A DNA stretch of 64,000 nucleotides from contig JAGCLR010000230.1 of the NCBI GenBank assembly GCA_017646885.1, forward strand, positions 1 through 64,000, read 5' to 3'. Each line of letters begins with the position of its first letter. Position 1 is the first letter of the stretch. Below the pieces are notes generated by a model that made no database searches, was not told where the DNA came from, and saw only the letters and a list, made by a program, of their open reading frames with translations. Below, piece by piece: positions 1 to 64,000 of this stretch. The stretch comes from Methanobrevibacter sp. (lineage in GTDB: Archaea; Methanobacteriota; Methanobacteria; Methanobacteriales; Methanobacteriaceae). The position numbers and the translations under genes were made by a program.

Positions 1-876
1 ACAATTAAAGTATTTGAAATCCAACATAACCGAAAGATGGATTTAAATGACGCAGTTAGATACATCGCTGCCAAGCACGGTTATGGAGGCCGTCTTGAAG
101 ATACTCCAGAAGAAAGTGAACTTCAAGACTGGGCAATTTTATCTAACTATGATAGAATTCAAAATGTTGAACTTGGTGAAAAGAAAGTTGTAACTTTGAA
201 AGAATATGACGATACTATTCTTTCAAGATTTAATTACAGTTTAAAAATTGGCCCATGGCTTAGAGAAGGAATTTCTCAAGAAGCTATTGAGCAATCTCGT
301 ATTGGTTTTTATCCAGGAGGCGACCAGATTACAATTCCTCATTTTGACGCCGAGGGCCGTTTCGTCGGTCTGCGAGGACGAACTTTAAGTCAGCAAGAAG
401 GCGAGCTTTACGGCAAGTATCGCCCTTTGCGAGTAAATAAAATGATGTATAATCATCCTCTTGGAATGAATTTGTATAATTTAAATAACAGTAAAGATGC
501 GATTAAGATTATTAAAAAAGCTATCGTCTTTGAAGGAGAAAAGTCTTGCCTGCTTTACAAAAGTTATTTTGGTATTGATAATGATATTAGCGTTGCCTGC
601 TGTGGCTCTAGTTTATCTGCTTATCAAATTCAACTCTTGGTAGAACATGGAGCGGAAGAAATAATTGTCGCCTTTGATAGACAGTTCCAAGAAATTGGAG
701 ATAAAGAATTTCAGCATTTAAAATCAAATTTATTGAAACTTCATAATAAACATAAGAACTTCGTAAAGATTACTTTTATATTTGATAAAAATATGCTTAC
801 TGGATATAAAGCCAGTCCAATCGACGAAGGACCAGAGAAATTCTTACAGCTTTTCAAAGAACGCATCGTTTTGTAA
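1..876 (+). CDS. DnaG-type DNA primase, C-terminal part (5' end outside window)
   Basis: Makes RNA primers at the replication fork. The frame is open from base 1, so the N-terminal zinc-binding domain lies upstream of the window. About 290 residues are visible. The stretch around residue 100 (ITIPHFDAEGRFVGLRGR) is typical of the primase catalytic core. A TOPRIM region follows: IVFEGEKSCLLY holds the catalytic Glu, and EEIIVAFDRQF holds the Asp about 45 residues later. The gene ends with TAA and has no in-frame TAG in the visible part. It heads a plus-strand replication block with RecJ, helicase and DNA polymerase downstream. The family call is from motifs only; a primase-helicase fusion is unlikely because the protein ends soon after the TOPRIM domain. 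Confidence 0.85.
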   Translation, partial: TIKVFEIQHNRKMDLNDAVRYIAAKHGYGGRLEDTPEESELQDWAILSNYDRIQNVELGEKKVVTLKEYDDTILSRFNYSLKIGPWLREGISQEAIEQSRIGFYPGGDQITIPHFDAEGRFVGLRGRTLSQQEGELYGKYRPLRVNKMMYNHPLGMNLYNLNNSKDAIKIIKKAIVFEGEKSCLLYKSYFGIDNDISVACCGSSLSAYQIQLLVEHGAEEIIVAFDRQFQEIGDKEFQHLKSNLLKLHNKHKNFVKITFIFDKNMLTGYKASPIDEGPEKFLQLFKERIVL

Positions 877-891
877 GGAGAGATTTGGTTA

Positions 892-951
892 ATGCATATT
901 TGGCAAAAATTAAATAATAAGTAGGGGTTTGATACCTTGGAAGGAGGTTGA
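892..951 (+). CDS. possible 19-residue peptide between primase and RecJ
   Basis: A short frame with ATG at 892, an upstream GGAGAG eight bases before it, one in-frame TAG (922-924) and a TGA stop at 949-951. Its 3' end overlaps the strong ribosome site GGAAGGAGG that serves the RecJ-like gene. It could be a small leader that couples translation to RecJ, or chance. There are no recognisable motifs and nothing beyond the start site supports it. Confidence 0.25.
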
Positions 952-956
952 ATCTT

Positions 957-2702
957 ATGAGATATCAACTTATCGCACCTAGAGATGAGGCCATGAGCGC
1001 CGTAGAATAGGTGCTACATAACAGAGGTATTAAACTTGAAGACATGGAACGATTTAAGTATCCAAGTCAAAATGACATTGTGGACCCTCTCTGCTTGGAA
1101 CATATGCATGAGGGCGTCCAGATGCTCATGAAACACGTCGGACAAAATGACAAAATCTTCATTCAGGTGGATAGTGACTGCGATGGTTACACATCGGCTG
1201 CAATACTCATCAACTATCTGAACTGTTTATTCCCCCATTTTGTTCAGACAAAAATTTCCTATCGTATCCACGATGGTAAGCAACATGGATTGCTAACCGA
1301 CACTATTCCCGAAGACATTAAACTCGTCATCACACCAGACTCCAGTTCCAATGATTATGAAGAACATGAAGCACTTCACAACAAAGGAATTGATGTTCTC
1401 GTGCTAGATCACCATGAAGCTGAAAAGTATTCAGAGTTTGCTTGTGTGATTAACAACCAGATGTGCGATTATCCAACAAAAGCATTATCTGGCGCTGGCG
1501 TAGTTTATAAGTTTTGTTGCTATATGGACAGCCTACTCGGCACATCATATGCCGATGATTATGTTGATTTAGCAACAGCAGGCATTATCGCGGATGTCAT
1601 GCCGTTAAAGGATTTTGAGATTCGCCAGATTATCCTTAAAGGAATGCAAGGTTTCAGAAATCCACTATTGAAAACTATGGTGGCAGAGGATAACTTTCAT
1701 TTTTAGGGCAAAGCATTAACACCATTCAATATCGCATGGTATATTGCTCCCTATATTAACGCAATTACCCGTTCCGGCACTTAGTCGGAGAAACAAGTAG
1801 TATTTGAGTCTATGATTGAATTCTTGGCTTATAAGACAGTTCCATCTACAAAGCGTGGATGTAAAGGTCAATTTGAAACAAGAGTTGAACAAGCAGTAAG
1901 AACTTGTAAAAATGTTAAGAATAGACAAACCAAGTCCAAAGATGGGGCTATGGATGCTGTTCTTAAAACAATTAAAGACGAAAATCTACTTGAACATAAA
2001 ATCTTAGCAATTAGATTAGATCCCAAATACGCAGCAGATAAAAATCTAACTGGTTTGATTGCAAATGGACTATTGGACACTTTCTGTAGACCAATTCTTA
2101 TTCTTAATAAAGTTGAAGAAGATGGTAAGACCTACTGGAGAGGGTCCGGCAGAGGATACGATAAAGCAAATCTTGGTAGTCTCAGAGACCTGCTAGAGCA
2201 ATCTGGTTTAGTTGAATATGCTCAAGGCCATGCGATGGCATTCGGTGTATCAATTCCAGAAGAGAATTGTGATGCTCTTGTTCAGTATGTTGATGAAGCT
2301 TACAAAGATTTTGACTGCACTCCCATATACTCGGTAGACTTGATTTGGGATGGCACCAAGGATTTATCTTCTAAAGCTTTCGCAGAAATTGCTGATGAAG
2401 AGAAAATCTGGGGTAAAGGGGTTGAAGATCCCCTCATTGCCATTGAAGGTTTCAGAGTATACGGTAGACAATTGAGATTATTCGGTTTGGAAAAAGGCAA
2501 ACCTACACTGAATATTCAATTGGACGACGGGAGTTCGCTAGTCAAGTTCAAGTCATCTGAAGAAGAATATGAACTTTTACATTCAGATTTAGGTTATGTA
2601 ATTATTAACGCAGTAGGAACTTGTACGCGGAGCAATTGGGGAATTCCGCAATTTATGATTACTGATTACGAAATTATAGGAAGAAACGATTATTACTTTT
2701 AA
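957..2702 (+). CDS. RecJ-like single-strand-specific exonuclease (DHH family), 3 in-frame TAG
   Basis: Probably a 5'-3' single-strand DNA exonuclease used in phage recombination or repair. With TAG as Gln it is 581 aa, a normal RecJ length; read conventionally it breaks at 1008, 1704 and 1782. Motif I (DSDCDGYTSA, near residue 72) and the DHH motif (LVLDHHE, near 148) carry the metal ligands. The segment IAWYIAPYINAITRSG, typical of RecJ, sits between the second and third TAG, so it is lost if TAG is a stop. The ATG at 957 follows GGAAGGAGG at good spacing. The gene lies directly behind primase on the same strand. I am sure of the family; the exact nuclease role is inferred from homology. Confidence 0.88.
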
Positions 2703-2715
2703 TTACATGCCCTGA

Positions 2716-2738
2716 CTTGTTGCCTAATAAACAACAAG
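2716..2738 (+). other. small hairpin before the lysozyme ribosome site
   Basis: A 7-bp stem (CTTGTTG / CAACAAG) with a 9-base loop sits just before the AAGGAG ribosome site of the lysozyme gene. There is no T run, so it is not a terminator. Similar hairpins precede other gene starts in this phage, which suggests 5'-end stabilisation or translational tuning. Confidence 0.4.
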
Positions 2739-2752
2739 AAGGAGAAATAAAA

Positions 2753-3574
2753 ATGAAAAAGAAGATTGTGGCATTTATATTAGCCATATCAACCATATTT
2801 ATGTGCTGTGCTTTCACAGCTACTGGAATTGGTTTTGAAGAAGAAGTTCCAGAAGTGGTAGAAGTGATTGAAGAGAGTTTCAGAGTTGAAAGAATTGAGG
2901 CCTTTGAAGATAAGAACCTTGAAAATTATACTCAAGAACAGCTTCAAGCATTAATTGATGAACAAGTTGCTATTCAGCAAGAGGCTCATAAGCTTGCCGA
3001 ATCTGCTCGCAAGCTCGGATGGTCTGAAGACTCTGACACTATCTATTCGGCAGGTTCTGAATGGTATAACGCACAGAAAGCAATTGATGTTTATCACGCA
3101 CAGAAAGAAAAATTAATTGCCATTGAAAAGGCTGAGTGGGAAGCTAGAAAAGCAAAATATCCAGCAGCTACAGAAATTTGGCTTTATATGAAAGAACTTG
3201 GTTGGAGTGACTATGTATGCGCTGGTATCATGGGAAATCTCATGGCAGAAGTTGGTGGACAAACTCTTAATATTCAGTACTGGTTAAGAGGTAATGGATA
3301 TTATGGTATGTGCCAATGGAGTAGGGGATATAGCAAAGTTTGGGGAGCAGATTTGGCAACCCAGTGTGATTTCCTAAGAGATACCATTAAATATGAATTA
3401 GATACTTTTGGATATGCTTATGCCAAAGGATTTAATTATAATTCATTTTTAAATATGTCTAATGAAAGAGAAGTCGCGAAAGCGTTTGCGAAGTGCTACG
3501 AGCGTTGTAGTTCTAGTACTTATACTATTAGACAAAACAACGCTACAAGAGCATACGAATATTTCGTAAATTAA
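2753..3574 (+). CDS. secreted phage lysozyme (tail-lysozyme/endolysin type) with signal peptide
   Basis: Likely cleaves host peptidoglycan. The ATG at 2753 follows AAGGAG; an upstream in-frame TTG at 2717 has no ribosome site. The 273-aa product begins MKKKIVAFILAISTIFM, a Lys-rich start plus hydrophobic stretch typical of an export signal. An acidic segment and a charged helical region (about residues 45-130) follow. The C-terminal domain (about residues 135-273) has EIWLYMKEL, CAGIMGNLMAEVGGQTLNI and GYYGMCQWSRG, matching the phage tail-lysozyme family (Phage_lysozyme2), whose catalytic Glu lies in the MAEVGG segment. It has no in-frame TAG. A strong terminator follows at once, so it ends its transcription unit. 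The location among replication genes favours an endolysin, but a virion-borne lysozyme is possible. Confidence 0.8.
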   Translation: MKKKIVAFILAISTIFMCCAFTATGIGFEEEVPEVVEVIEESFRVERIEAFEDKNLENYTQEQLQALIDEQVAIQQEAHKLAESARKLGWSEDSDTIYSAGSEWYNAQKAIDVYHAQKEKLIAIEKAEWEARKAKYPAATEIWLYMKELGWSDYVCAGIMGNLMAEVGGQTLNIQYWLRGNGYYGMCQWSRGYSKVWGADLATQCDFLRDTIKYELDTFGYAYAKGFNYNSFLNMSNEREVAKAFAKCYERCSSSTYTIRQNNATRAYEYFVN

Positions 3575-3577
3575 ATC

Positions 3578-3614
3578 AAACGGTCTATATGGAAACATAT
3601 AGACCGTTTTTTTC
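3578..3614 (+). terminator. rho-independent terminator after lysozyme
   Basis: A near-perfect stem (AAACGGTCTATAT / ATATAGACCGTTT) with a GGAAAC loop is followed by a T-rich tract ending in TTTTTTTCG. It lies four bases after the lysozyme stop codon. Confidence 0.93.
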
Positions 3615-3710
3615 GTTTTATGGAACTTGCTCCGGCCGGCCACAGACGAGCAAATCGTCATCCCAAATCAAAAATCGCTTTACTTATTTTTAAACCAAAA
3701 ACCTCTTAAA

Positions 3711-3739
3711 TTGATTTTACTTATTTTTTATGGTATAAT
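3711..3739 (+). promoter_or_regulatory. sigma-A/sigma70-type promoter for the helicase gene
   Basis: TTGATT, 17-base spacer, TATAAT with an upstream TATGG (extended -10 like). The spacer TTACTTATTTTTTATGG is very similar to that of the promoter at 5123 and shares its 3' end with that at 18535, so these form a family of host-type promoters. It lies after the lysozyme terminator and about 30 bases before the helicase start. Confidence 0.88.
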
Positions 3740-3769
3740 ATTTATATAAAGATGAAAGGATGGCTTAAT

Positions 3770-4945
3770 ATGGTTCTTACAAAGAAACAAGAAGAAGGAC
3801 TAAAAATTGCCGTTCAGCGCTATAACGACCATGAGGCTTGGACTTGTATCGCCGGTTATGCTGGTACTGGTAAGAGTACGCTTGTAAAGTTTATTGTTGC
3901 GGCACTTGATATTCCAGAAGACTATGTTTGTTATATCGCATACACTGGCAAAGCAGCGAAAGTTCTGCGAGAGAAAGGCTGCCCTAATGCCATGACGGCA
4001 CACAGACTTCTTTATCAATCTTTCCCTCGTGCCGATGGTACATTTTATCATAAAGTAAAAAGACCTCTTGATTGGCCTTATAAATTAATTATTGTGGATG
4101 AGATTTCTATGCTTCCCAAGGAAATCTGGGAACTTTTACTTTCTCATAATATTCATGTAATTTGCCTGGGAGACCCATTCTAGCTTCCTCCAATTGGTGA
4201 GGATAATCAAGTTCTTTATAAACCGCATATCTTTCTTGACGAAATTATGCGTCAAGCTCAAGAGAGTGAGATTATTCGTTTAACGATGGATATCCGAAAT
4301 GGCAAGCCTCTTAGTCTGTTTAAAGGTAATGAGGTTCAAGTAATTGACCCCAAAGACGTTGTAGGTGGCATGTATGGATGGGCGGACCAAATCATTGTTG
4401 CTAAAAATGCTACTCGTAGAAATATTAATTCGCAAATGAGACATATGCTTTTTGATGTTGACAACGATGTTCCTGTAGAGGGAGATAAGATTATTTGTCT
4501 TCGTAACGATTGGGAAACTGTGACTGAAGCTGGTGATGTGCTCGTTAATGGTACTATTGGAACCATTTCCAGTATTAAATATAATCATTATCATCCATTT
4601 TTAAAGCCTCAAATGACAGCTAATTTTCTCTCTGATGATTGTCTTGAAGATATTGAATATTGCCCTCAAGATATGTATTTTAGAGATTTAAACATTGATT
4701 ATAAATTACTTACTACTGGCGAGCCAACAGTAACAGAGAAGAATTTCCGTCGTTTTCCTAAGCAGTTTAGACCTTTAACTTTTGATTATGGTTATTGTAT
4801 CACTTGTCATAAAGCGCAAGGTAGTGAATATGATAAAGTCCTTGTGCTTGAAGAATTCTTAAAAGGCAGTGACCATGATAGATGGTTATATACTGCGGCG
4901 ACCCGTGCCAAAGAGCGACTTGTAATTGTGAGGAATTTCAGATGA
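3770..4945 (+). CDS. RecD/Dda-like SF1 DNA helicase, motif III Gln encoded by TAG
   Basis: ATP-driven 5'-3' DNA helicase, probably for replication or recombination. 391 aa. The start at ATG 3770 follows AAAGGA; ATG 3752 lies ahead of it without a site. Walker A (GYAGTGKST, about residues 29-37), Walker B (LIIVDEIS, about 112-119), motif III (GDPF-Q-LPPIG, about 134-143), a late motif HKAQGSEYD and motif VI YTAATRAKERL are all present. The Gln of motif III is the TAG at 4181-4183. This residue is invariant in the family, so the gene both requires and proves the TAG-to-Gln reading. The UvrD_C_2-type C-terminus is typical of Dda/RecD2. The gene ends in TGA and overlaps the next start by four bases (ATGA). 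Confidence 0.93.
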
Positions 4946-5121
4946 ATAGTAATAATTTAAGAGACGCTGCTCAAGCTCTTCATGCTGTCGCTGATAGTTT
5001 AATGAAAGCAGCAGAAAGCATGGAAGCGCTTGAAAATCGTTGTAATTATTTTGAAAATGAAATCAATAGAGAAATTGATTTTAAGAAACAGTTAATAAGC
5101 CTCTTGGAAAATCGGCTATAA
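4942..5121 (+). CDS. small coiled-coil protein of unknown function (59 aa)
   Basis: The ATG overlaps the helicase TGA (ATGA), so the two genes are translationally coupled. The sequence is rich in Ala, Leu, Glu and Asn with heptad-like spacing (AAQALHAVADSLMKAAESM), which predicts a helical coiled coil and probably an oligomer. It has no Cys pairs, no signal peptide and no recognised family. Coupling to the helicase suggests a helicase accessory or loader-like role, but that is inference from position only. Confidence 0.7.
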   Translation: MNSNNLRDAAQALHAVADSLMKAAESMEALENRCNYFENEINREIDFKKQLISLLENRL

Positions 5122-5122
5122 G

Positions 5123-5151
5123 TTGACATTACTTAAAAAATATGTTATAAT
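5123..5151 (+). promoter_or_regulatory. consensus sigma-A promoter for DNA polymerase
   Basis: A perfect TTGACA, a 17-base spacer and a perfect TATAAT, with TATGT just upstream of the -10. It starts one or two bases after the stop of the small coiled-coil gene and drives the DnaE polymerase gene, and possibly the kinase. Confidence 0.93.
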
Positions 5152-5192
5152 ATAAATATAAATGGAAATTGAATGATGAAAGGAGTAGCCGA

Positions 5193-8100
5193 ATGAGAGT
5201 TAATTCCGGGATTCACAGACCTTATTTTGGTTGTCACAACCATACAATGTATTCAAATATTCGTTTGCTGGACTGTATTAATCGTCCAACGGCACTTATT
5301 GATAAAGCCATTGAGTTAGGATTAAGTGGTATTGCTATTACAGACCATGAATGTCTTTCTGCTCATATGGAAGTGAATCAATATGCGAAGAAGATTAAGG
5401 ATAAGTATCCTAACTTTGTAATTGCTCTTGGTAATGAGATTTATCTTACTGACACAAGAGATAGAGGTCAGAAGTATTATCACTTTATTTTGATTGCCAA
5501 GGATGCCGAAGGTCATAAAGCATTGAGAGAAATGAGCACACAGGCATGGCGTAATAGTTATGTTGATCGCAAAATGGAACGTGTTCCTCTTTTGAAGTCT
5601 GAGTTAGCGGATATTATGAGTCGCTATAAAGGTCATGTAATTGCGACAACAGCTTGTATCGGCGGAGAACTTGGTTCTGAAATCATGCTTGCCGAGGAAG
5701 CTGAAGCCGTAAGAGATTATGATACTGCTCAGCTTCACTTAGGAAAGATTCACAATTTGGTAACATTTTGTAAATCTATCTTTGGTGAAGATTTTTATTT
5801 AGAAATTGCTCCTTCTACAAAGGAAGACCAGATTGCTGTTAATCGTCGCACAAAGCGAATTGGTGAAGCACTTGGTGTTAAACTTGTAGTAGGAACAGAT
5901 GCTCATTATTTAACTACTGCTGAACGGCAGGTTCATAAAGCTTATCTCAATTCCAAGAATGGTGAGCGAGAAGTTGATGACTTTTATGAGTTCTCTCGCC
6001 TTATGGAATCCGAGGAAGTATTTGAGCTTTTGAATCTTGCTTATAATGACGATGATTTTATCAATGAAATTTTAGATAACACAATTGAAATCCAAAATAA
6101 AATCACTTCTTACTCTTTGGAAAACAAGCAAATGATTCCAAAAGTTGAGGTAACTAATTATGAGATTGGTGATTGGCAATGGGTGCCAGGTCTCATTATG
6201 GATAATTTTGATACTAGATGGAAACTCATTCAGAAATTAATTTTATCTAAAGAGCCTCAAGAAAGATATTGGATTCAAGAGTGTTTAAAGAGTTTGTGGG
6301 AGAAAGGTCTTCAAGAAAATCCAGTTTATTGGGATAGACTTGAAACCGAAGCTGATGTTATTATTGATATTGGAGCAAAATTAAATGACTGCCTATTCGC
6401 CTATTTCAATACCTTCAAGCACTACATTGACTTATTCTGGGAATGTGGCTCAATTGTTGGACCGGGTCGTGGCTCATCCACAGGATTTTTGTCTAACTAC
6501 TTGCTTGGAATTACCCAGCTAGACCCTATTAGATGGGAGCTTCCCTATTGGCGATTCCTCAACAAAGAGCGTGCTGAGTTGCCCGATATTGATATAGACT
6601 TGGCACCAAGTAAGCGACCCTCTATCTTCCGAGCTATTCGCAAAGAGCGAGGAGAGCTGGGATTGGTTCAAGTCGCAACCTTCGGAACAGAAGGAACTAA
6701 ATCAGCTGTACTCACGGCTTGCCGTGGCTATAGAAGCGACGATTATCCAGAAGGAATTGATGTTGACATCGCCCAGTATATGAGTTCTTTGATTCCGCAG
6801 GAACGTGGCTTCTTGTGGTCTATCCATGAAGTTGTATATGGCGATGAAGAAAAAGGTCGTAAGCCTGTCGCGGCATTTATTAGAGAAGTGAATCAGTATC
6901 CTGGTCTATTAGACATTATTGTCAGTATTGAAGGACTTGTTAACAAGCGTGGTATTCACGCATCTGGCGCAATTCTTTATGGTGACGACCCATTCCAGAC
7001 CGCAAGTTTCATGAAGGCTCCAAATGGTGAGTTAATTACTTGTTATGACCTACATAAGGCTGAGGCGGCCGGTGATACCAAGTATGACTTCCTGGTTACT
7101 GAAATTTCTGATAAGATTATTCAATGTTTTGAACTTCTTCAAAATGATGGAGAAATTGAAACTGATTTGACTCTGCGTGAGATTTATAATAAATACATCC
7201 ATCCAGAAGTAATTGATACGACTGAACAAGGTATTTGGGATCATCTGGCTGCCGGCGATGTTATGGATATCTTCCAGTTCTCAACTGGCGTAGGTCTGGC
7301 AATTGCGAAGAAATTGAAGTGTCAAAATCCTATGGAGATGACTGCCGCAAACGCTATGATGCGACTCATGAGCGAGAAGGGCAAGGAATCCCAGCAAGAT
7401 AGATATGTTCGTATTCAGAAGCAAGGTCTTGGTGTTTTTGACCAAGAAATGAGAAACGCAGGCTTTACCGATGAACAGCGAGCAATTATGCACAAGCATA
7501 GTGACCAGTATTGGGGATGCTGCGCCATCCAGGAACAGATGATGTTGATGCTTATGGATGTAGCAAACTTCACTCTGGGTGAAGCAAACTCTGCTCGTAA
7601 GGTTGTCGCAAAGAAGCAGATGAGCAAGATTCCCGAATTGCGTGAACAGGTATTTAGTCGTTTTGATAATGAGAAGACAGCTCATTATTTCTGGGAAAAT
7701 GCGATTGCTCCTCAGCTGGGTTACGCATTCTCTCTAAACCACTCTCTACCTTATTCCTTCGTCGGCATTCAGACAATCTATTTGGCAATGCATTTTAATC
7801 CTATTTATTGGGATACAGCTTGTTTGACTGTTAACAGCGGCTCTTTGGAAGATAATAGTGAAGAAGAAGTCGTAGATATTTATGACCCAGAAGGACAAGA
7901 TTTGTCTGAAGGCGTGACGTTTGAGGACCTACCGGACGGTAAGGCCAAGGTTCGTAGAACTATGAGCACCGACTACGGCAAGGTTGCTAAGGCTATTGGA
8001 GATATTCGTAGCAAAGGTATCAATGTTAGCTTGGCAAATATTAATAAGTCTTTGTTTGGTTTCGCACCCGATGTTGAAAATAATCGTATTCTGTTTGGTT

Positions 8101-9188
8101 TGAAGGGTATGCTGAATGTAGGTGACGATGTGGTTGATGCTATCATCGCAAATCGTCCTTATGTCTCCCCGCGTGATTTCTTGAATAGAGTTAAGCCCGG
8201 CAAGCAGGCCATGATTTCTTTGATTAAGGGCGGAGCTTTTGATGACATGATGGAACGAAAGCTTTGTATGGCTTGGTATATTTGGGAAACTTGTGATAGG
8301 AAAAAGCGTTTGACCTTACAGAATATGGGCGGTCTTATTAAACACGGACTCCTTCCAGAGAATACCGATGACCAGATTATGGCTCGTAGAATTTATGAGT
8401 TTAATCGTTACTTAAAGGCAATTTGTAAAGGAGCTACAACACATTATAATCTTGATGAAAGAGCAATCAACTTCTTAGTTGAGATTGGTCACGATGACCT
8501 CATGACTGAAAACTTCAAGCTTGATGTTAAGCAGTGGGATAAAAAGGTTTATCAGCCTTGGATGGATGTGTTTAGAGAATGGATTGCTAGCGATAAAGAT
8601 GGTATCCTTGAAGCATTAAACACCAAGATTTTTAAAGAAGATTGGGATAAATATGCGAAGGGAACTATTTCCGCTTGGGAAATGGAAGTTCTGTGTTTCT
8701 ATTATCATGATCATGAGTTGAAAAATGTAAATACAGATAGATATGGTTTTGTCGATTTCTTCTCTCTGCCAGAAGAGCCAGAAGTAGACCGAGTATTCCC
8801 TGCTCGTGGCGGTGGAGAAATTAAAATGCTTAAACTTCATAAGATTTGCGGCACATGTATTGCGAAAAATAAAACTCGTTCTACTGCCACCATCTTGACA
8901 ACTACTGGCGTTGTTAATGTGAAGTTTAGAAAAGAATATTTCAGCTTGTTTGACAAACAGATTTCTGAAAAAGGCGAAGACGGCGTGAAGCACGTCGTTG
9001 AGAAGTCTTGGTTCAATCGTGGTAACATGATTGTCGTTCAGGGTTTCCGCTCTGGTGATAACTTTATTCCTAAAAAATACGCATCTTCTGGAGGTCATCA
9101 GTTGTATAAGATTGATGCGATTTTGCCGGATGGCGAATTAGTCTTGAAAGATGCTCGCTATCAAGGAGGAATTGAAGAAGATGTTTAA
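5193..9188 (+). CDS. dnaE: DNA polymerase III alpha subunit (DnaE type)
   Basis: The replicative DNA polymerase of the phage; 1,331 aa, slightly longer than cellular DnaE. ATG 5193 follows AAAGGAGTAG; earlier in-frame TTG 5169 has no site. The N-terminal PHP domain starts with FGCHNHTMYSN and continues with ITDHECLS and GNEIYLTD, metal-binding segments of that domain. The catalytic palm holds IVGPGRGSS and, near residue 462, LPDIDIDLAP with the two catalytic Asp residues. The C-terminal portion contains a helix-hairpin-helix-like region followed by a less conserved tail. The gene has no in-frame TAG in 1,331 codons, in sharp contrast to the structural genes. It overlaps the downstream kinase by eight bases. 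Confidence 0.95.
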   Translation: MRVNSGIHRPYFGCHNHTMYSNIRLLDCINRPTALIDKAIELGLSGIAITDHECLSAHMEVNQYAKKIKDKYPNFVIALGNEIYLTDTRDRGQKYYHFILIAKDAEGHKALREMSTQAWRNSYVDRKMERVPLLKSELADIMSRYKGHVIATTACIGGELGSEIMLAEEAEAVRDYDTAQLHLGKIHNLVTFCKSIFGEDFYLEIAPSTKEDQIAVNRRTKRIGEALGVKLVVGTDAHYLTTAERQVHKAYLNSKNGEREVDDFYEFSRLMESEEVFELLNLAYNDDDFINEILDNTIEIQNKITSYSLENKQMIPKVEVTNYEIGDWQWVPGLIMDNFDTRWKLIQKLILSKEPQERYWIQECLKSLWEKGLQENPVYWDRLETEADVIIDIGAKLNDCLFAYFNTFKHYIDLFWECGSIVGPGRGSSTGFLSNYLLGITQLDPIRWELPYWRFLNKERAELPDIDIDLAPSKRPSIFRAIRKERGELGLVQVATFGTEGTKSAVLTACRGYRSDDYPEGIDVDIAQYMSSLIPQERGFLWSIHEVVYGDEEKGRKPVAAFIREVNQYPGLLDIIVSIEGLVNKRGIHASGAILYGDDPFQTASFMKAPNGELITCYDLHKAEAAGDTKYDFLVTEISDKIIQCFELLQNDGEIETDLTLREIYNKYIHPEVIDTTEQGIWDHLAAGDVMDIFQFSTGVGLAIAKKLKCQNPMEMTAANAMMRLMSEKGKESQQDRYVRIQKQGLGVFDQEMRNAGFTDEQRAIMHKHSDQYWGCCAIQEQMMLMLMDVANFTLGEANSARKVVAKKQMSKIPELREQVFSRFDNEKTAHYFWENAIAPQLGYAFSLNHSLPYSFVGIQTIYLAMHFNPIYWDTACLTVNSGSLEDNSEEEVVDIYDPEGQDLSEGVTFEDLPDGKAKVRRTMSTDYGKVAKAIGDIRSKGINVSLANINKSLFGFAPDVENNRILFGLKGMLNVGDDVVDAIIANRPYVSPRDFLNRVKPGKQAMISLIKGGAFDDMMERKLCMAWYIWETCDRKKRLTLQNMGGLIKHGLLPENTDDQIMARRIYEFNRYLKAICKGATTHYNLDERAINFLVEIGHDDLMTENFKLDVKQWDKKVYQPWMDVFREWIASDKDGILEALNTKIFKEDWDKYAKGTISAWEMEVLCFYYHDHELKNVNTDRYGFVDFFSLPEEPEVDRVFPARGGGEIKMLKLHKICGTCIAKNKTRSTATILTTTGVVNVKFRKEYFSLFDKQISEKGEDGVKHVVEKSWFNRGNMIVVQGFRSGDNFIPKKYASSGGHQLYKIDAILPDGELVLKDARYQGGIEEDV

Positions 9189-9732
9189 GATTGTTGCTCT
9201 CATTGGCGAAGCTGGCTCTGGCAAGGATACGATTATGTAGCGTATCCTTGCGAGATACCCTCTTGCTTTTAATGAGATTATTAGTTGTACTACTCGTCCT
9301 ATGAGAGAGGGCGAAGTGGAAGGTGTAAATTATTTCTATTTAACCCCCGAAGAGTTTGCGGGAAAAGTTCTAAATGGTGAAATGTTGGAGGCGACAAGTT
9401 TTAATGACTGGTTTTATGGCACAAGCTATGATTCTTTACGCTCAGATTGCCCCAATATCGGAGTCTTTAATCCTGATGGCATACGTGCTATGTCTGGAAT
9501 GCCAGATGTTGATGTAACTATTTTTAAGATTACTTGCTCTGATAAGGTAAGGCTTTTGCGTTAGCTTAATAGAGAAGAAAATCCAAATGTAGATGAAATC
9601 ATTAGACGATATAAAACTGATAAAGAAGACTTCTATGATTTGGAATTTAAGTATACTGAAGTAGAAAATAATGACAAAGAAGATTTAGACCTCGCCTCTC
9701 ATGCGATTATGGTCTCGCTCGGGCTCTCGTGA
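9181..9732 (+). CDS. guanylate-kinase-like nucleoside monophosphate kinase, 2 in-frame TAG
   Basis: Probably phosphorylates (d)GMP or another monophosphate for DNA synthesis. 183 aa, close to the usual 190-200 of guanylate kinases, when TAG at 9238 and 9562 are read as Gln. The P-loop GEAGSGKDT lies at residues 9-17. IISCTTRPMREGEVEGVNYFYL matches the guanylate-binding region of the family (quoted here only in part: TTRPMREGEVEG). LRQLNREENPNVDEIIRRY resembles the lid and adenine-binding part. It overlaps the polymerase by eight bases and ends with TGA before a hairpin leader of nrdD. Substrate specificity cannot be told from sequence; a dNMP kinase like those of T4-type phages is the alternative. 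Confidence 0.8.
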
Positions 9733-9739
9733 GGCCTGA

Positions 9740-9817
9740 GGGCAAAACTGGATAATTATTTACTCACGAAACCCAAATATAGTGTATTCCCTTTGAGGAA
9801 TACACTATATTTAGATG
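9740..9817 (+). promoter_or_regulatory. nrdD leader: GGGCAAA element, perfect 16-bp inverted repeat, paired NrdR-box-like sites
   Basis: A perfect inverted repeat (AAATATAGTGTATTCC at 9775-9790, GGAATACACTATATTT at 9797-9812) with a 6-base loop lies just before the GGAGG site of nrdD. It lacks a T run, so it is a poor terminator. The two arms contain tATAGTGT and ACACTATA, the halves of the NrdR operator consensus. Scored as full 16-mers, 9770-9785 and 9802-9817 each match the consensus at 12 of 16 positions and lie 32 bases apart, the usual three-turn spacing. GGGCAAA at 9740-9746 recurs before three late genes. Operator and RNA-hairpin roles are not exclusive. Confidence 0.5.
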
Positions 9818-9829
9818 GAGGTTTATTAT

Positions 9830-12061
9830 ATGTATGTAATTAAAAGAGATGGAACACGAGTTTTATTTGATATTAACAAGATTGTAAATGCTATTAATAA
9901 AGCCATGATTCATGTTGATGGAAGCCTCTATGAGACCGACACCGCAGAAGAGATTGCGGTTATTATCGCCTCTGAGGGTAAGGATATGACTGTTGAGCAT
10001 ATCCAAGACCGTGTTGAAGAAGAATTAATGAAGAGCTCTCGCCCAGATGTAGCGAAAGCATATATTTTATATCGTGACCAGAGAACTAAGGAGCGTGACC
10101 GTCGTTCCAAGCTTATTCGCACTGTAATGCGTAGAACTGATGCTACTGCAGTTGAAAACGCAAATGCAAATGTTGATGAAAAGAGTTTCTCCGGTCGTGA
10201 GAAAGAAGCAAGTTCTGATATTCAAAAGATTATCGCTCTTGATTATACTCTTTCTCCAGAAGTAGCAAATGCTCATAGAAGCATGTTACTCTATCAGCAT
10301 GACATGGAAAAGACTAATATTGGTGAGCATAATTGTTTGTTTGTTGACTTTAAAAAGTTATTTACTGATGGATTTGTAACTAGAAATGGTGATATTCGTC
10401 CACCTTCCAGTTATTCCACTGCTTGTCAGCAATATGCTGTTATTTTCCAGTGCCAGTCTCAAGTTCAGTTCGGCGGAGTTGGAACTGTTCATTTGGACCG
10501 TGACCTTGCTCCTTTTGTTAAGAAGTCTTTCCGCAAGCATGTAAAGAATTATTTTACCGATGTTCAGTATTATAGTGATGAAACAGCCATCATGCTTATG
10601 GATGGTTTTGAAAAAGAGCATGGTGAAATTTGTATTGATAACCTTGAATTACAAAGCATGTCTGGCTATCCTGATGCTTATAACTATGCTATGAAACAGC
10701 TTGAGAGAGAGGGTAAGCAGTCTTCTGAGGCTCTTTATCATAACCTTAATACTCTTGAATCTCGTGCTGGTAGCCAAGTTCCTTTCACTTCTATTAACTT
10801 TGGTCGTGATACTTCTACCGAGGGCAAGCTTGTCCAGAAGTGGATGTTGAATGCTTCTCTTGCCGGTGTTGGTAAGCATCACTTGACTCCTATTTTCCCA
10901 ATCAGTATTTTCCAATATAAGAGTGGAGTAAACGCCGAGCCAGGTACTCCGGGCTATGCATTGAAGCAGCATGCCATTGAGTCTTTGAGTAAGCGCATTT
11001 ATCCTAACTTTGTAAACTGTGATTATTCTCAGGCTCATGAAGATCCAGAGAATCCAGATACTTTCTTCGCAACTATGGGTTGCCGCACTATGCTTGGCAT
11101 GGATATTCATGATAAGGAAAATCCTTATAATCGTGTCGGTAGAGGTAATCTTGTTCCTAATACTATGATTCTTCCCAAGCTTGGTATTGAATATGGTATC
11201 TGCCTTGGTAAGCGTGAAAAGGCTGATCTTGAAGGCTTCTGGAATGCTTTTGAAGATTTACTCAAACTTTGTGAGCAGGGTCTTTTGGAGCGTTATGATG
11301 TAATGGTTAACCAGTGCGCAGCAGCTGCTCCTTTCATGTATCAGAATGGCACTATGAAAGATGCTCAGTCTTGCCATGAGTCTGTCTACAATGCTCTTAA
11401 GCATGGCACTCTTGCTATGGGATATCTTGGCATCGCTGAGACTATGACCGCGCTCTTCGGTAAGAATCATGCGGAAGATGTCGAAGTACATCAATTTGCT
11501 TTGAAGATTGTTCAAAGAATTAATGAGTACGCAAAGGAAGCTACAAAGAGAAATGGTTTGAACTTCTCTTGCTATGCTACACCTGCCGAGGGTCTTTGCC
11601 ATAACGCTGCCAAAGCTTTGCGCGCTCAATATGGTGTAATTGAGAATGTTACTGATAAAGAGTTTATTACTAATAGCCACCATGTTCCTGTTTGGATGGA
11701 AGTGGGTATCTTTGATAAGTTAAAGATTGAAGCTCCATTCTGTAAGTATCCTACTGGTGGTTGTATTACTTATGTAGAACTTGATAGTACTTTTGTAAAG
11801 AATCAAAAAGCTATTGAGCAAATTATTGATTATGCTTTTAAGGAATTGGATATTCCTTACTTGGCATTTAACTTCCCTATTGACTCTTGCCTTGATTGTG
11901 GTTATCAGGCTGAATTTAATGACCATTGCCCCGAATGTGGTGGAACAAATATTCAGCAATTGCGCCGTGTCACCGGCTATTTGACTACTGACTATCGCAA
12001 CTTTAATAAGGGTAAGCAGTCTGAGGTTGAACACAGAGTAAAACATTCACTTTATACCTAA
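9830..12061 (+). CDS. nrdD: anaerobic ribonucleoside-triphosphate reductase (class III), NrdD
   Basis: Reduces ribonucleoside triphosphates to deoxy forms without oxygen, using a glycyl radical made by NrdG. 743 aa. ATG 9830 follows GGAGG; ATG 9815 overlaps that site and is rejected. The N-terminal ATP-cone begins YVIKRDGTRVLFDINKI. The C-terminal zinc site has CLDCGYQ and CPECGG, near residues 685-702. The glycyl-radical region RVTGYLTTDYRNFNKGK follows near residue 712. The gene has no in-frame TAG. It sits with nrdG, dut and a nucleotide kinase, so the phage carries its own dNTP supply set. It implies an anaerobic host. Control by the hairpin and NrdR-like boxes upstream is possible. Confidence 0.96.
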   Translation: MYVIKRDGTRVLFDINKIVNAINKAMIHVDGSLYETDTAEEIAVIIASEGKDMTVEHIQDRVEEELMKSSRPDVAKAYILYRDQRTKERDRRSKLIRTVMRRTDATAVENANANVDEKSFSGREKEASSDIQKIIALDYTLSPEVANAHRSMLLYQHDMEKTNIGEHNCLFVDFKKLFTDGFVTRNGDIRPPSSYSTACQQYAVIFQCQSQVQFGGVGTVHLDRDLAPFVKKSFRKHVKNYFTDVQYYSDETAIMLMDGFEKEHGEICIDNLELQSMSGYPDAYNYAMKQLEREGKQSSEALYHNLNTLESRAGSQVPFTSINFGRDTSTEGKLVQKWMLNASLAGVGKHHLTPIFPISIFQYKSGVNAEPGTPGYALKQHAIESLSKRIYPNFVNCDYSQAHEDPENPDTFFATMGCRTMLGMDIHDKENPYNRVGRGNLVPNTMILPKLGIEYGICLGKREKADLEGFWNAFEDLLKLCEQGLLERYDVMVNQCAAAAPFMYQNGTMKDAQSCHESVYNALKHGTLAMGYLGIAETMTALFGKNHAEDVEVHQFALKIVQRINEYAKEATKRNGLNFSCYATPAEGLCHNAAKALRAQYGVIENVTDKEFITNSHHVPVWMEVGIFDKLKIEAPFCKYPTGGCITYVELDSTFVKNQKAIEQIIDYAFKELDIPYLAFNFPIDSCLDCGYQAEFNDHCPECGGTNIQQLRRVTGYLTTDYRNFNKGKQSEVEHRVKHSLYT

Positions 12062-12074
12062 TTCAAAAGAAAAA

Positions 12075-12145
12075 AGCCCAACTCAAAGTTGTGGTCATGG
12101 AACTAGTTTTTAATTAGCTACAATTAACTACAATTGAGTTGGGCT
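12075..12145 (+). other. long inverted-repeat leader between nrdD and nrdG
   Basis: AGCCCAACTCAA at 12075-12086 pairs exactly with TTGAGTTGGGCT at 12134-12145, and TTGT/ACAA can extend the stem past a two-base bulge. The loop is about 40 bases. It is followed by ATTAATCC rather than a T run, then the GGAAGGAGG site of nrdG. A processing or attenuation structure that sets the NrdD:NrdG ratio is plausible. I see no gene in this gap. Confidence 0.5.
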
Positions 12146-12174
12146 ATTAATCCAGAAGGAAGGAGGAAATCTCA

Positions 12175-12660
12175 ATGAGATATTCTGGTGTTATTTATAA
12201 TGACATCGCTGCGGCACCCGGATTGTGTGTGACATTTTTCACTCAAGGATGCCCACATCAATGCCACGGTTGTCACAATCCTAATACCTGGGATTTTGAA
12301 GGTGGTAAAGAATTTACTCCAGAAGTACTAGATGATTTGATTGCCGGATTGACAGCAAATGGCATTGAGCGTAATCTATGTATTATGGGTGGAGAACCTT
12401 TATGTTCTGAAAATGAATTTTTAACTCTTTTAGTAATTAAAACTGTAAAAGAGAAATTGCCAAATACTCCTATTTATATTTGGACTGGATATCGTTATGA
12501 AGAGCTATCTCATAGAAGCGGACATATAAAACAAATTCTTGATATGACCGATTTCTTAATTGATGGTCATTATGTTGAAAACTTAAGAGATATTACTCTT
12601 GAAATGCGTGGCAGTTCAAATCAACGTATTATTAATCTGCGTGAAATTGACAAAGATTAA
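12175..12660 (+). CDS. nrdG: anaerobic ribonucleotide reductase activating protein, NrdG (radical SAM)
   Basis: Generates the glycyl radical on NrdD using S-adenosylmethionine and a [4Fe-4S] cluster. 161 aa, a normal NrdG length. The radical-SAM cysteines lie in TQGCPHQCHGCHNP (CxxxCxxC), near residues 26-34. The N-terminus MRYSGVIYNDIAAAPGL and the later LCIMGGEPL, IWTGYRYEEL and DFLIDGHYVE segments are typical of NrdG. The start follows AAGGAAGGAGG. It has no in-frame TAG and its 3' end overlaps a promoter for the next operon. It works with the NrdD encoded directly upstream. Confidence 0.95.
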   Translation: MRYSGVIYNDIAAAPGLCVTFFTQGCPHQCHGCHNPNTWDFEGGKEFTPEVLDDLIAGLTANGIERNLCIMGGEPLCSENEFLTLLVIKTVKEKLPNTPIYIWTGYRYEELSHRSGHIKQILDMTDFLIDGHYVENLRDITLEMRGSSNQRIINLREIDKD

Positions 12661-12678
12661 AAAATATGTTATTATAAT
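12647..12678 (+). promoter_or_regulatory. probable promoter inside the 3' end of nrdG
   Basis: TTGACA at 12647-12652 is followed after 17 bases by TATTAT and after 20 bases by TATAAT. The spacer end TTAAAAAATATGTTAT closely matches the DnaE promoter at 5123. It would drive the small-gene/dut/ruvC operon. The overlap with coding sequence and the ambiguous -10 lower confidence. Confidence 0.65.
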
Positions 12679-12701
12679 ATAGAAGTAAAGGAGTGAGAAA
12701 A

Positions 12702-13217
12702 TTGGCGCAATATTTAACTGTTAAAAACAAAGCTCATTTAGACGCTCTTAAAAATCATGTCCATGGAGAAATCGCTTATTGCGAAGACACTTCCGAACTG
12801 TGGATTTATGATGAAGAAAAAGGCTGGCAGAAATTTAAAGCTGATAGTAAGGGCCTTGAGCTTAATTTATATGATTTAAATAAAAGTATTATTAATTAGC
12901 TGAATCCCTTGACAATGGATGAAATTAATTTAAAAACTAGTTTGTTAGAAGATTACTATAATAAAACAGAAAATACTTATCATATGTTGTTATGTAAGGA
13001 TTATAATTATTATACGATTTTCGCATTTAGCGTAAAGCCAGAATTTTCTAATTTTGCTGAGGCTGTTATTGCTATCGCAACTGAATTAGGCGCAGTCTAT
13101 AGTCTGGATTTAAATGATGAAGGTGCCATTGAAATTTGGATTAAGCCACTTGGAGAAGAAAGTCCTTACGCTTTCTATCTATTCCCATATGATGTAGGAG
13201 TAGTTTATTATGGATAA
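12702..13217 (+). CDS. unknown protein, 171 aa, one in-frame TAG
   Basis: Function not recognised. TTG 12702 is the best start because AAAGGAG lies nine bases upstream; GTG 12693 overlaps that site. The TAG at 12897-12899 is read through: no ribosome site precedes any start after it, and the frame continues to a TAA. The N-terminal 45 residues (HGEIAYCEDTSELWIYDEEK) look like a compact beta domain often found at the start of phage proteins. The remainder is acidic and mixed alpha-beta. The next gene overlaps its stop by eight bases, so these genes are coupled. If TAG stopped here, it would be a 65-aa protein followed by an orphan frame. Confidence 0.65.
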
Positions 13218-13476
13218 ATATATTATTATTAATATTAATATGTTTGCTCGTGAAAACCCTGTATTTATTGTCGCTCCAAATGAAGATATGTATCAGGTTG
13301 GTTCATATACAATTGAACAGTTGCCTGAAATTATTTCTCAATTGGCACATGATAAAGACATTTATAATGTTAAGATTGCTGGAGGCACTAAATACAGTCA
13401 GCTTCTTGAGTATGGCATTGAAACCACAGAAAATTTAAAATATAATGAAAGAAAAATTCAAGTTGAGGTAATTTAA
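13210..13476 (+). CDS. unknown small protein, 88 aa
   Basis: Starts at ATG 13210 inside the last codons of the previous gene, with GGAG ten bases upstream. It has beta-rich character (KYIIININMF, NPVFIVAPNE) and no cysteines, signal peptide or recognised motif. It is followed one base after its TAA by the next start. It belongs to the nucleotide/recombination operon by position only. Confidence 0.65.
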   Translation: MDKYIIININMFARENPVFIVAPNEDMYQVGSYTIEQLPEIISQLAHDKDIYNVKIAGGTKYSQLLEYGIETTENLKYNERKIQVEVI

Positions 13477-13477
13477 A

Positions 13478-13723
13478 ATGGGATATACTTTAAAGACTAC
13501 AAATACTTATCGCGTTCCTACCGTTGAAGATGCTCTGGCTCTGCGCAAGTATCTTGAGAGAACTTGTGTCGGTGAGCTGACTGCTTTTAAATATACTACC
13601 AAGTATATTAAGGTTAAGGGTGAAATTGTTGAAGAGTATCAGGTTGTAACTGCTACTATTTCTATTGACAATGAAAAGGAACCAGAAGGTGTTCTGGTTG
13701 TTGATTTTAACGAGGAGTTTTAA
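13478..13723 (+). CDS. unknown small protein, 81 aa
   Basis: ATG 13478 directly follows the preceding stop. The sequence contains VPTVEDALALRKYLE, a helix, then Lys/Thr-rich beta strands and an acidic end. It is not recognised. It lies two bases before the dUTPase gene and is surely co-transcribed with it. Confidence 0.65.
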   Translation: MGYTLKTTNTYRVPTVEDALALRKYLERTCVGELTAFKYTTKYIKVKGEIVEEYQVVTATISIDNEKEPEGVLVVDFNEEF

Positions 13724-13725
13724 TT

Positions 13726-14292
13726 ATGGCAAAATTTGAAAAAGTAAGTAAATTTGCCGAAGTAGATATTAATCTACCTGTTCGCAAGACTGCTGACTCG
13801 GCAGGTTATGATATGGAGGTCGCGGAGGATATTGTAATTCCTTCCTCTTTGACTTGGCAAAGAATTCTTGCCGAAGAGGCGGCTGACATTTTTGCGAATG
13901 AAAATGGTCATGATTTTGTTATTAGAGCCTTAACTCTTGATGAAATGGCTGCTTTGACTAAACGCACCAAGGCAAAGCCAACTCTTGTTTCTACTGGTAT
14001 GAAGTGCCAACTTGACTCCGGCACTTATCTTGAACTTTCTGTAAGAAGTTCTTGTCCCTTAAAATATTGGCTAATTCTTGCTAATAGCGTTGGTATTATT
14101 GATGCTGATTATTACAATAATCCCGATAATGAAGGTGAGATTTTCTTCCAGATGATTAACCTTAGTCCATATGATATTCAGCTAAAGAAAGGCGATATTA
14201 TTGGACAAGGAATTATTAAGCCTTACTTGACCACTGAAGACGACAATGCTTCCGGTCAGCGCGTAGGCGGATTTGGTTCTACTAGTGTCTAA
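13726..14292 (+). CDS. dut: deoxyuridine triphosphatase (dUTPase), trimeric type, with an insertion
   Basis: Hydrolyses dUTP to dUMP, keeping uracil out of DNA and feeding dTMP synthesis. 188 aa, longer than the usual 145-155. Motif 1 DSAGYDMEVAED, motif 2 VRSSCPLK, motif 3 GIIDADYYN, motif 4 KKGDIIGQGII and the Gly-rich motif 5 RVGGFGSTSV are all visible. The extra length is an insertion of about 40 residues between motifs 1 and 2 (residues about 40-85). No in-frame TAG. It overlaps the RuvC-like gene by eight bases. Confidence 0.92.
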   Translation: MAKFEKVSKFAEVDINLPVRKTADSAGYDMEVAEDIVIPSSLTWQRILAEEAADIFANENGHDFVIRALTLDEMAALTKRTKAKPTLVSTGMKCQLDSGTYLELSVRSSCPLKYWLILANSVGIIDADYYNNPDNEGEIFFQMINLSPYDIQLKKGDIIGQGIIKPYLTTEDDNASGQRVGGFGSTSV

Positions 14293-14782
14293 TTTATTGG
14301 CTTTAGACCAGTCATCTACTACCACTGGTTATGCTATTTTTAAAGATGGTAAACCAGTAGTAATCAGTCACTTTACTGCTAAAGGAACTGATTTAGGTTC
14401 AAGATTAGAACAATTAAGAAACAAGATCGTTGAATTAATCAATGAGCATGAAATTGATGAAGTAGTCTTTGAAGATATTTAGCTTCAAGACATGGCAGGA
14501 GGAAAAGATGTTGGACTTAAAACATTCAAAATTCTTGCCGAAGTGTTTGGTGTTGTCCATGAGCTGATGACGGAGTTAGACATGGATTATACTATTGTAC
14601 CTCCAATAGTATGGAAAGCTACTTTTAAGATTGCCGGAAAAGGTCGTAAGGTGGAAAAGAAGCTAGCTCAAGAGTACGTGCTAGCGACCTACGGCATGAA
14701 TTGTACTGAAGATGAGGCTGATGCTACATGTATTGGTGCTCATATTATTAAAAAACAAGGCTCCGAATTCAATTGGGCCTAA
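14285..14782 (+). CDS. RuvC-like Holliday junction resolvase, one in-frame TAG
   Basis: Probably cleaves Holliday junctions or branched DNA before packaging. 165 aa. It starts at GTG 14285 overlapping the dUTPase stop. The RNase H-like fold is shown by LALDQSSTTTGYA (first Asp), DEVVFEDI (Glu), then DEADATCIGAHI (final Asp pair). The TAG at 14480-14482 follows VVFEDI and gives EDIQLQ, where Gln or a similar polar residue is normal for the family. A Lys-rich segment before the end (KGRKVEKK) fits DNA binding. The position next to dut and recJ supports a DNA-processing role. Confidence 0.85.
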
Positions 14783-14789
14783 CTTAATA

Positions 14790-14837
14790 ATCCTCCCTGT
14801 CTAATTTTGAAGTAATTTAGAGTTGGAAAGGGAGGAT
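14790..14837 (+). promoter_or_regulatory. hairpin sequestering the ribosome site of the holin-like gene
   Basis: ATCCTCCCT at 14790-14798 pairs perfectly with AGGGAGGAT at 14829-14837, which contains the ribosome binding site of the next gene. CTAATT/AATTTAG can pair inside the loop. Folding would hide the site and restrain translation of the holin-like gene. The short TGTTTTC after it could also give weak termination. Confidence 0.6.
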
Positions 14838-14845
14838 GTTTTCAT

Positions 14846-15373
14846 ATGGAAATTCTTACAAAGTATGCTCTTGAGATTTTCTTTGGATTGGTCTCAGCGG
14901 GCGCTTTAGCCTTTTGCAAACATCTTTATGGCAAAAATAAAAAGCTTGAAGAAATGCAGAAAGCAGATCAAAATCGTCAATACAGACAAATGATTTTAGA
15001 TGAGATTGAACCTATTATCAATGAAATTACTCGTTTAAAGTCTGAAATTACAAAAGTTGATACTGATGCGAAAGTAGCATTAACTCAATTTAAAACTGAG
15101 GCTGACGTAACTAAACAGTGTATGTATAGCGATTTAAATGAAATCCAAGCGAAAAATGATGAGAACTTTAAACTTATTATTAATTCTTACAAGTTTAGAC
15201 TTATTCAGTTATGTAAAACACATATTAGAGATGGATATATTTCTGAAAGTGATTTTGAACAAATTACTGAAATGTATAAATTATATCATGGTCTCGGCGG
15301 AAATGGTCAAGCTCAAGAGTATTATGATAAAGTTCTTGAATTGGAAATCAAGAAAGATAATGATATCCAATAA
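14846..15373 (+). CDS. membrane-anchored holin-like protein, 175 aa
   Basis: One N-terminal membrane helix (about residues 8-24, IFFGLVSAGALAFCK) is followed by a long charged coiled-coil region and a C-terminal domain with LIQLCKTHIRDGYIS and KLYHGLGGNGQAQEYYDK. This layout resembles phage holin-like/membrane proteins of Gram-positive phages. A permeabilising role with the lysozyme is inferred. The gene has no in-frame TAG. It is last in the plus-strand block, preceded by a hairpin that masks its ribosome site and followed by a strong terminator. A phage membrane scaffold is an alternative. Confidence 0.6.
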   Translation: MEILTKYALEIFFGLVSAGALAFCKHLYGKNKKLEEMQKADQNRQYRQMILDEIEPIINEITRLKSEITKVDTDAKVALTQFKTEADVTKQCMYSDLNEIQAKNDENFKLIINSYKFRLIQLCKTHIRDGYISESDFEQITEMYKLYHGLGGNGQAQEYYDKVLELEIKKDNDIQ

Positions 15374-15379
15374 AAAAAT

Positions 15380-15424
15380 GGGGTGTCTATGTTATTCCTA
15401 ACATAGACACCCCTTATTTTCGTT
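15380..15424. terminator. bidirectional terminator between convergent operons
   Basis: A perfect 15-bp stem (GGGGTGTCTATGTTA / TAACATAGACACCCC) with a TTCC loop. On the plus strand it is followed by TTATTTTCGTTT. On the minus strand the preceding A run gives ATTTTTTTA. It closes the replication/lysis block and the leftward operon; the minus-strand metallopeptidase stop lies within the stem. Confidence 0.92.
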
Positions 15425-15739
15425 TCTACATTCTACTAACCTACAGAAAATTGAATTAGTTATATTTAAAATTTCCTAACCATAAGTAGCTATTAAATCA
15501 GCTAATACTTCCTCTTGCTATTCATTTAACATAATGCCATAGCTATACATAGAGGCATGAACTATCTCATGACAAAGAACTTTTTTAAAATAAGTTTTAT
15601 TCAATCCTTCTGTTATATATATTGTTTTATTTTCGCTATTACAGCATCCAAGAGTAAAAGAACCGTCTGGTCGCATTAGCTATGGGTGATTGGAGGATGT
15701 TAACATTATCCTCCAATCATATCCATTAACTCTAACCAT
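15392..15739 (-). CDS. HExxH metallopeptidase-like protein, 115 aa, four in-frame TAG
   Basis: Visible only when TAG is read as Gln; otherwise no frame longer than about 40 codons remains. The start ATG is at 15739 and the stop TAA at 15392-15394. The centre reads KKVLCHEIVHASMYSYGI, an HExxH zinc motif in a helix, followed by LNEQQEEVLADLIATYGQEIL, where a downstream Glu is a candidate third ligand. This matches small ImmA/IrrE- or SprT-like zincins carried by phages. In-frame TAGs lie at codons 20, 73, 88 and 114. It overlaps the upstream gene by 14 bases and is last in the operon. The substrate is unknown. Confidence 0.7.
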
Positions 15740-16349
15740 TATTTAATTGGGTAATTTTATTGGCTAAAGCGACCATCTTTTTACTCAAATACTGTCTCTC
15801 ATCAGAAGTGGCATCTTGAATCATATCAATTATATCTTGAGTTAATTCTTGAGTGTACTTTTCCAACTCCCTCATTTGAATAGATTTATCCTACTTACTT
15901 TCTTTAGATTCCATATACATTCTACGAGAACGATAACTTTTGCCTTCTCTTCCGTCTTCAAAAGCATGAGGATATTCTCTCTCTGTATAATAAGAGTTGC
16001 TATTTCCTGCTTCACCATTCATATGACTAGAGCTATTGGAGCTGGTGTGTTGAGACCCTTTACCATCATAGTAGCGACGCTCGTCAGACCAATCCTCCAT
16101 ATCTTTTTCTCTCCAGGAGGGATGTTCTTTGCGATATCCGCCATAGTACATGACTTCCGGTTCGTGATTTTCAGAGCCTTCTTTCATGGCTTTTGTTACA
16201 GTGCAGTAGTAAATAGTTTCTTCAATGTCTTTAATAATATCAATAACTTCTCCCAGTTCTTGAGCATCAACATTTTCCAAATCATAGACTTGAGCTTCTG
16301 CTGCGCTAGCAAGGCACTCTTGGATACTTTTTAACTTTTCAATATGCAT
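15726..16349 (-). CDS. unknown Tyr/Glu/Ser-rich protein, 207 aa, two in-frame TAG
   Basis: Starts at ATG 16349 behind GAGGAGG. The N-terminal 60 residues are helical (LKSIQECLASAAEAQVYDLE). A low-complexity middle is rich in Tyr, Glu, Arg and Ser (GGYRKEHPSWREKDMEDW, SSNSSSHMNGE). The C-terminus is a second helix-rich segment with YTQELTQDIIDMI. TAGs at 15891 and 15732 are Gln; without them the C-terminal helical segment is lost. It resembles proteins in the same cassette of other gut Clostridia phages, of unknown role. Virion-associated is a guess from the neighbours. Confidence 0.65.
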
Positions 16350-16365
16350 ATACAAACCTCCTCAC

Positions 16366-16788
16366 TTACGCAACTCTTTCAACAATTAAGTTAGCATTTT
16401 CAACATCTACTGGAACAGTGCTGATATTTTTCACACTAATTGACATACAACATCCTCTTGGAACATCTACAAAGATAGAAGAATGAACATTAAAGAACTC
16501 GCTGACTGCCGCTGGAGTTACTGTCATTGTCGAAGCAGCAATTCCCTCGCCTTCAATCGCAATCGCGAGGGAGATTGGGCCTACTGTTCCACCTGTGGCA
16601 GGAACAGCAATATTGCCTCCAAAAGTAACTCTAAATCTCGCTCTGCATTGACCTGTATTGCCACGTAAAGTAATTAGACCGCTATCGTCGCGGTGGGAGA
16701 TGGCAGTTCCCCCACTCACGACGGTATCAGAGAAATAAACATTTTGATTTGCTTGAACTGTTTGTAAAGCATTAGCAATAATTTCCAT
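16366..16788 (-). CDS. beta-sandwich-like structural or decoration protein, 140 aa
   Basis: ATG 16788 follows AAGGAGG. The product is Gly/Ala/Val/Thr-rich with an alternating strand pattern (TGQCRARFRVTFGGNIAVPA, VDVPRGCCMSISVKN), suggesting a jelly-roll/beta-sandwich such as phage decoration proteins. It has no in-frame TAG and is more GC-rich than its surroundings. The function call rests on composition and position. Confidence 0.5.
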   Translation of the reverse strand: MEIIANALQTVQANQNVYFSDTVVSGGTAISHRDDSGLITLRGNTGQCRARFRVTFGGNIAVPATGGTVGPISLAIAIEGEGIAASTMTVTPAAVSEFFNVHSSIFVDVPRGCCMSISVKNISTVPVDVENANLIVERVA

Positions 16789-16807
16789 AAACTTACCTCC
16801 TTAAATA

Positions 16808-17536
16808 TCAGCCACAACCGCAACCGTTATAATATGTAGCAGCACCGCAGCCACCATAGTTAGCATAAGGATTTGCTACAACATATGCTGGGACTGGAAC
16901 TTTAGTGCCGAGCTGGTCAATCAAGAATGCGTTTTGAGCTTGCTGAGAAGCTGTGAGACGAAGAGCCTGATTTTCAGCCTGAAGAGTAGCGATTTTATCC
17001 TGAGTGAGGAAATCGAGGATGGAGCGAACACCATTATTATTATTCTCAATAATATCACGAGCAGCATTGGCAATGCCGGTGTTAATTCCATTAGACTGAG
17101 TTAAAATATTGTAATTGACTTCACACAATCCACGCTCAATCAAACGCTGAGTTTCGCAGCAGCATGCTGCGCTCTGAGCTGCCATGTTAGACAACTGAGC
17201 GGTAATAGCATTGGTATTCTGCATTGCGGCCATGTTAGTATTGCCGAAACCAGTTAAGAGACCGGTATTCAACTCATAGAAGCCATCACAAAGACCATGC
17301 TCTAATCCACGAATACCATTTTCAAGACCATTAATGTCAAAGCCATAAGACACAGCATCACGGGCATTGCCTGCGCCGCCGCCTCCCCAGCCTCCGCCAT
17401 TACCCCAGCCACCGGCGAATAAGAAGAGAAGGATAATCCACCATGCTCCATCTCCACCCCACATGCCGTCGCCATTACGAGCGCCACCGCTTACTGCGGC
17501 GATATCAGATAAACTATAACCTTTTCCATTAAACAT
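16808..17536 (-). CDS. Gly/Trp-rich phage protein of the gut-Clostridia cassette, 242 aa
   Basis: Begins MFNGKGYSLSDIAAVSGG, then a hydrophobic Trp/Gly-rich segment (WWIILLFLFAGGWGNGGGWGG, about residues 31-52, quoted in part) and repeated helices with Asn/Gln (NAITAQLSNMAAQSAACC). It ends with AVVANPYANYGGCG-like Cys/Gly/Tyr repeats. This family is widespread in phages and prophages of gut Firmicutes, of unknown function. No in-frame TAG. ATG 17536 follows GGAGG. The hydrophobic block could insert in a membrane or pack in the virion. Confidence 0.65.
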   Translation of the reverse strand: MFNGKGYSLSDIAAVSGGARNGDGMWGGDGAWWIILLFLFAGGWGNGGGWGGGGAGNARDAVSYGFDINGLENGIRGLEHGLCDGFYELNTGLLTGFGNTNMAAMQNTNAITAQLSNMAAQSAACCCETQRLIERGLCEVNYNILTQSNGINTGIANAARDIIENNNNGVRSILDFLTQDKIATLQAENQALRLTASQQAQNAFLIDQLGTKVPVPAYVVANPYANYGGCGAATYYNGCGCG

Positions 17537-17578
17537 AACTTTTTACCTCCATTTGTTTTTCCATTTGTTTTGTTTTAT

Positions 17579-17815
17579 TTAGAGTCCATAGCGTTTACGA
17601 AATGCTGCGAACTCTCTGTCAAAGTCCATTCCTTTTTGAGCGGCCATATTTCGGGCAATTTTCTCAATACCGGAATGGTTGCCGGAACGAGCGAGAGAGA
17701 TTAGATTATCACCCATAGGAGTTCCTTTCATGCGTTGTTCTAACACATTCATCATAACCTACTCTGGATTATAACCTTGTTTAATCATTCCCATAAACCA
17801 ATTCATATCAAACAT
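17579..17815 (-). CDS. small conserved phage protein, 78 aa, one in-frame TAG
   Basis: Visible as one frame only with TAG (17759-17761) read as Gln. ATG 17815 follows AAGGAGG. The helical sequence MNWFMGMIKQGYNPEQVMMN and the C-terminal KGMDFDREFAAFRKRYGL resemble a small protein that travels with the Gly/Trp-rich gene in gut Clostridia phages. Function unknown; oligomeric helical structural or chaperone-like role possible. Confidence 0.7.
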
Positions 17816-17832
17816 CGGAAACTCCTCCTTAA

Positions 17833-18294
17833 TTAAAATTCAAATAATGGTTTTTGCTGTGTTTGCTATTGCTGTGCCGCAGGTGCCTAAATAGTCTACT
17901 CTTTCTTTTCTTCTGCTGCTATTGGATTTAATAATGGATTAAATTTATTATATAATTGACTAATAACATTTTCAAATTCCTATTTAGTTACATATTGAGT
18001 AGAATTAGTTACCTGGTCAGTTTTCAATTCATATAAGTTGATTGATACAGTTCCATCAAGATTTATTTGCTTAGTATAAATCCTTTTATTTGCGACGTCA
18101 GTAAAGTAAAATACTGAACCGTCAAAATCTATTGGACAAGCTCTTACTTCATCAATAGATGATACCGGTCTCACCTGTTGAGGAATGTTGCTTGTCACTG
18201 GCCATTGAGGATATTGTGGCATTGGTTTATATGCTCCACCATATCCAAGCTGTGTGGCTTGTTGAAACTGTGGTTGAGTGTAATTATAATTCAT
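17833..18294 (-). CDS. conserved phage protein with Gln-rich tail, 153 aa, four in-frame TAG
   Basis: First gene of the leftward operon; ATG 18294 follows AAAGGAGG. The N-terminus is Tyr/Gln/Pro-rich. A middle domain (RPVSSIDEVRACPIDFDG, then TDVANKRIYTKQINLDGTV) is a short beta domain seen in many Firmicutes phages. The C-terminal tail is Gln-rich (APAAQQQQTQQKPLFEF) and mixes CAA, CAG and TAG codons in one run, direct support for TAG meaning Gln. TAGs lie at 17978, 17903, 17897 and 17876, each approximate to within a codon. Function unknown, probably a virion accessory. Confidence 0.7.
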
Positions 18295-18589
18295 GTAGGC
18301 GCCTCCTTTGTTTTAAAAATTTTTTTCTCTCTCACCCTTCCATTACTATATAAAATTTGAGGGTGAAAGATAAATCTCAAAAACTCACGAATTTTTTGAT
18401 AAGAATTTCACCTACACGAACTTTTGTCTACACGGCAAATACACAAAAGTTGCGCTATTTTTTCTCACACTTATTTTCTTTTTTAAAACGCAAAAACACA
18501 AAAATAATTCTAAATATTTTTATCACAATTTTATTTGATTTTATCGCAAAAATATGGTATAATATATTTAATATAAAGGAGGGATAATT
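18295..18589. promoter_or_regulatory. divergent control region with paired repeats between LytTR regulator and leftward operon
   Basis: No gene is supported here. A direct repeat CTACACG occurs at 18412-18418 and 18428-18434, 16 bases apart. AACTTTTGT at 18419-18427 and ACAAAAGTT at 18443-18451 form an inverted repeat interleaved with it. These are good operator candidates for the adjacent regulator. On the minus strand a CACCC/GGGTG hairpin (18332-18365) lies in the leader of the leftward operon before its AAAGGAGG site. I see no clear minus-strand -35/-10 pair. Confidence 0.5.
18535..18563 (+). promoter_or_regulatory. sigma-A-type promoter of the LytTR regulator
   Basis: TTGATT, a 17-base spacer ending TATGG, and TATAAT. 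It shares TTGATTTTA and the TATGGTATAATAT end with the helicase promoter at 3711. It is 27 bases upstream of the TTG start and about 85 bases downstream of the repeat pair. Confidence 0.88.
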
Positions 18590-19300
18590 TTGTTATCTAT
18601 TGCGATATATAGTGATTAGATTGAAGATGTAGCCACATTAAAAACTTTAATTCAAGATTATTTAATTGAAAGTAAAACAATGGCTAAAATTTCTTGCTTC
18701 TCAACTCCAGAAGAAGTAATGATGATTCCAAATAGATATGATGTGTATTTTATGGATATGGATTCTACTAATGATGCGACTGTACTTGGAAAGAATAGAA
18801 GATTAATTGATGAAGGCAGTCAATTTGTTTATATGAGTATTAATCCAAATGTAGCTCATATTGCCGCAAAGGTACGCTCTGATTATTTTATTACTAAGCC
18901 TTTTGATAAAGAAGAGATTGCCGAAATACTAAATGAAATTAAAAAAGAGATTAAAGAAGATAGTATTATTATCAAGATTCCTTCTGGAGAGCGTCGTGTT
19001 AGAATTAATAATTTGAATTATATTAACATCGTAAGGCGATGTTTATGCTACCATTTAAAAGATGGAGCAATGTTTGATGGACAGACATTAAGAAGTTCTT
19101 TTGAAAAAGCTATTGACCCACTTCATAAACATAAATCTTTTATCTTTTTAGCTCCAAGTTTATTAATTAATTTAGGCGAAATTAAGATTATTAATAAAGA
19201 TAATATTGTTTTTGAAAATGATGATGTATTGTATTTTCCAATGAAACAATATGATAATTTAAGAAATGCTTGGATTAATTACAATAGGATTATTGATTAA
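18590..19300 (+). CDS. LytTR-family response regulator, 236 aa, one in-frame TAG
   Basis: DNA-binding transcription regulator. TTG 18590 is chosen because AAAGGAGGG lies six bases upstream; ATG 18680 would delete the first strand of the receiver fold. The receiver domain (1-115) has YSD9, YFMD56MD as phospho-acceptor region and ITK103PF, the conserved Lys. The second half (about 123-236), starting SIIIKIPSGERRVRINNLNYI, matches the LytTR DNA-binding domain. The TAG at codon 10 gives SDQIED in the acidic pocket region. It is isolated between a divergent promoter region and a bidirectional terminator. No sensor kinase is seen. It could rewire host two-component signalling or time the late operon. 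Confidence 0.85.
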
Positions 19301-19306
19301 AAACAA

Positions 19307-19345
19307 AAAAAAGGAGACTCTTTAAAAGAGTCTCCTTTTTTTATT
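19307..19345. terminator. bidirectional terminator between LytTR gene and the tail operon
   Basis: Stem AAGGAGACTCTT / AAGAGTCTCCTT with a three-base loop, flanked by an A8 run on the left and T7 on the right, so it works in both directions for convergent genes. The last tail gene ends inside its right flank. Confidence 0.92.
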
Positions 19346-20342
19346 TAACTTTAATCCAAATACGTCCATTGACTGCAATATTACCAGTACCCCAAAATTC
19401 ATATTCAGGAATTTCAGATACAACTCCAATAATTCTATCTGGATATTCTTTAATTTCTTCGCGGGTCATTTTACATACTTTTCCTTCTGGGCCGGCGCAA
19501 ACTGTATCTCCGGCATGATAATCATTTCTATCTCCTTCGCAATAAGCAAGAACACGTCCAGCAACTGCTAATGGAGTTTTACATTCATCAGTTTCGCCAA
19601 TGGCAAATCCAAATGTATCTGAAACGATACCATCACAAGCCTAAAACTTTTCTACAGTTTTATAAATTTGTCCATTATCTTTTGAAGCTACACAATAACC
19701 AGGCTCTATATCTTCAAGCTAATTTCTGTATTCAGCATAGTCATTCCATACAGCTCCATAAAGTATAGAAGCTTTAATTGATTTTGTGCTAGGATTCATA
19801 GTAATACCAGTACAAAAACGAGTTGAATTAGTTGTTGTTGCTGTTGCGGCAGTATAACAACTTAATATTGGATAATTCGTATTTGCGGTAGTAATTGTCT
19901 AACTAACTGAGTTTGAACTATAATCTGCCCATCTCCAATAAGTACCATCATAAGTTAAAATAATCACTGAATTAACAGGAACGTGAGTGGTAAGATTACC
20001 ATCATTTCTTTTAATTGCTATAGCGCCTAAATTGTTAATGTTTAAAGTGGTTCCACCACTAACTCCAGCTACTGCAACTTTATAGGCAATTGTTAATCCA
20101 GTAAAATAAGAGGTAATGGATGGGTTAGTTCCTAACCATGTTCCAGCTGTAGTAGATGAACTTCCATCTACATAATAAACATTACTCTAAATTCCATTAT
20201 CATCATAAGTTAAATATATGGCATTTGCGTCTAAAGAATGGGAACCAACTGAACCACCTTGAACAAGAGTTCGATAGGCATTATTGGTTAAATTATATAT
20301 TTTTAGTGGGCTTACTGAAGTAGAAGTAACATTAAAAGCCAT
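19341..20342 (-). CDS. tail fibre protein with DYAEY-type C-terminal domain, 333 aa, four in-frame TAG
   Basis: Last gene of the long leftward tail block. ATG 20342 follows GGAAAGGGAGAG. Residues 1-190 are Asn/Thr/Ser/Gly-rich beta repeats typical of fibres (LNINNLGAIAIKRNDGN). The C-terminal 130 residues contain WNDYAEYRN, GYCVASKDNGQIYKT, GFAIGETDEC and VAGRVLAYCEGDRNDYHAGD, resembling the autocleaving chaperone domains of phage fibres and spikes (Peptidase_G2-like DYAEY start). TAGs at 20187, 19899, 19719 and 19641 are Gln. Placement right after the modification island suggests it may be a client. No conventional frame above 65 codons exists here on this strand. Confidence 0.72.
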
Positions 20343-20372
20343 ATCATATCTCTCCCTTTCCTTTTAAAATGT

Positions 20373-21362
20373 TTATGAATATAATATTCCGCCTATAGAT
20401 TTACTATAACGTCCTCCAGCATTATTACAATAAAAACAAGGCATACTTTCATCATAAATTCCATTAATTATTTTTGATTTAAATTGATTACTTTTTTCAG
20501 ACATTAAAATTTCTTCTAAAGTATTTTTATTTAAATCTCCAAGTATAAAAGATTGTTGCTATTCGCTATCATTACGAATATTACAGCAAGGACTAACAGT
20601 TCCATCGTAATTTATACCAATAAATCTAAATGGTTCAAAACAGGGGTCAGTTCTTTCTGTTAAAGAATATTCTTTTAAATTCCCTCCACGGTCAGATATA
20701 GTACCAGTTTTTGGCCAATCCCAATAATAAAGAATTGTTTTATCTTTTAATTGTCCAACAAAATAATTTTCATACTATATAATATTTTCGATTTCCCATT
20801 CAATCATTTTAGAATAACACCATTCTGCTCCACGACAATCGTAGTCCATAATAGATAATTCATCAATGAGACAATTATGTATTTTTTCTTTATTTAAGTA
20901 ATCTCCATTTGTATTGGTTACTAATTTAGCATAGGGAAAAAACTCTCTAATGATAGATAAACTATTCTGTAATATATCGAAATGCGAAAATGGTTCATTA
21001 TATCTTGAGAAAGAAAAAACGCCAGAATATTCATATTTCTATAATTCTTTGAGTAAATCTCTTAATGTATTTTGATTTAAACTTTTATTAAAACTATATC
21101 TATCAAGAAGTGCGCCATTTGGACACCAAGCACATTTTCTATTACAAAATGAAAATAATTCAATTTCAACAATTTTCAAATTTTCAATAATTTGTTTAAT
21201 TGTTTTTTCTTGTTCATATAAAACTCGTCCACAAGTGTGAGAGCAATATTCAACTCTAGGACATACTGAACAGCAAATAATTGAATCGCAACCTCTTAAA
21301 TCTTTTTTTGTATTACAAGCAGGAATTTCTAAACTTCTAAAATTACAATTTTTAGCTAACAT
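20373..21362 (-). CDS. radical SAM/SPASM enzyme with Cys-rich N-terminus, 329 aa, three in-frame TAG
   Basis: Probably modifies a peptide or other substrate by radical chemistry. The radical-SAM motif is FCNRKCAWCPN (Cys 73, 77, 80). A SPASM-type C-terminal region has DPCFEPFRFIGINYDGTVSPCC and, near the end, CFYCNNAGG, ligands for auxiliary Fe-S clusters (quoted in part). Unusually, nine Cys fall in residues 6-44 (including CCSVC and CSHTC), ahead of the radical-SAM motif. It starts at ATG 21362 with GAGGAG, overlapping the ParB-like gene by 11 bases. TAGs at 21039, 20775 and 20559 are Gln. It parallels the N-terminal half of the fusion gene at 24773-26470, which suggests that this enzyme and the ParB-like protein upstream form a pair. 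Confidence 0.8.
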
Positions 21363-22200
21363 ACTTCTCCCACTCCTCTTTAATATTAAAACAATCACAA
21401 TTTAAACCTTCTGGCAGCTTATGATATAATTGATAATATCTAGTTAAAGGAGGTTCTAAAACATTCTAAAAAGCTGTTAAAATTCTAAAGGCAGTATTAT
21501 AATCATCCACTTCTAAAATTGTTATACCATCTTCTAAAAATTCTTTTGGTTGCGTATAATACATTTTCATTTCTTGTTCTGTAAAAGATAAGTGAAATAA
21601 TGAAACTGGTTTCTATAATTTAAAAGAGGTTAATTTATTTTTAACTCTATAGTCAATCGGAGTGTATTTAAAACCAGTGCAAGATTTTTCACAAAACAAT
21701 GGAATCTAAATAATTAAAACTTCTTCAATACTGTTTAAATGCTATAAAATATCAATTCTATGATTTCCATTATAGGCATTATATTTTTGAAGTGATTCCA
21801 AATAATTCATTTCTTCCAAAGAACAAATTTGATTATGTAAAATACCCTATGGTAATACAAATAAAGGAAAATACATTCCATGCTTTTCAATACTTTCTTT
21901 AGTTATAATAAATTCTTCTTCAGTGGTCCAATCCCAAATTTTTCCTTTTGTCGCGTAAAGCAATTCATTTGGATGAACCCATTTATGAGGAAAATCATTC
22001 TTTAATATTTTTATATTTTCTTTAAAAAGTGAATATAAATAAATAATTTTATCTATGTTAAAAGTGTCAGTTTTTTTATCCCATAAAAAATAAGGTTCAT
22101 CGCTAGTTAATAAAGCCTTGCCATAAGATAATGGTTTACCACTTTCTAAATCTTTCATTCGATTTGTAAAATCACAATTATTAGATTCACATGCAATCAT
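21352..22200 (-). CDS. ParB/sulfiredoxin-fold protein, 282 aa, five in-frame TAG
   Basis: Has the GxxR-type nucleotide-binding motif of the ParB/Srx superfamily: NAYNGNHRIDILQHL near residue 143, preceded by SIEKHGMYFPLFVLP, which matches the strand-turn that opens the ParB fold. Members bind or hydrolyse nucleotides (ParB CTPase, SbnI serine kinase), so kinase or nucleotidyl activity is possible. The rest is not recognised. TAG at 21847 falls between these two motif segments. It overlaps the radical-SAM gene by 11 bases and the PP-loop-like gene by 14 bases. A partition role is unlikely: no ParA and no helix-turn-helix are visible. Confidence 0.6.
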
Positions 22201-22837
22201 AAATATAGTCCTCCACTATAGGCTTTAAATTATTATTCAAATAATTTAAAAATTCATTTGTATTTAAATCCTTTTCATAGAAAGGATTTTTTTTAATAGA
22301 GCATTTAATATAATTATTTTTATCTTTTGTATTAAAAGGGACGTCTTTTAACAAAGATCTTACTTTATTAGAATCAATAATATTAATAAGAGGTCTTTCA
22401 AAAATTAATCCAAGAGAAGAAAATAACTATTCAAAATACTTTAAAACAAAAGTATTTTGATTTACTTTGATTTGTTTATCGTGCCAATTTCTTTCACCTG
22501 TTAAAATTTTTGCTTTATACTATAGAGCTAATTGCACTCGCAATAAATGACAATATAAATGGCAAGCAACACAAGGAGAAATAAAAGCTTGTTCCATTAA
22601 TAAACTCCAAAGATTTTCATTATTTTCTAAAACAATTAAATCTTTAATTAAAAAACCTTTTTTTCTCAATTGCTATATAAATAATGTATAATTATTTTTT
22701 ACTAATTCAACATTATCTTTTAATTCAACAGGAGTAATTACTTGTGTAGGAATAATAATATCTTCTGGATAATTTTCTAAATGAGTAATAATTGCTGCTA
22801 AACTATCATCACCTGCTAATTCTGCAATAATAAACAT
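22187..22837 (-). CDS. PP-loop ATPase-like protein, 216 aa, three in-frame TAG
   Basis: Resembles the adenine-nucleotide alpha-hydrolase (PP-loop) superfamily, which adenylates substrates for amide, thiol or nitrile formation. The N-terminus AELAGDDSLAAI is a variant of the SGGxDS P-loop. SPCVACHLYCHLLRVQLA followed by ILTGERNWHDKQIKVNQ resembles an uncharacterised PP-loop branch with a CxxCH and a GERxxHD segment. The P-loop departs from consensus at its first residues, so activity is uncertain. ATG 22837 follows AAAGAGG. TAGs at 22673, 22520 and 22427 are Gln. It sits between ParB-like genes in the island. QueC-type deazaguanine synthesis is an alternative, but no other preQ0 genes are seen. 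Confidence 0.5.
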
Positions 22838-22855
22838 AAAACACCTCTTTCTTTC

Positions 22856-23563
22856 TTATTTTTTTGTAATATATTCTGAAGGGAAAATATTGTTTTTATA
22901 AAGTTGTTCCATATTTTTTGCTATATGATAACTAGCTTCCTTATGGAATAATTTAAAAAGGAGCCAAAGATCAGCGGTATTATTACTAAAAACATTAACC
23001 CAATTATTATCTAAAATTTCATATTGTAAATTTAAAAGATAACCAGCTTTATCAAATAAAATTTTTGGTATAATAATATTACCTTTTTTATCATTTGTAA
23101 AGTTTTCACTTGGTTTTATAATAAATAAAAACTTTTCTTTATTTAAAATATTCTCTTCAAATAAAGATTTAATAGCGCGCAAAGAATGTTTTGTATGAAT
23201 ACATTCAATTGCCGTAATACATTCATCTTCATCAAAAAACATTAAAATAGGTAAATATGAGCCTACATTTGAAATAATTTGTTTTAAGGTATCTTCTGGT
23301 AAAAAAGATGTATCATATGTAACTATTTTTTTATTATCTGAATGATAATTTAAAAAAAAATCTTTCCCACAATATCCAATTTCACAATATCCATTCTCAG
23401 ACAATAATTTAATATCTAAAATAAAATAATTAATTAATTGAATTATATCGGATAAAGAGGTGTAGTTTAAAATAGATTCATAATTCTATTTACCCTCTTT
23501 ATCTCGATATAATGATTTTTTCTATTTTAAATATTTTTTTTGAACATCAGTAAAATTTAACAT
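22856..23563 (-). CDS. degenerate ParB-like paralogue, 235 aa, two in-frame TAG
   Basis: Starts at ATG 23563, overlapping the upstream gene by seven bases. The region LPILMFFDEDECITAIECI then HTKHSLRAI near residue 122 aligns with the GRHR segment of the neighbours, but the Arg-His-Arg is replaced by Thr-Lys-His-Ser. The C-terminus NTADLWLLFKLFHKEA and NIFPSEYI is clearly related to the ends of the proteins at 23947-24741 and 24773-26470. It is thus a paralogue that may have lost catalysis or act as a partner subunit. TAGs lie near 23524 and 23488. Confidence 0.55.
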
Positions 23564-23943
23564 TTTTGAAAACAATAAGCGGCAGGGGACAGATAATTAA
23601 TAATTTGTAATTCATTTAAATCTTCAATTACAAATTCTGCTGTTGTTAGAGAATAATCCATTTCCAAAATATATCCTCCAATAAGCCACTAACCATTATC
23701 AATTTGTTTAATTTCAAAAGGAACTAAGGTATGCTATTCTAAAGTGCATACTTTATTAAAATATTTAAAAATTAAAGAAAAATCTTTATTTCGACTATGT
23801 ACATAATGATTAAAATAAAAGCAAGTTTTTAAATATCCATTAAAGAAATCTTGAAAATCTTTAAATTCAATATTTGAAACTCGCATTTGATTAACTTTAT
23901 TTGAATGTTTTTGTGGAACATTAGTAGAAAAATGAACAATCAT
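23557..23943 (-). CDS. unknown island protein, 128 aa, two in-frame TAG
   Basis: ATG 23943 follows AAGGAG, four bases after the stop of the gene upstream. There is no recognised motif. The sequence is aromatic-rich (FNGYLKTCFYFNHYVHSRNKD) with QWLIGGYILEMDYSLTTAEF in the middle, a beta hairpin-like segment, and ends YCFQKC. TAG at 23734 and one near 23689 are Gln. It may be a small partner or substrate-binding subunit of the island enzymes; that is inferred only from tight coupling. Confidence 0.55.
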
Positions 23944-23946
23944 TAT

Positions 23947-24741
23947 TTATTTCTCCTTCCAGGTAATATTATTTGGGGGGTAAATATTTAATTTTAACAA
24001 ATCATCTTTATAAAAATCTAATAAATAACTAATTTCTTTATCTACTGCTTTTAAACATAGCCATAAATCCACGGCTGTGTTTATCTAAATTCTTGAAAAA
24101 TAATCATCAGTTTTTATTATTTTTTTATTTAATTTTTTTAAAGATGTATTTAATAAAATATTAGGTATAGTTATTTCACATAAAATATTATCATGTTCTA
24201 AATTATCCCAATAGATACATAGGAAAACATAAGGAATATCTTTTGTTACTTTTTTTAATAGCTAAGAACGATGTCTACCCCCGCAAATAAAAAGTTTGTT
24301 TTTTTCTCTATTTTTATAAGCGTAAAAAGGAATATAAATTTTTTCCTTTTTTACAGATTGTAAAAGCGAATTTTCTGAAAAAGTAAAACCAGAAAAACTA
24401 ACTTCTTTACCATAAGCATCGAAAATCTAATTTTTCTATAAATTAAAATCTAAATACTCATAGCCAAATATATCTCTAATTATTAAAACATTTTCATAAT
24501 AATGTTTAAATAATTGTATTAAAAAGAAATTATTATGAATTAAATCGGTATCATTTAAGATAGAAAATCTATAAACTTCATTTTCAATTCTAATTCGAGG
24601 CGCCCCATACATAATGTCTGCCATAACATTTAACTAATTTTCATTCCAAGAGAAAGGAAATTTTTTAGGCGCTTTTCTTTTTATTTTTTCTTGTTTACTT
24701 TTTAGAATTATTTTAAAATCTTCTCTAGTATATTTTCCCAT
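23947..24741 (-). CDS. ParB/sulfiredoxin-fold protein, 264 aa, five in-frame TAG
   Basis: The motif LFICGGRHRSQLLKKV near residue 155 is a clear ParB/Srx GxRHR segment, preceded by IYIPFYAYKNRE. The Gln in RSQLL is a TAG. The C-terminus NTAVDLWLCLKAVDKEISY then IYPPNNI matches the ends of two neighbours, defining an island-specific C-terminal module (TAVDLW...KE...IxP). The N-terminus is Lys-rich. ATG 24741 lies 31 bases after the stop of the fusion gene, without an ideal ribosome site. No plasmid-partition genes accompany it, so a nucleotide-dependent enzymatic role is more likely. Confidence 0.6.
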
Positions 24742-24772
24742 AAATTTATTATAACAAATTTTTTGTTTTAAG

Positions 24773-26470
24773 TCAATTTTGATTGAGTTCAATATTAAAA
24801 TATTTACTAGGAGTTATGCCATCTTCCATGACATTATTAAAATAATATTCAATTAAAAAATCAACTTCTTTTTCAAGAATTTTCATCAATATCCAAATGT
24901 CAACAGCATTAGATACTTGAATTAGATAATAATTTTCATTCAATTCTTTAATATTTAAATTTAAATCTTTTAAAATATTATCATATAAATCTTTAGGAAA
25001 ATAAATCCAATCTTCAAAATTTGGGTCATATGAATCTAAATAATAGCAAATCGTTTTAATAGGAATTTCCATATTATTTTTTTTCATATGTTCAAGTGCC
25101 GCAAGCCTATGACGTCCTGCTACGATTGTTGCGCAACCTAAATTTTTCTCTTTATATGCTAAATAAGGCTAATAAAAACCTCTATTACAAAGAAATTCAT
25201 TTATTAAAGAGTCTTTCGTGAAAGAAAATTTTGAAAAACTAATTCCTCCACGGTCATCCACAATATTAGCTTTTGGACCATCAATATAAAAATATTCATA
25301 AAAATTAGCTAAAATCTCCCAATTTTTAGTATAATAATAATATAAGTCTTTAGCTTTTTGAGAATCATACCATAGATCGTTAATATTATAATAAGAATTT
25401 GGATATAATTTACCATTAATAAATACTTCTCTTAAATAGTATTTTTTACTTTGTTCCCAAACTCTTAATTGATTTTCACTCCAAGTTTTTCTGTTTCTTA
25501 AATAAATATGAGAATCGCTTAATTCTTCTTCTTTATTAAGTTTCTTTTCTTCATATTTTTCAGCATTTCTTTGAATAATTCTAGGAAATTCTTCCCCATC
25601 TTTAAATTCAAAATTTATTTTTCTTTTTTTATGACAATTTTTACAAGGAGAAAAATAATTTTCATAATTAGAATGAGTCATTATCTTTCTAAAATTAGAA
25701 GCTTTTTCTCCATAAAAAATATCGCTTAAAGTACTTTCATAAACATTACCTAAAATATATTCTTTATGATTATCATTATCAGCTCTTAAATGACAACATG
25801 GCATTACATAGCCATCATGAGTGATATTGATATAGTAAGAAGCTTCTGGACACGGATAATCTCTTATTCCACAATTATTGACCCAAGATAAATCTTCAGA
25901 TAATTTAGAAGGTTCTAAAGAGCCTCCTCGATTTTCAAGGGATCTATTCTTAGGCCAGTCAACGGTAACCTAAATTAAATTAATATTCTTATGAATAGCA
26001 GATAATATATATCCACTATCATTAATTAAAATACATTTATTTTCTTTAAGTTTCTTCTTCCAATATTCTTTTCCTTGACAATCATAATCCATAACATTTA
26101 AAATGGATAAATTTAAATCTTGAAGATTTTCTTCACTAAATAAATCTCCATTACTATTTGTTAAAATAACAACATTTCTATCAACAAAGATATCTTTAAT
26201 AATTTTAATATATTTTTTTAACTCATCAACCTACATTAAAGGCTCTTGATATCCTAAAAAACTCATAATGGCGCCAGTTTTAAAGGCGCCATTATAATAA
26301 TATTTTGTACTAAAATTATTATCATATAATTCTTGAATAATATTTTTAAATACATTTAAATCTAAAAAATTTTCTTTGCTTCTAGAAATAAAAGAATTCG
26401 GACACCATTCGCAAGAACGGTTACATAAAGAATGAAATTCAAAATCAATTCTTTGAATATTTGAAAACAT
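24773..26470 (-). CDS. radical SAM-SPASM-ParB-like fusion enzyme, 565 aa, three in-frame TAG
   Basis: A single frame from ATG 26470 (AAAGGAGT upstream) to TGA 24773. Radical-SAM motif LCNRSCEWCPN (Cys 16, 20, 23). SPASM-like region with CPEASYYINITHDGYVMPCC and SPCKNCHKK, near residues 205-270. A long charged linker follows, then a ParB-like domain with IVAGRHRLAALEHM near residue 453 and the island C-terminal module SNAVDIWILMKILEKE, ending IELNQN. The TAG at 25169 joins the radical-SAM half to the ParB-like half; read as stop it would separate them. Because the linkage depends on this one codon, and all other evidence makes TAG Gln, I treat it as a true fusion. It links the two enzyme classes functionally. 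Confidence 0.78.
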
Positions 26471-26484
26471 TTAATCTACTCCTT

Positions 26485-27516
26485 TTACTCTTGTTTTATC
26501 CATTCATTAAATAATTTTTCATCATTAATAACTTTTGATGGTTTAATATTAGGATACTTATACAAAAGGTCTCTTAAAAATAATGGATAAATATATAAAA
26601 ATTTATAAGCATCATATATTGTATCTTTTTGAGTCTCTACAGTATATTCATTTATAAATTTTTCATTATTAAATTCTACAGATTCTTTTATCTTATTGCG
26701 ATAAAATTCATCTGTAACATTTTTTGATGTCCAAACGGGATCAATATTATAACGTCCAATTACTGGAGTCGTTAAAACGCCCTGTAATGTTTTTACTGAA
26801 GCGGAAAACATTACAGGGGTCATAATTACACATAAAATTTTATAATCTTCTGGAACAATTCCATAGGCTTGACCAATTTTTAAACTGGCAATTCTATGAT
26901 TTCCTTCTCTAACTGTATAAGTTTCACAATCTCCATTAGTAACAACTTGAATGGGATAGTAAGTGCCGTTTTCCATAATTGATTTGGCCAATTTGGTTTT
27001 ATCACTTGCACTATCTAAAAGATAAGGGTCTTTAAAATAAGTATCCCAATTCTTTGACATAACATCCTCTCTTAAAACCAATTGATCAAGAGGCACAAAC
27101 TCATACTAGAAAAATTTATCTTTATGAGCTAATACATTTTTAAGATTACAATTAATATAGTCTTGCTCATACATCTCTTTAACCTATTCTTCTGTGTAAG
27201 GTCTTTGTGGGTCCATATTACTCCACAAATAACGAGAAGAAGAAACAAATGATTTTTTATAAGAATATGAAACTTTTAATTTTCTTTTATTTACATCAAT
27301 ATAAAACAAATTAATAAAATCTGGTTCATATAATTTATCATATTCTTCAAAATCAAAAAATTCTAAATCAATTTCATCTTCAATATTATTAACGGTCTTA
27401 AAAAAAGCTAAACTAGAATTTTTATCAAATCCATCTAATTCATATATTTTTTCTAAAGAAATAATACTACCAGTTTTTGTTGAAAAATAAGCTAAATATT
27501 TATTTTTAATATCCAT
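26485..27516 (-). CDS. ParB/sulfiredoxin-fold protein with extra N-terminal domain, 343 aa, two in-frame TAG
   Basis: First gene of the island; ATG 27516 lies one base after the stop of the fibre gene upstream, so it is coupled to it. Residues 1-130 form an acidic unknown domain (EDEIDLEFFDFEEYDK). The ParB/Srx core follows: LAKSIMENGTYYPIQVV then YTVREGNHRIASLK near residue 205. The last third has FRDL- and Tyr-rich helices. TAGs at 27184 and 27106 are Gln; the first joins the acidic domain to the ParB core. Direct coupling to a fibre gene is the best hint that the island acts on tail parts. Confidence 0.62.
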
Positions 27517-27517
27517 A

Positions 27518-28441
27518 TTAACGTCTCCATCCATTAGATGTATAATACCACAATTCAGTCCAATAAGCTCCAGAAGTACTTGGACCTCCAGAAAATAGAT
27601 TTGCACTTCTTATCGTTCCAGTAGCTTTAGCAGGACTGCCTGAACCATCATCATTGCCACTGTTATCTTCACCCATCATATGAGGCAAAGACATCGTATA
27701 TGTTAATCTAAAATATCCATCTAAATCAGCAACAGTTTTTGAAACAGTTGCAGTAACATTACCACTAGCACCATGAGCTACAGATTTCGAGCTGGATACA
27801 ATAGAAGTTACAGTTCCAGCGGTATCAACAAACTCTAACTTATAAGTAAACGTAGCATTATAATCATTTGTTGTTTGAGGGTCATTTAATAAATAGTAAA
27901 TATTGTAACTAACACTTAAAGATGTACCATTTTTAGTTCCATTACAAGTAAAATTGGTAACACCACTCATTGTTCTAGCATAAGTAACATAGGCAATGTC
28001 TTCTGTAAAAGCGACAGAAAAATTTGTATTAGGAGTAAATACACTATAATTACCACTTGTTGGAGCAGTAGTTGCAGTTTTCACCCAAATATCTCCAGCA
28101 CTCATTCCAGAAGTTGGAGCTGATGCCTGATAAAACATTTTTGGTCCAGTTCCAGTCAATTTTGAGCCTTTAGCATAAGCAGTATAACCTCTTTGAATTA
28201 AAGCTGCTGTAGCAGTAGCATCGCTAGTGTAAGTACCTGTTACACCAGCGATAACTACGTTCTATTTAATATTAGCAGGAGCAGGATTCAAAGTTCCAGT
28301 AACCTTACTCCCTTTAACATAAGCTGTTTTTCCACTTTGAATTTGATCGGCCGTAGCAGTAGCATCTTGGGTATCAAAAGTGGTTGTAGCAAATGATGTA
28401 ATAACTCCTTCTATGGGAGTTGAACCTAAATATACCGCCAT
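27518..28441 (-). CDS. tail fibre protein with repeated GKTAY..GSKVTGT modules, 307 aa, one in-frame TAG
   Basis: ATG 28441 directly abuts the stop of the next fibre gene. Two copies of a 40-residue module (ADQIQSGKTAYVKGSKVTGT and ALIQRGYTAYAKGSKLTGT) open the protein, a pattern common in phage fibres. The rest is Ser/Thr/Asn-rich beta sequence, ending ELWYYTSNGWRR. The only TAG is at 28262-28264 between the two modules. Likely a host-binding fibre. It immediately precedes the radical-SAM/ParB island. Confidence 0.72.
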
Positions 28442-29872
28442 TTATTCACCTACTTTATAAATTATTGCGCCGCCGCCACCAAACAATTCAACAGCTTTTT
28501 TAACTGCTGCTGGAGTACAAGCTCCACCAGAGTCAGAAGTATAACTTGTACAAGAAGCAGCTGGATATAAAATTACGTGACCATAGTTATTAGCGTCGCC
28601 GACTCCATAAGTGGTTGCGGTTGAGGCGTGATTTGGTAATCTTGCTGCGGCTAAAGTACCTGTGGAAATGTTACTAGCATTTAAAGATGTTAATCCCGCT
28701 CCACTACCAGAGAATTTTGTCGCAGCAATATTTCCGTCTGGATCGAATCTAATTTGAGCTGTTGTAGTATTTGCGTTGGTGTTATAATTACTGTCTAAAA
28801 TATAGGTAAAATATAATTTATTATCATTATAAACTCCTAATGCCCAATCGCCAGCAGTGGTTTTCATTGATAAAATAGCATCATATCCAGAATAAGATGT
28901 TGTTTTAATCATGGCAGAATTTCTACCTTGATACCAAGATTGTGAAATGCCTGCACGAACAATATTAACATTAGAATTATTTAAAGTAATATCTCCTGTC
29001 ATTGTTCCGCCACTTCTAGCAAGATAATCTGTAGCTGTTTGCGTAGCCATTGTTCCAAAAGCACCAAGCTTACAATAAGCTAAATTAGAGCTTGTTCCAG
29101 CATAAGCACCATTCCAATAAGCTAAAGTATTATGATTAATTAACTATCGTTTTGCTGTTCCACTAACCCAGCCAGAAGGTCCTACAGCAGTATTATCTAT
29201 TACATTATCAAAGGTTGGAATTTCAACCCAAGATTTCCAAGTTCCATTTTCTCTTCTACGATAGTAGATTTCATTACATCTAAAATCTGTAGCAATTTGC
29301 TAAACCCAAGAAGAAGAGTAAGCAGTGGTTAAAATCCTATAGTCTTTATTTGTTGTATTTCCAACAAAACTTGGCCTATTAGTGGCCGTTGTAGTCATAT
29401 AATGGAAGCCTTGCTCTGTTGCGTCATTTGCGTCATCATAACCAGATGTGGAGTAATTTTGTATTCTACGAGGTAAAGCAGCATTTGGAACGCTAGCAAC
29501 TGTTGTAGCAATACTCCAACCATTAGAACCATTTCCACCGGCAACAGAACCAGTTACATCGCCTGTTAAAGCTATGGTTTTTGCTGAAGCAAAGCCAGTA
29601 GCAGTTGTAGCATTACCGCTTAAAGCTCCATAAAAAGTTGAAGCATAAATGTTAGATAAAGTATTACCTGCGCCTTTACAAAATCTATAGTTCTCTATAT
29701 TTCCGTCTGAACCACTTGCCGTTCTATAATTTACATATATATCTCCACTAAATTTAGGAGAAGCAAAGTTAAATTCATTAGAATGAGCTAATAAATCATG
29801 GTCTGAATTTGCTTTAATAGCTCCTCCAAAATAAGACTTTCCTAATACGAGTAAATCATTTAATTGTGCCAT
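28442..29872 (-). CDS. tail fibre protein, 476 aa, two in-frame TAG
   Basis: ATG 29872 follows GGAGAGGTG. Beta-repeat fibre sequence: FYGALSGNATTATGFASAKT and ARSGGTMTGDITLNNSNVN are typical of phage side fibres, with ATKFSGSGAGLTSLNASNI as a collar-like repeat. A middle segment (NEIYYRRRENGTWKSWVEI) resembles the linker found before chaperone domains. TAGs at 29300 and near 29146 are Gln and join three segments into one protein. The C-terminus GGGGAIIYKVGE ends with TAA touching the next start. Confidence 0.75.
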
Positions 29873-29886
29873 TTTTCACCTCTCCT

Positions 29887-32409
29887 TTATATCTCTTGAA
29901 ATAGCGTGCCAGAGACAAACTATTCTTTCATTATATTAAATTTTGAATTTTTTGGTAAAGTATCTACTCTTACCCATAATTCAATTTCTTGCATTCCTTT
30001 TGTTCCATCGTATCCAGGAACACCATTGGGGTTTCCCCATTTGGTTTTTGCTCCAATAGCATAAAACCAATTGCCATGTCCAACAGAGCCAGACAAATAG
30101 GTATCTACTAAGACAGAAGCATCACTGCTTTGACGAGTTAAACCTCCCCAAAAATATGACGTCCAATCAATATGAATTGCCTAATAGCCTGCGGCAAAGG
30201 CTGAGCCATCTCCAATCGCTACAAATTCATTTTGAGGGGCATTTGTTTGTTTCCATCTGTTGTATTTACCAGGATCGTCTGTTGGATAAGTTAACATAAA
30301 TTCATACTTACCATCAGAGCCTTTTAAAAATGGAAGAAATTTTAAACGACTATATTTATATTCTGAAGTAGTATATAATACCTCATCAATGCTTGTGAAC
30401 AATGTTGCACCAGTATTTGTTTTATGATAAAACACTCTAGCCCAGGCACTGCCGTCAGAGAGAGTGGTAAATTTCATATCTGATAATTGACTTCGTTCAC
30501 TAAAATCTTCTGCCATAAAAACACCAGTTTTTTTCATTTTAGTTAAATGATTTAATTGTTCTTTAAATTCATAAACAATTAAACCGCCTTCTTTAGTTAC
30601 AGAACCTGCTGTTTCATAGAGAGTTTTAATATCCTCCGCAGATAAAGCAGTACAATAAATTCTTACATCTGAAACATTGCCAGTGAATTTATGTTCATGG
30701 GTTGAACCATTATGACGACCACTAATTAATAATTCATTCGCAGGCGTGTGAGTCCAATAATTATTACTGCCGTAAGTACCTCCTTGAGCAGTCCATTCAA
30801 CACCATTTAAGTAAAATGTATAAGTTGAACCTTTTTTAACTACAACCATATGATTCCATTTAGTGGTATCCCATTTATCTTTAAGTCCTGTAGCAGTTCT
30901 AGTGGTATTGTTGCCATCTCCACAGCTTAAAATTGAGTTATTACCATAAAAACTTAATGCAATATTTGTAGATTTATCCGCTAAAATGATTGAATTTGCT
31001 GTTGGATAAGAATTTACTTTGACCCAAGCTGAAATAGTAGCATTTGTTCCGTCCATAGAATGAGTAGCTGTAATATAATTAGAACCAGAAAAAATAGAAC
31101 TCATACTATATCTTGGAGTATCAGTATCAAGGTTAAAAGTTCCTGAAGCAGTTCCATTATTATTATAGCCAGAACAATCATCAGCAGGAGAAAAATGCAT
31201 TTCACTCATTGAGCGACTATAGCCAGTTTCTTTAGATCCTTTTTCAAGTTTTAAATTTGCCGCTTTTAAAATTGCGGTAGAACCTTCAGTAGAAGAACCA
31301 TTATTATCGATTCTAATATATCCTGTTCTATCATCTGCTTTTGTGGTAAAAGTCCAAGTATAATGATACCAACCATTTCTTAAAGTTGGAGTATGGCTTT
31401 TACTTGTAACATTAACATAGCCACTCCCTGTCTTCTGAGTGGCATCTGTGTCAGAAAGCCAAAAGACATCAATACTTTTTACCAAATTATTGGCATATAA
31501 GTCACAAGAAAAAGTGTATTGAGTAGATTTAGAAACAACAGGTGTTCTTGAAGAATATAAATAAGTTTCTCCTGTCGCAGTAGTTGAACTTTGAAATACA
31601 TTTAATCCCAAAATATCATCATATACAACACTACCATAGTTACTATTGACAGAGCCTGTTTTATCTAAAGGATTAGATGTATTAGTTAATAAATTATTAG
31701 CTCCACCGCAATCTAATTTATAATGAGCTACTAATCCTTGACTTAGTAGTTTAACTTCTTTTTTAGATAAACAATGGTCATAAACACGAACATCATTTAT
31801 TCTACATAAGGGTCTATAAGAACCATTTGCAGAATGCCCAGTAGACCAATCAAATATATTAAATTTATTTGGCTAAGCAACATTATCACAAGTAAATTCT
31901 TTTTCACAAACACCATCAACATATAATCTATATGTTTTAGAAGCTTTTTTAAATGTTAAACACAAATGATGCCAAGCTCCATAAATATTTGTTGTTCCAT
32001 AATAATCTCGATAAGTTCTTCCAGAACTAGTCGCTGTATTACAACTCATATAGCATTTAGTGGCATCGGCATCATCATATCTTAAAGTAATTCCTGCTCC
32101 ACTACCTTTATTACTATTATAAGAGTGGTCATGATTTGTTAAAATTCCATTGGCTGAAGTTTGTGCTCCAGGAGTAGTAGGATAGCACCAACATGCCATG
32201 GTAAAATCCCCGTCTAAATTAACAGTTGAACTACTAGTTATATGAGAAACAGTATTAACAGTAGTTCTTTGATAACAATTCGCATTGGTTTTTCCTCCAG
32301 AGGAGGCGGCAGCAACACCGCCTCCAGTGGTTACTAAACTAAATGTTATTGGGAGAGAACCATAATTATTTAAATTGCCATGTAAAGGCAACCATATTAA
32401 TAAACCCAT
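29887..32409 (-). CDS. tail fibre/adhesin with two LamG-like lectin domains, 840 aa, three in-frame TAG
   Basis: ATG 32409 follows AAAGGAG. A first concanavalin/LamG domain spans about residues 10-215 (GDFTMACWCYPTT, GAWHHLCLTFKKASKTYRLY, INDVRVYDHCLSKKEVKLL). A carbohydrate-binding-like region follows (YTFSCDLYANNLVKSIDVF), then a second LamG domain near 420-590 (NATISAWVKVNSYPTANSII, WNHMVVVKKGSTYTFYLNG, VSDVRIYCTALSAEDIKTLY). The C-terminal part is unique. TAGs at 31873, 30181 and 29920 are Gln. The first falls inside LamG domain 1, so standard reading would destroy it. Expected to bind host surface glycans. Confidence 0.82.
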
Positions 32410-32424
32410 TAGTTTTCTCCTTTC

Positions 32425-34704
32425 TTAAATAAATATAAAATCTAAACTTTCTGTTGAATCAATATATTCTAATTTAACTTTATCAGCCAAAGAAATTGCT
32501 TTTTCAACTCTTAATAAACCCTCTAGAGTCTAATAAGTAAAATTAGCATTATAAGCTGGTCTGCCAGTTTTATTATTATCATAAGAAAACCAAACGTATC
32601 TTTTAGTAGATGTACTACTTGCAGCATCAGTACTTGCTAAATCAGTTAAAGCAGATGCTGTTGTAGCATTTCCATTTAATGCTCCTACAAATGTAGTAGA
32701 AGTAATACTAGTAAAACCTGTCATAGTTTTTGGTATTACTAAAGAGACATTTGCGCTACCATTAACAGAAGTTCCAGTGGTTCCAGCTGTACTTGAAATA
32801 CTCACAGTGCGAGCAGTACCCCAATTGGCAGTTGTAATATTTGAAGAACCATCAAAACTAGTTCCATTAATTGTTCTTGCGGTTTTTAATTTAGTTGCTG
32901 TGGCAGCATCACCGCTAATACTAATACCCCAAGTGCCAGTTGCGCCAGTACCATCTTTCTTAACTGTATAAGTAGTATAGTTTCCAGAGTGTAAAATTGG
33001 TTGATTCCAGAATTTTAATACTGTTCTACCAATCACTAAACCTTTCTAATGATCCCATCTATCTCCAATATCATACTAAGGATTAATAAAAATATAACCA
33101 CTTGTAACTTGATTGGTATTTGGATTCGTATATTCGTCAGGAGTATTATGACCTCCAATAAATTGCTATACAGTTGAACCATCAGCTTTATAGATTAAAG
33201 CAATATCTTTATAATTAGAAGTATCTCTATCATAGGCAAATGATACTTTAATTGCTTGATTTGCTGTAGTAGCAGAAGTTGCATTACCAGTTAAAGCACC
33301 AACGAATTCACTTGAGGTAATTTTTGTAAATCCACTTAATGTAGTAGGAATAGTTAAAGTTGCATTCGCAGAACCATTGATAGAAGTACCAGTAGTTCCA
33401 GCAGTTCCAGAAATACTAATAGTACGAGCAGTACCCCATCTTGCTGTGGTAATATCTGCCGTGCCATCAAAATTAGTTCCATTAATTGCTCGTGTATTAG
33501 CCAATTTTGCTGCAGTGCCTGCCGCGATAGTAGATTGATTAACCCAACCTGGTGCTCCACCAGTACTAGCTAAAATCTAACCATTAGTTCCTGCTGCGGT
33601 AGGAGTATAAATACTTGCAGTGGAACCTGCTTTAGAAGTGCCGTTTAAAGTAACTGCAGTACCTCCTGAGTAAGCAGTACAAGCAACAGCTTTTCCATTT
33701 GCGGCAATATAAACTGGTTGAGTGTCAGAGCCGACAGCAGTCGCTTCATTTGGACTCCAAATGGCATAACAAGCATCATTAGCTTCATCTCCTGCGGGTA
33801 AATAAAAAGTGGATTGATTAAAAGCTGGAGTCTGTCTAGCTCTTAATCTAGTGTAATTGGCATTTTGACCATATATAAGAATACATCCATATTTATTTTT
33901 CGCAACTCCAGAAGCAGTTGAATTACCAAGATATAAATTACTCTATCCTAGCGCACTCGCTGTACCTTCTACAGTATTATATCTTAATCCATCATTATAA
34001 CTAATTCTATTACTATTATTTATATAAAAAGGAATATTATAAGTTGCCGCTGAAGTTGGGTTTTGAGCAGAAGTAGCAGAAATTGTAACATTTCCAGAAT
34101 AAGCTGGGAATGTTGCTGTAACATTACTAGTTGAGGCAGTGTTACTTTTTAAAGTTACGGAGCCTGTTTTTTCGCTAAATAATTTAATTGCGCCATATTT
34201 ATTTCCGGCAGTTCCAGTAGCTGTAGCATTTCCTAAATCTAAAACTGCGTAACCAGCTGCACTTGCTGTGCCCTAAAGCATGCGAATATTAAAATCTTGA
34301 TTTGCTCTACGAGAATATTCTGTAGTAGCATTTGCCGCAGAACCGCCAGTGTTAATAAACAATGGACTATAGCTAGTTTCTGAAGCAGGCTCTGTTTCAG
34401 TAACTCCTAAAATATTGCCTTTGTGTACGCCTATAAAAGTATCGGCAGTAACATTTCCATCAACTACGCCACCATTATTTCTGAAATATTTTTCATGGAT
34501 TGGAAGTTTAGTAGAATTCTATCCAGATGGAAAGGTAAATTCTTCGAGATCATACTGAGCATGACTTGCATTTAATTGCATTCTTTTTGAACTACTTACA
34601 TCTACGAAAAAATTACCTTTGTCTTCAGTAAAATAAGCATATCCTTCTGTTTTTGTTGCAGGAAGATTACTTTCGTTACCTTTTAAAATTTTAAAAAGTG
34701 CCAT
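32425..34704 (-). CDS. long tail fibre with duplicated shaft module, 759 aa, eight in-frame TAG
   Basis: ATG 34704 follows AAAGGAG. The N-terminal 60 residues (ILKGNESNLPATKTEGYAYF) are a fibre-attachment-like domain shared in style with the gene at 45577. The shaft contains a pair of near-identical 70-residue modules (RAINGTNFDGTADITTARWG and RTINGTSFDGSSNITTANWG starts, each running to FVGAL.GNATTA). TAGs at 34519, 34273, 33943, 33577, 33166, 33074, 33046 and 32530 (some within a codon) are Gln. The C-terminus ends DSTESLDFIFI. Likely one of several host-recognition fibres. Confidence 0.78.
32640..33500 (-). repeat. imperfect tandem duplication within the fibre gene
   Basis: Two related segments (roughly 32640-32890 and 33290-33500) encode the same shaft module, with TAGTTGTS.NGSAN and GFT.ITS..FVGAL.GNAT shared. 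Synonymous differences are frequent, so it is an old duplication rather than a recent copy. It could extend the fibre or allow recombination with other fibre genes. Confidence 0.65.
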
Positions 34705-34737
34705 TTTACTTCTCCTTTCCTATAAAAATAAAAAAAT

Positions 34738-34761
34738 GGGAGAGGTAGATATACCTCTCCC
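34738..34761 (-). terminator. terminator-like hairpin in the leader of the long fibre
   Basis: Stem GGGAGAGGTA / TACCTCTCCC followed on the minus strand by ATTTTTTTATTTTT. It lies upstream of the fibre start at 34704 and downstream of the conserved GGGCAAA element, so it may act as an attenuator rather than an operon end. Confidence 0.85.
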
Positions 34762-34811
34762 TTATATTAAATAAAATATAAATTATATCAAATTGTGAGA
34801 AAAGTATCTTA

Positions 34812-34861
34812 CCTTTCATAGGATATAAAAATATTTAAATTTTAATTAATCTTATTTGCCC
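34812..34861 (-). promoter_or_regulatory. GGGCAAA intergenic element, copy 1
   Basis: Reads on the minus strand GGGCAAA, then GATTAATTAAAATTTAAATA, TTTTTATATCCTATGAAAGG. It aligns over about 50 bases with the copy at 45512-45561. It lies between two terminator-like hairpins. No gene is seen in 34705-34914. A late promoter, processing site or small-RNA start are candidate roles. Confidence 0.5.
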
Positions 34862-34867
34862 AGATAA

Positions 34868-34907
34868 ATAAAAAAAACGGAGATAGTAAATAAATTACTA
34901 TCTCCGT
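34868..34907 (-). terminator. terminator after the 34.9-35.6 kb structural gene
   Basis: Stem ACGGAGATAGTAA / TTACTATCTCCGT with a five-base loop, followed on the minus strand by TTTTTTTATTTAT. It starts seven bases after the stop of the gene at 34915-35559. Confidence 0.93.
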
Positions 34908-34914
34908 TAAAATA

Positions 34915-35559
34915 TTAAACATCTTCCCAATATGTTGTGGCATTTTCCATAGCCATATTTAAATTAAAATAAATCTAATTTACAACACTTGAATCTAATA
35001 CAAATTGCTCATAATCTCCCTCAGTGAATTGCATACCATGTAAAATTTCACCAGTAGCTGGACGAGTAGTCATGTTATATAGGAAGGTGTGACCATCGCC
35101 ATCAATACGATAAAATCTTACATTAAAAGTAATCATTCCTGCTTTGGCAGTTGCAAGTCCACCAATAGCCCAAGGAACTAAGATTGTGGGAGTTTCTACT
35201 TCCGGGTCTTCTGGGTCTCTAATATAATGAGTTGTATCATACCAAGGAACCCAATAGATTCCGGCATCTTTATTTGCATTAACATATTGAATTACACATA
35301 CAGTATTTGTTAAATCCATATTTTGATAATAACGCGGAACTCTAAAATAGATAATTTCCGCGTTATGATCAAATTGAACGCTTAAAATTTTTGGAATATT
35401 AACTTTACGAGTATTTAAATCAATATCATAAATCTGAGCATCAGATGGGAGTAAATGTGCTAATTGAGGGTATTTTATGCCTTCTTCATCGGCAAGATTC
35501 TGAATGTCATACAAAGAAGATATATAACCATAATGCTTCTCTGGAATTGTATAACTCAT
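34915..35559 (-). CDS. structural protein related to the N-terminal domain of its neighbour, 214 aa, one in-frame TAG
   Basis: Starts at ATG 35559 behind AAAGGAG. The region YDIDLNTRKVNIPKILSVQ then NAEIIYFRVPRYYQNMDL parallels FDIDANARTIKVPEEY and AEIIYFTVDRYFDAVDL in the 631-aa protein upstream, so both share a phage baseplate/fibre attachment domain. Domain 2 continues with PWAIGGLATAKAGMITFNVRF, matching GWPLNSHITKNPGTVKFAVRF. It ends at TAA 34915 after one TAG (34975). It looks like a short paralogue lacking the Ig-like modules. Confidence 0.72.
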
Positions 35560-35593
35560 TATTTTTTACTCCTTTCCTCTACAGATTGTAATA

Positions 35594-37489
35594 TTAAATA
35601 GTATCAGATACTGAGATATTGTCGCTCTTAGTGATTGCAGTGCTATTATTAGCATGGTTAGTAACCAAGCAATAATAAACTACAGGGTCAATAGCATTAA
35701 AAGTTGCTTCGGTAGCATCAGGAATAATTTGGTCATTAGTTAAATCCATATTATTACCATCATCATCAGACTTAAGCTTATACCACTGATAGGTTAATTT
35801 ATCGCTAACCATACCATCAACGCTAATATTAAGCTTAAGTTCAGCAGTTTCGCCAGCTTTTTTCATAATACTGCTGCTAACAACATCAACAATTGGCTCA
35901 TGAGCCAAGTCAGTAACTCTGAACTGAACGTGCTGGGATTCGGTATGATCAGTATTTCTCAAAGCGTCTACAGCTACTGTAAATGTTTCATCATACATAG
36001 CGCGTTCGCCTAATTCAACATTTTCAACACTATAAACATCTGGAGTGTTTTGTTCAACACTAACAGTTTGTAATGCAGTGTTTAAATCTTTATTATTGGC
36101 CCAAACATAAGTCACAACATCGCCAGCTTGATTGGTGTAACCAGTCATATCCAATTCAGCATTACCTTGTTCGTCTAAATAAATACTGATATAGCCATCT
36201 TCGCTAATGTCATCATGAACAAGACTTAAAGGCTCTGGTCCAGGAATCTTAACGAGATTACTTTCTTTAGCCTTTTTGACAATTCCTACACGATTAACAG
36301 CTTCAACTCTATAATAGCCAGTCTGCATAGCGTCAAATTCATTGAATTTTTCAAATAATTCAATTACTTCACCGTTGGACTCAATTGGAGTGCCGATTTG
36401 CTCTGGGGTAATAGGATACACTTTATAGGCAGGAATAGTACTTCCTTCAACGAAATGCTGAGTATAATAAGGATGCTCGTCACTAAATACTGTATCCTCA
36501 GTCTCATGGAATACTTCAACGCCACTCAATTTCTCTTCTTCAGCTTCTGGAGAAGCATTAAGAGGTCTGCGGAACCACTGATAGCTGATAACACCAGCAT
36601 CATCAGATTCGGCCTGTACGCTAAATAAATATCCATCAGGCTTTTCATTAGCGCGATTGGTCTTAAAGTCTACTAAACTATAAGTATTAAGAACATTGCC
36701 ATCTTCATCTTCTTCAATGAATTGACCCCAAGCATCTCCATCAGTTCCAAATAAGGGGAAATTGACCAAGAAGTAAGGCTCTGCGGCAGGCTGCAATCCT
36801 TCTGGAGTAACACTATCAGTCAAACGCTTCTTAATCATAACGCTATCATCATAAACAATTTTGCTTTCAAACTGTCCATCTTTAATGGTATAATCAAGAG
36901 CTGGATTAATAGTAACGCTTTGAGTCAAGGTACTCATACTAAAAGTAATTTCAGGATTACCGTTTTCATCTGGCTGTAATTTATAAAAACGAACAGCAAA
37001 TTTAACAGTACCAGGATTCTTAGTAATATGAGAGTTAAGAGGCCAACCAAAAATCATTTTGTTTTCAGCTTTAAAAGTAGTAATATCTCTAATATACTCA
37101 GAAGAAATACCCTATTGACCTCTACCAGCAGGAGAAGCAGCGCCTTCCCATTGAATGGCAATTTTAATATCTTCATCATACAAGTCAACAGCATCAAAAT
37201 ATCTATCTACGGTAAAATAGATAATTTCAGCGATTTCGTCGCCTTGTACAGAAACTCCATGCTTTTTATATTCTTCAGGAACTTTAATAGTTCTAGCATT
37301 GGCGTCAATATCAAAAGTAGGCTCATCTAAAGGAAGTCTAGTAAAAATTACATCTTTGGCTGCCAAGTCAGTTAAAACAGCAAAGTAAGTATCCAAAGAA
37401 GAAATGTCTTGGAGTTCAGATACTTCGCGAGCCTTTTCAAACCAGGCCTGATAAAGAGCTTTATTTTCTTTTGTTACTTTAGTAATCAC
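35594..37489 (-). CDS. baseplate/fibre protein with Ig-like modules, 631 aa, one in-frame TAG
   Basis: ATG or GTG start near 37489 after AGAAAGGACG. Residues 1-200 form the attachment domain shared with the gene at 34915-35559. The rest carries Ig-like modules: ISYQWFRRPLNASPEAEEE, VVTYVWANNKDLNTALQTV and LTYQWYKLKSDDDGNNMDL, each with the Tyr-x-Trp core of Ig-like beta sandwiches. TAG 37112 joins the first 125 residues to the rest. The end is IAITKSDNISVSDTI-like. Ig-like modules on tails commonly bind glycans or mucus. Confidence 0.75.
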
Positions 37490-37518
37490 TCTATAATCGT
37501 CCTTTCTATAATTTATTA

Positions 37519-37594
37519 ATATTACGAAGAGAGGGGTTAAGCCTCTCTTCGTAATATCTAAAAACTTAATTGATTATCATAATCAATTTTGCCC
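37519..37594 (-). promoter_or_regulatory. GGGCAAA element copy 2 with long hairpin before the Ig-like gene
   Basis: On the minus strand GGGCAAA (37588-37594) is followed by the palindrome ATTGATTATGATAATCAAT, TTTTTAG, then a perfect 16-bp hairpin ATATTACGAAGAGAGG / CCTCTCTTCGTAATAT (37519-37557). Only a weak T run follows the hairpin. It lies immediately after the stop of the gene at 37597. The order stop, GGGCAAA, hairpin, ribosome site matches other copies. Confidence 0.55.
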
Positions 37595-37596
37595 TT

Positions 37597-37800
37597 TTAA
37601 GGAGCAGGGACTTCTGTCCATAAATCTACTTCATCTTCTGGAACAGAAATAATAGAGACTGTTTTTTTACCATTTGTTAAAACCATGTGTTTATCTGCCA
37701 TTAAACGGATAACTCTAACATAATAAATATCTTCCAAATGGATAGGAGACTCTATTACTCCATTAGTTCCAAGATATCTGTAAAAAACTTGTTTTGTCAT
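37597..37800 (-). CDS. small structural-block protein, 67 aa
   Basis: ATG 37800 overlaps the TGA of the giant fibre gene by four bases behind GGAGG, so it is coupled to it. Beta-rich with FYRYLGTNGVIESPIHLED and a C-terminal EDEVDLWTEVPAP. No family recognised. Perhaps a fibre-tip chaperone or a small baseplate part, inferred from coupling only. No in-frame TAG. Confidence 0.65.
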   Translation of the reverse strand: MTKQVFYRYLGTNGVIESPIHLEDIYYVRVIRLMADKHMVLTNGKKTVSIISVPEDEVDLWTEVPAP

Positions 37801-40800
37801 ACAGTACCTCCTACAATTACTGGTTGATATTGTGGTGCGTATTGATCATCTTCAGGATGTTTGAAATTAAATTTATTCAACTATTCATACTCTAGCCACG
37901 TATTTTTATCAGCATTATTAATATAATAAGTGACTTTATCTGGATGGCATCCAAAGAACGCATTAGGCTAAATAATAACCTATGTGGGTTCATTTATTGA
38001 ACCAAATTCAATCTCAGAAATTCCATGGCATGATGTAAAAGCATAGCCTCTAATTTCTTTCACATTGCTTCTAAAACGAATCAAACCTGTAATTCCAGAT
38101 TCAGTGAAAGCATTTCTATTGATAATTTCAACATTTTCAAACATCTTATCTCTATATGTCTATTCACTATTTTTTAATAAATTTGCACATCCCTAGAAGG
38201 CATAGTTGTTAATAGTTTTTACACTATCAGGCATTTCAAAATAAATTAAATTTGTACAACCATTGAATGCCTCAGTGCTAATTTCTACTAAAGAATTTAA
38301 ACCCTTCTTCCAGAATACATGAGTAATATCATTTTGGTTTGAGAAAATTCCTGTATTTAAAAGATGAATTTTCTTACCATCAAGTTCTATTGGTAAAGTA
38401 ATTTTTCCCGCTAACTTAACTCCTGAATTTAAAAACAATATATTTTGATTATTTTCATTAGTTTCAATATGGAAGTAAGTTTTACCTAATACACATTCAT
38501 TATCATAAACATTTTTCTCTTCATAAATAGGATAGAAGGTCATATCTCTAATAGATTTTGCGCGTTTAAAATCATAAGGAATGGTTGAATTTTTAGTATC
38601 AGTCCATCCAATAAACTTTAAGCAAGTAAACATATCTACTAAATCTTTCTCCTCAGGAGAACAAGGCATTACACCAGGTACAGCTTCAGTTAAGTCTGGA
38701 CGACCATATGGAACTGTGGTATAATAACCATCCTCATGATAATAATTATCGTTTCCTTGAAGAACATTAACATCATTGCTATTTAAGAAATAATATTTAT
38801 ATGGATGTGGCTTATAAACAATATAATATGTATACTCAAATTTATTTTCAACATAAGTCTATGTAGACCAATTTTCACTGGTAATAACATTATCTTCATC
38901 GTCTTTCACAGTTGACCAACCATAGAAGTCATAATTATCTTTATGAGTTAAATCACTATAAAGTTCATATGGACTATCAAAATAAGTTTTAGTAACTGCT
39001 TCAGTAGGAGAAACTTTTTGAGTGCCAACAATTTCCATACTGCCATCATTATCATTAATTTTTACAAATTTTGCAGAATAAGCTTTATTAACTTCTTTTA
39101 CAAAAATCTTTAATTCAGGATAATACTCAGTTAAGAAAGTATTTTTTAACCAACTTTCATCGATAGGAACGGTATTATTAATGTAAATATTTCCAGAAAT
39201 ATTAGGAATTTCATTATTTGTTTGAGCAGTACTGGTATACTATTCTTTTTCAGCGATTGATTTAAGAACATCTAAATCTTCAATTGTAGAAATTTTATCA
39301 ATTAAATCATCGTTTATTTTATAAATCATTCCATTTTTTACTAACTCATTCCAAGAGGACTCAGAATAAGTAAAAGCATTATTATCTGCATCAACATAGT
39401 CTTTTAATTGAATAAGCTGATAGTGTTCATTATCAATATAATAACTATCTAATTCATCTACATTATAAGCATATCCTTTTTCAAGTTGATCAAAAGGACT
39501 CCAATTAACATTTTCTAATGTAATAGCTAAATTACTCTTATCAGCTTCTTTGATAAAGAATAATTTTTCTAATAATTCATAGCTTTGATATTGTAAAGAA
39601 TTGCCAATCATTTCAAAAGAAGAAATGCTTGAACTTAATCCAGTCTCGCCAATATTTTTATCAGTCAAACCCTAAATATATAAACCTTCTTGAGCTTGCC
39701 AGTTACCTGAACTATCTCTTGTAGGAATTACATATTCTTTAATAACATTTGTTAAATTACGAGCTTCTTTTAAACTTAATGCAGTAATAGTGGCGGGTAA
39801 ATGTAGCGTATGTAAAGCTACACCACTAGCAAATTTTACACCAGCTAGATTCATACCAAGAGCTCTAAAAATCTAAAGCTTTTCTGAACTTTGGAAGTCT
39901 AAAGTAACATTAACGCTATCATCTGTTTGGACATTGGTAAAAACAACTTCTTTTAAAAGAGGCTTTCCTCCTGTTCCAGTAGCAGAAATACCGGCGTCAA
40001 ATTGAGGAGATTTTAACTTATGATTCTTGTATTTAATATTATCATTACCAAGAATAATTCTCTATAAGTGTGTAGCTCCTTTTAATTCAAACTCACGAGG
40101 ATATAATAAACTTACATCTCCAATATCTTTTAAATAATCTGCGCCATAAAGATATAATAATTGTTCTGCATATTCTGGACTCTTTTGAATGCCAGTCTTA
40201 ACGTTAGCAGGGAATTCAAAACGAACTGGACTGCCTTCATATGGCAAAGAAGGAAGTGGTGCGTTATCCGTTGCTAAAGTTACATAAGAGCGCTGGAATG
40301 GAGTTAATTTAACGAAGAAGTCTGCATCTAATTCATTTAATTTAATTGGATCTCCAAATAAATCATATTGAATTTTTCCACTTTCATCTAATGCGTAATA
40401 TCCTGCGTTGGTCTATAACCCTGCGACAGGATTACCAACAGAGTTCTTATTACTATCATTATCGACCCAAACGTCAGAAGTATTCGCAGGGTCGTTAGCA
40501 GAAGTTCTAAATTTAATAGTGGTACCAGTTCCTTCAACATAATTACCTTGTGTTAACCAAGAGTCAACAAAGTTAATACGACGAGTTAAGAACTGTTGAC
40601 GAGACAAACCTCTGTCACCCTAAAGAGCATATAAGAAAGAACCGTCGGCATCAAATTTTGGTTTACCATCAGTACCTTGATAACCAAGGCCCTTAGGATT
40701 CATAATAGAAATATATTTATAATATTCATCAAAATTAATTGCCAATAAAGGTCTATGTCCTCTCATACACATAGAGTTATCACAAGTTTCTGGTTTACAA

Positions 40801-43800
40801 GTATACCAATTTTCAATCCATTCAACAGGAGACTGTCCAAAGTATTCAATGTTGGCGGCAATAGGTGCTCTATTTCTCTTATTAGGGTCATTCTAGTTAA
40901 CAATAGAAGTTCTAAGAGCCTGATAAGTTGCTTTTAACTCGTCTAAGAAACATTTATAAATATTACCCCATAAAACACTATCATTAGTGGAATAGCATCC
41001 ATCTTCAGTTGCGTCAACATAATATTCAAAAGAAGGAATACCAGTATTATTAATACCTAACTGAGTATCAATGTCATAGAAGACAGGATACCAAATATAA
41101 TCTCCGCCTTCTTCATGAGGTCCCCAGCTAGCAAACATAGCATTTTTTCCACGAGAGTCATAAGTCATAAAGACTTCAGTCATCATGAAATACTTAAATG
41201 CGTATTCTTTATCAAAATGTTTGTCAAATTCATTTTTGAATTTAGCTAAACGATATTCTTGAGTGTCAAAGTAATAAACAACATTACCAACTACATAAGG
41301 CTGAGGTAAAATATCAATTTCGTATTCTGCTAATTTAGGTTTATAAGAATCTAAATTATTAATAATTTCATCATTAACAGCAGAACGTAATTTTACAATA
41401 CCGCTTTCAAAAGTTGCTTTAGGAACGCCATCTACTAATTCATAAGAGACATATTTATAACCATAGTTATCGGCATAAGCTAAGAAATAACTTTCAGCAG
41501 TTAATTGTTTAGAAGTAGTTATTTCACCTTTGTCATCAGTTACAGAAACATTCTATCCCCAAATAGTTAATAAATCAGTATCATCGTATCCAAAAATTTG
41601 TTTTAAGGCATTTTCTACGGCATTTTTATCTACAACATCAATACGAGGATTGAATAACAAAGCTTCTAATTTAGAGCCTGTCTCTTTATCGTATTTTTGT
41701 ACAGGTCTGTCGTATGTTAAATCAGTATTAGCTGCGGCATAAACGTCATAAATCTTTTCTTCTGGTTTAACATTTTCAGTACAAGTACTCCAAACCCAAG
41801 CAACAGCTTTCTCCCAATTTTTCATCTTTTTATCTAAGAAGTCTTTTCTCCAAGTTAAATCATCAACAGTTGCTGCTGTTAAATCATAATCTTCAAGGAG
41901 TTCAGACTTAGCTTTATCATCAAATTCGGATGGATCATATAAATAATCAAGCATATCACCATCTGCGTGATAACGATATTCAAAACTATCCGCAACAATT
42001 GGACAAGTACCTTTTGCTGTTAATCTATAACCAGCTTTCTTTTCTGCGTCAGTAGGAATTTGGCCGGCTCTTTCGATATCATCCTTAGTAATAACGAAAC
42101 TTAGCTCTTTTCTACCAAGAGGGTCTCTGAAAGAACAATAGCCGCGGTTATTATCAGAAAATTCCCAACATTCAGCAGTATCATTAACAGACATTGGTTT
42201 TCCTTTATCATCAATTAAATAAACATTCTTAATTTTTGAACCAAAGAATGTGTCATTATTTTCATAAAGCTTATATCCATACATTTCATCGGAGCCTTTA
42301 TCAATATTCATATTATAGCGACCGATATAAAGAGTTTTATCATTTTTAGCATGGAAAGCCATAGTGGGGAAACCCTAAACAGAAGTTCTAAATCCATTTA
42401 AATCAACTTCTTTATCTAATGCATCTTCATAGTCATTTAAAGGATGTTTAGTATAAGCATTTCCAACAAGATTCGCAAAACCAGTATTATAAGAACCGGA
42501 AGATTCCATATAGTCAATCTTCAAAGTAAACTTAGTAGTACCAACACTATCATTATCCATAAAGAAAAATGGCATATGGATAATATCGTTTCTAAATGGT
42601 CCTCTGTCTGCGTACATCAATTCTTTACATTTAATCTTATAATTTCTACGAGGATAAAACTGTGAAGAAGTACCTTGAGTAGCAAATTCAACCGTTTTAG
42701 CAAAGAATGATGCTCCATGATGGATATAATAATTTTCAGCTTTAGTTAAAATACGATGAACTGGAATTAAAACTCCATCTTTATCTTTAAACTTTCTACT
42801 TACTGTGTGTAAAGTATTTTCAGGATTGGTGAAATATACTTTCTAACCATCAATTGTGGCATAATAAGGTCCTACTGAAAGTTTAGTTTCAGGCAAATAA
42901 GATTCAAGCTTAGAAGCTTCAAAATATCCTTGGAAAATTTCACCAGTCTAATATTCTTTTGCCATTTCTTCAATTTCACCAAGAGACCAAGCTCTATCCA
43001 GTCCTGTGTTGACAAAAGAAACATCAGTAGTCTTTTCATCTTTTTTACTATATGGTAAAGCATCTCCTGGAACATTTGAGAAAAGCAAATAAGGCATAAG
43101 ATAATTATCAGGGTTGTTATCATTGAATGTAATCATACTATCATAATCAAGTACGAACTCTTCAATATCAGCGTCCCATTTAGAAAGCTTAGTAGACTAG
43201 TCATACATAAGAACATTTCTTGTATCTACTGCATAGTTATTTAAAACTTCAGAAATAGAAAATCCAGTATTATACATTCTGAATTTGTAAAGATCAACAT
43301 CACAATAATCAGAGTTAAATACCATAAATTCTTTTCCAATGGTAAAAGGCTCTTCTTTAGTTACTTTTGCTGCGCCACTTAAAACTCCGTTCAAATAAAT
43401 AGATACGAGTTTTTCATTTTTAGAGAATACTAAAGACAAATTAATCATTCTATCTTCAACATAATTAACAGTCAAAGTATTTTCACCAGTAGTAAAGAAA
43501 GCGTCTTGAGTTCCGAGACAAAAACCGACATTAGAATTTTCATCATAGAAATTACATAAAGCAGTATCAATAGAAATTACAGATACAACTTTAAGATATT
43601 CTAATGAGTCATAAGATTTTCCAATAGTAGGTAAATATGCTTGCAAGAATTGGTCATAAGAATCATAGTTTTTACGCTGATTCTTATCATATTCATCATA
43701 ATATTCATCATCGCCCTTATAGCGAGTAACTAATTTAATCAAATGCTCATAATTTTGAATATTTCTAATTTTAAATTCAAATTCAAAGACTTGAGACTAA

Positions 43801-45428
43801 TTGCCTTGTTCATTACTATTAAAAGTAACACCAGGCTTCTTTTTTGAACCGAACATCATTCCAATAGGAATTCGGAATTTTGCGCCATTGCTAATACGTA
43901 AGCAAGTATCTCCATTCTTATCACTAATCCAACCATTATTATACCAGTTAAAATCTTCAAATTGTCCAACAAATTTTGGATTATTTTCATTCTTCTGATA
44001 AGACCAAGTACTCTTTGTAAGGCTAGACTCATTGTTAGAACGACCCGCAGAAGAAAATTTTACTAATAAGTTAGCATCTGCTGCAAGTTTCATAGGTCTA
44101 GTTTTATCAACCACCACTTGGAATTCAATTTCCTTAGGAGGAGCCTCTCCAGAAGTAATAGTATAATAATTAATAATTGGATTTTTTTCATCTACGGTTT
44201 CAATTGCATCAATAATTTCGAAAATTTCAAAATTTTCTGTATTGTCAGCAGAATAAGTTACTGTTTTTTCAGCAATTTCATTACCATTATTATAAAATTT
44301 AACGACACTACTATCTCCTTTTGGATTGTAAACCATATAAGGAATTTGAATTTTTTCATAATTAAAGTAAGTATCTTTATAGCTACCTGTCCAAATAATA
44401 GGTAAATTACTAAAACCATCTTTACAGGCAATTTCGAAAGCCAATGGTTTTACGGCGGTTCCGTATTCGCCACTTAAAGATTGGTATAACTTAATTTCAA
44501 CCGTATGAGCGCCATGTTTAATATTGCTTACAGGACAAATCTAACGTCCTTCAGTTTCTTTTTCTAGGAAATCTCTGCGGACTAATAAACCGTCGAAATA
44601 CCACTCTAAGATTTTTTCAACTTGACCTTCAACCTAACATACCATATTCAATTCTGTATTAAATAGAGTTAATGGAGAAAAGTCATTGTGTTCTTTTAAA
44701 CTCATTTTTACACAAGAGACAGCTGCGGAAACAGGGCCTTTCATGCTACCAGAGTTCAATCCATTAGCAGTAAAAGAAATATAGTTAAATTGATTGGCAA
44801 ATAATTTTGAACCAAATTCAAAATTAATAGGCTCATTATGTTTAACATTTTCTAGCATACCAGAAACACTCTATTTACCATCAGATGTTTGAATAGTCCA
44901 GTTAACATTTAAATAAGTGTCAACATTAATGCCCTATTTATTTAATTTAGAACGAGGAGTAATGGTGATGTAACTTTTTTCTCCAAAGATATAAGTATCT
45001 CTTTCAAGAGGAGTCATATTAATTGTAATATCATCTGCGTCAGAATCAACTCCATCTCCACCAGCGCCCGCAACAGCTAATCTTTTTGCTGTAAAAGTAA
45101 GTTGTACTGTATCCACAGTCATTACACGATAAAAACATTTATCAGGGTCATTTAAAACTAAATCATTAGGATTTGGCATTTTTTCCCCGTCGATATCGGC
45201 AATTGCAAAAGTAATTGTCTCTGTGGCGTCTTCTTCTTCTGTGGTAATTTTTTTACCATAATAAATACCAGAAGAACTCGCTCCCATAGGGATTTTAGAT
45301 TGCCCATTCGCATCAAGATAAATCTTCTTTGTGTCATAAGCGAAATAAACATTTCCATCTTCATATTGACAAGCAAGAAGTTTTTCTTCTTTTCCGCGAA
45401 CCGGAGTAAATCTTACTTTATCGCTCAT
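37797..45428 (-). CDS. giant tail fibre/adhesin, 2,543 codons, 23 in-frame TAG
   Basis: One frame from ATG 45428 (AAAGGAG upstream) to TGA 37797; I checked the joins between all TAG-bounded segments and found no TAA or TGA. The N-terminal region (DGNVYFAYDTKKIYLDANGQ) resembles fibre attachment domains elsewhere in the window. Around residues 450-760 a concanavalin/LamG-like domain is seen (TLTVNYVEDRMINLSLVFS, SIYLNGVLSGAAKV, VDLYKFRMYNTGFS). A large unique centre includes a Cys-rich spot CKPETCDNSMC. The last 200 residues hold BspA-type leucine-rich repeats (NAFTESGITGLIRF, IRGYAFTSCHGISEIEFG), known to bind host surfaces. TAG positions include 44934, 43797, 42375, 41553, 40413, 39240 and 38193. 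Conventional reading yields over a dozen fragments. Confidence 0.85.
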
Positions 45429-45465
45429 AAAAGTATTTATCTCCTTTCTATCAAAACATAAAAAA

Positions 45466-45502
45466 ATAATGGGGCAAGGAAAAATTATCCCTGCCCCATT
45501 AT
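45466..45502 (-). terminator. terminator-like hairpin in the leader of the giant fibre
   Basis: Stem ATAATGGGGCA / TGCCCCATTAT followed on the minus strand by TTTTTTTATG. It lies 38 bases before the giant fibre start and just downstream of a GGGCAAA element. Confidence 0.88.
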
Positions 45503-45511
45503 AAGGATATT

Positions 45512-45561
45512 CCTTCTATAGAATATCAAAAAATATTTAATTTAATAAATCACTTTTGCCC
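45512..45561 (-). promoter_or_regulatory. GGGCAAA intergenic element, copy 3
   Basis: Minus strand: GGGCAAA, GATTTATTAAATTAAATA, TTTTTTGATATTCTATAG, AAGG. It aligns with the copy at 34812-34861 with few gaps. GATATTC/GAATATC can form a small stem at its end, and CTTATAATG (a -10-like string) follows just before the terminator hairpin. Confidence 0.5.
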
Positions 45562-45576
45562 GAAGAAATTTATATA

Positions 45577-47331
45577 TTAAAATTCTCCCCACTCAAGGCT
45601 CAACTTAACATTAGAATTTCCGTCTGCGCGAGCAACAACATTTCCAATACCAGAAATAGTATAACTGCCATTATGGAAAGCTAATGGAGCGTCAACAGTT
45701 GAAACTCCAGTAGTAACGGTAACAGCGGCATTATTATTGCTTACATTAGCAATAGTATTCTTAACAGTATCAATATCGGTGTGAGTGTCTGCGATAGTGA
45801 CTTCTCTGGTTGTAATTTTAGTTACGTGACCCTGTGCATTAGCTTCAACAGTTTCAACAATAGTGAATGTCTCAGAATCTTTAATATCAGTACTAGTTAA
45901 TCCAACATTAACTTTAGTTGAATTTGGAGTAGTATCTTTAGTAACATCAACATGAGTAATTGTAGTATTTAAAATATCATTGGTCTTTGTGCTAGACACA
46001 TTAATTGCAGTACCAGCAATTACTTTAATACCGGTTTTATTAGCAGGATCCATACTATCAACAACAGTCATAGTGTTGTTAGTAGCATCAACAGAACCTT
46101 GGATAAGCTGATCATCGCCAGAAGGAACAACTTCTGCGGTAGGAGCATTTAAGAATCCATTAGCATTTTCAGTTCCCTTGAAGATAATCAAGTCGCCCTT
46201 ATTTAACTCGGTGATAGCAGCTCCAGCAGGAGTCTTAAATTTAGTAGAAATTCCACTACTAATAATCTCAGAAACTTTATAAACATCACCATTACTTACA
46301 GTCAATGTAGTAGCATTTACAATGTTATTTAAAGTTGTTACATCTGCGATTAAACCTTGATATCTTAAAGCATCTAAACTTCTATGAGAATCAAGAATAG
46401 CAGCTTCAATCTTAGCGTCAGTTTGTCCAGCAGTATAAACTGGCAAATCATAAGCACCATTGATAATATTAACAGTTTCTTCTCCAGAAACACCATCTAA
46501 CTTAACAGGAACATTTAAAGTTTTTGAATGATTGGTGTCATTCGCATCTTTAATCTCAAACTTTACGCCAGCAGTATCGCCAGTGTTGGCAGTGATTTTA
46601 AAATCTTTAATGCCAGGATCGTTTGCTTCAACCGTAATATTACCGCTAGAGTCACGAGTGACAGAAGTAAAAGTGCCAGGGAGAATTACAAAATTACCAG
46701 CATCAGTTCCAGCGCCAGTAGCATCAGGATTCTCTACCAAGCTAACAGAAACACCAGCGCTTCCATTAACAGTCTTAGTAGCAGTATTTAACTTATAAAG
46801 AGCGCCATCTGCTACAGCTAACTTAATCTTAGTACCATCAACAGTAACAGAAATGTTATCATTACCTTCAATAGAGAAAGCGCCACGAACTGTATTGAGT
46901 CCAGTTTGACCATTTAAGGTATCCTGAACGGTTGTGGTGACTGTAGCACTATTGGTAACGCCAGTGGTTGCGGCAACAGTAGTAGCAGAAGTATTCTCTT
47001 TTAAATAGTGGTCTGTATCTGGGTTAATTTGTACCCAAGAAGTACCATTATAAACAGCTAAGATATTGCCACCATGAGTATTCTCAGCTTTACCATCAGC
47101 ATTACCTTCAACATAATAGAACTGGCCTTTTTCAACTCCAGTGGTAGGTAAATTAGAGACGGAACTGACAGTGGTAATACTTTTATTTAATTCAACTAAT
47201 TCTGAACCAATACCAGCATAAATACGACCAGTGTCTGTGGTTAAATAAAAAGTACCATCTTGTGCGGTTTTATTGTCCTTAATAGTATTAAGGGCAGATT
47301 GTGTACCGCGTCTAAATAATAATTCAGCCAT
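45577..47331 (-). CDS. tail fibre protein, 584 aa, no in-frame TAG
   Basis: Starts at ATG 47331 after GGAGGAAATAA. N-terminal fibre domain: LFRRGTQSALNTIKDNKTAQ then GTFYLTTDTGRIYAGIGSE. The body is Thr/Asn/Val/Gly-rich beta sequence with many short repeats, typical of a trimeric fibre shaft. It ends NSNVKLSLEWGEF. It is notable as the longest structural gene here that lacks TAG, using CAA/CAG instead, and is slightly less AT-rich. It may have been acquired from a standard-code phage. Confidence 0.75.
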   Translation of the reverse strand: MAELLFRRGTQSALNTIKDNKTAQDGTFYLTTDTGRIYAGIGSELVELNKSITTVSSVSNLPTTGVEKGQFYYVEGNADGKAENTHGGNILAVYNGTSWVQINPDTDHYLKENTSATTVAATTGVTNSATVTTTVQDTLNGQTGLNTVRGAFSIEGNDNISVTVDGTKIKLAVADGALYKLNTATKTVNGSAGVSVSLVENPDATGAGTDAGNFVILPGTFTSVTRDSSGNITVEANDPGIKDFKITANTGDTAGVKFEIKDANDTNHSKTLNVPVKLDGVSGEETVNIINGAYDLPVYTAGQTDAKIEAAILDSHRSLDALRYQGLIADVTTLNNIVNATTLTVSNGDVYKVSEIISSGISTKFKTPAGAAITELNKGDLIIFKGTENANGFLNAPTAEVVPSGDDQLIQGSVDATNNTMTVVDSMDPANKTGIKVIAGTAINVSSTKTNDILNTTITHVDVTKDTTPNSTKVNVGLTSTDIKDSETFTIVETVEANAQGHVTKITTREVTIADTHTDIDTVKNTIANVSNNNAAVTVTTGVSTVDAPLAFHNGSYTISGIGNVVARADGNSNVKLSLEWGEF

Positions 47332-47351
47332 TATTTATTTCCTCCTATTTT

Positions 47352-49190
47352 TTATAATTCTTGCCATTTGAGTTTTTCATTAATATAATTAACCTCATCA
47401 ACAAGAGTAGATTCTTCCACTCCACTTGCGTGAATTAGAAGAGATAAATCTCCAACTTCTGTTTTATAAACAGATTCTTCGAGATAGGTTTTTGAGAGTT
47501 CAAGAATTTTATTTTCATTAATAACAAAGTCATTAGAAACACCATTTATTGTATGCTCACTTGGCGCATTAATAATGGTTAAAATTCCATTTTCGTCAAC
47601 AGACATTTGAGCCGTATTAACAGCTTTAATAAAGTTGACCTATGCTCCCTCTTCAATACCTGAAAGTTTATTTGAATCAACTGTTGAAAATAGTCCAGCA
47701 ACAGTATCTCTATTATTAGTAAGCCAAGAACCTAATTCTTCAACATTACTTGCGTTTACTTTACCAGAAATTTCAACGCCCTCTTCGCCTACAACCAAAG
47801 CATTTAATTTTGCTTGATTCTCAGGGCTTAAAAGTATCCATTCAGTTTCTTTACCTTCATATAAAGAAGATACTTTATTAACTTTATTATTTAATAAATC
47901 ATTAAGGCCTGTAACCTATTGAGTAGAAATACTAACAAGAGTTAAATTGCCAGTGTCTGAAACGTTAAAATCAGAAGAAACTGACTTAATAAAGTTTACT
48001 TCAGCATTAGCTTGAATACTGTCTAATTTTGCTATTTCAACTTCAGTAATTAATCTTTTTCCCTCTTCTTTAGCAACATAGCCATTTAAAAGATTATTAA
48101 TTTCTTCCTTACTAAATTGATTACTTAATAAGCTATCAACTTGCTCTGAAGTATAATACCCTTCTAAGTCAGAAGCTTTAGCATAAGCAGCTAAAATGGT
48201 ATTAACCTCGGTTTCAGTATAATAATCATTAAGATAAGTTTTTAACTCATCCTCAGTGAAATAATCATCAAGATTAACTTCCCAATTTCCTACTTGCTCT
48301 AAAACACCTTCAACAACCATGTACTCATAATATCTATTAGAGTCCAACTGTAATCCAGAAGGAATCATATAGATATATTGATCTGCAGTTGTTGAATTTG
48401 TATCAACAAAGAATTGAGCTTCTTCTTTAGTATTAAAAATCTTTCGCTTTAAATGTGCGGCATTAGCAATTAAAGAATCGGTTTCTGTTTTAGTGTATAC
48501 ATTATTAGCATCAGCTTTTTTATCTAGCTCAGCAAAAATACCAGTAGCACTAGCACCTGTTTCAGCGTTTGCTTTGGTGCCGATGTCCTGTTTTATATCA
48601 GCAATTTGCTGATTTAAACCAGAATCACCAGTAATTGCTTCTTCAAGAGCTTCAGTTTTAGAATTTAACTCATTGATTGTAGTTTGTAATTCTTCAACAA
48701 CATCCTCTTTAGATTCAAACCAACCAATAACATATTCGCCATTGTCGAGAACTACTTTTGGTTCTAGTCCAGCTTTCCAAGGATTAATCTCAGAAACTTC
48801 AACTTTTTCATAATGAGCCTCAATGACTTCGCCAGTGGCTTCATCTGTAGTCTCTTCAATAAATTTATAAAAAGCTTTTTCAAAATTGTAAAGAGATAAA
48901 ACATCTTTATTTAATTCAATAGTTTTATCATCTACTGCGGGTATGCCACCAACAGCTTGGATACCTAATTCTTGATTTAAGTAATAAATATGAGTAGAAT
49001 TTTCTTCTACAACAGCAACTATTTGACCAGGATAAGCTAAAGGTCCGGCCACATAAGCTTCTAAAGCTTCATAACTTGCAAATACAGAATTAGAATCAAG
49101 AGGAAGCGGATTGCCTCTCTTTATAGATACAGCAACATCCCACAAAGCGCCAACAGCTTTATTGGCAAAAAAATCATCGCGGATTGACAT
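47352..49190 (-). CDS. tail fibre with YTKTE/YT.E repeats, 612 aa, two in-frame TAG
   Basis: ATG 49190 follows AAAGGAGG. Starts with a fibre N-terminal domain (GALWDVAVSIKRGNPLPLDS), then a coiled coil (VVEELQTTINELNSKTEALE) and repeated short modules DDYFTEDELKTYLNDYYTETE, EGYYTSEQVDSLLSNQ and QFSKEEINNLLNGY, each ending in helices. Two copies of IQANAEVNFIKSV / EEGAQVNFIKAV frame TAG 47640. TAG 47916 is Gln. Trimeric fibre shaft by composition. Confidence 0.75.
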
Positions 49191-49208
49191 TATTTACTTC
49201 CTCCTTTC

Positions 49209-50723
49209 TCAGGCTTTTGTAATATTGACAGTGGCACTTCCAGATGCCGCATCAGCATTTGCTACATACCAAACATCATAAGCCATACCACCATTTTCTA
49301 CTTCGCTCTCAGCCATATAATTATTAGCACCTTTTACATAGACTGTAATTGGTCCAAAAACAGTTTGAGGCGCTGTAGTTGCAGCATCTTTAACTGCAGG
49401 CTTATATCCTTTACCAGCGGGAGCGGCAAAGAACATTTGTTTCATCTAAGAAATGTCCATAGAAGAATTCCAAGAACCATTAGCAGAATTTTCAAGAGCG
49501 CGGATTTGATCTCCTGTAATTTTTGTTGGGTCTACAAGAGCATTGTCACCATTTTTATAACCACAGAACCAAGCTCTATAGCCGGTTAAAGTACCTTTTT
49601 CTAATCCAGTCCAACTTTTAGCTTTAATCTGAGCATCAGCATATTCATTACCTAAATTGGTTACAGGAATAACACCCGCACTTTGGTCGACTGAACCAGT
49701 AATTTTTTCATTAGTATCATCTGTAACTTGAATGGTAGAAAAAGTGCCGCTTTTAGTTGTTAAAGTTTCACCATTAAAAGTAGCCTTATAATTACTCCAA
49801 GAAACACCATTACTAGAAGGTCCAAATTTATAATTATTTGAACTGGTATCAAAACTATAGCTAATAGCAATATTTGTTCCAACTTCCTTTGCTCCAATAT
49901 TTTTAGAGCTTAAAGAAGCGCTTGTTGTAGGAGTGGATGGATACTCTTCTTCTGCGAATAAACCAGCAAAAAATTCTTGTAAATTTTTACCTGCTGCAGA
50001 AACTTTTTTACTTCCACTAGAAGGAATTGTTACAGTGCCTATTGCTTTGGTGAAAGTAAAATCTTCATCAAAATATACGTTATCGGCACGATAATTTCCA
50101 TCCATAGCCTTCCATTGACTACCATTATAAACATAAGCAGTGTATTGATATTTATCGTTCGCAATTAAGACTTTAACAATAGCAATATCGCCTTTTGATA
50201 AAACTGCTTCTCCAACAGCTTGTGAAATTGCAATTTCATGACTGTCTTCACTTTCGGCAATAGTTTCAAAAACTTTAGTTTGGCTAGTTACAGCAGAACC
50301 TGGAGTGTCAATTGTAATTGGAGCCCAAGTACCATCTCCACGCAAGAAATAATTCTCTTCTCCAGCAACTGGCGCAGGAACTAATCCAGCTCGACCATCT
50401 TGATTTTGGTCTGCGCCTTCCATTACAGGAATTTGAAAAGCATTAGCTATGCTAGTGGCAATCCATTTATTTTGCTCTTGGTTATAAACAAGAACATCTC
50501 CATCTGTAACATTAGTAGTTACAATGTCTTGTAACTGAGACAAAGAACCAATGCTACTAGATATTAATCTAGAACCTAAATATAAAGAGCCAGTGACAGA
50601 ATCTGCATTTTCATATACAAAATACAAAGTATCTGGCTGCTTGACTTCCAGATTATTGTAAGATGATTCTAAACCTCTGACAAATTTTACATAATTAACA
50701 TTTTTATGTGGATCAAAAGCCAT
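49209..50723 (-). CDS. tail fibre protein, 504 aa, one in-frame TAG
   Basis: ATG 50723 follows GGAAAGGAGAG. N-terminal region NVNYVKFVRGLESSYNNLE and SLYLGSRLISSSIGSLSQLQ are fibre-attachment repeats seen in many Firmicutes phages. A later domain with TKVFETIAESEDSHEIAIS and IGTVTIPSSGSKKV leads to a C-terminal adhesin-like domain (YRAWFCGYKNGDNALVD, MKQMFFAAPAGKGYKPAV). TAG 49446 joins the last 78 residues, which would otherwise be orphaned. It ends with TGA. Confidence 0.75.
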
Positions 50724-50783
50724 ATATAACTCTCCTTTCCTAAATTTCTCATTATTCTATAAAAAATTTTTTAATTAAATTAA

Positions 50784-50814
50784 ATTGACTCGGCCTATAT
50801 TAGACCGAGTCAAT
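50784..50814 (-). terminator. terminator between 53.9 kb-50.8 kb gene and the next fibre
   Basis: Stem ATTGACTCGG / CCGAGTCAAT, extendable by TCTA/TAGG through a wobble pair, followed on the minus strand by TTAATTTAATT. It begins ten bases after the upstream stop. The T tract is imperfect. Confidence 0.75.
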
Positions 50815-50823
50815 TTTAAAAAA

Positions 50824-53800
50824 TTATTGATGTTTTAATTCCAAAGCAGCGACTTTAGATTGTAAATCATTAATTTGACTTAATAAATATTTATTTTCAG
50901 CCATTAACTTTGCGAAAGCCTAATTAATTGTATCAGTATTCTAAATATCCCCTCTAGTCTGAGTCTCAGCATTGAAGGTGTAATTAGTTAATACAGATTC
51001 ACTAACGTTTGGAATTTCAAGAGAAATATTATCAATAGAAGTAATATGACCTGCAGTATCAATTGTTAGCATAGGCACATTAAAATTATCTCCAAAATTT
51101 ATTGTTTTTGAAGTAGATTCTCCATATGTACCTTGCGCCGCTCCAGATGCTGCATGAGAGATAGTTACTGAAGATTGAGCATCTTCATTATTTACAGAGA
51201 AATTAATCCAAGAATCATTAGTGACTTTAGCTCCATAAAGACGTCCATAGCTATCAACAACCATCAAGTCTCCAGAATCTAAATTGGTAAATTTATTAAT
51301 GATATCCTTTAAAGTATTAATACAACCTTGAAGTGTGTTATTATCTCTAATAGTATCATCACCAAATTCAAGCATTGTATTCATTTTTAAAATTAATCCA
51401 TTTAAGGTATTTAAAGTAGAGGCAAATTCTGGCATTTTTTCCATAACATACTTATTACGCTTTGTTGCAAGAGTAATATTTTGAGGGGGATTCTCTATAT
51501 CCCCGTGCCAAATTGCTCCAGAAGCAATAATACCTAACTGGTCTTCTTTTACATATATATTACCTTTAGTATAATATATTCTGCCTTCAGTTATAGTATC
51601 TTTTACATCAATGATAAAATTATCATCAGTAACTTCCCAATAATAAACATCAGGCTAATAAAATTTATTTGGTACTTCAATTGGATGTTTTACCATTTGA
51701 TAATAATCAATTGTATCATCGTATTCATTATCTCCACAGTAAATTAAATTTCCACTTTCGTCTTGATAATAAAAAGTATTCTTCGCATAAAAATTTGTAT
51801 TATCTGAACTAATTGTTAATCTAAAACATGGAACAACTGTATCTGGCGCTGAAGTTAAATGAACATAAGTTTCATTTTCTAAAACGAATAGAGGGTCATT
51901 TACAGGGTCAAAAAAGTATAAGGTATCAAGAACTATATCATATGTATAAGTAAAAGATAAAGTTTCAGGGTCTTGAGTAATTTTTCTTGTAAAATAAGTT
52001 CTACCTTTTGTAGGAGCATCATTTTCATCTGGAACTGGCTATCCAACACTATTAAAATAATAATATACTCCTGGTTTAAAGAATCTTTGATAAAGAGTCT
52101 CTCCTGGAGTGATTTCATAATATTGAACTCCCGCCTATGGCTCCAAACCTTTATATAGAATATATTTTGTATAACCTGTACTCGTATCTTTGTAATAATA
52201 TCTATTTTGTTCAAAAGCTGCATCTAAATCTACTGGGACTAGATCTTTTTCAAAGTTTTCAAAATAATAATATTTTCTTTTATCTGAACCATTTTTAGCA
52301 AGAGTGTAATTAACGCCTTCTTTAAAATAATATTTTTCAGTTGGGTCATATTCTTGTAAAATAATTGATTCAAAAGAATTTAAATTTTCAGTATCCCATT
52401 CATAAGATAATTTTTTTCTATAATATCCCTAGTCGTAACCGTAATTAGACTGTTTAATATAATAAATTTTATTTTCATCTGCATTATCAATATCGGGTAA
52501 ATTTTCTCCACTATTAACAACAATCATTCCCATTAAGTCATGAACAGAATTAATACAGCCTGCAATACTATTGCTACCAATTTGATTATAAATTGGTAAA
52601 CCTGTTTTACCATCCACTTCAAACAAATGAGCACCATTTCTAGTTGGGTCTGTACCATCTTTCCAACTATAATCGGTTTTTCTCATTAAATGAGTGTTAC
52701 CATCTTCATCGACGACTTTATTTGCTTGTTGAGAATCACAATAAATCATGTCCCAAGCTTTAGCAATAACATTTCCAAGAGTTGGAAGCATCATACTAAA
52801 TTCTTGAATATCTTCGCTAGCTTCATAGTTGTTATTGTCATGAGACTAATAAATTAAACCACTACGGCCTGTAGGCTCAACAACAATCATATCTGTAACA
52901 GTATTGTTCGCATTATTAGTGCCATCAGAAGTGTAGACAAATTTAGTTGGATCAAAGCCAGGGCTATAATTAATTTCAGCGGGATTAAAGCCATCTTTAT
53001 TAAAATAAATAGCTGCTGGAATTGAAGTTGCTAAAGCTGGATTATCTGTCCATTCGCCCTTAGTAGAACTACCATCCTCTAATTTAAACCAAGTATTATG
53101 TAATGCTCCATCAGCACCCAATGAAGTTTTAGACCATTTTATATTAATATCGCTTGGAATTGTTCCAAGATTCTAATATGCTGTAGAACCAACATCATGG
53201 CAAGATTCTGTAGTACTCTATAATTGTTTTCCATTCACATCTAAAAGAGGAGTTTCATATTTTTGAGAAGATTTTACTCTTAAACCCCAATTGGGTTGCC
53301 AATGTAAAGTATAAAACATATTATTACTATTAGAATCAAAGTGAGGGACAATAGGTGTCGAAGTTGGAGGATCAGCCTCTAAAGAAAAAGTTGGTACAAC
53401 AGAATTCAATTCCGCTATCATGACATATTTTTCAACGCCATTGTCATAAACTTTCTACCATATTGTAGAATCCCATCCTCTACCAATAGCATTGGCATAA
53501 TGTTTTTTATCAATATTATAATTAACAATATAAGAACTATCTTGAACAATTTGGTCACTTACTTTTAAAAAAGTAAATAATGCTTTTCCATCAATTTCTG
53601 CTCCAATACATTCAAAATAATCATAATATCCAGTAGTGTCATTGGCTACAAAAACAATGTCACCTTTTTGGATTCCATAAGTTTCTCCGATCACGTCAGG
53701 AGTTGCTTGGTAAGGAATTGTGCAAGAGGTGTCACTGTATAAAATTGTCGAAATTAAATTTGTAACGTTATCATTTGTATAAGCTTGTCTCCAAATCGTA

Positions 53801-53949
53801 GTAGCGTCATCATACTCAATTAAAACAAATCTGCCAACGTATATTCCATCGGAAGTCATATTTTCTTCCATGGTTTTTCTATTTGGATAAATTTTATCAA
53901 AAGAGATATTTGTTTTTGCGCTATTTGAAATTTCTCCATAAAAACCCAT
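50824..53949 (-). CDS. large tail/baseplate protein, 1,041 aa, ten in-frame TAG
   Basis: ATG 53949 follows GGAGG. Begins MGFYGEISNSAKTNISFDKI. Repeated segments of the type YYFKEGVNYTLAKN, RYYYKDTSTGYTKY, VYYYFNSVGQPVPDEND and RTYFTRKITQD form a tandem series of short beta modules (about residues 490-730). The end has YLLSQINDLQSKVAALELKHQ, a trimerising coiled coil. TAGs include 53455, 53218, 52846, 52429, 52137, 52039, 51655 and 50941. Function: structural, probably distal tail or fibre. Confidence 0.72.
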
Positions 53950-53950
53950 A

Positions 53951-54298
53951 TTACAAATCCTCCACATTATAAATTGCATCAATTACTAAATAAGCACTAT
54001 TACTAGCATCTTTAATTAATTTTAAAGAATCTGGGTCAAAGCTTAAAGTAGAAATTTCTGACATATTCTCCAAATTTAATTCATAGATACCAGTAGAACC
54101 AATAATAACTGGTTCTACTGGGCTATTAATATATACCATTACGCCAGGAATTGTTTGTATTCCTAGCTGAGTAATTGAAATTAAATTTCCCTCAAAAAAT
54201 ATACTTCCTGAAGCAATATTTTCAGCAGAAATTGTGGCAGGCTAAGTTTTGACATGGTTATCTCCGTAATAACGGAATTGTTTAATTTGTTTTTTCAT
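53951..54298 (-). CDS. small tail protein with IIGSTG.YEL module, 115 aa, one in-frame TAG
   Basis: ATG 54298 lies behind GGAGGTTTAGGAG. TAG at codon 19. The segment GVMVYINSPVEPVIIGSTGIYEL is also present, as IIYINNEKIVIGSTGAYEL, in the much larger protein at 57373-60435, so both share a small structural module. Starts with a basic stretch KKQIKQFRYYGDNHVK. A baseplate accessory role is inferred from neighbours. Confidence 0.7.
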
Positions 54299-54313
54299 AT
54301 CTCCTAAACCTCC

Positions 54314-57300
54314 TTAATAAATTGGATCAATAACTTTTGAAGCAGTTATTGTCATTGTTCCATTATAATTTAATGGTAAAGAAATTCGCTAAATTTTAAA
54401 TTTTCCACTAATACTATTTTCTTTATTACTAACATAAATTAAAGTATTAGGCTCTAAATGATAAACGGGAATTGACGTTATTGTAATATTTTCAGCGCAG
54501 CAAGAATGATTATAAAATAATTCATTTATTTCTTCTTCAGCACTTTTCCCTCTGGCGCTAATAGTAAATAAATCACCCATTAAATTTGAAACGTGTATAT
54601 ATGTATACCCAGGTTTAATATTTAAATCCTAATAATCTTCTGGCCTACATAAAATAACTTGTGGAACATTTCTAAAATATATAGAGGTAATCTTAGAGTT
54701 ATTCACTACTTTTGGCCTATCTCCGATTGCCTATATAGAATACTGACTTAAAGAATCTGCGTTATCAAAAAAATCAATCCAGAAATTAAGTAATTCTGGT
54801 GCCTAATCTACATTTTTATGCCAGTATTTCTTTTCTTTCGAATAATTACCTTGCTCATCAGATTCACCATCAAGATAATAATCGCATGAAAAAGTATCTA
54901 ACTGTTTATAAGGAATCCAATTTGTTTCTATAGTATATGTTATTCCATCTTCAGAATACACTTTTTCATCCTAATATTTTCCACCTTCATAATCATACGA
55001 TATTTCTGGATCAATATCATATAACTGTCTCCAAAAGGCTTGCATATCACTATAAAAGATTTCATAGCCAGTTTTTCCTGTTGGATAATAACTATCTATA
55101 TTATCTATTTTTTTATTATTATTGATAATACTATTTAAAAACGATGGTTCTTGATTATGTTTATAATAGTCCTTGGCCATTTGATAAATTAATTCACGCC
55201 AATCAACTATTTTAATTTCACCTTTTTCAATTTTATCCTTATAATTTTTTTCAACCTAATCCTTAATCACTTCTTCAAAAGAAGTTGTGCCCGGAAAATT
55301 AGGATTATAAAAATACACATAATTTCCATCTTGTTTTATATCTCCCTCTAAGAATTCCAAATATGTATGATTATTTGAACATCCGCTATATGGAGGGATA
55401 AACCATATTACATCTTCTAAGGGAATATCTAAAGTATTAGCAATAGCTTGGCGTGCTTCTGGTGTATTCTCATTTAAATATTTACTAGGCGCACTTATAT
55501 AATTACTTTTTTTATTTCCTTTTGTATCTACATAATAGGTAAACAAAGAACCGTCTTCTAAATACTCTGAACGATATCTAATACACCATTTTCCTGAACT
55601 ATTCGGATTTCCTGAGCCATGAGATAAAATTACGTTATTGGGTCTATCAGGGTCTATAATAATTAACCAGGCATAAGAAGTACTATTTGTATCCATAAAA
55701 TCTTTAACTGGTTGGCATCCAGTCATATTATTTTTACTATACTCTTTCATACTATACATTGGTTCTTCTTGCTTAATTAATACATAATAATCATGCCAGT
55801 CTCTAATATCCCACCATCCTGGACTCCAAGAACCATCCACCTGTTTTACAGGCTTGTCGAGATAAATAGGTAAAGAAGAAGTGTAACTAGGTTCAAAATT
55901 TATAACTTTATCTAATAAAGTTATTTTTATTTCATTGGAAATGTGCTATTTTAAATCATCTAAAATATTTTTATCACCAATATAAATAGTGCCATCAAAA
56001 CTTTTATAATACTAAGGCTTTTTAGAAATAGCGTAACGAGCATGAATAAGAATATCATCTCCCGTAACACCTTTTCTAACTCCATGAACAGAATAATCAT
56101 TTTTAATTTCATTAATTGCCGCGGCATTCTAAAAGGCGGTAATTAAATTAGAATTATCGAAACTAAATTCATAAGGAGATTCTTCAACAGCATCTCTTGC
56201 GAATACATCTCCATCAATATTTTGTAAAGTATTCCAAGATTTATTCTGATAGACTCTAGAAGCCTAAAAAACAAATCGTCCATCTAAATCATAAAAATAT
56301 TCAAAAGCTCCAAGCATATTTTTTATTTTATCTAAAATAGATGTAAGCGATTCTCCAACAGAAGAGATTAATTGGCCCGCATATGTTAAATCTGTTGTTC
56401 TATAGCCTGCGACATCTCCGGTTTTTAATTTTGTAACCGAATAGCGTTTTTCTTCTTTATTTCTAGTAGTCCAAGTAAAAATATATCTTCTATCATTTAA
56501 TTTATTAACTGCCGTATTATATCTATCAGGAGGAATATTTTTTAATTCATAATCTCCAACTTTAAGATTTTCATCATAAGTCATATTAGTATATATCGCA
56601 GCATCTTCATCATAAAGTAAAAATAAATCTTTATTGCCTCGATATTCCATTAATTCTAATCCAAATTCATCTAAATCATTAATAACTATATTATGGTATT
56701 CTTCTTTACCATATACTCGTACAGATTCTCTTATAATATCTTTAATTGATAAATCTTCTCGCTCTAATAAATTATCTCTTGTATAATAAGTCTCATTGGG
56801 GTTATATTCTTCTAAAGATAAAATATATTCATCATTTTTTAGAACATAATACTTAGAAGCTTCATACTCTTTTTTATCTCCAAATTCAATTTTTGTATAC
56901 AGTTTATTATATGTGTCAATTTGCCCAAAATCAATTGAAGCAGGTAAATTACCACTAATATCTCCATTCAATAAACACATTTTATCTTTTCCGCTGATTG
57001 AAATGGTATGTCCACTTGTACTTAATGAAGAATTAAAAGTTGTAATCACATATAACCCCTATTTAAACCAAATAATATTTGGATAAGATGGACTTATATT
57101 GTTCTTAATTCCAATCTCTAATTTAAATTTATTACTAACTCCCCAGTAGTAATTATTAATTTTTACATCATGAGCTAAAAGAGTAAGATTACATGTACGT
57201 CTTACTGCGGAAGCAGCATCAATATTAACTGAGCCGGAAGTAACTTTTCCTTCAATCTATTCAATAGGACGTTCATCAAAAGTTAAAGCAATAATTCTAG

Positions 57301-57367
57301 CATAAACTTCATGGCTTCTTTGCTAATACAAATCAAATAAAAAATCTTTATCTCTTAAAGGATTCAT
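54314..57367 (-). CDS. baseplate/tail protein (DUF5048-like start), 1,017 aa, thirteen in-frame TAG
   Basis: ATG 57367 follows AAAGGAGG. The first 130 residues (LRDKDFLFDLYQQRSHEVYA, GKVTSGSVNIDAASAVRRTC, WFKQGLYVITTFNSSLSTSG) match the start of baseplate proteins in Clostridia phages that carry a DUF5048-type domain. ISGKDKMCLLNGDISG follows. The remainder contains Tyr/Asp/Trp-rich modules such as WSPGWWDIRDWHDYYVLI. TAGs at 13 codons, for example at 56264, 55256 and 54971; all segments join in one frame with no TAA or TGA. Likely the hub or wedge of the baseplate. Confidence 0.75.
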
Positions 57368-57372
57368 CTTTC

Positions 57373-60300
57373 TTATCCTCCTTTATTTAATTCTTTACTT
57401 AATATTTCAATATATGCTTTATATATATCATTATATTTTTCTCTATATTCCTCTAACTCTTTAATATAATCTGCGTCAGTATTCTTTTCGTCAGCAAAGA
57501 ATGAATCAAAACCTTCTCTAGACACTTTATTTTTATATTCATCTAAAGTATTTTTATATATATGTAATTGACCTAATTTTTGACTGGTTTCAATTGCATA
57601 TATAATTTCCTATTGTTGATATGAAATTTCAGCGTAAACCCCACAAGATAGACCTATTTTTTTAGGAATATAATTTAATTTATATTCATAAAATCCTATT
57701 TCTTCCAAATCTAAGGTTTCACCCTCAATGTTAATATTATAATTAAATTTTTGATAAAAATTAGTAAAATAATTTAACATAGAAAATTCTTCAATAGCAG
57801 TGAACATGGCAATATAATTGTCATAAGTTTCTGAAGATAAAATATTATTATCAGGATTAAAGACATCTAAATACTATATAGCATCTTCTAGAATAAAATA
57901 TTGAATTTTTTCACTATAAGATTCATTGGGTTTAATTAAGGCAAAATTCACGCCACTAACATGTCGGTAAATATTACCTTTTGCTGTATAATTTTTAAAA
58001 TCACGAATATCACAAATATATTTATTTGTTGTAACACGTTCATTTAAATTTAAGGTTTCATTTTGAATATCTGATGTATTAATAAAAGACAATGGACGAT
58101 ATAATTTTATTATTTGTCTATTAATCTAAATTCCATCTTTATTGACATATGAATACACTTGAAGCGGGTCTGAATTTGTTAATCCATAATATTCTAACTC
58201 TGCCCAATTGGGATTTTTGTTTTTAGCAATAATTTTTATAGGAGTAGTATAAGCTAAATCTCTATAAAATTCATTTTTTCTTATAAAATACGCTCTTTCG
58301 TCATTATAAGTAGTCCAATCATGTAGAAATGTTGCCCATAATAACTCTTGAGATTCATAAAACATAGGGTCAAAAAAACAATCTCTTAAATCGGGTAAAT
58401 CTTTTATCCTAAAATGAGTTTCATCTATTCTTGGATTTGGAGGAGCGACATATAAATCTTCAAAATTATAATTATCAATATCAGCATTATTAATTTTTTC
58501 ATAAGTCGCTTTATAATAGGCCTATCCAACATTTCTTTTCTTAAAAATAATATTATATAATATTCCAATTTTATGCTTAGCGTCTTCCAATTCTGTCATT
58601 AAATTGCTATGATATCCAATAAACTATTTCCCCAATACTTCATTAAATTCAACATTTTCTAGTCTATTAAAACTATTTTCCATTATGCCATAATAGCTAT
58701 AAGTAATTAGACCCTAATATCCTGGAGTGATATTTGCAGGGATTTCTAATCTATAAACTGGCATTTTTAATTCATATGCTCCAGTTGAGCCAATAACAAT
58801 TTTTTCGTTATTGATATAAATAATATCTCCTGGAATCATATCTTGAATATAAACAGATTCAACCTTGTCTGCTTCGGTAAAAATAACACCTTTAGCATAA
58901 TACATATTATTATATTGTATATATCTATTATCATATTTATATTTGTCATCAGATGAACTTAATGGCAATGAGCTGTATTTTAATTGTTTCTATTTTTCCT
59001 AGTTAATAGCAATAATTTTATACTTATTCAAATTATCATAATTGTAGTCTGCCACTTCATAGGCTGTGGCTGAAAAATTATGTAACATTCTTCCTAACTA
59101 ATCATTGGGAGAAAGAGAAACATTCATTAATCTAACTAAATAATTTCCTTCAGTTGGAGATCTAAATAATTTTGGTTCTCCATTTGTTAACCATTTTAAA
59201 ACTTCTAATTTAAACTCTCTTTCTGCATAATACATATGATTGGTTAAATTAGTGGATTTTTGGCGATAAGTTTCAATCATATCAACATGCTTTTCATGAC
59301 CTTCATAGCTTTTTCTTAAAGCTTCTTCAAAGCCTTTAATAGACAATAAAGAGCTCGGTAATGAATAAAAATATTCGTCATCAGTTGATTTATAATCATT
59401 ATTAATAGTATTTTCTCGTTTTAAATTTAAATTTTCATTTAAACCTAAACTTTTATTATCAATAAATAAATTATTTTCATCAGACAAGCATGTAATTAAT
59501 CCAGAAATAGGAAATTCATGATAATCCGTATTGCCGTTTTTAAGAATAAATGGATGCTTACTGCCTAAAGTATCTAATTTTGATTCTAACAAAGTGCGTT
59601 TAAAAGAAGATACTTTAGAATTATATCTAATTTTTAATTGTCTTACTCCATCAAATAAAAACGCATCTTCAAAATCTGCGTAAATGGGTTCAGACAATAT
59701 TCTTTCTGAAAATAATCCAGCATCACTAAATTGTTGTAAAGAATATACATATGTTTTTCCTTGCTAAATGGTAAAATCTTTCCATTTATGCTTAGAAGGA
59801 TATTGTCCCTAAAGATAAAATTTTTCAATTTCTTCCCATTCAGTATAATTTGTATCTAAACAAGCTCTAGATAAAACAAACCCTCCATTAGCAACACTTT
59901 CAGCTTCAGAAACATTTTGCTTTGTTAAATAATTAATTTCAATATATCCATTATCAAAATTTAAGATAGGAACTACAGAAACCTAAATGTCTGGATAAAT
60001 TGAAGATTTCTAAGTAATTCTATAAGGAGCACTGGATAAAGTCAAACCATTATTTGTTGTAACACTATAAACAATCTTAAATACTTCATTTTTTAGAAAA
60101 TCTTGATTGAAATAAAAAGAATCTTTAGATTCATAATGTTTTTCATCCATTGAACTATTATGAACAATTTCTCCAGTATCATAATAAACTTCGTCTTTAG
60201 AATTATAAATTGTGAAACGATAAGAATAAATTTTCTCTGTAATATCTTTTCCTTCTTGGCTATAAAAGCCAGTATAATTAATACAATGTGAATTTACTTG

Positions 60301-60435
60301 ACCTTTTTTCAATTCTAAAATTTCAATTGTAGGTCTAGTTGTATATTTTGAAATTCCCACCGTAGAATAATGACCAACACTATTAGTTAATTTATTGATA
60401 TAAGCTATTTTTAATTTATAAAACTATCCAACACT
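57373..60435 (-). CDS. large tail protein, continuation after an in-frame TAA, 14 in-frame TAG
   Basis: The frame continues without interruption from the upstream 88-codon piece except for TAA at 60436-60438. No ribosome site or good start lies just after the TAA, and the sequence immediately reads SVGQFYKLKIAYINKLTNSV then STVGISKYTTRP, which looks like the middle of a domain. I therefore regard this as the major part of one 1,109-codon protein. Later parts include YIQDMIPGDIIYINNEKIV with IGSTGAYEL, shared with the gene at 53951, and a C-terminal coiled coil LGQLHIYKNTLDEYKN. TAGs include 60010, 59098, 58714, 58126, 57874 and 57610. Ends TAA 57373. Confidence 0.6.
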
Positions 60436-60702
60436 TTATAAATTTATATTTGTAGTCTCTTTAATAGTGAACGTTACAGTACTATTTACATTACTATAAT
60501 CTGTACTGTCAACAGTGAACAAATATCCACTACCTTGAATTTCTTTAATTTTTAAAGAAAATCCCTTAAATTCATCTTGACCAACTGCCCTATTAGCAGA
60601 AAATGGGACGGTAATTTTTACCGCCCCATCATCATCAAGATAGAATGCTGGGATAATACCTTCAATTAATGGAGGTGCCAATAATCCTGTATTAATTCCC
60701 AT
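60436..60702 (-). CDS. N-terminal piece of the large tail protein, ended by TAA (88 aa)
   Basis: ATG 60702 follows AAAGGAG at good spacing; ATG 60708 is too close. The sequence LLAPPLIEGIIPAFYLDDDG and AVKITVPFSANRAVGQDEFK is a fibronectin/beta-sandwich-like start typical of tail proteins. It ends ETTNINL then TAA, in the same frame as the following 1,021 codons. Either a CAA-to-TAA mutation, a sequencing error, or a programmed stop splits the protein. Confidence 0.65.
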   Translation of the reverse strand: MGINTGLLAPPLIEGIIPAFYLDDDGAVKITVPFSANRAVGQDEFKGFSLKIKEIQGSGYLFTVDSTDYSNVNSTVTFTIKETTNINL

Positions 60703-60724
60703 ATTCATTCTCCTTTATATCAAA

Positions 60725-61120
60725 TTATTCAACATCCTCAATCATAAACATGATAGATTGCATTTGCTGAGTAGATAAATTAATATTTCCAAGAGCCTCA
60801 ATATTGATTAGTAAAATTTTAATTTCATCAGTAACATTTAATAAATCAAATAACTCTTCATTTGCTTTTTCAATGTTATCCTCTTCAATTTTAAAATTAC
60901 CATCTTCACCAATAGAACCATAGTGCTAAATAATACTTATTCTACTCTCTTCAATTTTTTCCGCAATTGCTAATAAAGTATTTTTATTCTTTTGAATACA
61001 ATAATTTACAGCAGCAGGAAAATAAATTTCTTCAGTACTCTCATTAGAGAAACTTTTATTAATATCAATGGCCATTTGATAAATTTCGCCATTCGTCAAA
61101 GTTTTAGTAATTGTTTTCAT
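60725..61120 (-). CDS. small helical tail-associated protein, 131 aa, one in-frame TAG
   Basis: ATG 61120 follows AAAAGGAG. Helical and acidic: LTNGEIYQMAIDINKSFSNE, then ANEELFDLLNVTDEIKILL. TAG 60926 is Gln and joins two halves. Resembles short proteins between baseplate genes of unknown role, perhaps an assembly chaperone. Confidence 0.65.
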
Positions 61121-61143
61121 ATTAAAATTCTCCTTTTTATCAA

Positions 61144-64000
61144 TTATTCTTCTTCATCATCTTCTTTTTCATCAGGAGCAAAACGAGCATAAATACCATG
61201 CTAATCGCTTGCTTTAGGAGTGCTTACAACCAATTTATTAGTATGAAATTCTATTGATTGATTTTTAGACATCCATCCTCCAGTATTGCCCATAACATAA
61301 AAATTAGAGCATTGGGCCCAAGTACCGCTTTTAGATCTGAAAGCGATATTAGTTGTATCTCCTGTAGCCGCTGAAGTATCTAAAATAATACTCTAATTTC
61401 TAGAGACAATTCCTATATTATAAGTAATCCGGCCTTGATCATCAAGACCCTATACCAATCCAATTTCTCCTAATAAACCTGATTCATTAGCTGATGAAAT
61501 TTGATCAACAATTCCAATTCTATTGGTAAAAATACCAGTAGAAGAATTTAAAACAGTCAATCCGCCTGTTAAAGAGTTGCTATCAATCTCCCAACCTCCG
61601 ATATAGCCATAATCACTATATAGTTCTTCAGCAGTTACTTTTCCAGAGAATTCACCATCAGTAATATAGCAAGTACCATCCCATTTAACTCTAAAATTTC
61701 TAGAAGAAATAGAACTTGTGGTACCAATACCTAAAGGATAATTCTCTTCTGCTGCGCTTAAAGTGATATATCCCATTTCTCCAGGAACATAATATGAAAA
61801 ATCTGTACTGTAATTTAATCCCAATCCAGTACCACTTTCTTCGCTATATTTTCCTTTCGTATAAATAGTATCTATTTTGGTATAGTATTTAGACAATGAT
61901 GCTTTTTGTTCATCAGTTAAGGTTTGAGGAAGATTTATTGATTTAAATTTAATTGGAAAATAATATTTCCCAGAAAGAGAAGCGTCAAAAATCTCTGCTT
62001 GAGTATAAGTTGACTCTCCATCTTTTTTATAATAAAAATATCTAATATAAGGTCCTGAACCTCTATGATTCGCAGAGTATGCCGTTGCCTCATAATAAGT
62101 TTCTTTTGGATCATAATCGCTATCTAAAGGCACTGGTTGATATTGGATTCTAACGTAATAATCATTAAAAGCATTTTCAGAGGGTGAAGAAACTCTTTTA
62201 TAATTTCTACTAGCCTACATTTTTAAAATACCATCATCTAAATCCATCATCAGGCCTATTTTATTAGTATCCCAAAAACTAGATGTAATAGTACCTTTAG
62301 TACCGTTGAAAATAATTCTACCACTTCCACTCTTTCCGATAAAAGCGGTTCCATCTTCTTTAAAAGCATACGTCATCGCACCACGATGAAAGCCATAAAC
62401 ACCAGTTTGCTATGTAATATCTCCAGCAGTATTTGTAACAGACCAATCACCAATCATTACACCGCTAAAGGTATTATTGTCATTTTTTTTACCAGCAGCA
62501 ATGGCAGGGGCAACAATAGTACCCTCTTCTTCATCCATTTCAATGCCTTTTCCATCCCATTTGTTTAAAGTGGCAGATGGATATTCATTTTGTAAAATAA
62601 TTAAAGGCTAAATCCATAGACGATTACCTTCATTATCTTCACATATAACTCCATAAGGGTCAGCATCTTTAGTATACATGAATAAAGGCTTTAAAATATT
62701 TTGTTTTGAAAGCTCTCCATAAAATTTATTTTCAGCTTCTTGAGTCTTATATGGAGCGTAAATACTCCATTTTAATTCATCATTGCTTAAAGCTACAGTT
62801 TCACTTTGAGGCATATCATATTCATTAACTGTATCACAATAAAATAATTCATATGGAGACCTATAATAATCAGCATATCCACTAGAACTATAAATAACTT
62901 CAGTGGCACCAACAATATTTCTATATTTCTATGAAGCTCTAATTGGAATTGCTTTATAAGAAATTAAATCATAATCGCCATATCCAGAAACAGTTACTTT
63001 TAAAATCAAGAATAAATCATCATTAATATCAAGTTCTGGGCCATAAGATAAATAACAAACATTCATAGGAATTGTATCATCTCTCACTACCCATTCATTA
63101 TCAGCCTCATTAAACATTTCTCGCTATTCTATAATAACTTTTTCTGTTCCTAAAGACTTAAACCATTCCCAATGGCATTTTAATTTTAAATCTTCATAAT
63201 TAAAATCTACTTCTTTATGATTTAAATCATAAAGATGTGTAATTACCTTAATTGTGTCAGAATCTTCTAGACCTGCAGTAAGAGCAGTTTTATTATCATC
63301 AAAATCAATAACAATAGTAGCATCTGTACCATTAGTTCCCATAAGTCCAAAAGACATTTCTTTTGTTGAAGAATAATTTAAACTATTCTTAGAAATTGTA
63401 CATTTTACAGTATTATTAATACTGGTAGCATTATAAGTCTTTCCAATTCGGTAGGTCTATTTTCCATTAATAGACTTTCCTTTTTCGTCACCTTTTCTAG
63501 AAATATAAATAGTATTTCCTAATACTTTAATTACTTCATCAGGTTCAGTAAAATGACCTTTCAATTTATAAATTTTTCCAGTAGGGTCTACTTCATTTAT
63601 TTTTGAAAAATCAATTTTATCATTAACTAAGCAACTAGTATAATTAATATCATTAATAATACCAGTACCATCTTTAATAGACTGACGAATCTAACTTTCA
63701 AAACTATAATTAAAGCCATGGACTACAATCATAGTATAATTTAAAGGAAATTCCCAAATAATACTTTTCGCTTCGGTTAAATCTGGAGCTTCTTCTGCTA
63801 CATCTATCATCTTATCTGCATTGGATAAAAATGAACTATCAGCAAATTTTGCCGATAAAGTTAAAATTTCATTTGATTTACTATCATCTAATAGCTTATT
63901 ATTTTGACCGTATATGTAATAATTGCCATAAGATTTATCTTCACACCATAAAGATAGGCCTTCAATTAATTCAGCAGTTGCTTTACTAACAACTTCAATT
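61144..64000 (-). CDS. tail-tip/fibre protein, 3' part of gene (5' end beyond window), at least ten in-frame TAG
   Basis: Open from the right edge to TAA 61144, at least 952 codons. Segments such as GGWEIDSNSLTGGLTVLNSS, GGWMSKNQSIEFHTNKL and GRIIFNGTKGTITSSFWDTN are typical of prophage tail-tip/endopeptidase-associated proteins (gp58-like) of Gram-positive phages. TAGs at 63124, 62929, 62608, 62410, 62216 and 61450 among others. The acidic C-terminus DEKEDDEEE ends the protein. Its N-terminal domains are outside the window, so an enzymatic function cannot be judged. Confidence 0.72.

What the first reader, a model, noticed from the sequence alone, without database searches (positions are those of the whole stretch)
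20373..27516. Eight-gene radical-SAM / ParB-like / PP-loop island between two tail fibre genes
Two radical-SAM/SPASM enzymes, four ParB/sulfiredoxin-fold domains (three stand-alone, one fused), one degenerate ParB-like paralogue, a PP-loop-like protein and an unknown lie in overlapping or abutting frames on the fibre strand. The first gene starts one base after a fibre stop. Because TAG splits every gene, standard-code annotation would show only scraps. By eye the island is more AT-rich than the flanking fibres, which hints at separate acquisition. Established knowledge: SPASM enzymes often mature peptides, ParB/Srx folds can be CTPases or kinases, and PP-loops adenylate. Inference: a phage-encoded peptide, fibre or nucleotide modification pathway. 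This is the best candidate for an undescribed system here.
Basis: partly seen in the sequence, partly recalled or inferred. Interest (0 to 1): 0.9.

Follow-up and report, generated by a model that had tools for sequence, protein, structure and literature searches.

The report
Phage tail-linked radical-SAM enzyme island
A gut phage that reads one stop codon as an amino acid carries, wedged between tail-fibre-like genes, an eight-gene enzyme island whose relatives in other phages often sit beside sialic-acid-type sugar genes, suggesting that phages build an unusual small molecule, perhaps to decorate their tail tips or the host surface.

The parts
26485..27516 (-). P8, ParB1: ParB/sulfiredoxin-like protein, 343 aa, G-N-H-R at 205; first gene of the island
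   Evidence: PHROG ParB-like E 2e-5 over 41 residues; 25-35% identical to 10 ParB1 rows from other loci
24773..26470 (-). P7: BtrN-type twitch radical-SAM domain (about 1-285) fused to a ParB-like domain (about 320-565, G-R-H-R at 452)
23947..24741 (-). P6: stand-alone paralogue of the fused ParB-like domain, G-R-H-R at 155 (264 aa from ATG 24741; the open frame reaches TTG 24792)
23557..23943 (-). P5: 128 aa, no relative found in the 12 sources labelled, no family match passing a cut-off
22856..23563 (-). P4: ParB-like paralogue without G-x-H-R; 35% identical to the protein at the same place in L010
22187..22837 (-). P3: PP-loop (ATP-pyrophosphatase) protein, 216 aa, AGDDS at 8, C89-x2-C92; YcfA-like fold
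21352..22200 (-). P2, ParB2: ParB-like protein, G-N-H-R at 145; 30% identical to the protein beside the PP-loop gene of L007
20373..21362 (-). P1: second BtrN-type twitch radical-SAM enzyme (rSAM_B), with about 60 extra cysteine-rich N-terminal residues
   Evidence: Pfam SPASM; family profile to BtrN E 2.7e-27; 32-40% identical to rSAM_B of five other loci
27518..28441 (-). Fibre-like gene directly upstream of the island (307 aa); context, possible target
   Evidence: PHROG matches of unknown function; no Pfam match
19341..20342 (-). Fibre-like gene directly downstream of the island (333 aa); context
   Evidence: no Pfam match
19306..19342 (-). Terminator-like hairpin (17 pairs, then T-run) at the end of the downstream gene; symmetric, so also listed on the + strand
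   Evidence: 13 such sites in 19.3 kb, 6.8 expected

Best explanation
The island encodes a phage small-molecule biosynthesis cassette carried within the run of tail-fibre-like genes. Shown: its gene families recur together beside tail-like genes of several phage lineages, often with NeuB- and NeuA-type genes. Inferred: the two BtrN-type enzymes use SAM radicals and one auxiliary Fe-S cluster to oxidise an OH-bearing ring or sugar-like substrate. The ParB-like proteins with G-x-H-R bind a nucleotide and act as small-molecule kinases or nucleotide-dependent transferases. The YcfA-like PP-loop enzyme adenylates a carbonyl so that sulfur or nitrogen can be installed. The product is attached to a receptor-binding protein or to the host surface. 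Where NeuB, an HAD-like phosphatase and NeuA are present, the route ends in a CMP-activated, sialic-type acid. The window's version lacks these within 64 kb and would have to use a host-made precursor or finish differently. The step order, the substrate and the target are guesses.
Against: No NeuA or NeuB at E<=1e-3 in the 64 kb window, and L010 is cut off, so for the window's own form the sugar link rests on relatives. Sixty-two of 78 rSAM_B-family loci show no strong NeuA match, and none of these shows a ParB-like partner at E<=1e-4 under table 11 (many are short pieces, and only the best 80 of 113 were kept). After BtrN the structure list holds peptide maturases (ChlB, anSME, sactisynthase) as well as sugar enzymes (DesII, SpeY). 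PMC6231123 says function in this subfamily is hard to predict from sequence (passages). The ParB-like half of the fusion was not covered by the structure search, ParB1 profiles found no PDB chain, and P2's and P4's families match classical ParB hardly better than controls. One of 11 ParB1 proteins matches a PHROG named rhodanese-related sulfurtransferase (E 2.2e-13), the best match in that table and unexplained. No glycosyltransferase was recognised in the island. Cellular PP-loop relatives sit beside a phosphoglycerate-mutase-like gene in 14 of 15 loci read (Pfam for one), not beside recognised sugar genes.
Confidence: 0.43

Rival explanations
1. A peptide or protein modification system (RiPP-maturase-like) that acts directly on side chains of the neighbouring fibre-like proteins, without a free sugar intermediate.
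For: A related small protein family, beta-rich by eye, sits directly upstream of ParB1 in L001, L003, L004, L005 and L010 (phmmer E 1e-4 to 1e-10 between groups). Peptide maturases follow BtrN in the structure list.
Against: Closest solved relative by far is BtrN, a small-molecule enzyme. No NCBIfam maturase model passed its cut-off. NeuA/NeuB in most relatives is unexplained by it.
Confidence: 0.21
2. The cassette alters the host surface during infection (superinfection exclusion or receptor masking) rather than the virion.
For: Glycosyltransferases in the tail-fibre island of pelagimyophages have been read this way (passages of PMC7029224). NeuA/NeuB products usually go to surface glycans (recalled).
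Against: The island lies inside the fibre-like gene run, ahead of one more such gene and a terminator-like hairpin, which suggests late expression, though a promoter-like site lies within it. No transferase or exporter was recognised in the window's island.
Confidence: 0.17
3. A nucleotide or nucleic-acid modification system: ParB-like DndB and PP-loop proteins occur in DNA phosphorothioate systems (recalled), and YcfA takes part in making a thio-purine.
For: PP-loop fold closest to YcfA, then ThiI, MnmA/TrmU, QueC; viperin-like nucleotide-acting radical-SAM enzymes appear in the structure list.
Confidence: 0.12
4. The ParB-like genes are regulators or decoys and the radical-SAM genes an unrelated metabolic graft; the grouping has no joint function.
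For: ParB folds are often DNA clamps; 17 of 28 ParB-fold proteins tested bound no nucleotide (passage of PMC12704722).
Against: The rSAM-ParB fusion itself and the recurrence of the set in several phage lineages.
Confidence: 0.07

Closest known systems
BtrN (butirosin biosynthesis, 2-deoxy-scyllo-inosamine dehydrogenase), twitch radical-SAM enzyme
   Different: Here in phages, two genes per island, one fused to a ParB-like domain; substrate unknown; not in an antibiotic cluster
YcfA of Erwinia amylovora (6-thioguanine biosynthesis PP-loop enzyme)
   Different: 12% identity; no NUDIX (YcfB-like) match among the eight proteins; the cellular relatives of P3 pair with a phosphoglycerate-mutase-like gene. 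Whether P3's conserved cysteines are those of YcfA was not compared
ParB/sulfiredoxin/SerK-SbnI fold (ParB-CTPase fold)
   Same: G-x-H-R motif and the surrounding core in remote profile matches
   Different: No HTH or ParB Pfam match; four or five copies in the window's island; a radical-SAM fusion. The word 'radical' does not occur in the main text of the 2025 survey PMC12704722
Phage islands next to tail fibres with glycan genes (pelagimyophage host-recognition cluster)
   Same: Hypervariable island with tail fibres, glycosyltransferases and radical-SAM cassettes (passages of PMC7029224); marine virus AG-345-L05 has NeuB and a weakly matching cytidylyltransferase (E 6.5e-6)
   Different: ParB-like and PP-loop proteins and the fusion are not mentioned in the passages seen; the window's island has no recognised glycosyltransferase
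Campylobacter phages CP220/CPt10 radical-SAM modules
   Same: Many radical-SAM genes (11 and 12), five of them in an exchangeable phage module (passages of PMC2853527)
   Different: A putative glycine amidinotransferase per cluster rather than ParB-like/PP-loop genes; none of the six named-phage protein queries from this cassette listed a Campylobacter phage

Membership tests
BtrN-type twitch radical-SAM enzymes | CX3CX2C SAM-cluster motif in a radical-SAM barrel | tested here: met
BtrN-type twitch radical-SAM enzymes | One auxiliary cluster with four cysteine ligands (twitch, not SPASM) | tested here: met
   P7 C207, C225, C276, C279 and P1 C241, C259, C309, C312 fall on BtrN's cysteines in the profile alignments; cluster binding itself not testable here
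BtrN-type twitch radical-SAM enzymes | Two-electron oxidation of an aminocyclitol OH | not testable with these tools
   Needs an in vitro assay
PP-loop ATP pyrophosphatases (YcfA/ThiI/QueC group) | PP-loop fold and [SA]-G-x-D-S nucleotide loop | tested here: met
6-thioguanine (ycf/tgs) system | YcfA plus a YcfB-type NUDIX partner, described as necessary and sufficient (passage of PMC7994395) | tested here: not met
   No NUDIX match among the eight proteins at E<=0.1; the other window genes were not scanned for it. A NUDIX gene does lie near the cassette in L002, which has no PP-loop gene
ParB/sulfiredoxin fold | Core domain with the G-x-x-R nucleotide-binding motif | tested here: inconclusive
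   G-x-H-R in P2, P6, P7, P8, absent in P4; remote profile matches for some members only; no Pfam or PDB sequence match; fold of this part not searched on its own
Canonical ParB partition proteins | HTH and C-terminal dimer domain | tested here: not met
   No such Pfam match in P2, P4, P6, P7 or P8
Canonical ParB partition proteins | parA partner gene | not tested
   No search for parA was made
CMP-nonulosonate pathway (NeuB/NeuA) | NeuB-type synthase and NeuA-type cytidylyltransferase | tested here: not met
   Absent from the 64 kb window at E<=1e-3. In 7 of 10 related loci both are present; three of those NeuBs (273-292 aa; L002, L007, L049) match up to position 274-280 of the 329-position N-acetylneuraminate synthase model, below its cut-off, and three NeuAs match PseF weakly, below cut-off
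RiPP maturation clusters | Precursor peptide gene plus maturase model over cut-off | tested here: inconclusive
   No NCBIfam maturase model over cut-off; ORFs under 60 aa were not examined

The most novel reading that the evidence does not exclude
Phages from several lineages carry an undescribed tail-linked biosynthetic system in which ParB-fold proteins are not DNA clamps but small-molecule kinases or CMP-linked transferases. They work with BtrN-type radical-SAM oxidases and a thio- or amido-forming PP-loop enzyme to make a new activated sugar-like acid that is put on the receptor-binding proteins.
Probability: 0.25. Interest if true: 0.9.

Novelty: new variant of a known kind. Interest (0 to 1): 0.72.

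Why it matters
If right, phages make their own unusual, radical-chemistry-derived sugar-like compound next to the genes that decide host range. That would add a layer to phage-host recognition and give the ParB fold an enzymatic role in phages. The ParB-radical-SAM-NeuA-NeuB linkage in relatives makes a testable prediction about the substrate class. The TAG code hides these genes from standard annotation.

Tried and rejected
Direct searches with the fusion and ParB1 as single sequences in viral contigs gave no relatives; the alignments did. The PP-loop pair alignment found none there, and a wider ParB1 alignment found the same ten loci again. tblastn of 50,697 named phage records: no match for the window's fusion, L002 ParB1, L002 NeuA or L049 rSAM_B; DNA search of 19300-28500: no match. 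The one weak rSAM hit, MT835743 (L008), looks by eye like a bacterial contig with ATPase genes and was dropped. L002 NeuB hit three records: AG-345-L05 and LR756508 have no ParB-like or island-type radical-SAM gene in the pieces read; the Moritella record was not read. I first took the phage for crAss-like; its DNA polymerase instead matches phAss-1 and SPbeta-type phages at about 38%. An empty-site comparison with phAss-1 and MT835469 failed: in the pieces read (30 kb of 136, about 100 kb of 176) no fibre-like gene of the window matched. Low G+C as a sign of acquisition was rejected. The fold libraries listed no ParB-fold chain for the fusion model, but the radical-SAM half fills those lists, so this says nothing. 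Window gene 27518-28441 against the small upstream proteins of other loci: no significant match.

Literature: searches returned no paper that I recognised as describing this system; I opened only some of the papers listed, and subscription journals and preprints are mostly not held. Passages seen: PMC2853527, PMC7029224, PMC12704722 (also abstract and outline), PMC7994395, PMC9012708, PMC6231123, PMC10607447. Others only as search listings. Usual uses of CMP-sialic-type sugars and the phosphorothioate partners are recalled. On checking, I lowered the best explanation from 0.45 to 0.43 because two of the ParB-like families match classical ParB hardly better than controls and one next-door radical-SAM gene (L016) lacks its motif.

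Full report
OBSERVATION. Under table 15 the minus strand of 20373-27516 holds eight genes with short overlaps or gaps. All eight have 2-5 in-frame TAG codons (25 in all) and no other internal stop. The transcribed order is P8 ParB1, P7 radical-SAM::ParB, P6 ParB-like, P5 unknown, P4 ParB-like without the motif, P3 PP-loop, P2 ParB2, P1 radical-SAM. Fibre-like genes flank it, and a 17-pair terminator-like hairpin lies after the downstream one. 'Fibre-like' is by eye for the two flanks (no Pfam match); 29887-32409 matches a virion structural PHROG. G+C is 24.2% against 33.8% for the rest of the window and 35.2% for 27518-34704; the lowest of 427 same-length stretches outside is 27.3%.

Third-position G+C, however, is 0.11-0.17 in island genes and 0.14-0.18 in five neighbouring fibre-like genes. 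Amino-acid composition therefore probably explains most of the difference, and the internal use of TAG argues for long residence in recoded phages.

The ParB-like proteins are related by hhalign: ParB1-ParB2 97%, ParB1-fused type 97%, ParB2-fused type 95%, fused type-P4 99%. P4's direct matches to ParB1 and ParB2 are only 7% and 6%, so it joins through the fused type. Eight control comparisons with NeuB and PP-loop gave under 1%. Against classical ParB the values are 72% (fused/P6 type), 14% (ParB1), 6% (ParB2) and 1% (P4), with controls at 0.4-2.3%. Of 11 ParB1 proteins, 4 match phrog_1033 and 4 phrog_723, both named ParB-like; one matches phrog_3321, named rhodanese-related sulfurtransferase, at E 2.2e-13, which I cannot explain.

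SYNTENY. I found 14 fusion homologues, 12 of fusion length, and 13 ParB1 homologues including the window's own. Six of the 12 others share the exact longest-contig length of a fusion homologue. Scans gave 6 viral loci and 1 Clostridia-assembly locus for the fusion family and 10 viral contigs for ParB1. HMM labelling of 12 sources (window, L001-L007, L009, L010, L016, L017) was made. L001/L002 and L004/L006 have identical ParB1, L005 is 93% like L001 and L003 74% like L004: 10 loci, about 8 lineages. In all 10 a gene of the radical-SAM family follows ParB1 on the same strand, in L017 after a second ParB1. In L016 the first such gene has the SPASM domain but no CX3CX2C; the second has both. NeuA and NeuB are both present in 7 of 10: L001/L002, L003, L004/L006, L005, L007, L009, L016. 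L017 has a short NeuB-like gene in the piece read. L010 and the window have neither, and L010 is cut off after the PP-loop. L007 has ParB1, two radical-SAM, ParB2, PP-loop, rSAM_B, NeuA and NeuB on one strand after a Baseplate_J gene and fibre-like genes. L010 follows the window's order, but its radical-SAM gene is not fused, it has one extra weak ParB-like gene and no P5.

A scan with rSAM_B found 113 relatives, of which the best 80 were kept. Of the 78 new loci labelled (L049-L126), 16 carry NeuA at E<1e-50; 7 of these are further pieces of contigs counted above and 9 are new contigs (L049, L050, L051, L053 near-identical; L062, L063 near-identical; L052, L054, L056). L052 has ParB1, rSAM_A, rSAM_B and NeuA; L049 and L054 have ParB-like, rSAM_B, NeuA, NeuB; in L062 the order is ParB-like, a small gene, NeuA, rSAM_B, NeuB. 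The other 62 show no ParB-like partner at E<=1e-4 under table 11, so rSAM_B-like enzymes also occur without this setting. In L049 the ParB gene itself uses two TAG codons. Among 198 genomes of the Clostridia order rSAM_B at E<=1e-20 occurred only in L007's genome, three matches, all in this cluster.

MECHANISM (inferred). BtrN-type oxidation, nucleotide-dependent phosphoryl or other transfer by ParB-fold proteins, and adenylation with sulfur or nitrogen transfer by the PP-loop enzyme would build a modified sugar-like compound. In relatives NeuB would add a three-carbon unit, an HAD-like domain remove a phosphate and NeuA activate with CTP. This would fit a phosphorylated NeuB substrate and so a kinase role for the ParB fold, a guess. 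The HAD label rests on weak Pfam matches (E 0.003-0.13) and, in L007, on a PDB match of the NeuA C-terminus to a capsule biosynthesis protein (E 1.4e-6). Three phage NeuBs scanned lie below the cut-offs of the named synthases and lack the last part of the model. Virion decoration fits the place among fibre-like genes, but host-surface change and direct peptide modification are not excluded.

PHAGE. The replication genes resemble phAss-1 (DNA polymerase 38.8% identity), a code-15 gut phage whose authors suggest an Eubacteriales (Clostridia) host (passages of PMC10607447). Of the window's structural genes only 54314-57367 and 57373-60360 matched the phAss-1 and MT835469 pieces.

NOVELTY. Phage radical-SAM modules, and islands with glycan genes beside fibres, are known (PMC2853527, PMC7029224, passages). 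I found no account of the ParB-like/BtrN-type/PP-loop set or of the fusion. I rate it a new variant of a known kind, with a quarter chance of something categorically new.

Noticed in passing
window 20373-21362 (N-terminus, about 21362-21180): P1 has about 60 extra N-terminal residues with eight cysteines (6, 16, 25, 30, 31, 34, 40, 44), absent in the five other rSAM_B proteins aligned; perhaps a further metal site.
   Followed up: no
window 24776-24748 (-): A near-consensus promoter-like site (TTGACT, 17, TATAAT) at the end of P7, ending six bases before the ATG of P6; could start a separate, leaderless transcript. The region's total of such sites is near chance (115 found, 108 expected).
   Followed up: partly
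window 18590-19300 (+): A weak response-regulator match (Pfam E 0.011) in a gene convergent with the fibre-like run; looks like a LytTR-type regulator (recalled).
   Followed up: no
L001 7724-8266, L003 1930-2439, L004 1588-2094, L005 516-1058, L010 7374-8000, L009 14524-15792: A related small protein family, beta-rich by eye, directly upstream of ParB1 in five of these six loci; no Pfam match for the two scanned; candidate target of the cassette.
   Followed up: partly
L049, L050, L051, L053: Phage contigs with two in-frame TAG in the ParB gene and higher coding coverage when TAG is read (0.80 against 0.64 in L049): probably a second TAG-recoded lineage with the cassette.
   Followed up: partly
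L002 13771-14649, L007 15645-16499, L049 12088-12909: Phage NeuB-like synthases of 273-292 aa stop at position 274-280 of the 329-position NeuB model, so the C-terminal antifreeze-like domain (name recalled) seems missing; substrate may differ.
   Followed up: no
L016 10684-11505: A radical-SAM-family protein with the SPASM domain but no CX3CX2C motif, next to an intact copy; perhaps a dead partner or scaffold.
   Followed up: no
L034-L048 (Clostridia genomes): A cellular pair, YcfA-like PP-loop protein plus phosphoglycerate-mutase-like protein, in 14 of 15 loci, with LarE/B/C-like genes (names by eye) beside it in three; function unknown.
   Followed up: partly
A7 (11 ParB1 proteins): One ParB1 protein matches phrog_3321, named rhodanese-related sulfurtransferase, at E 2.2e-13; which member was not shown.
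   Followed up: no
L010 4041-6740: An 899-aa protein with glycosyltransferase and methyltransferase matches, all below cut-off, lies upstream of the cassette, after a collagen-repeat gene.
   Followed up: no
window 9815-12061 (+): Anaerobic ribonucleotide reductase NrdD (PHROG E 2.7e-190), fitting an anaerobic host, the setting where radical-SAM enzymes work well.
   Followed up: no
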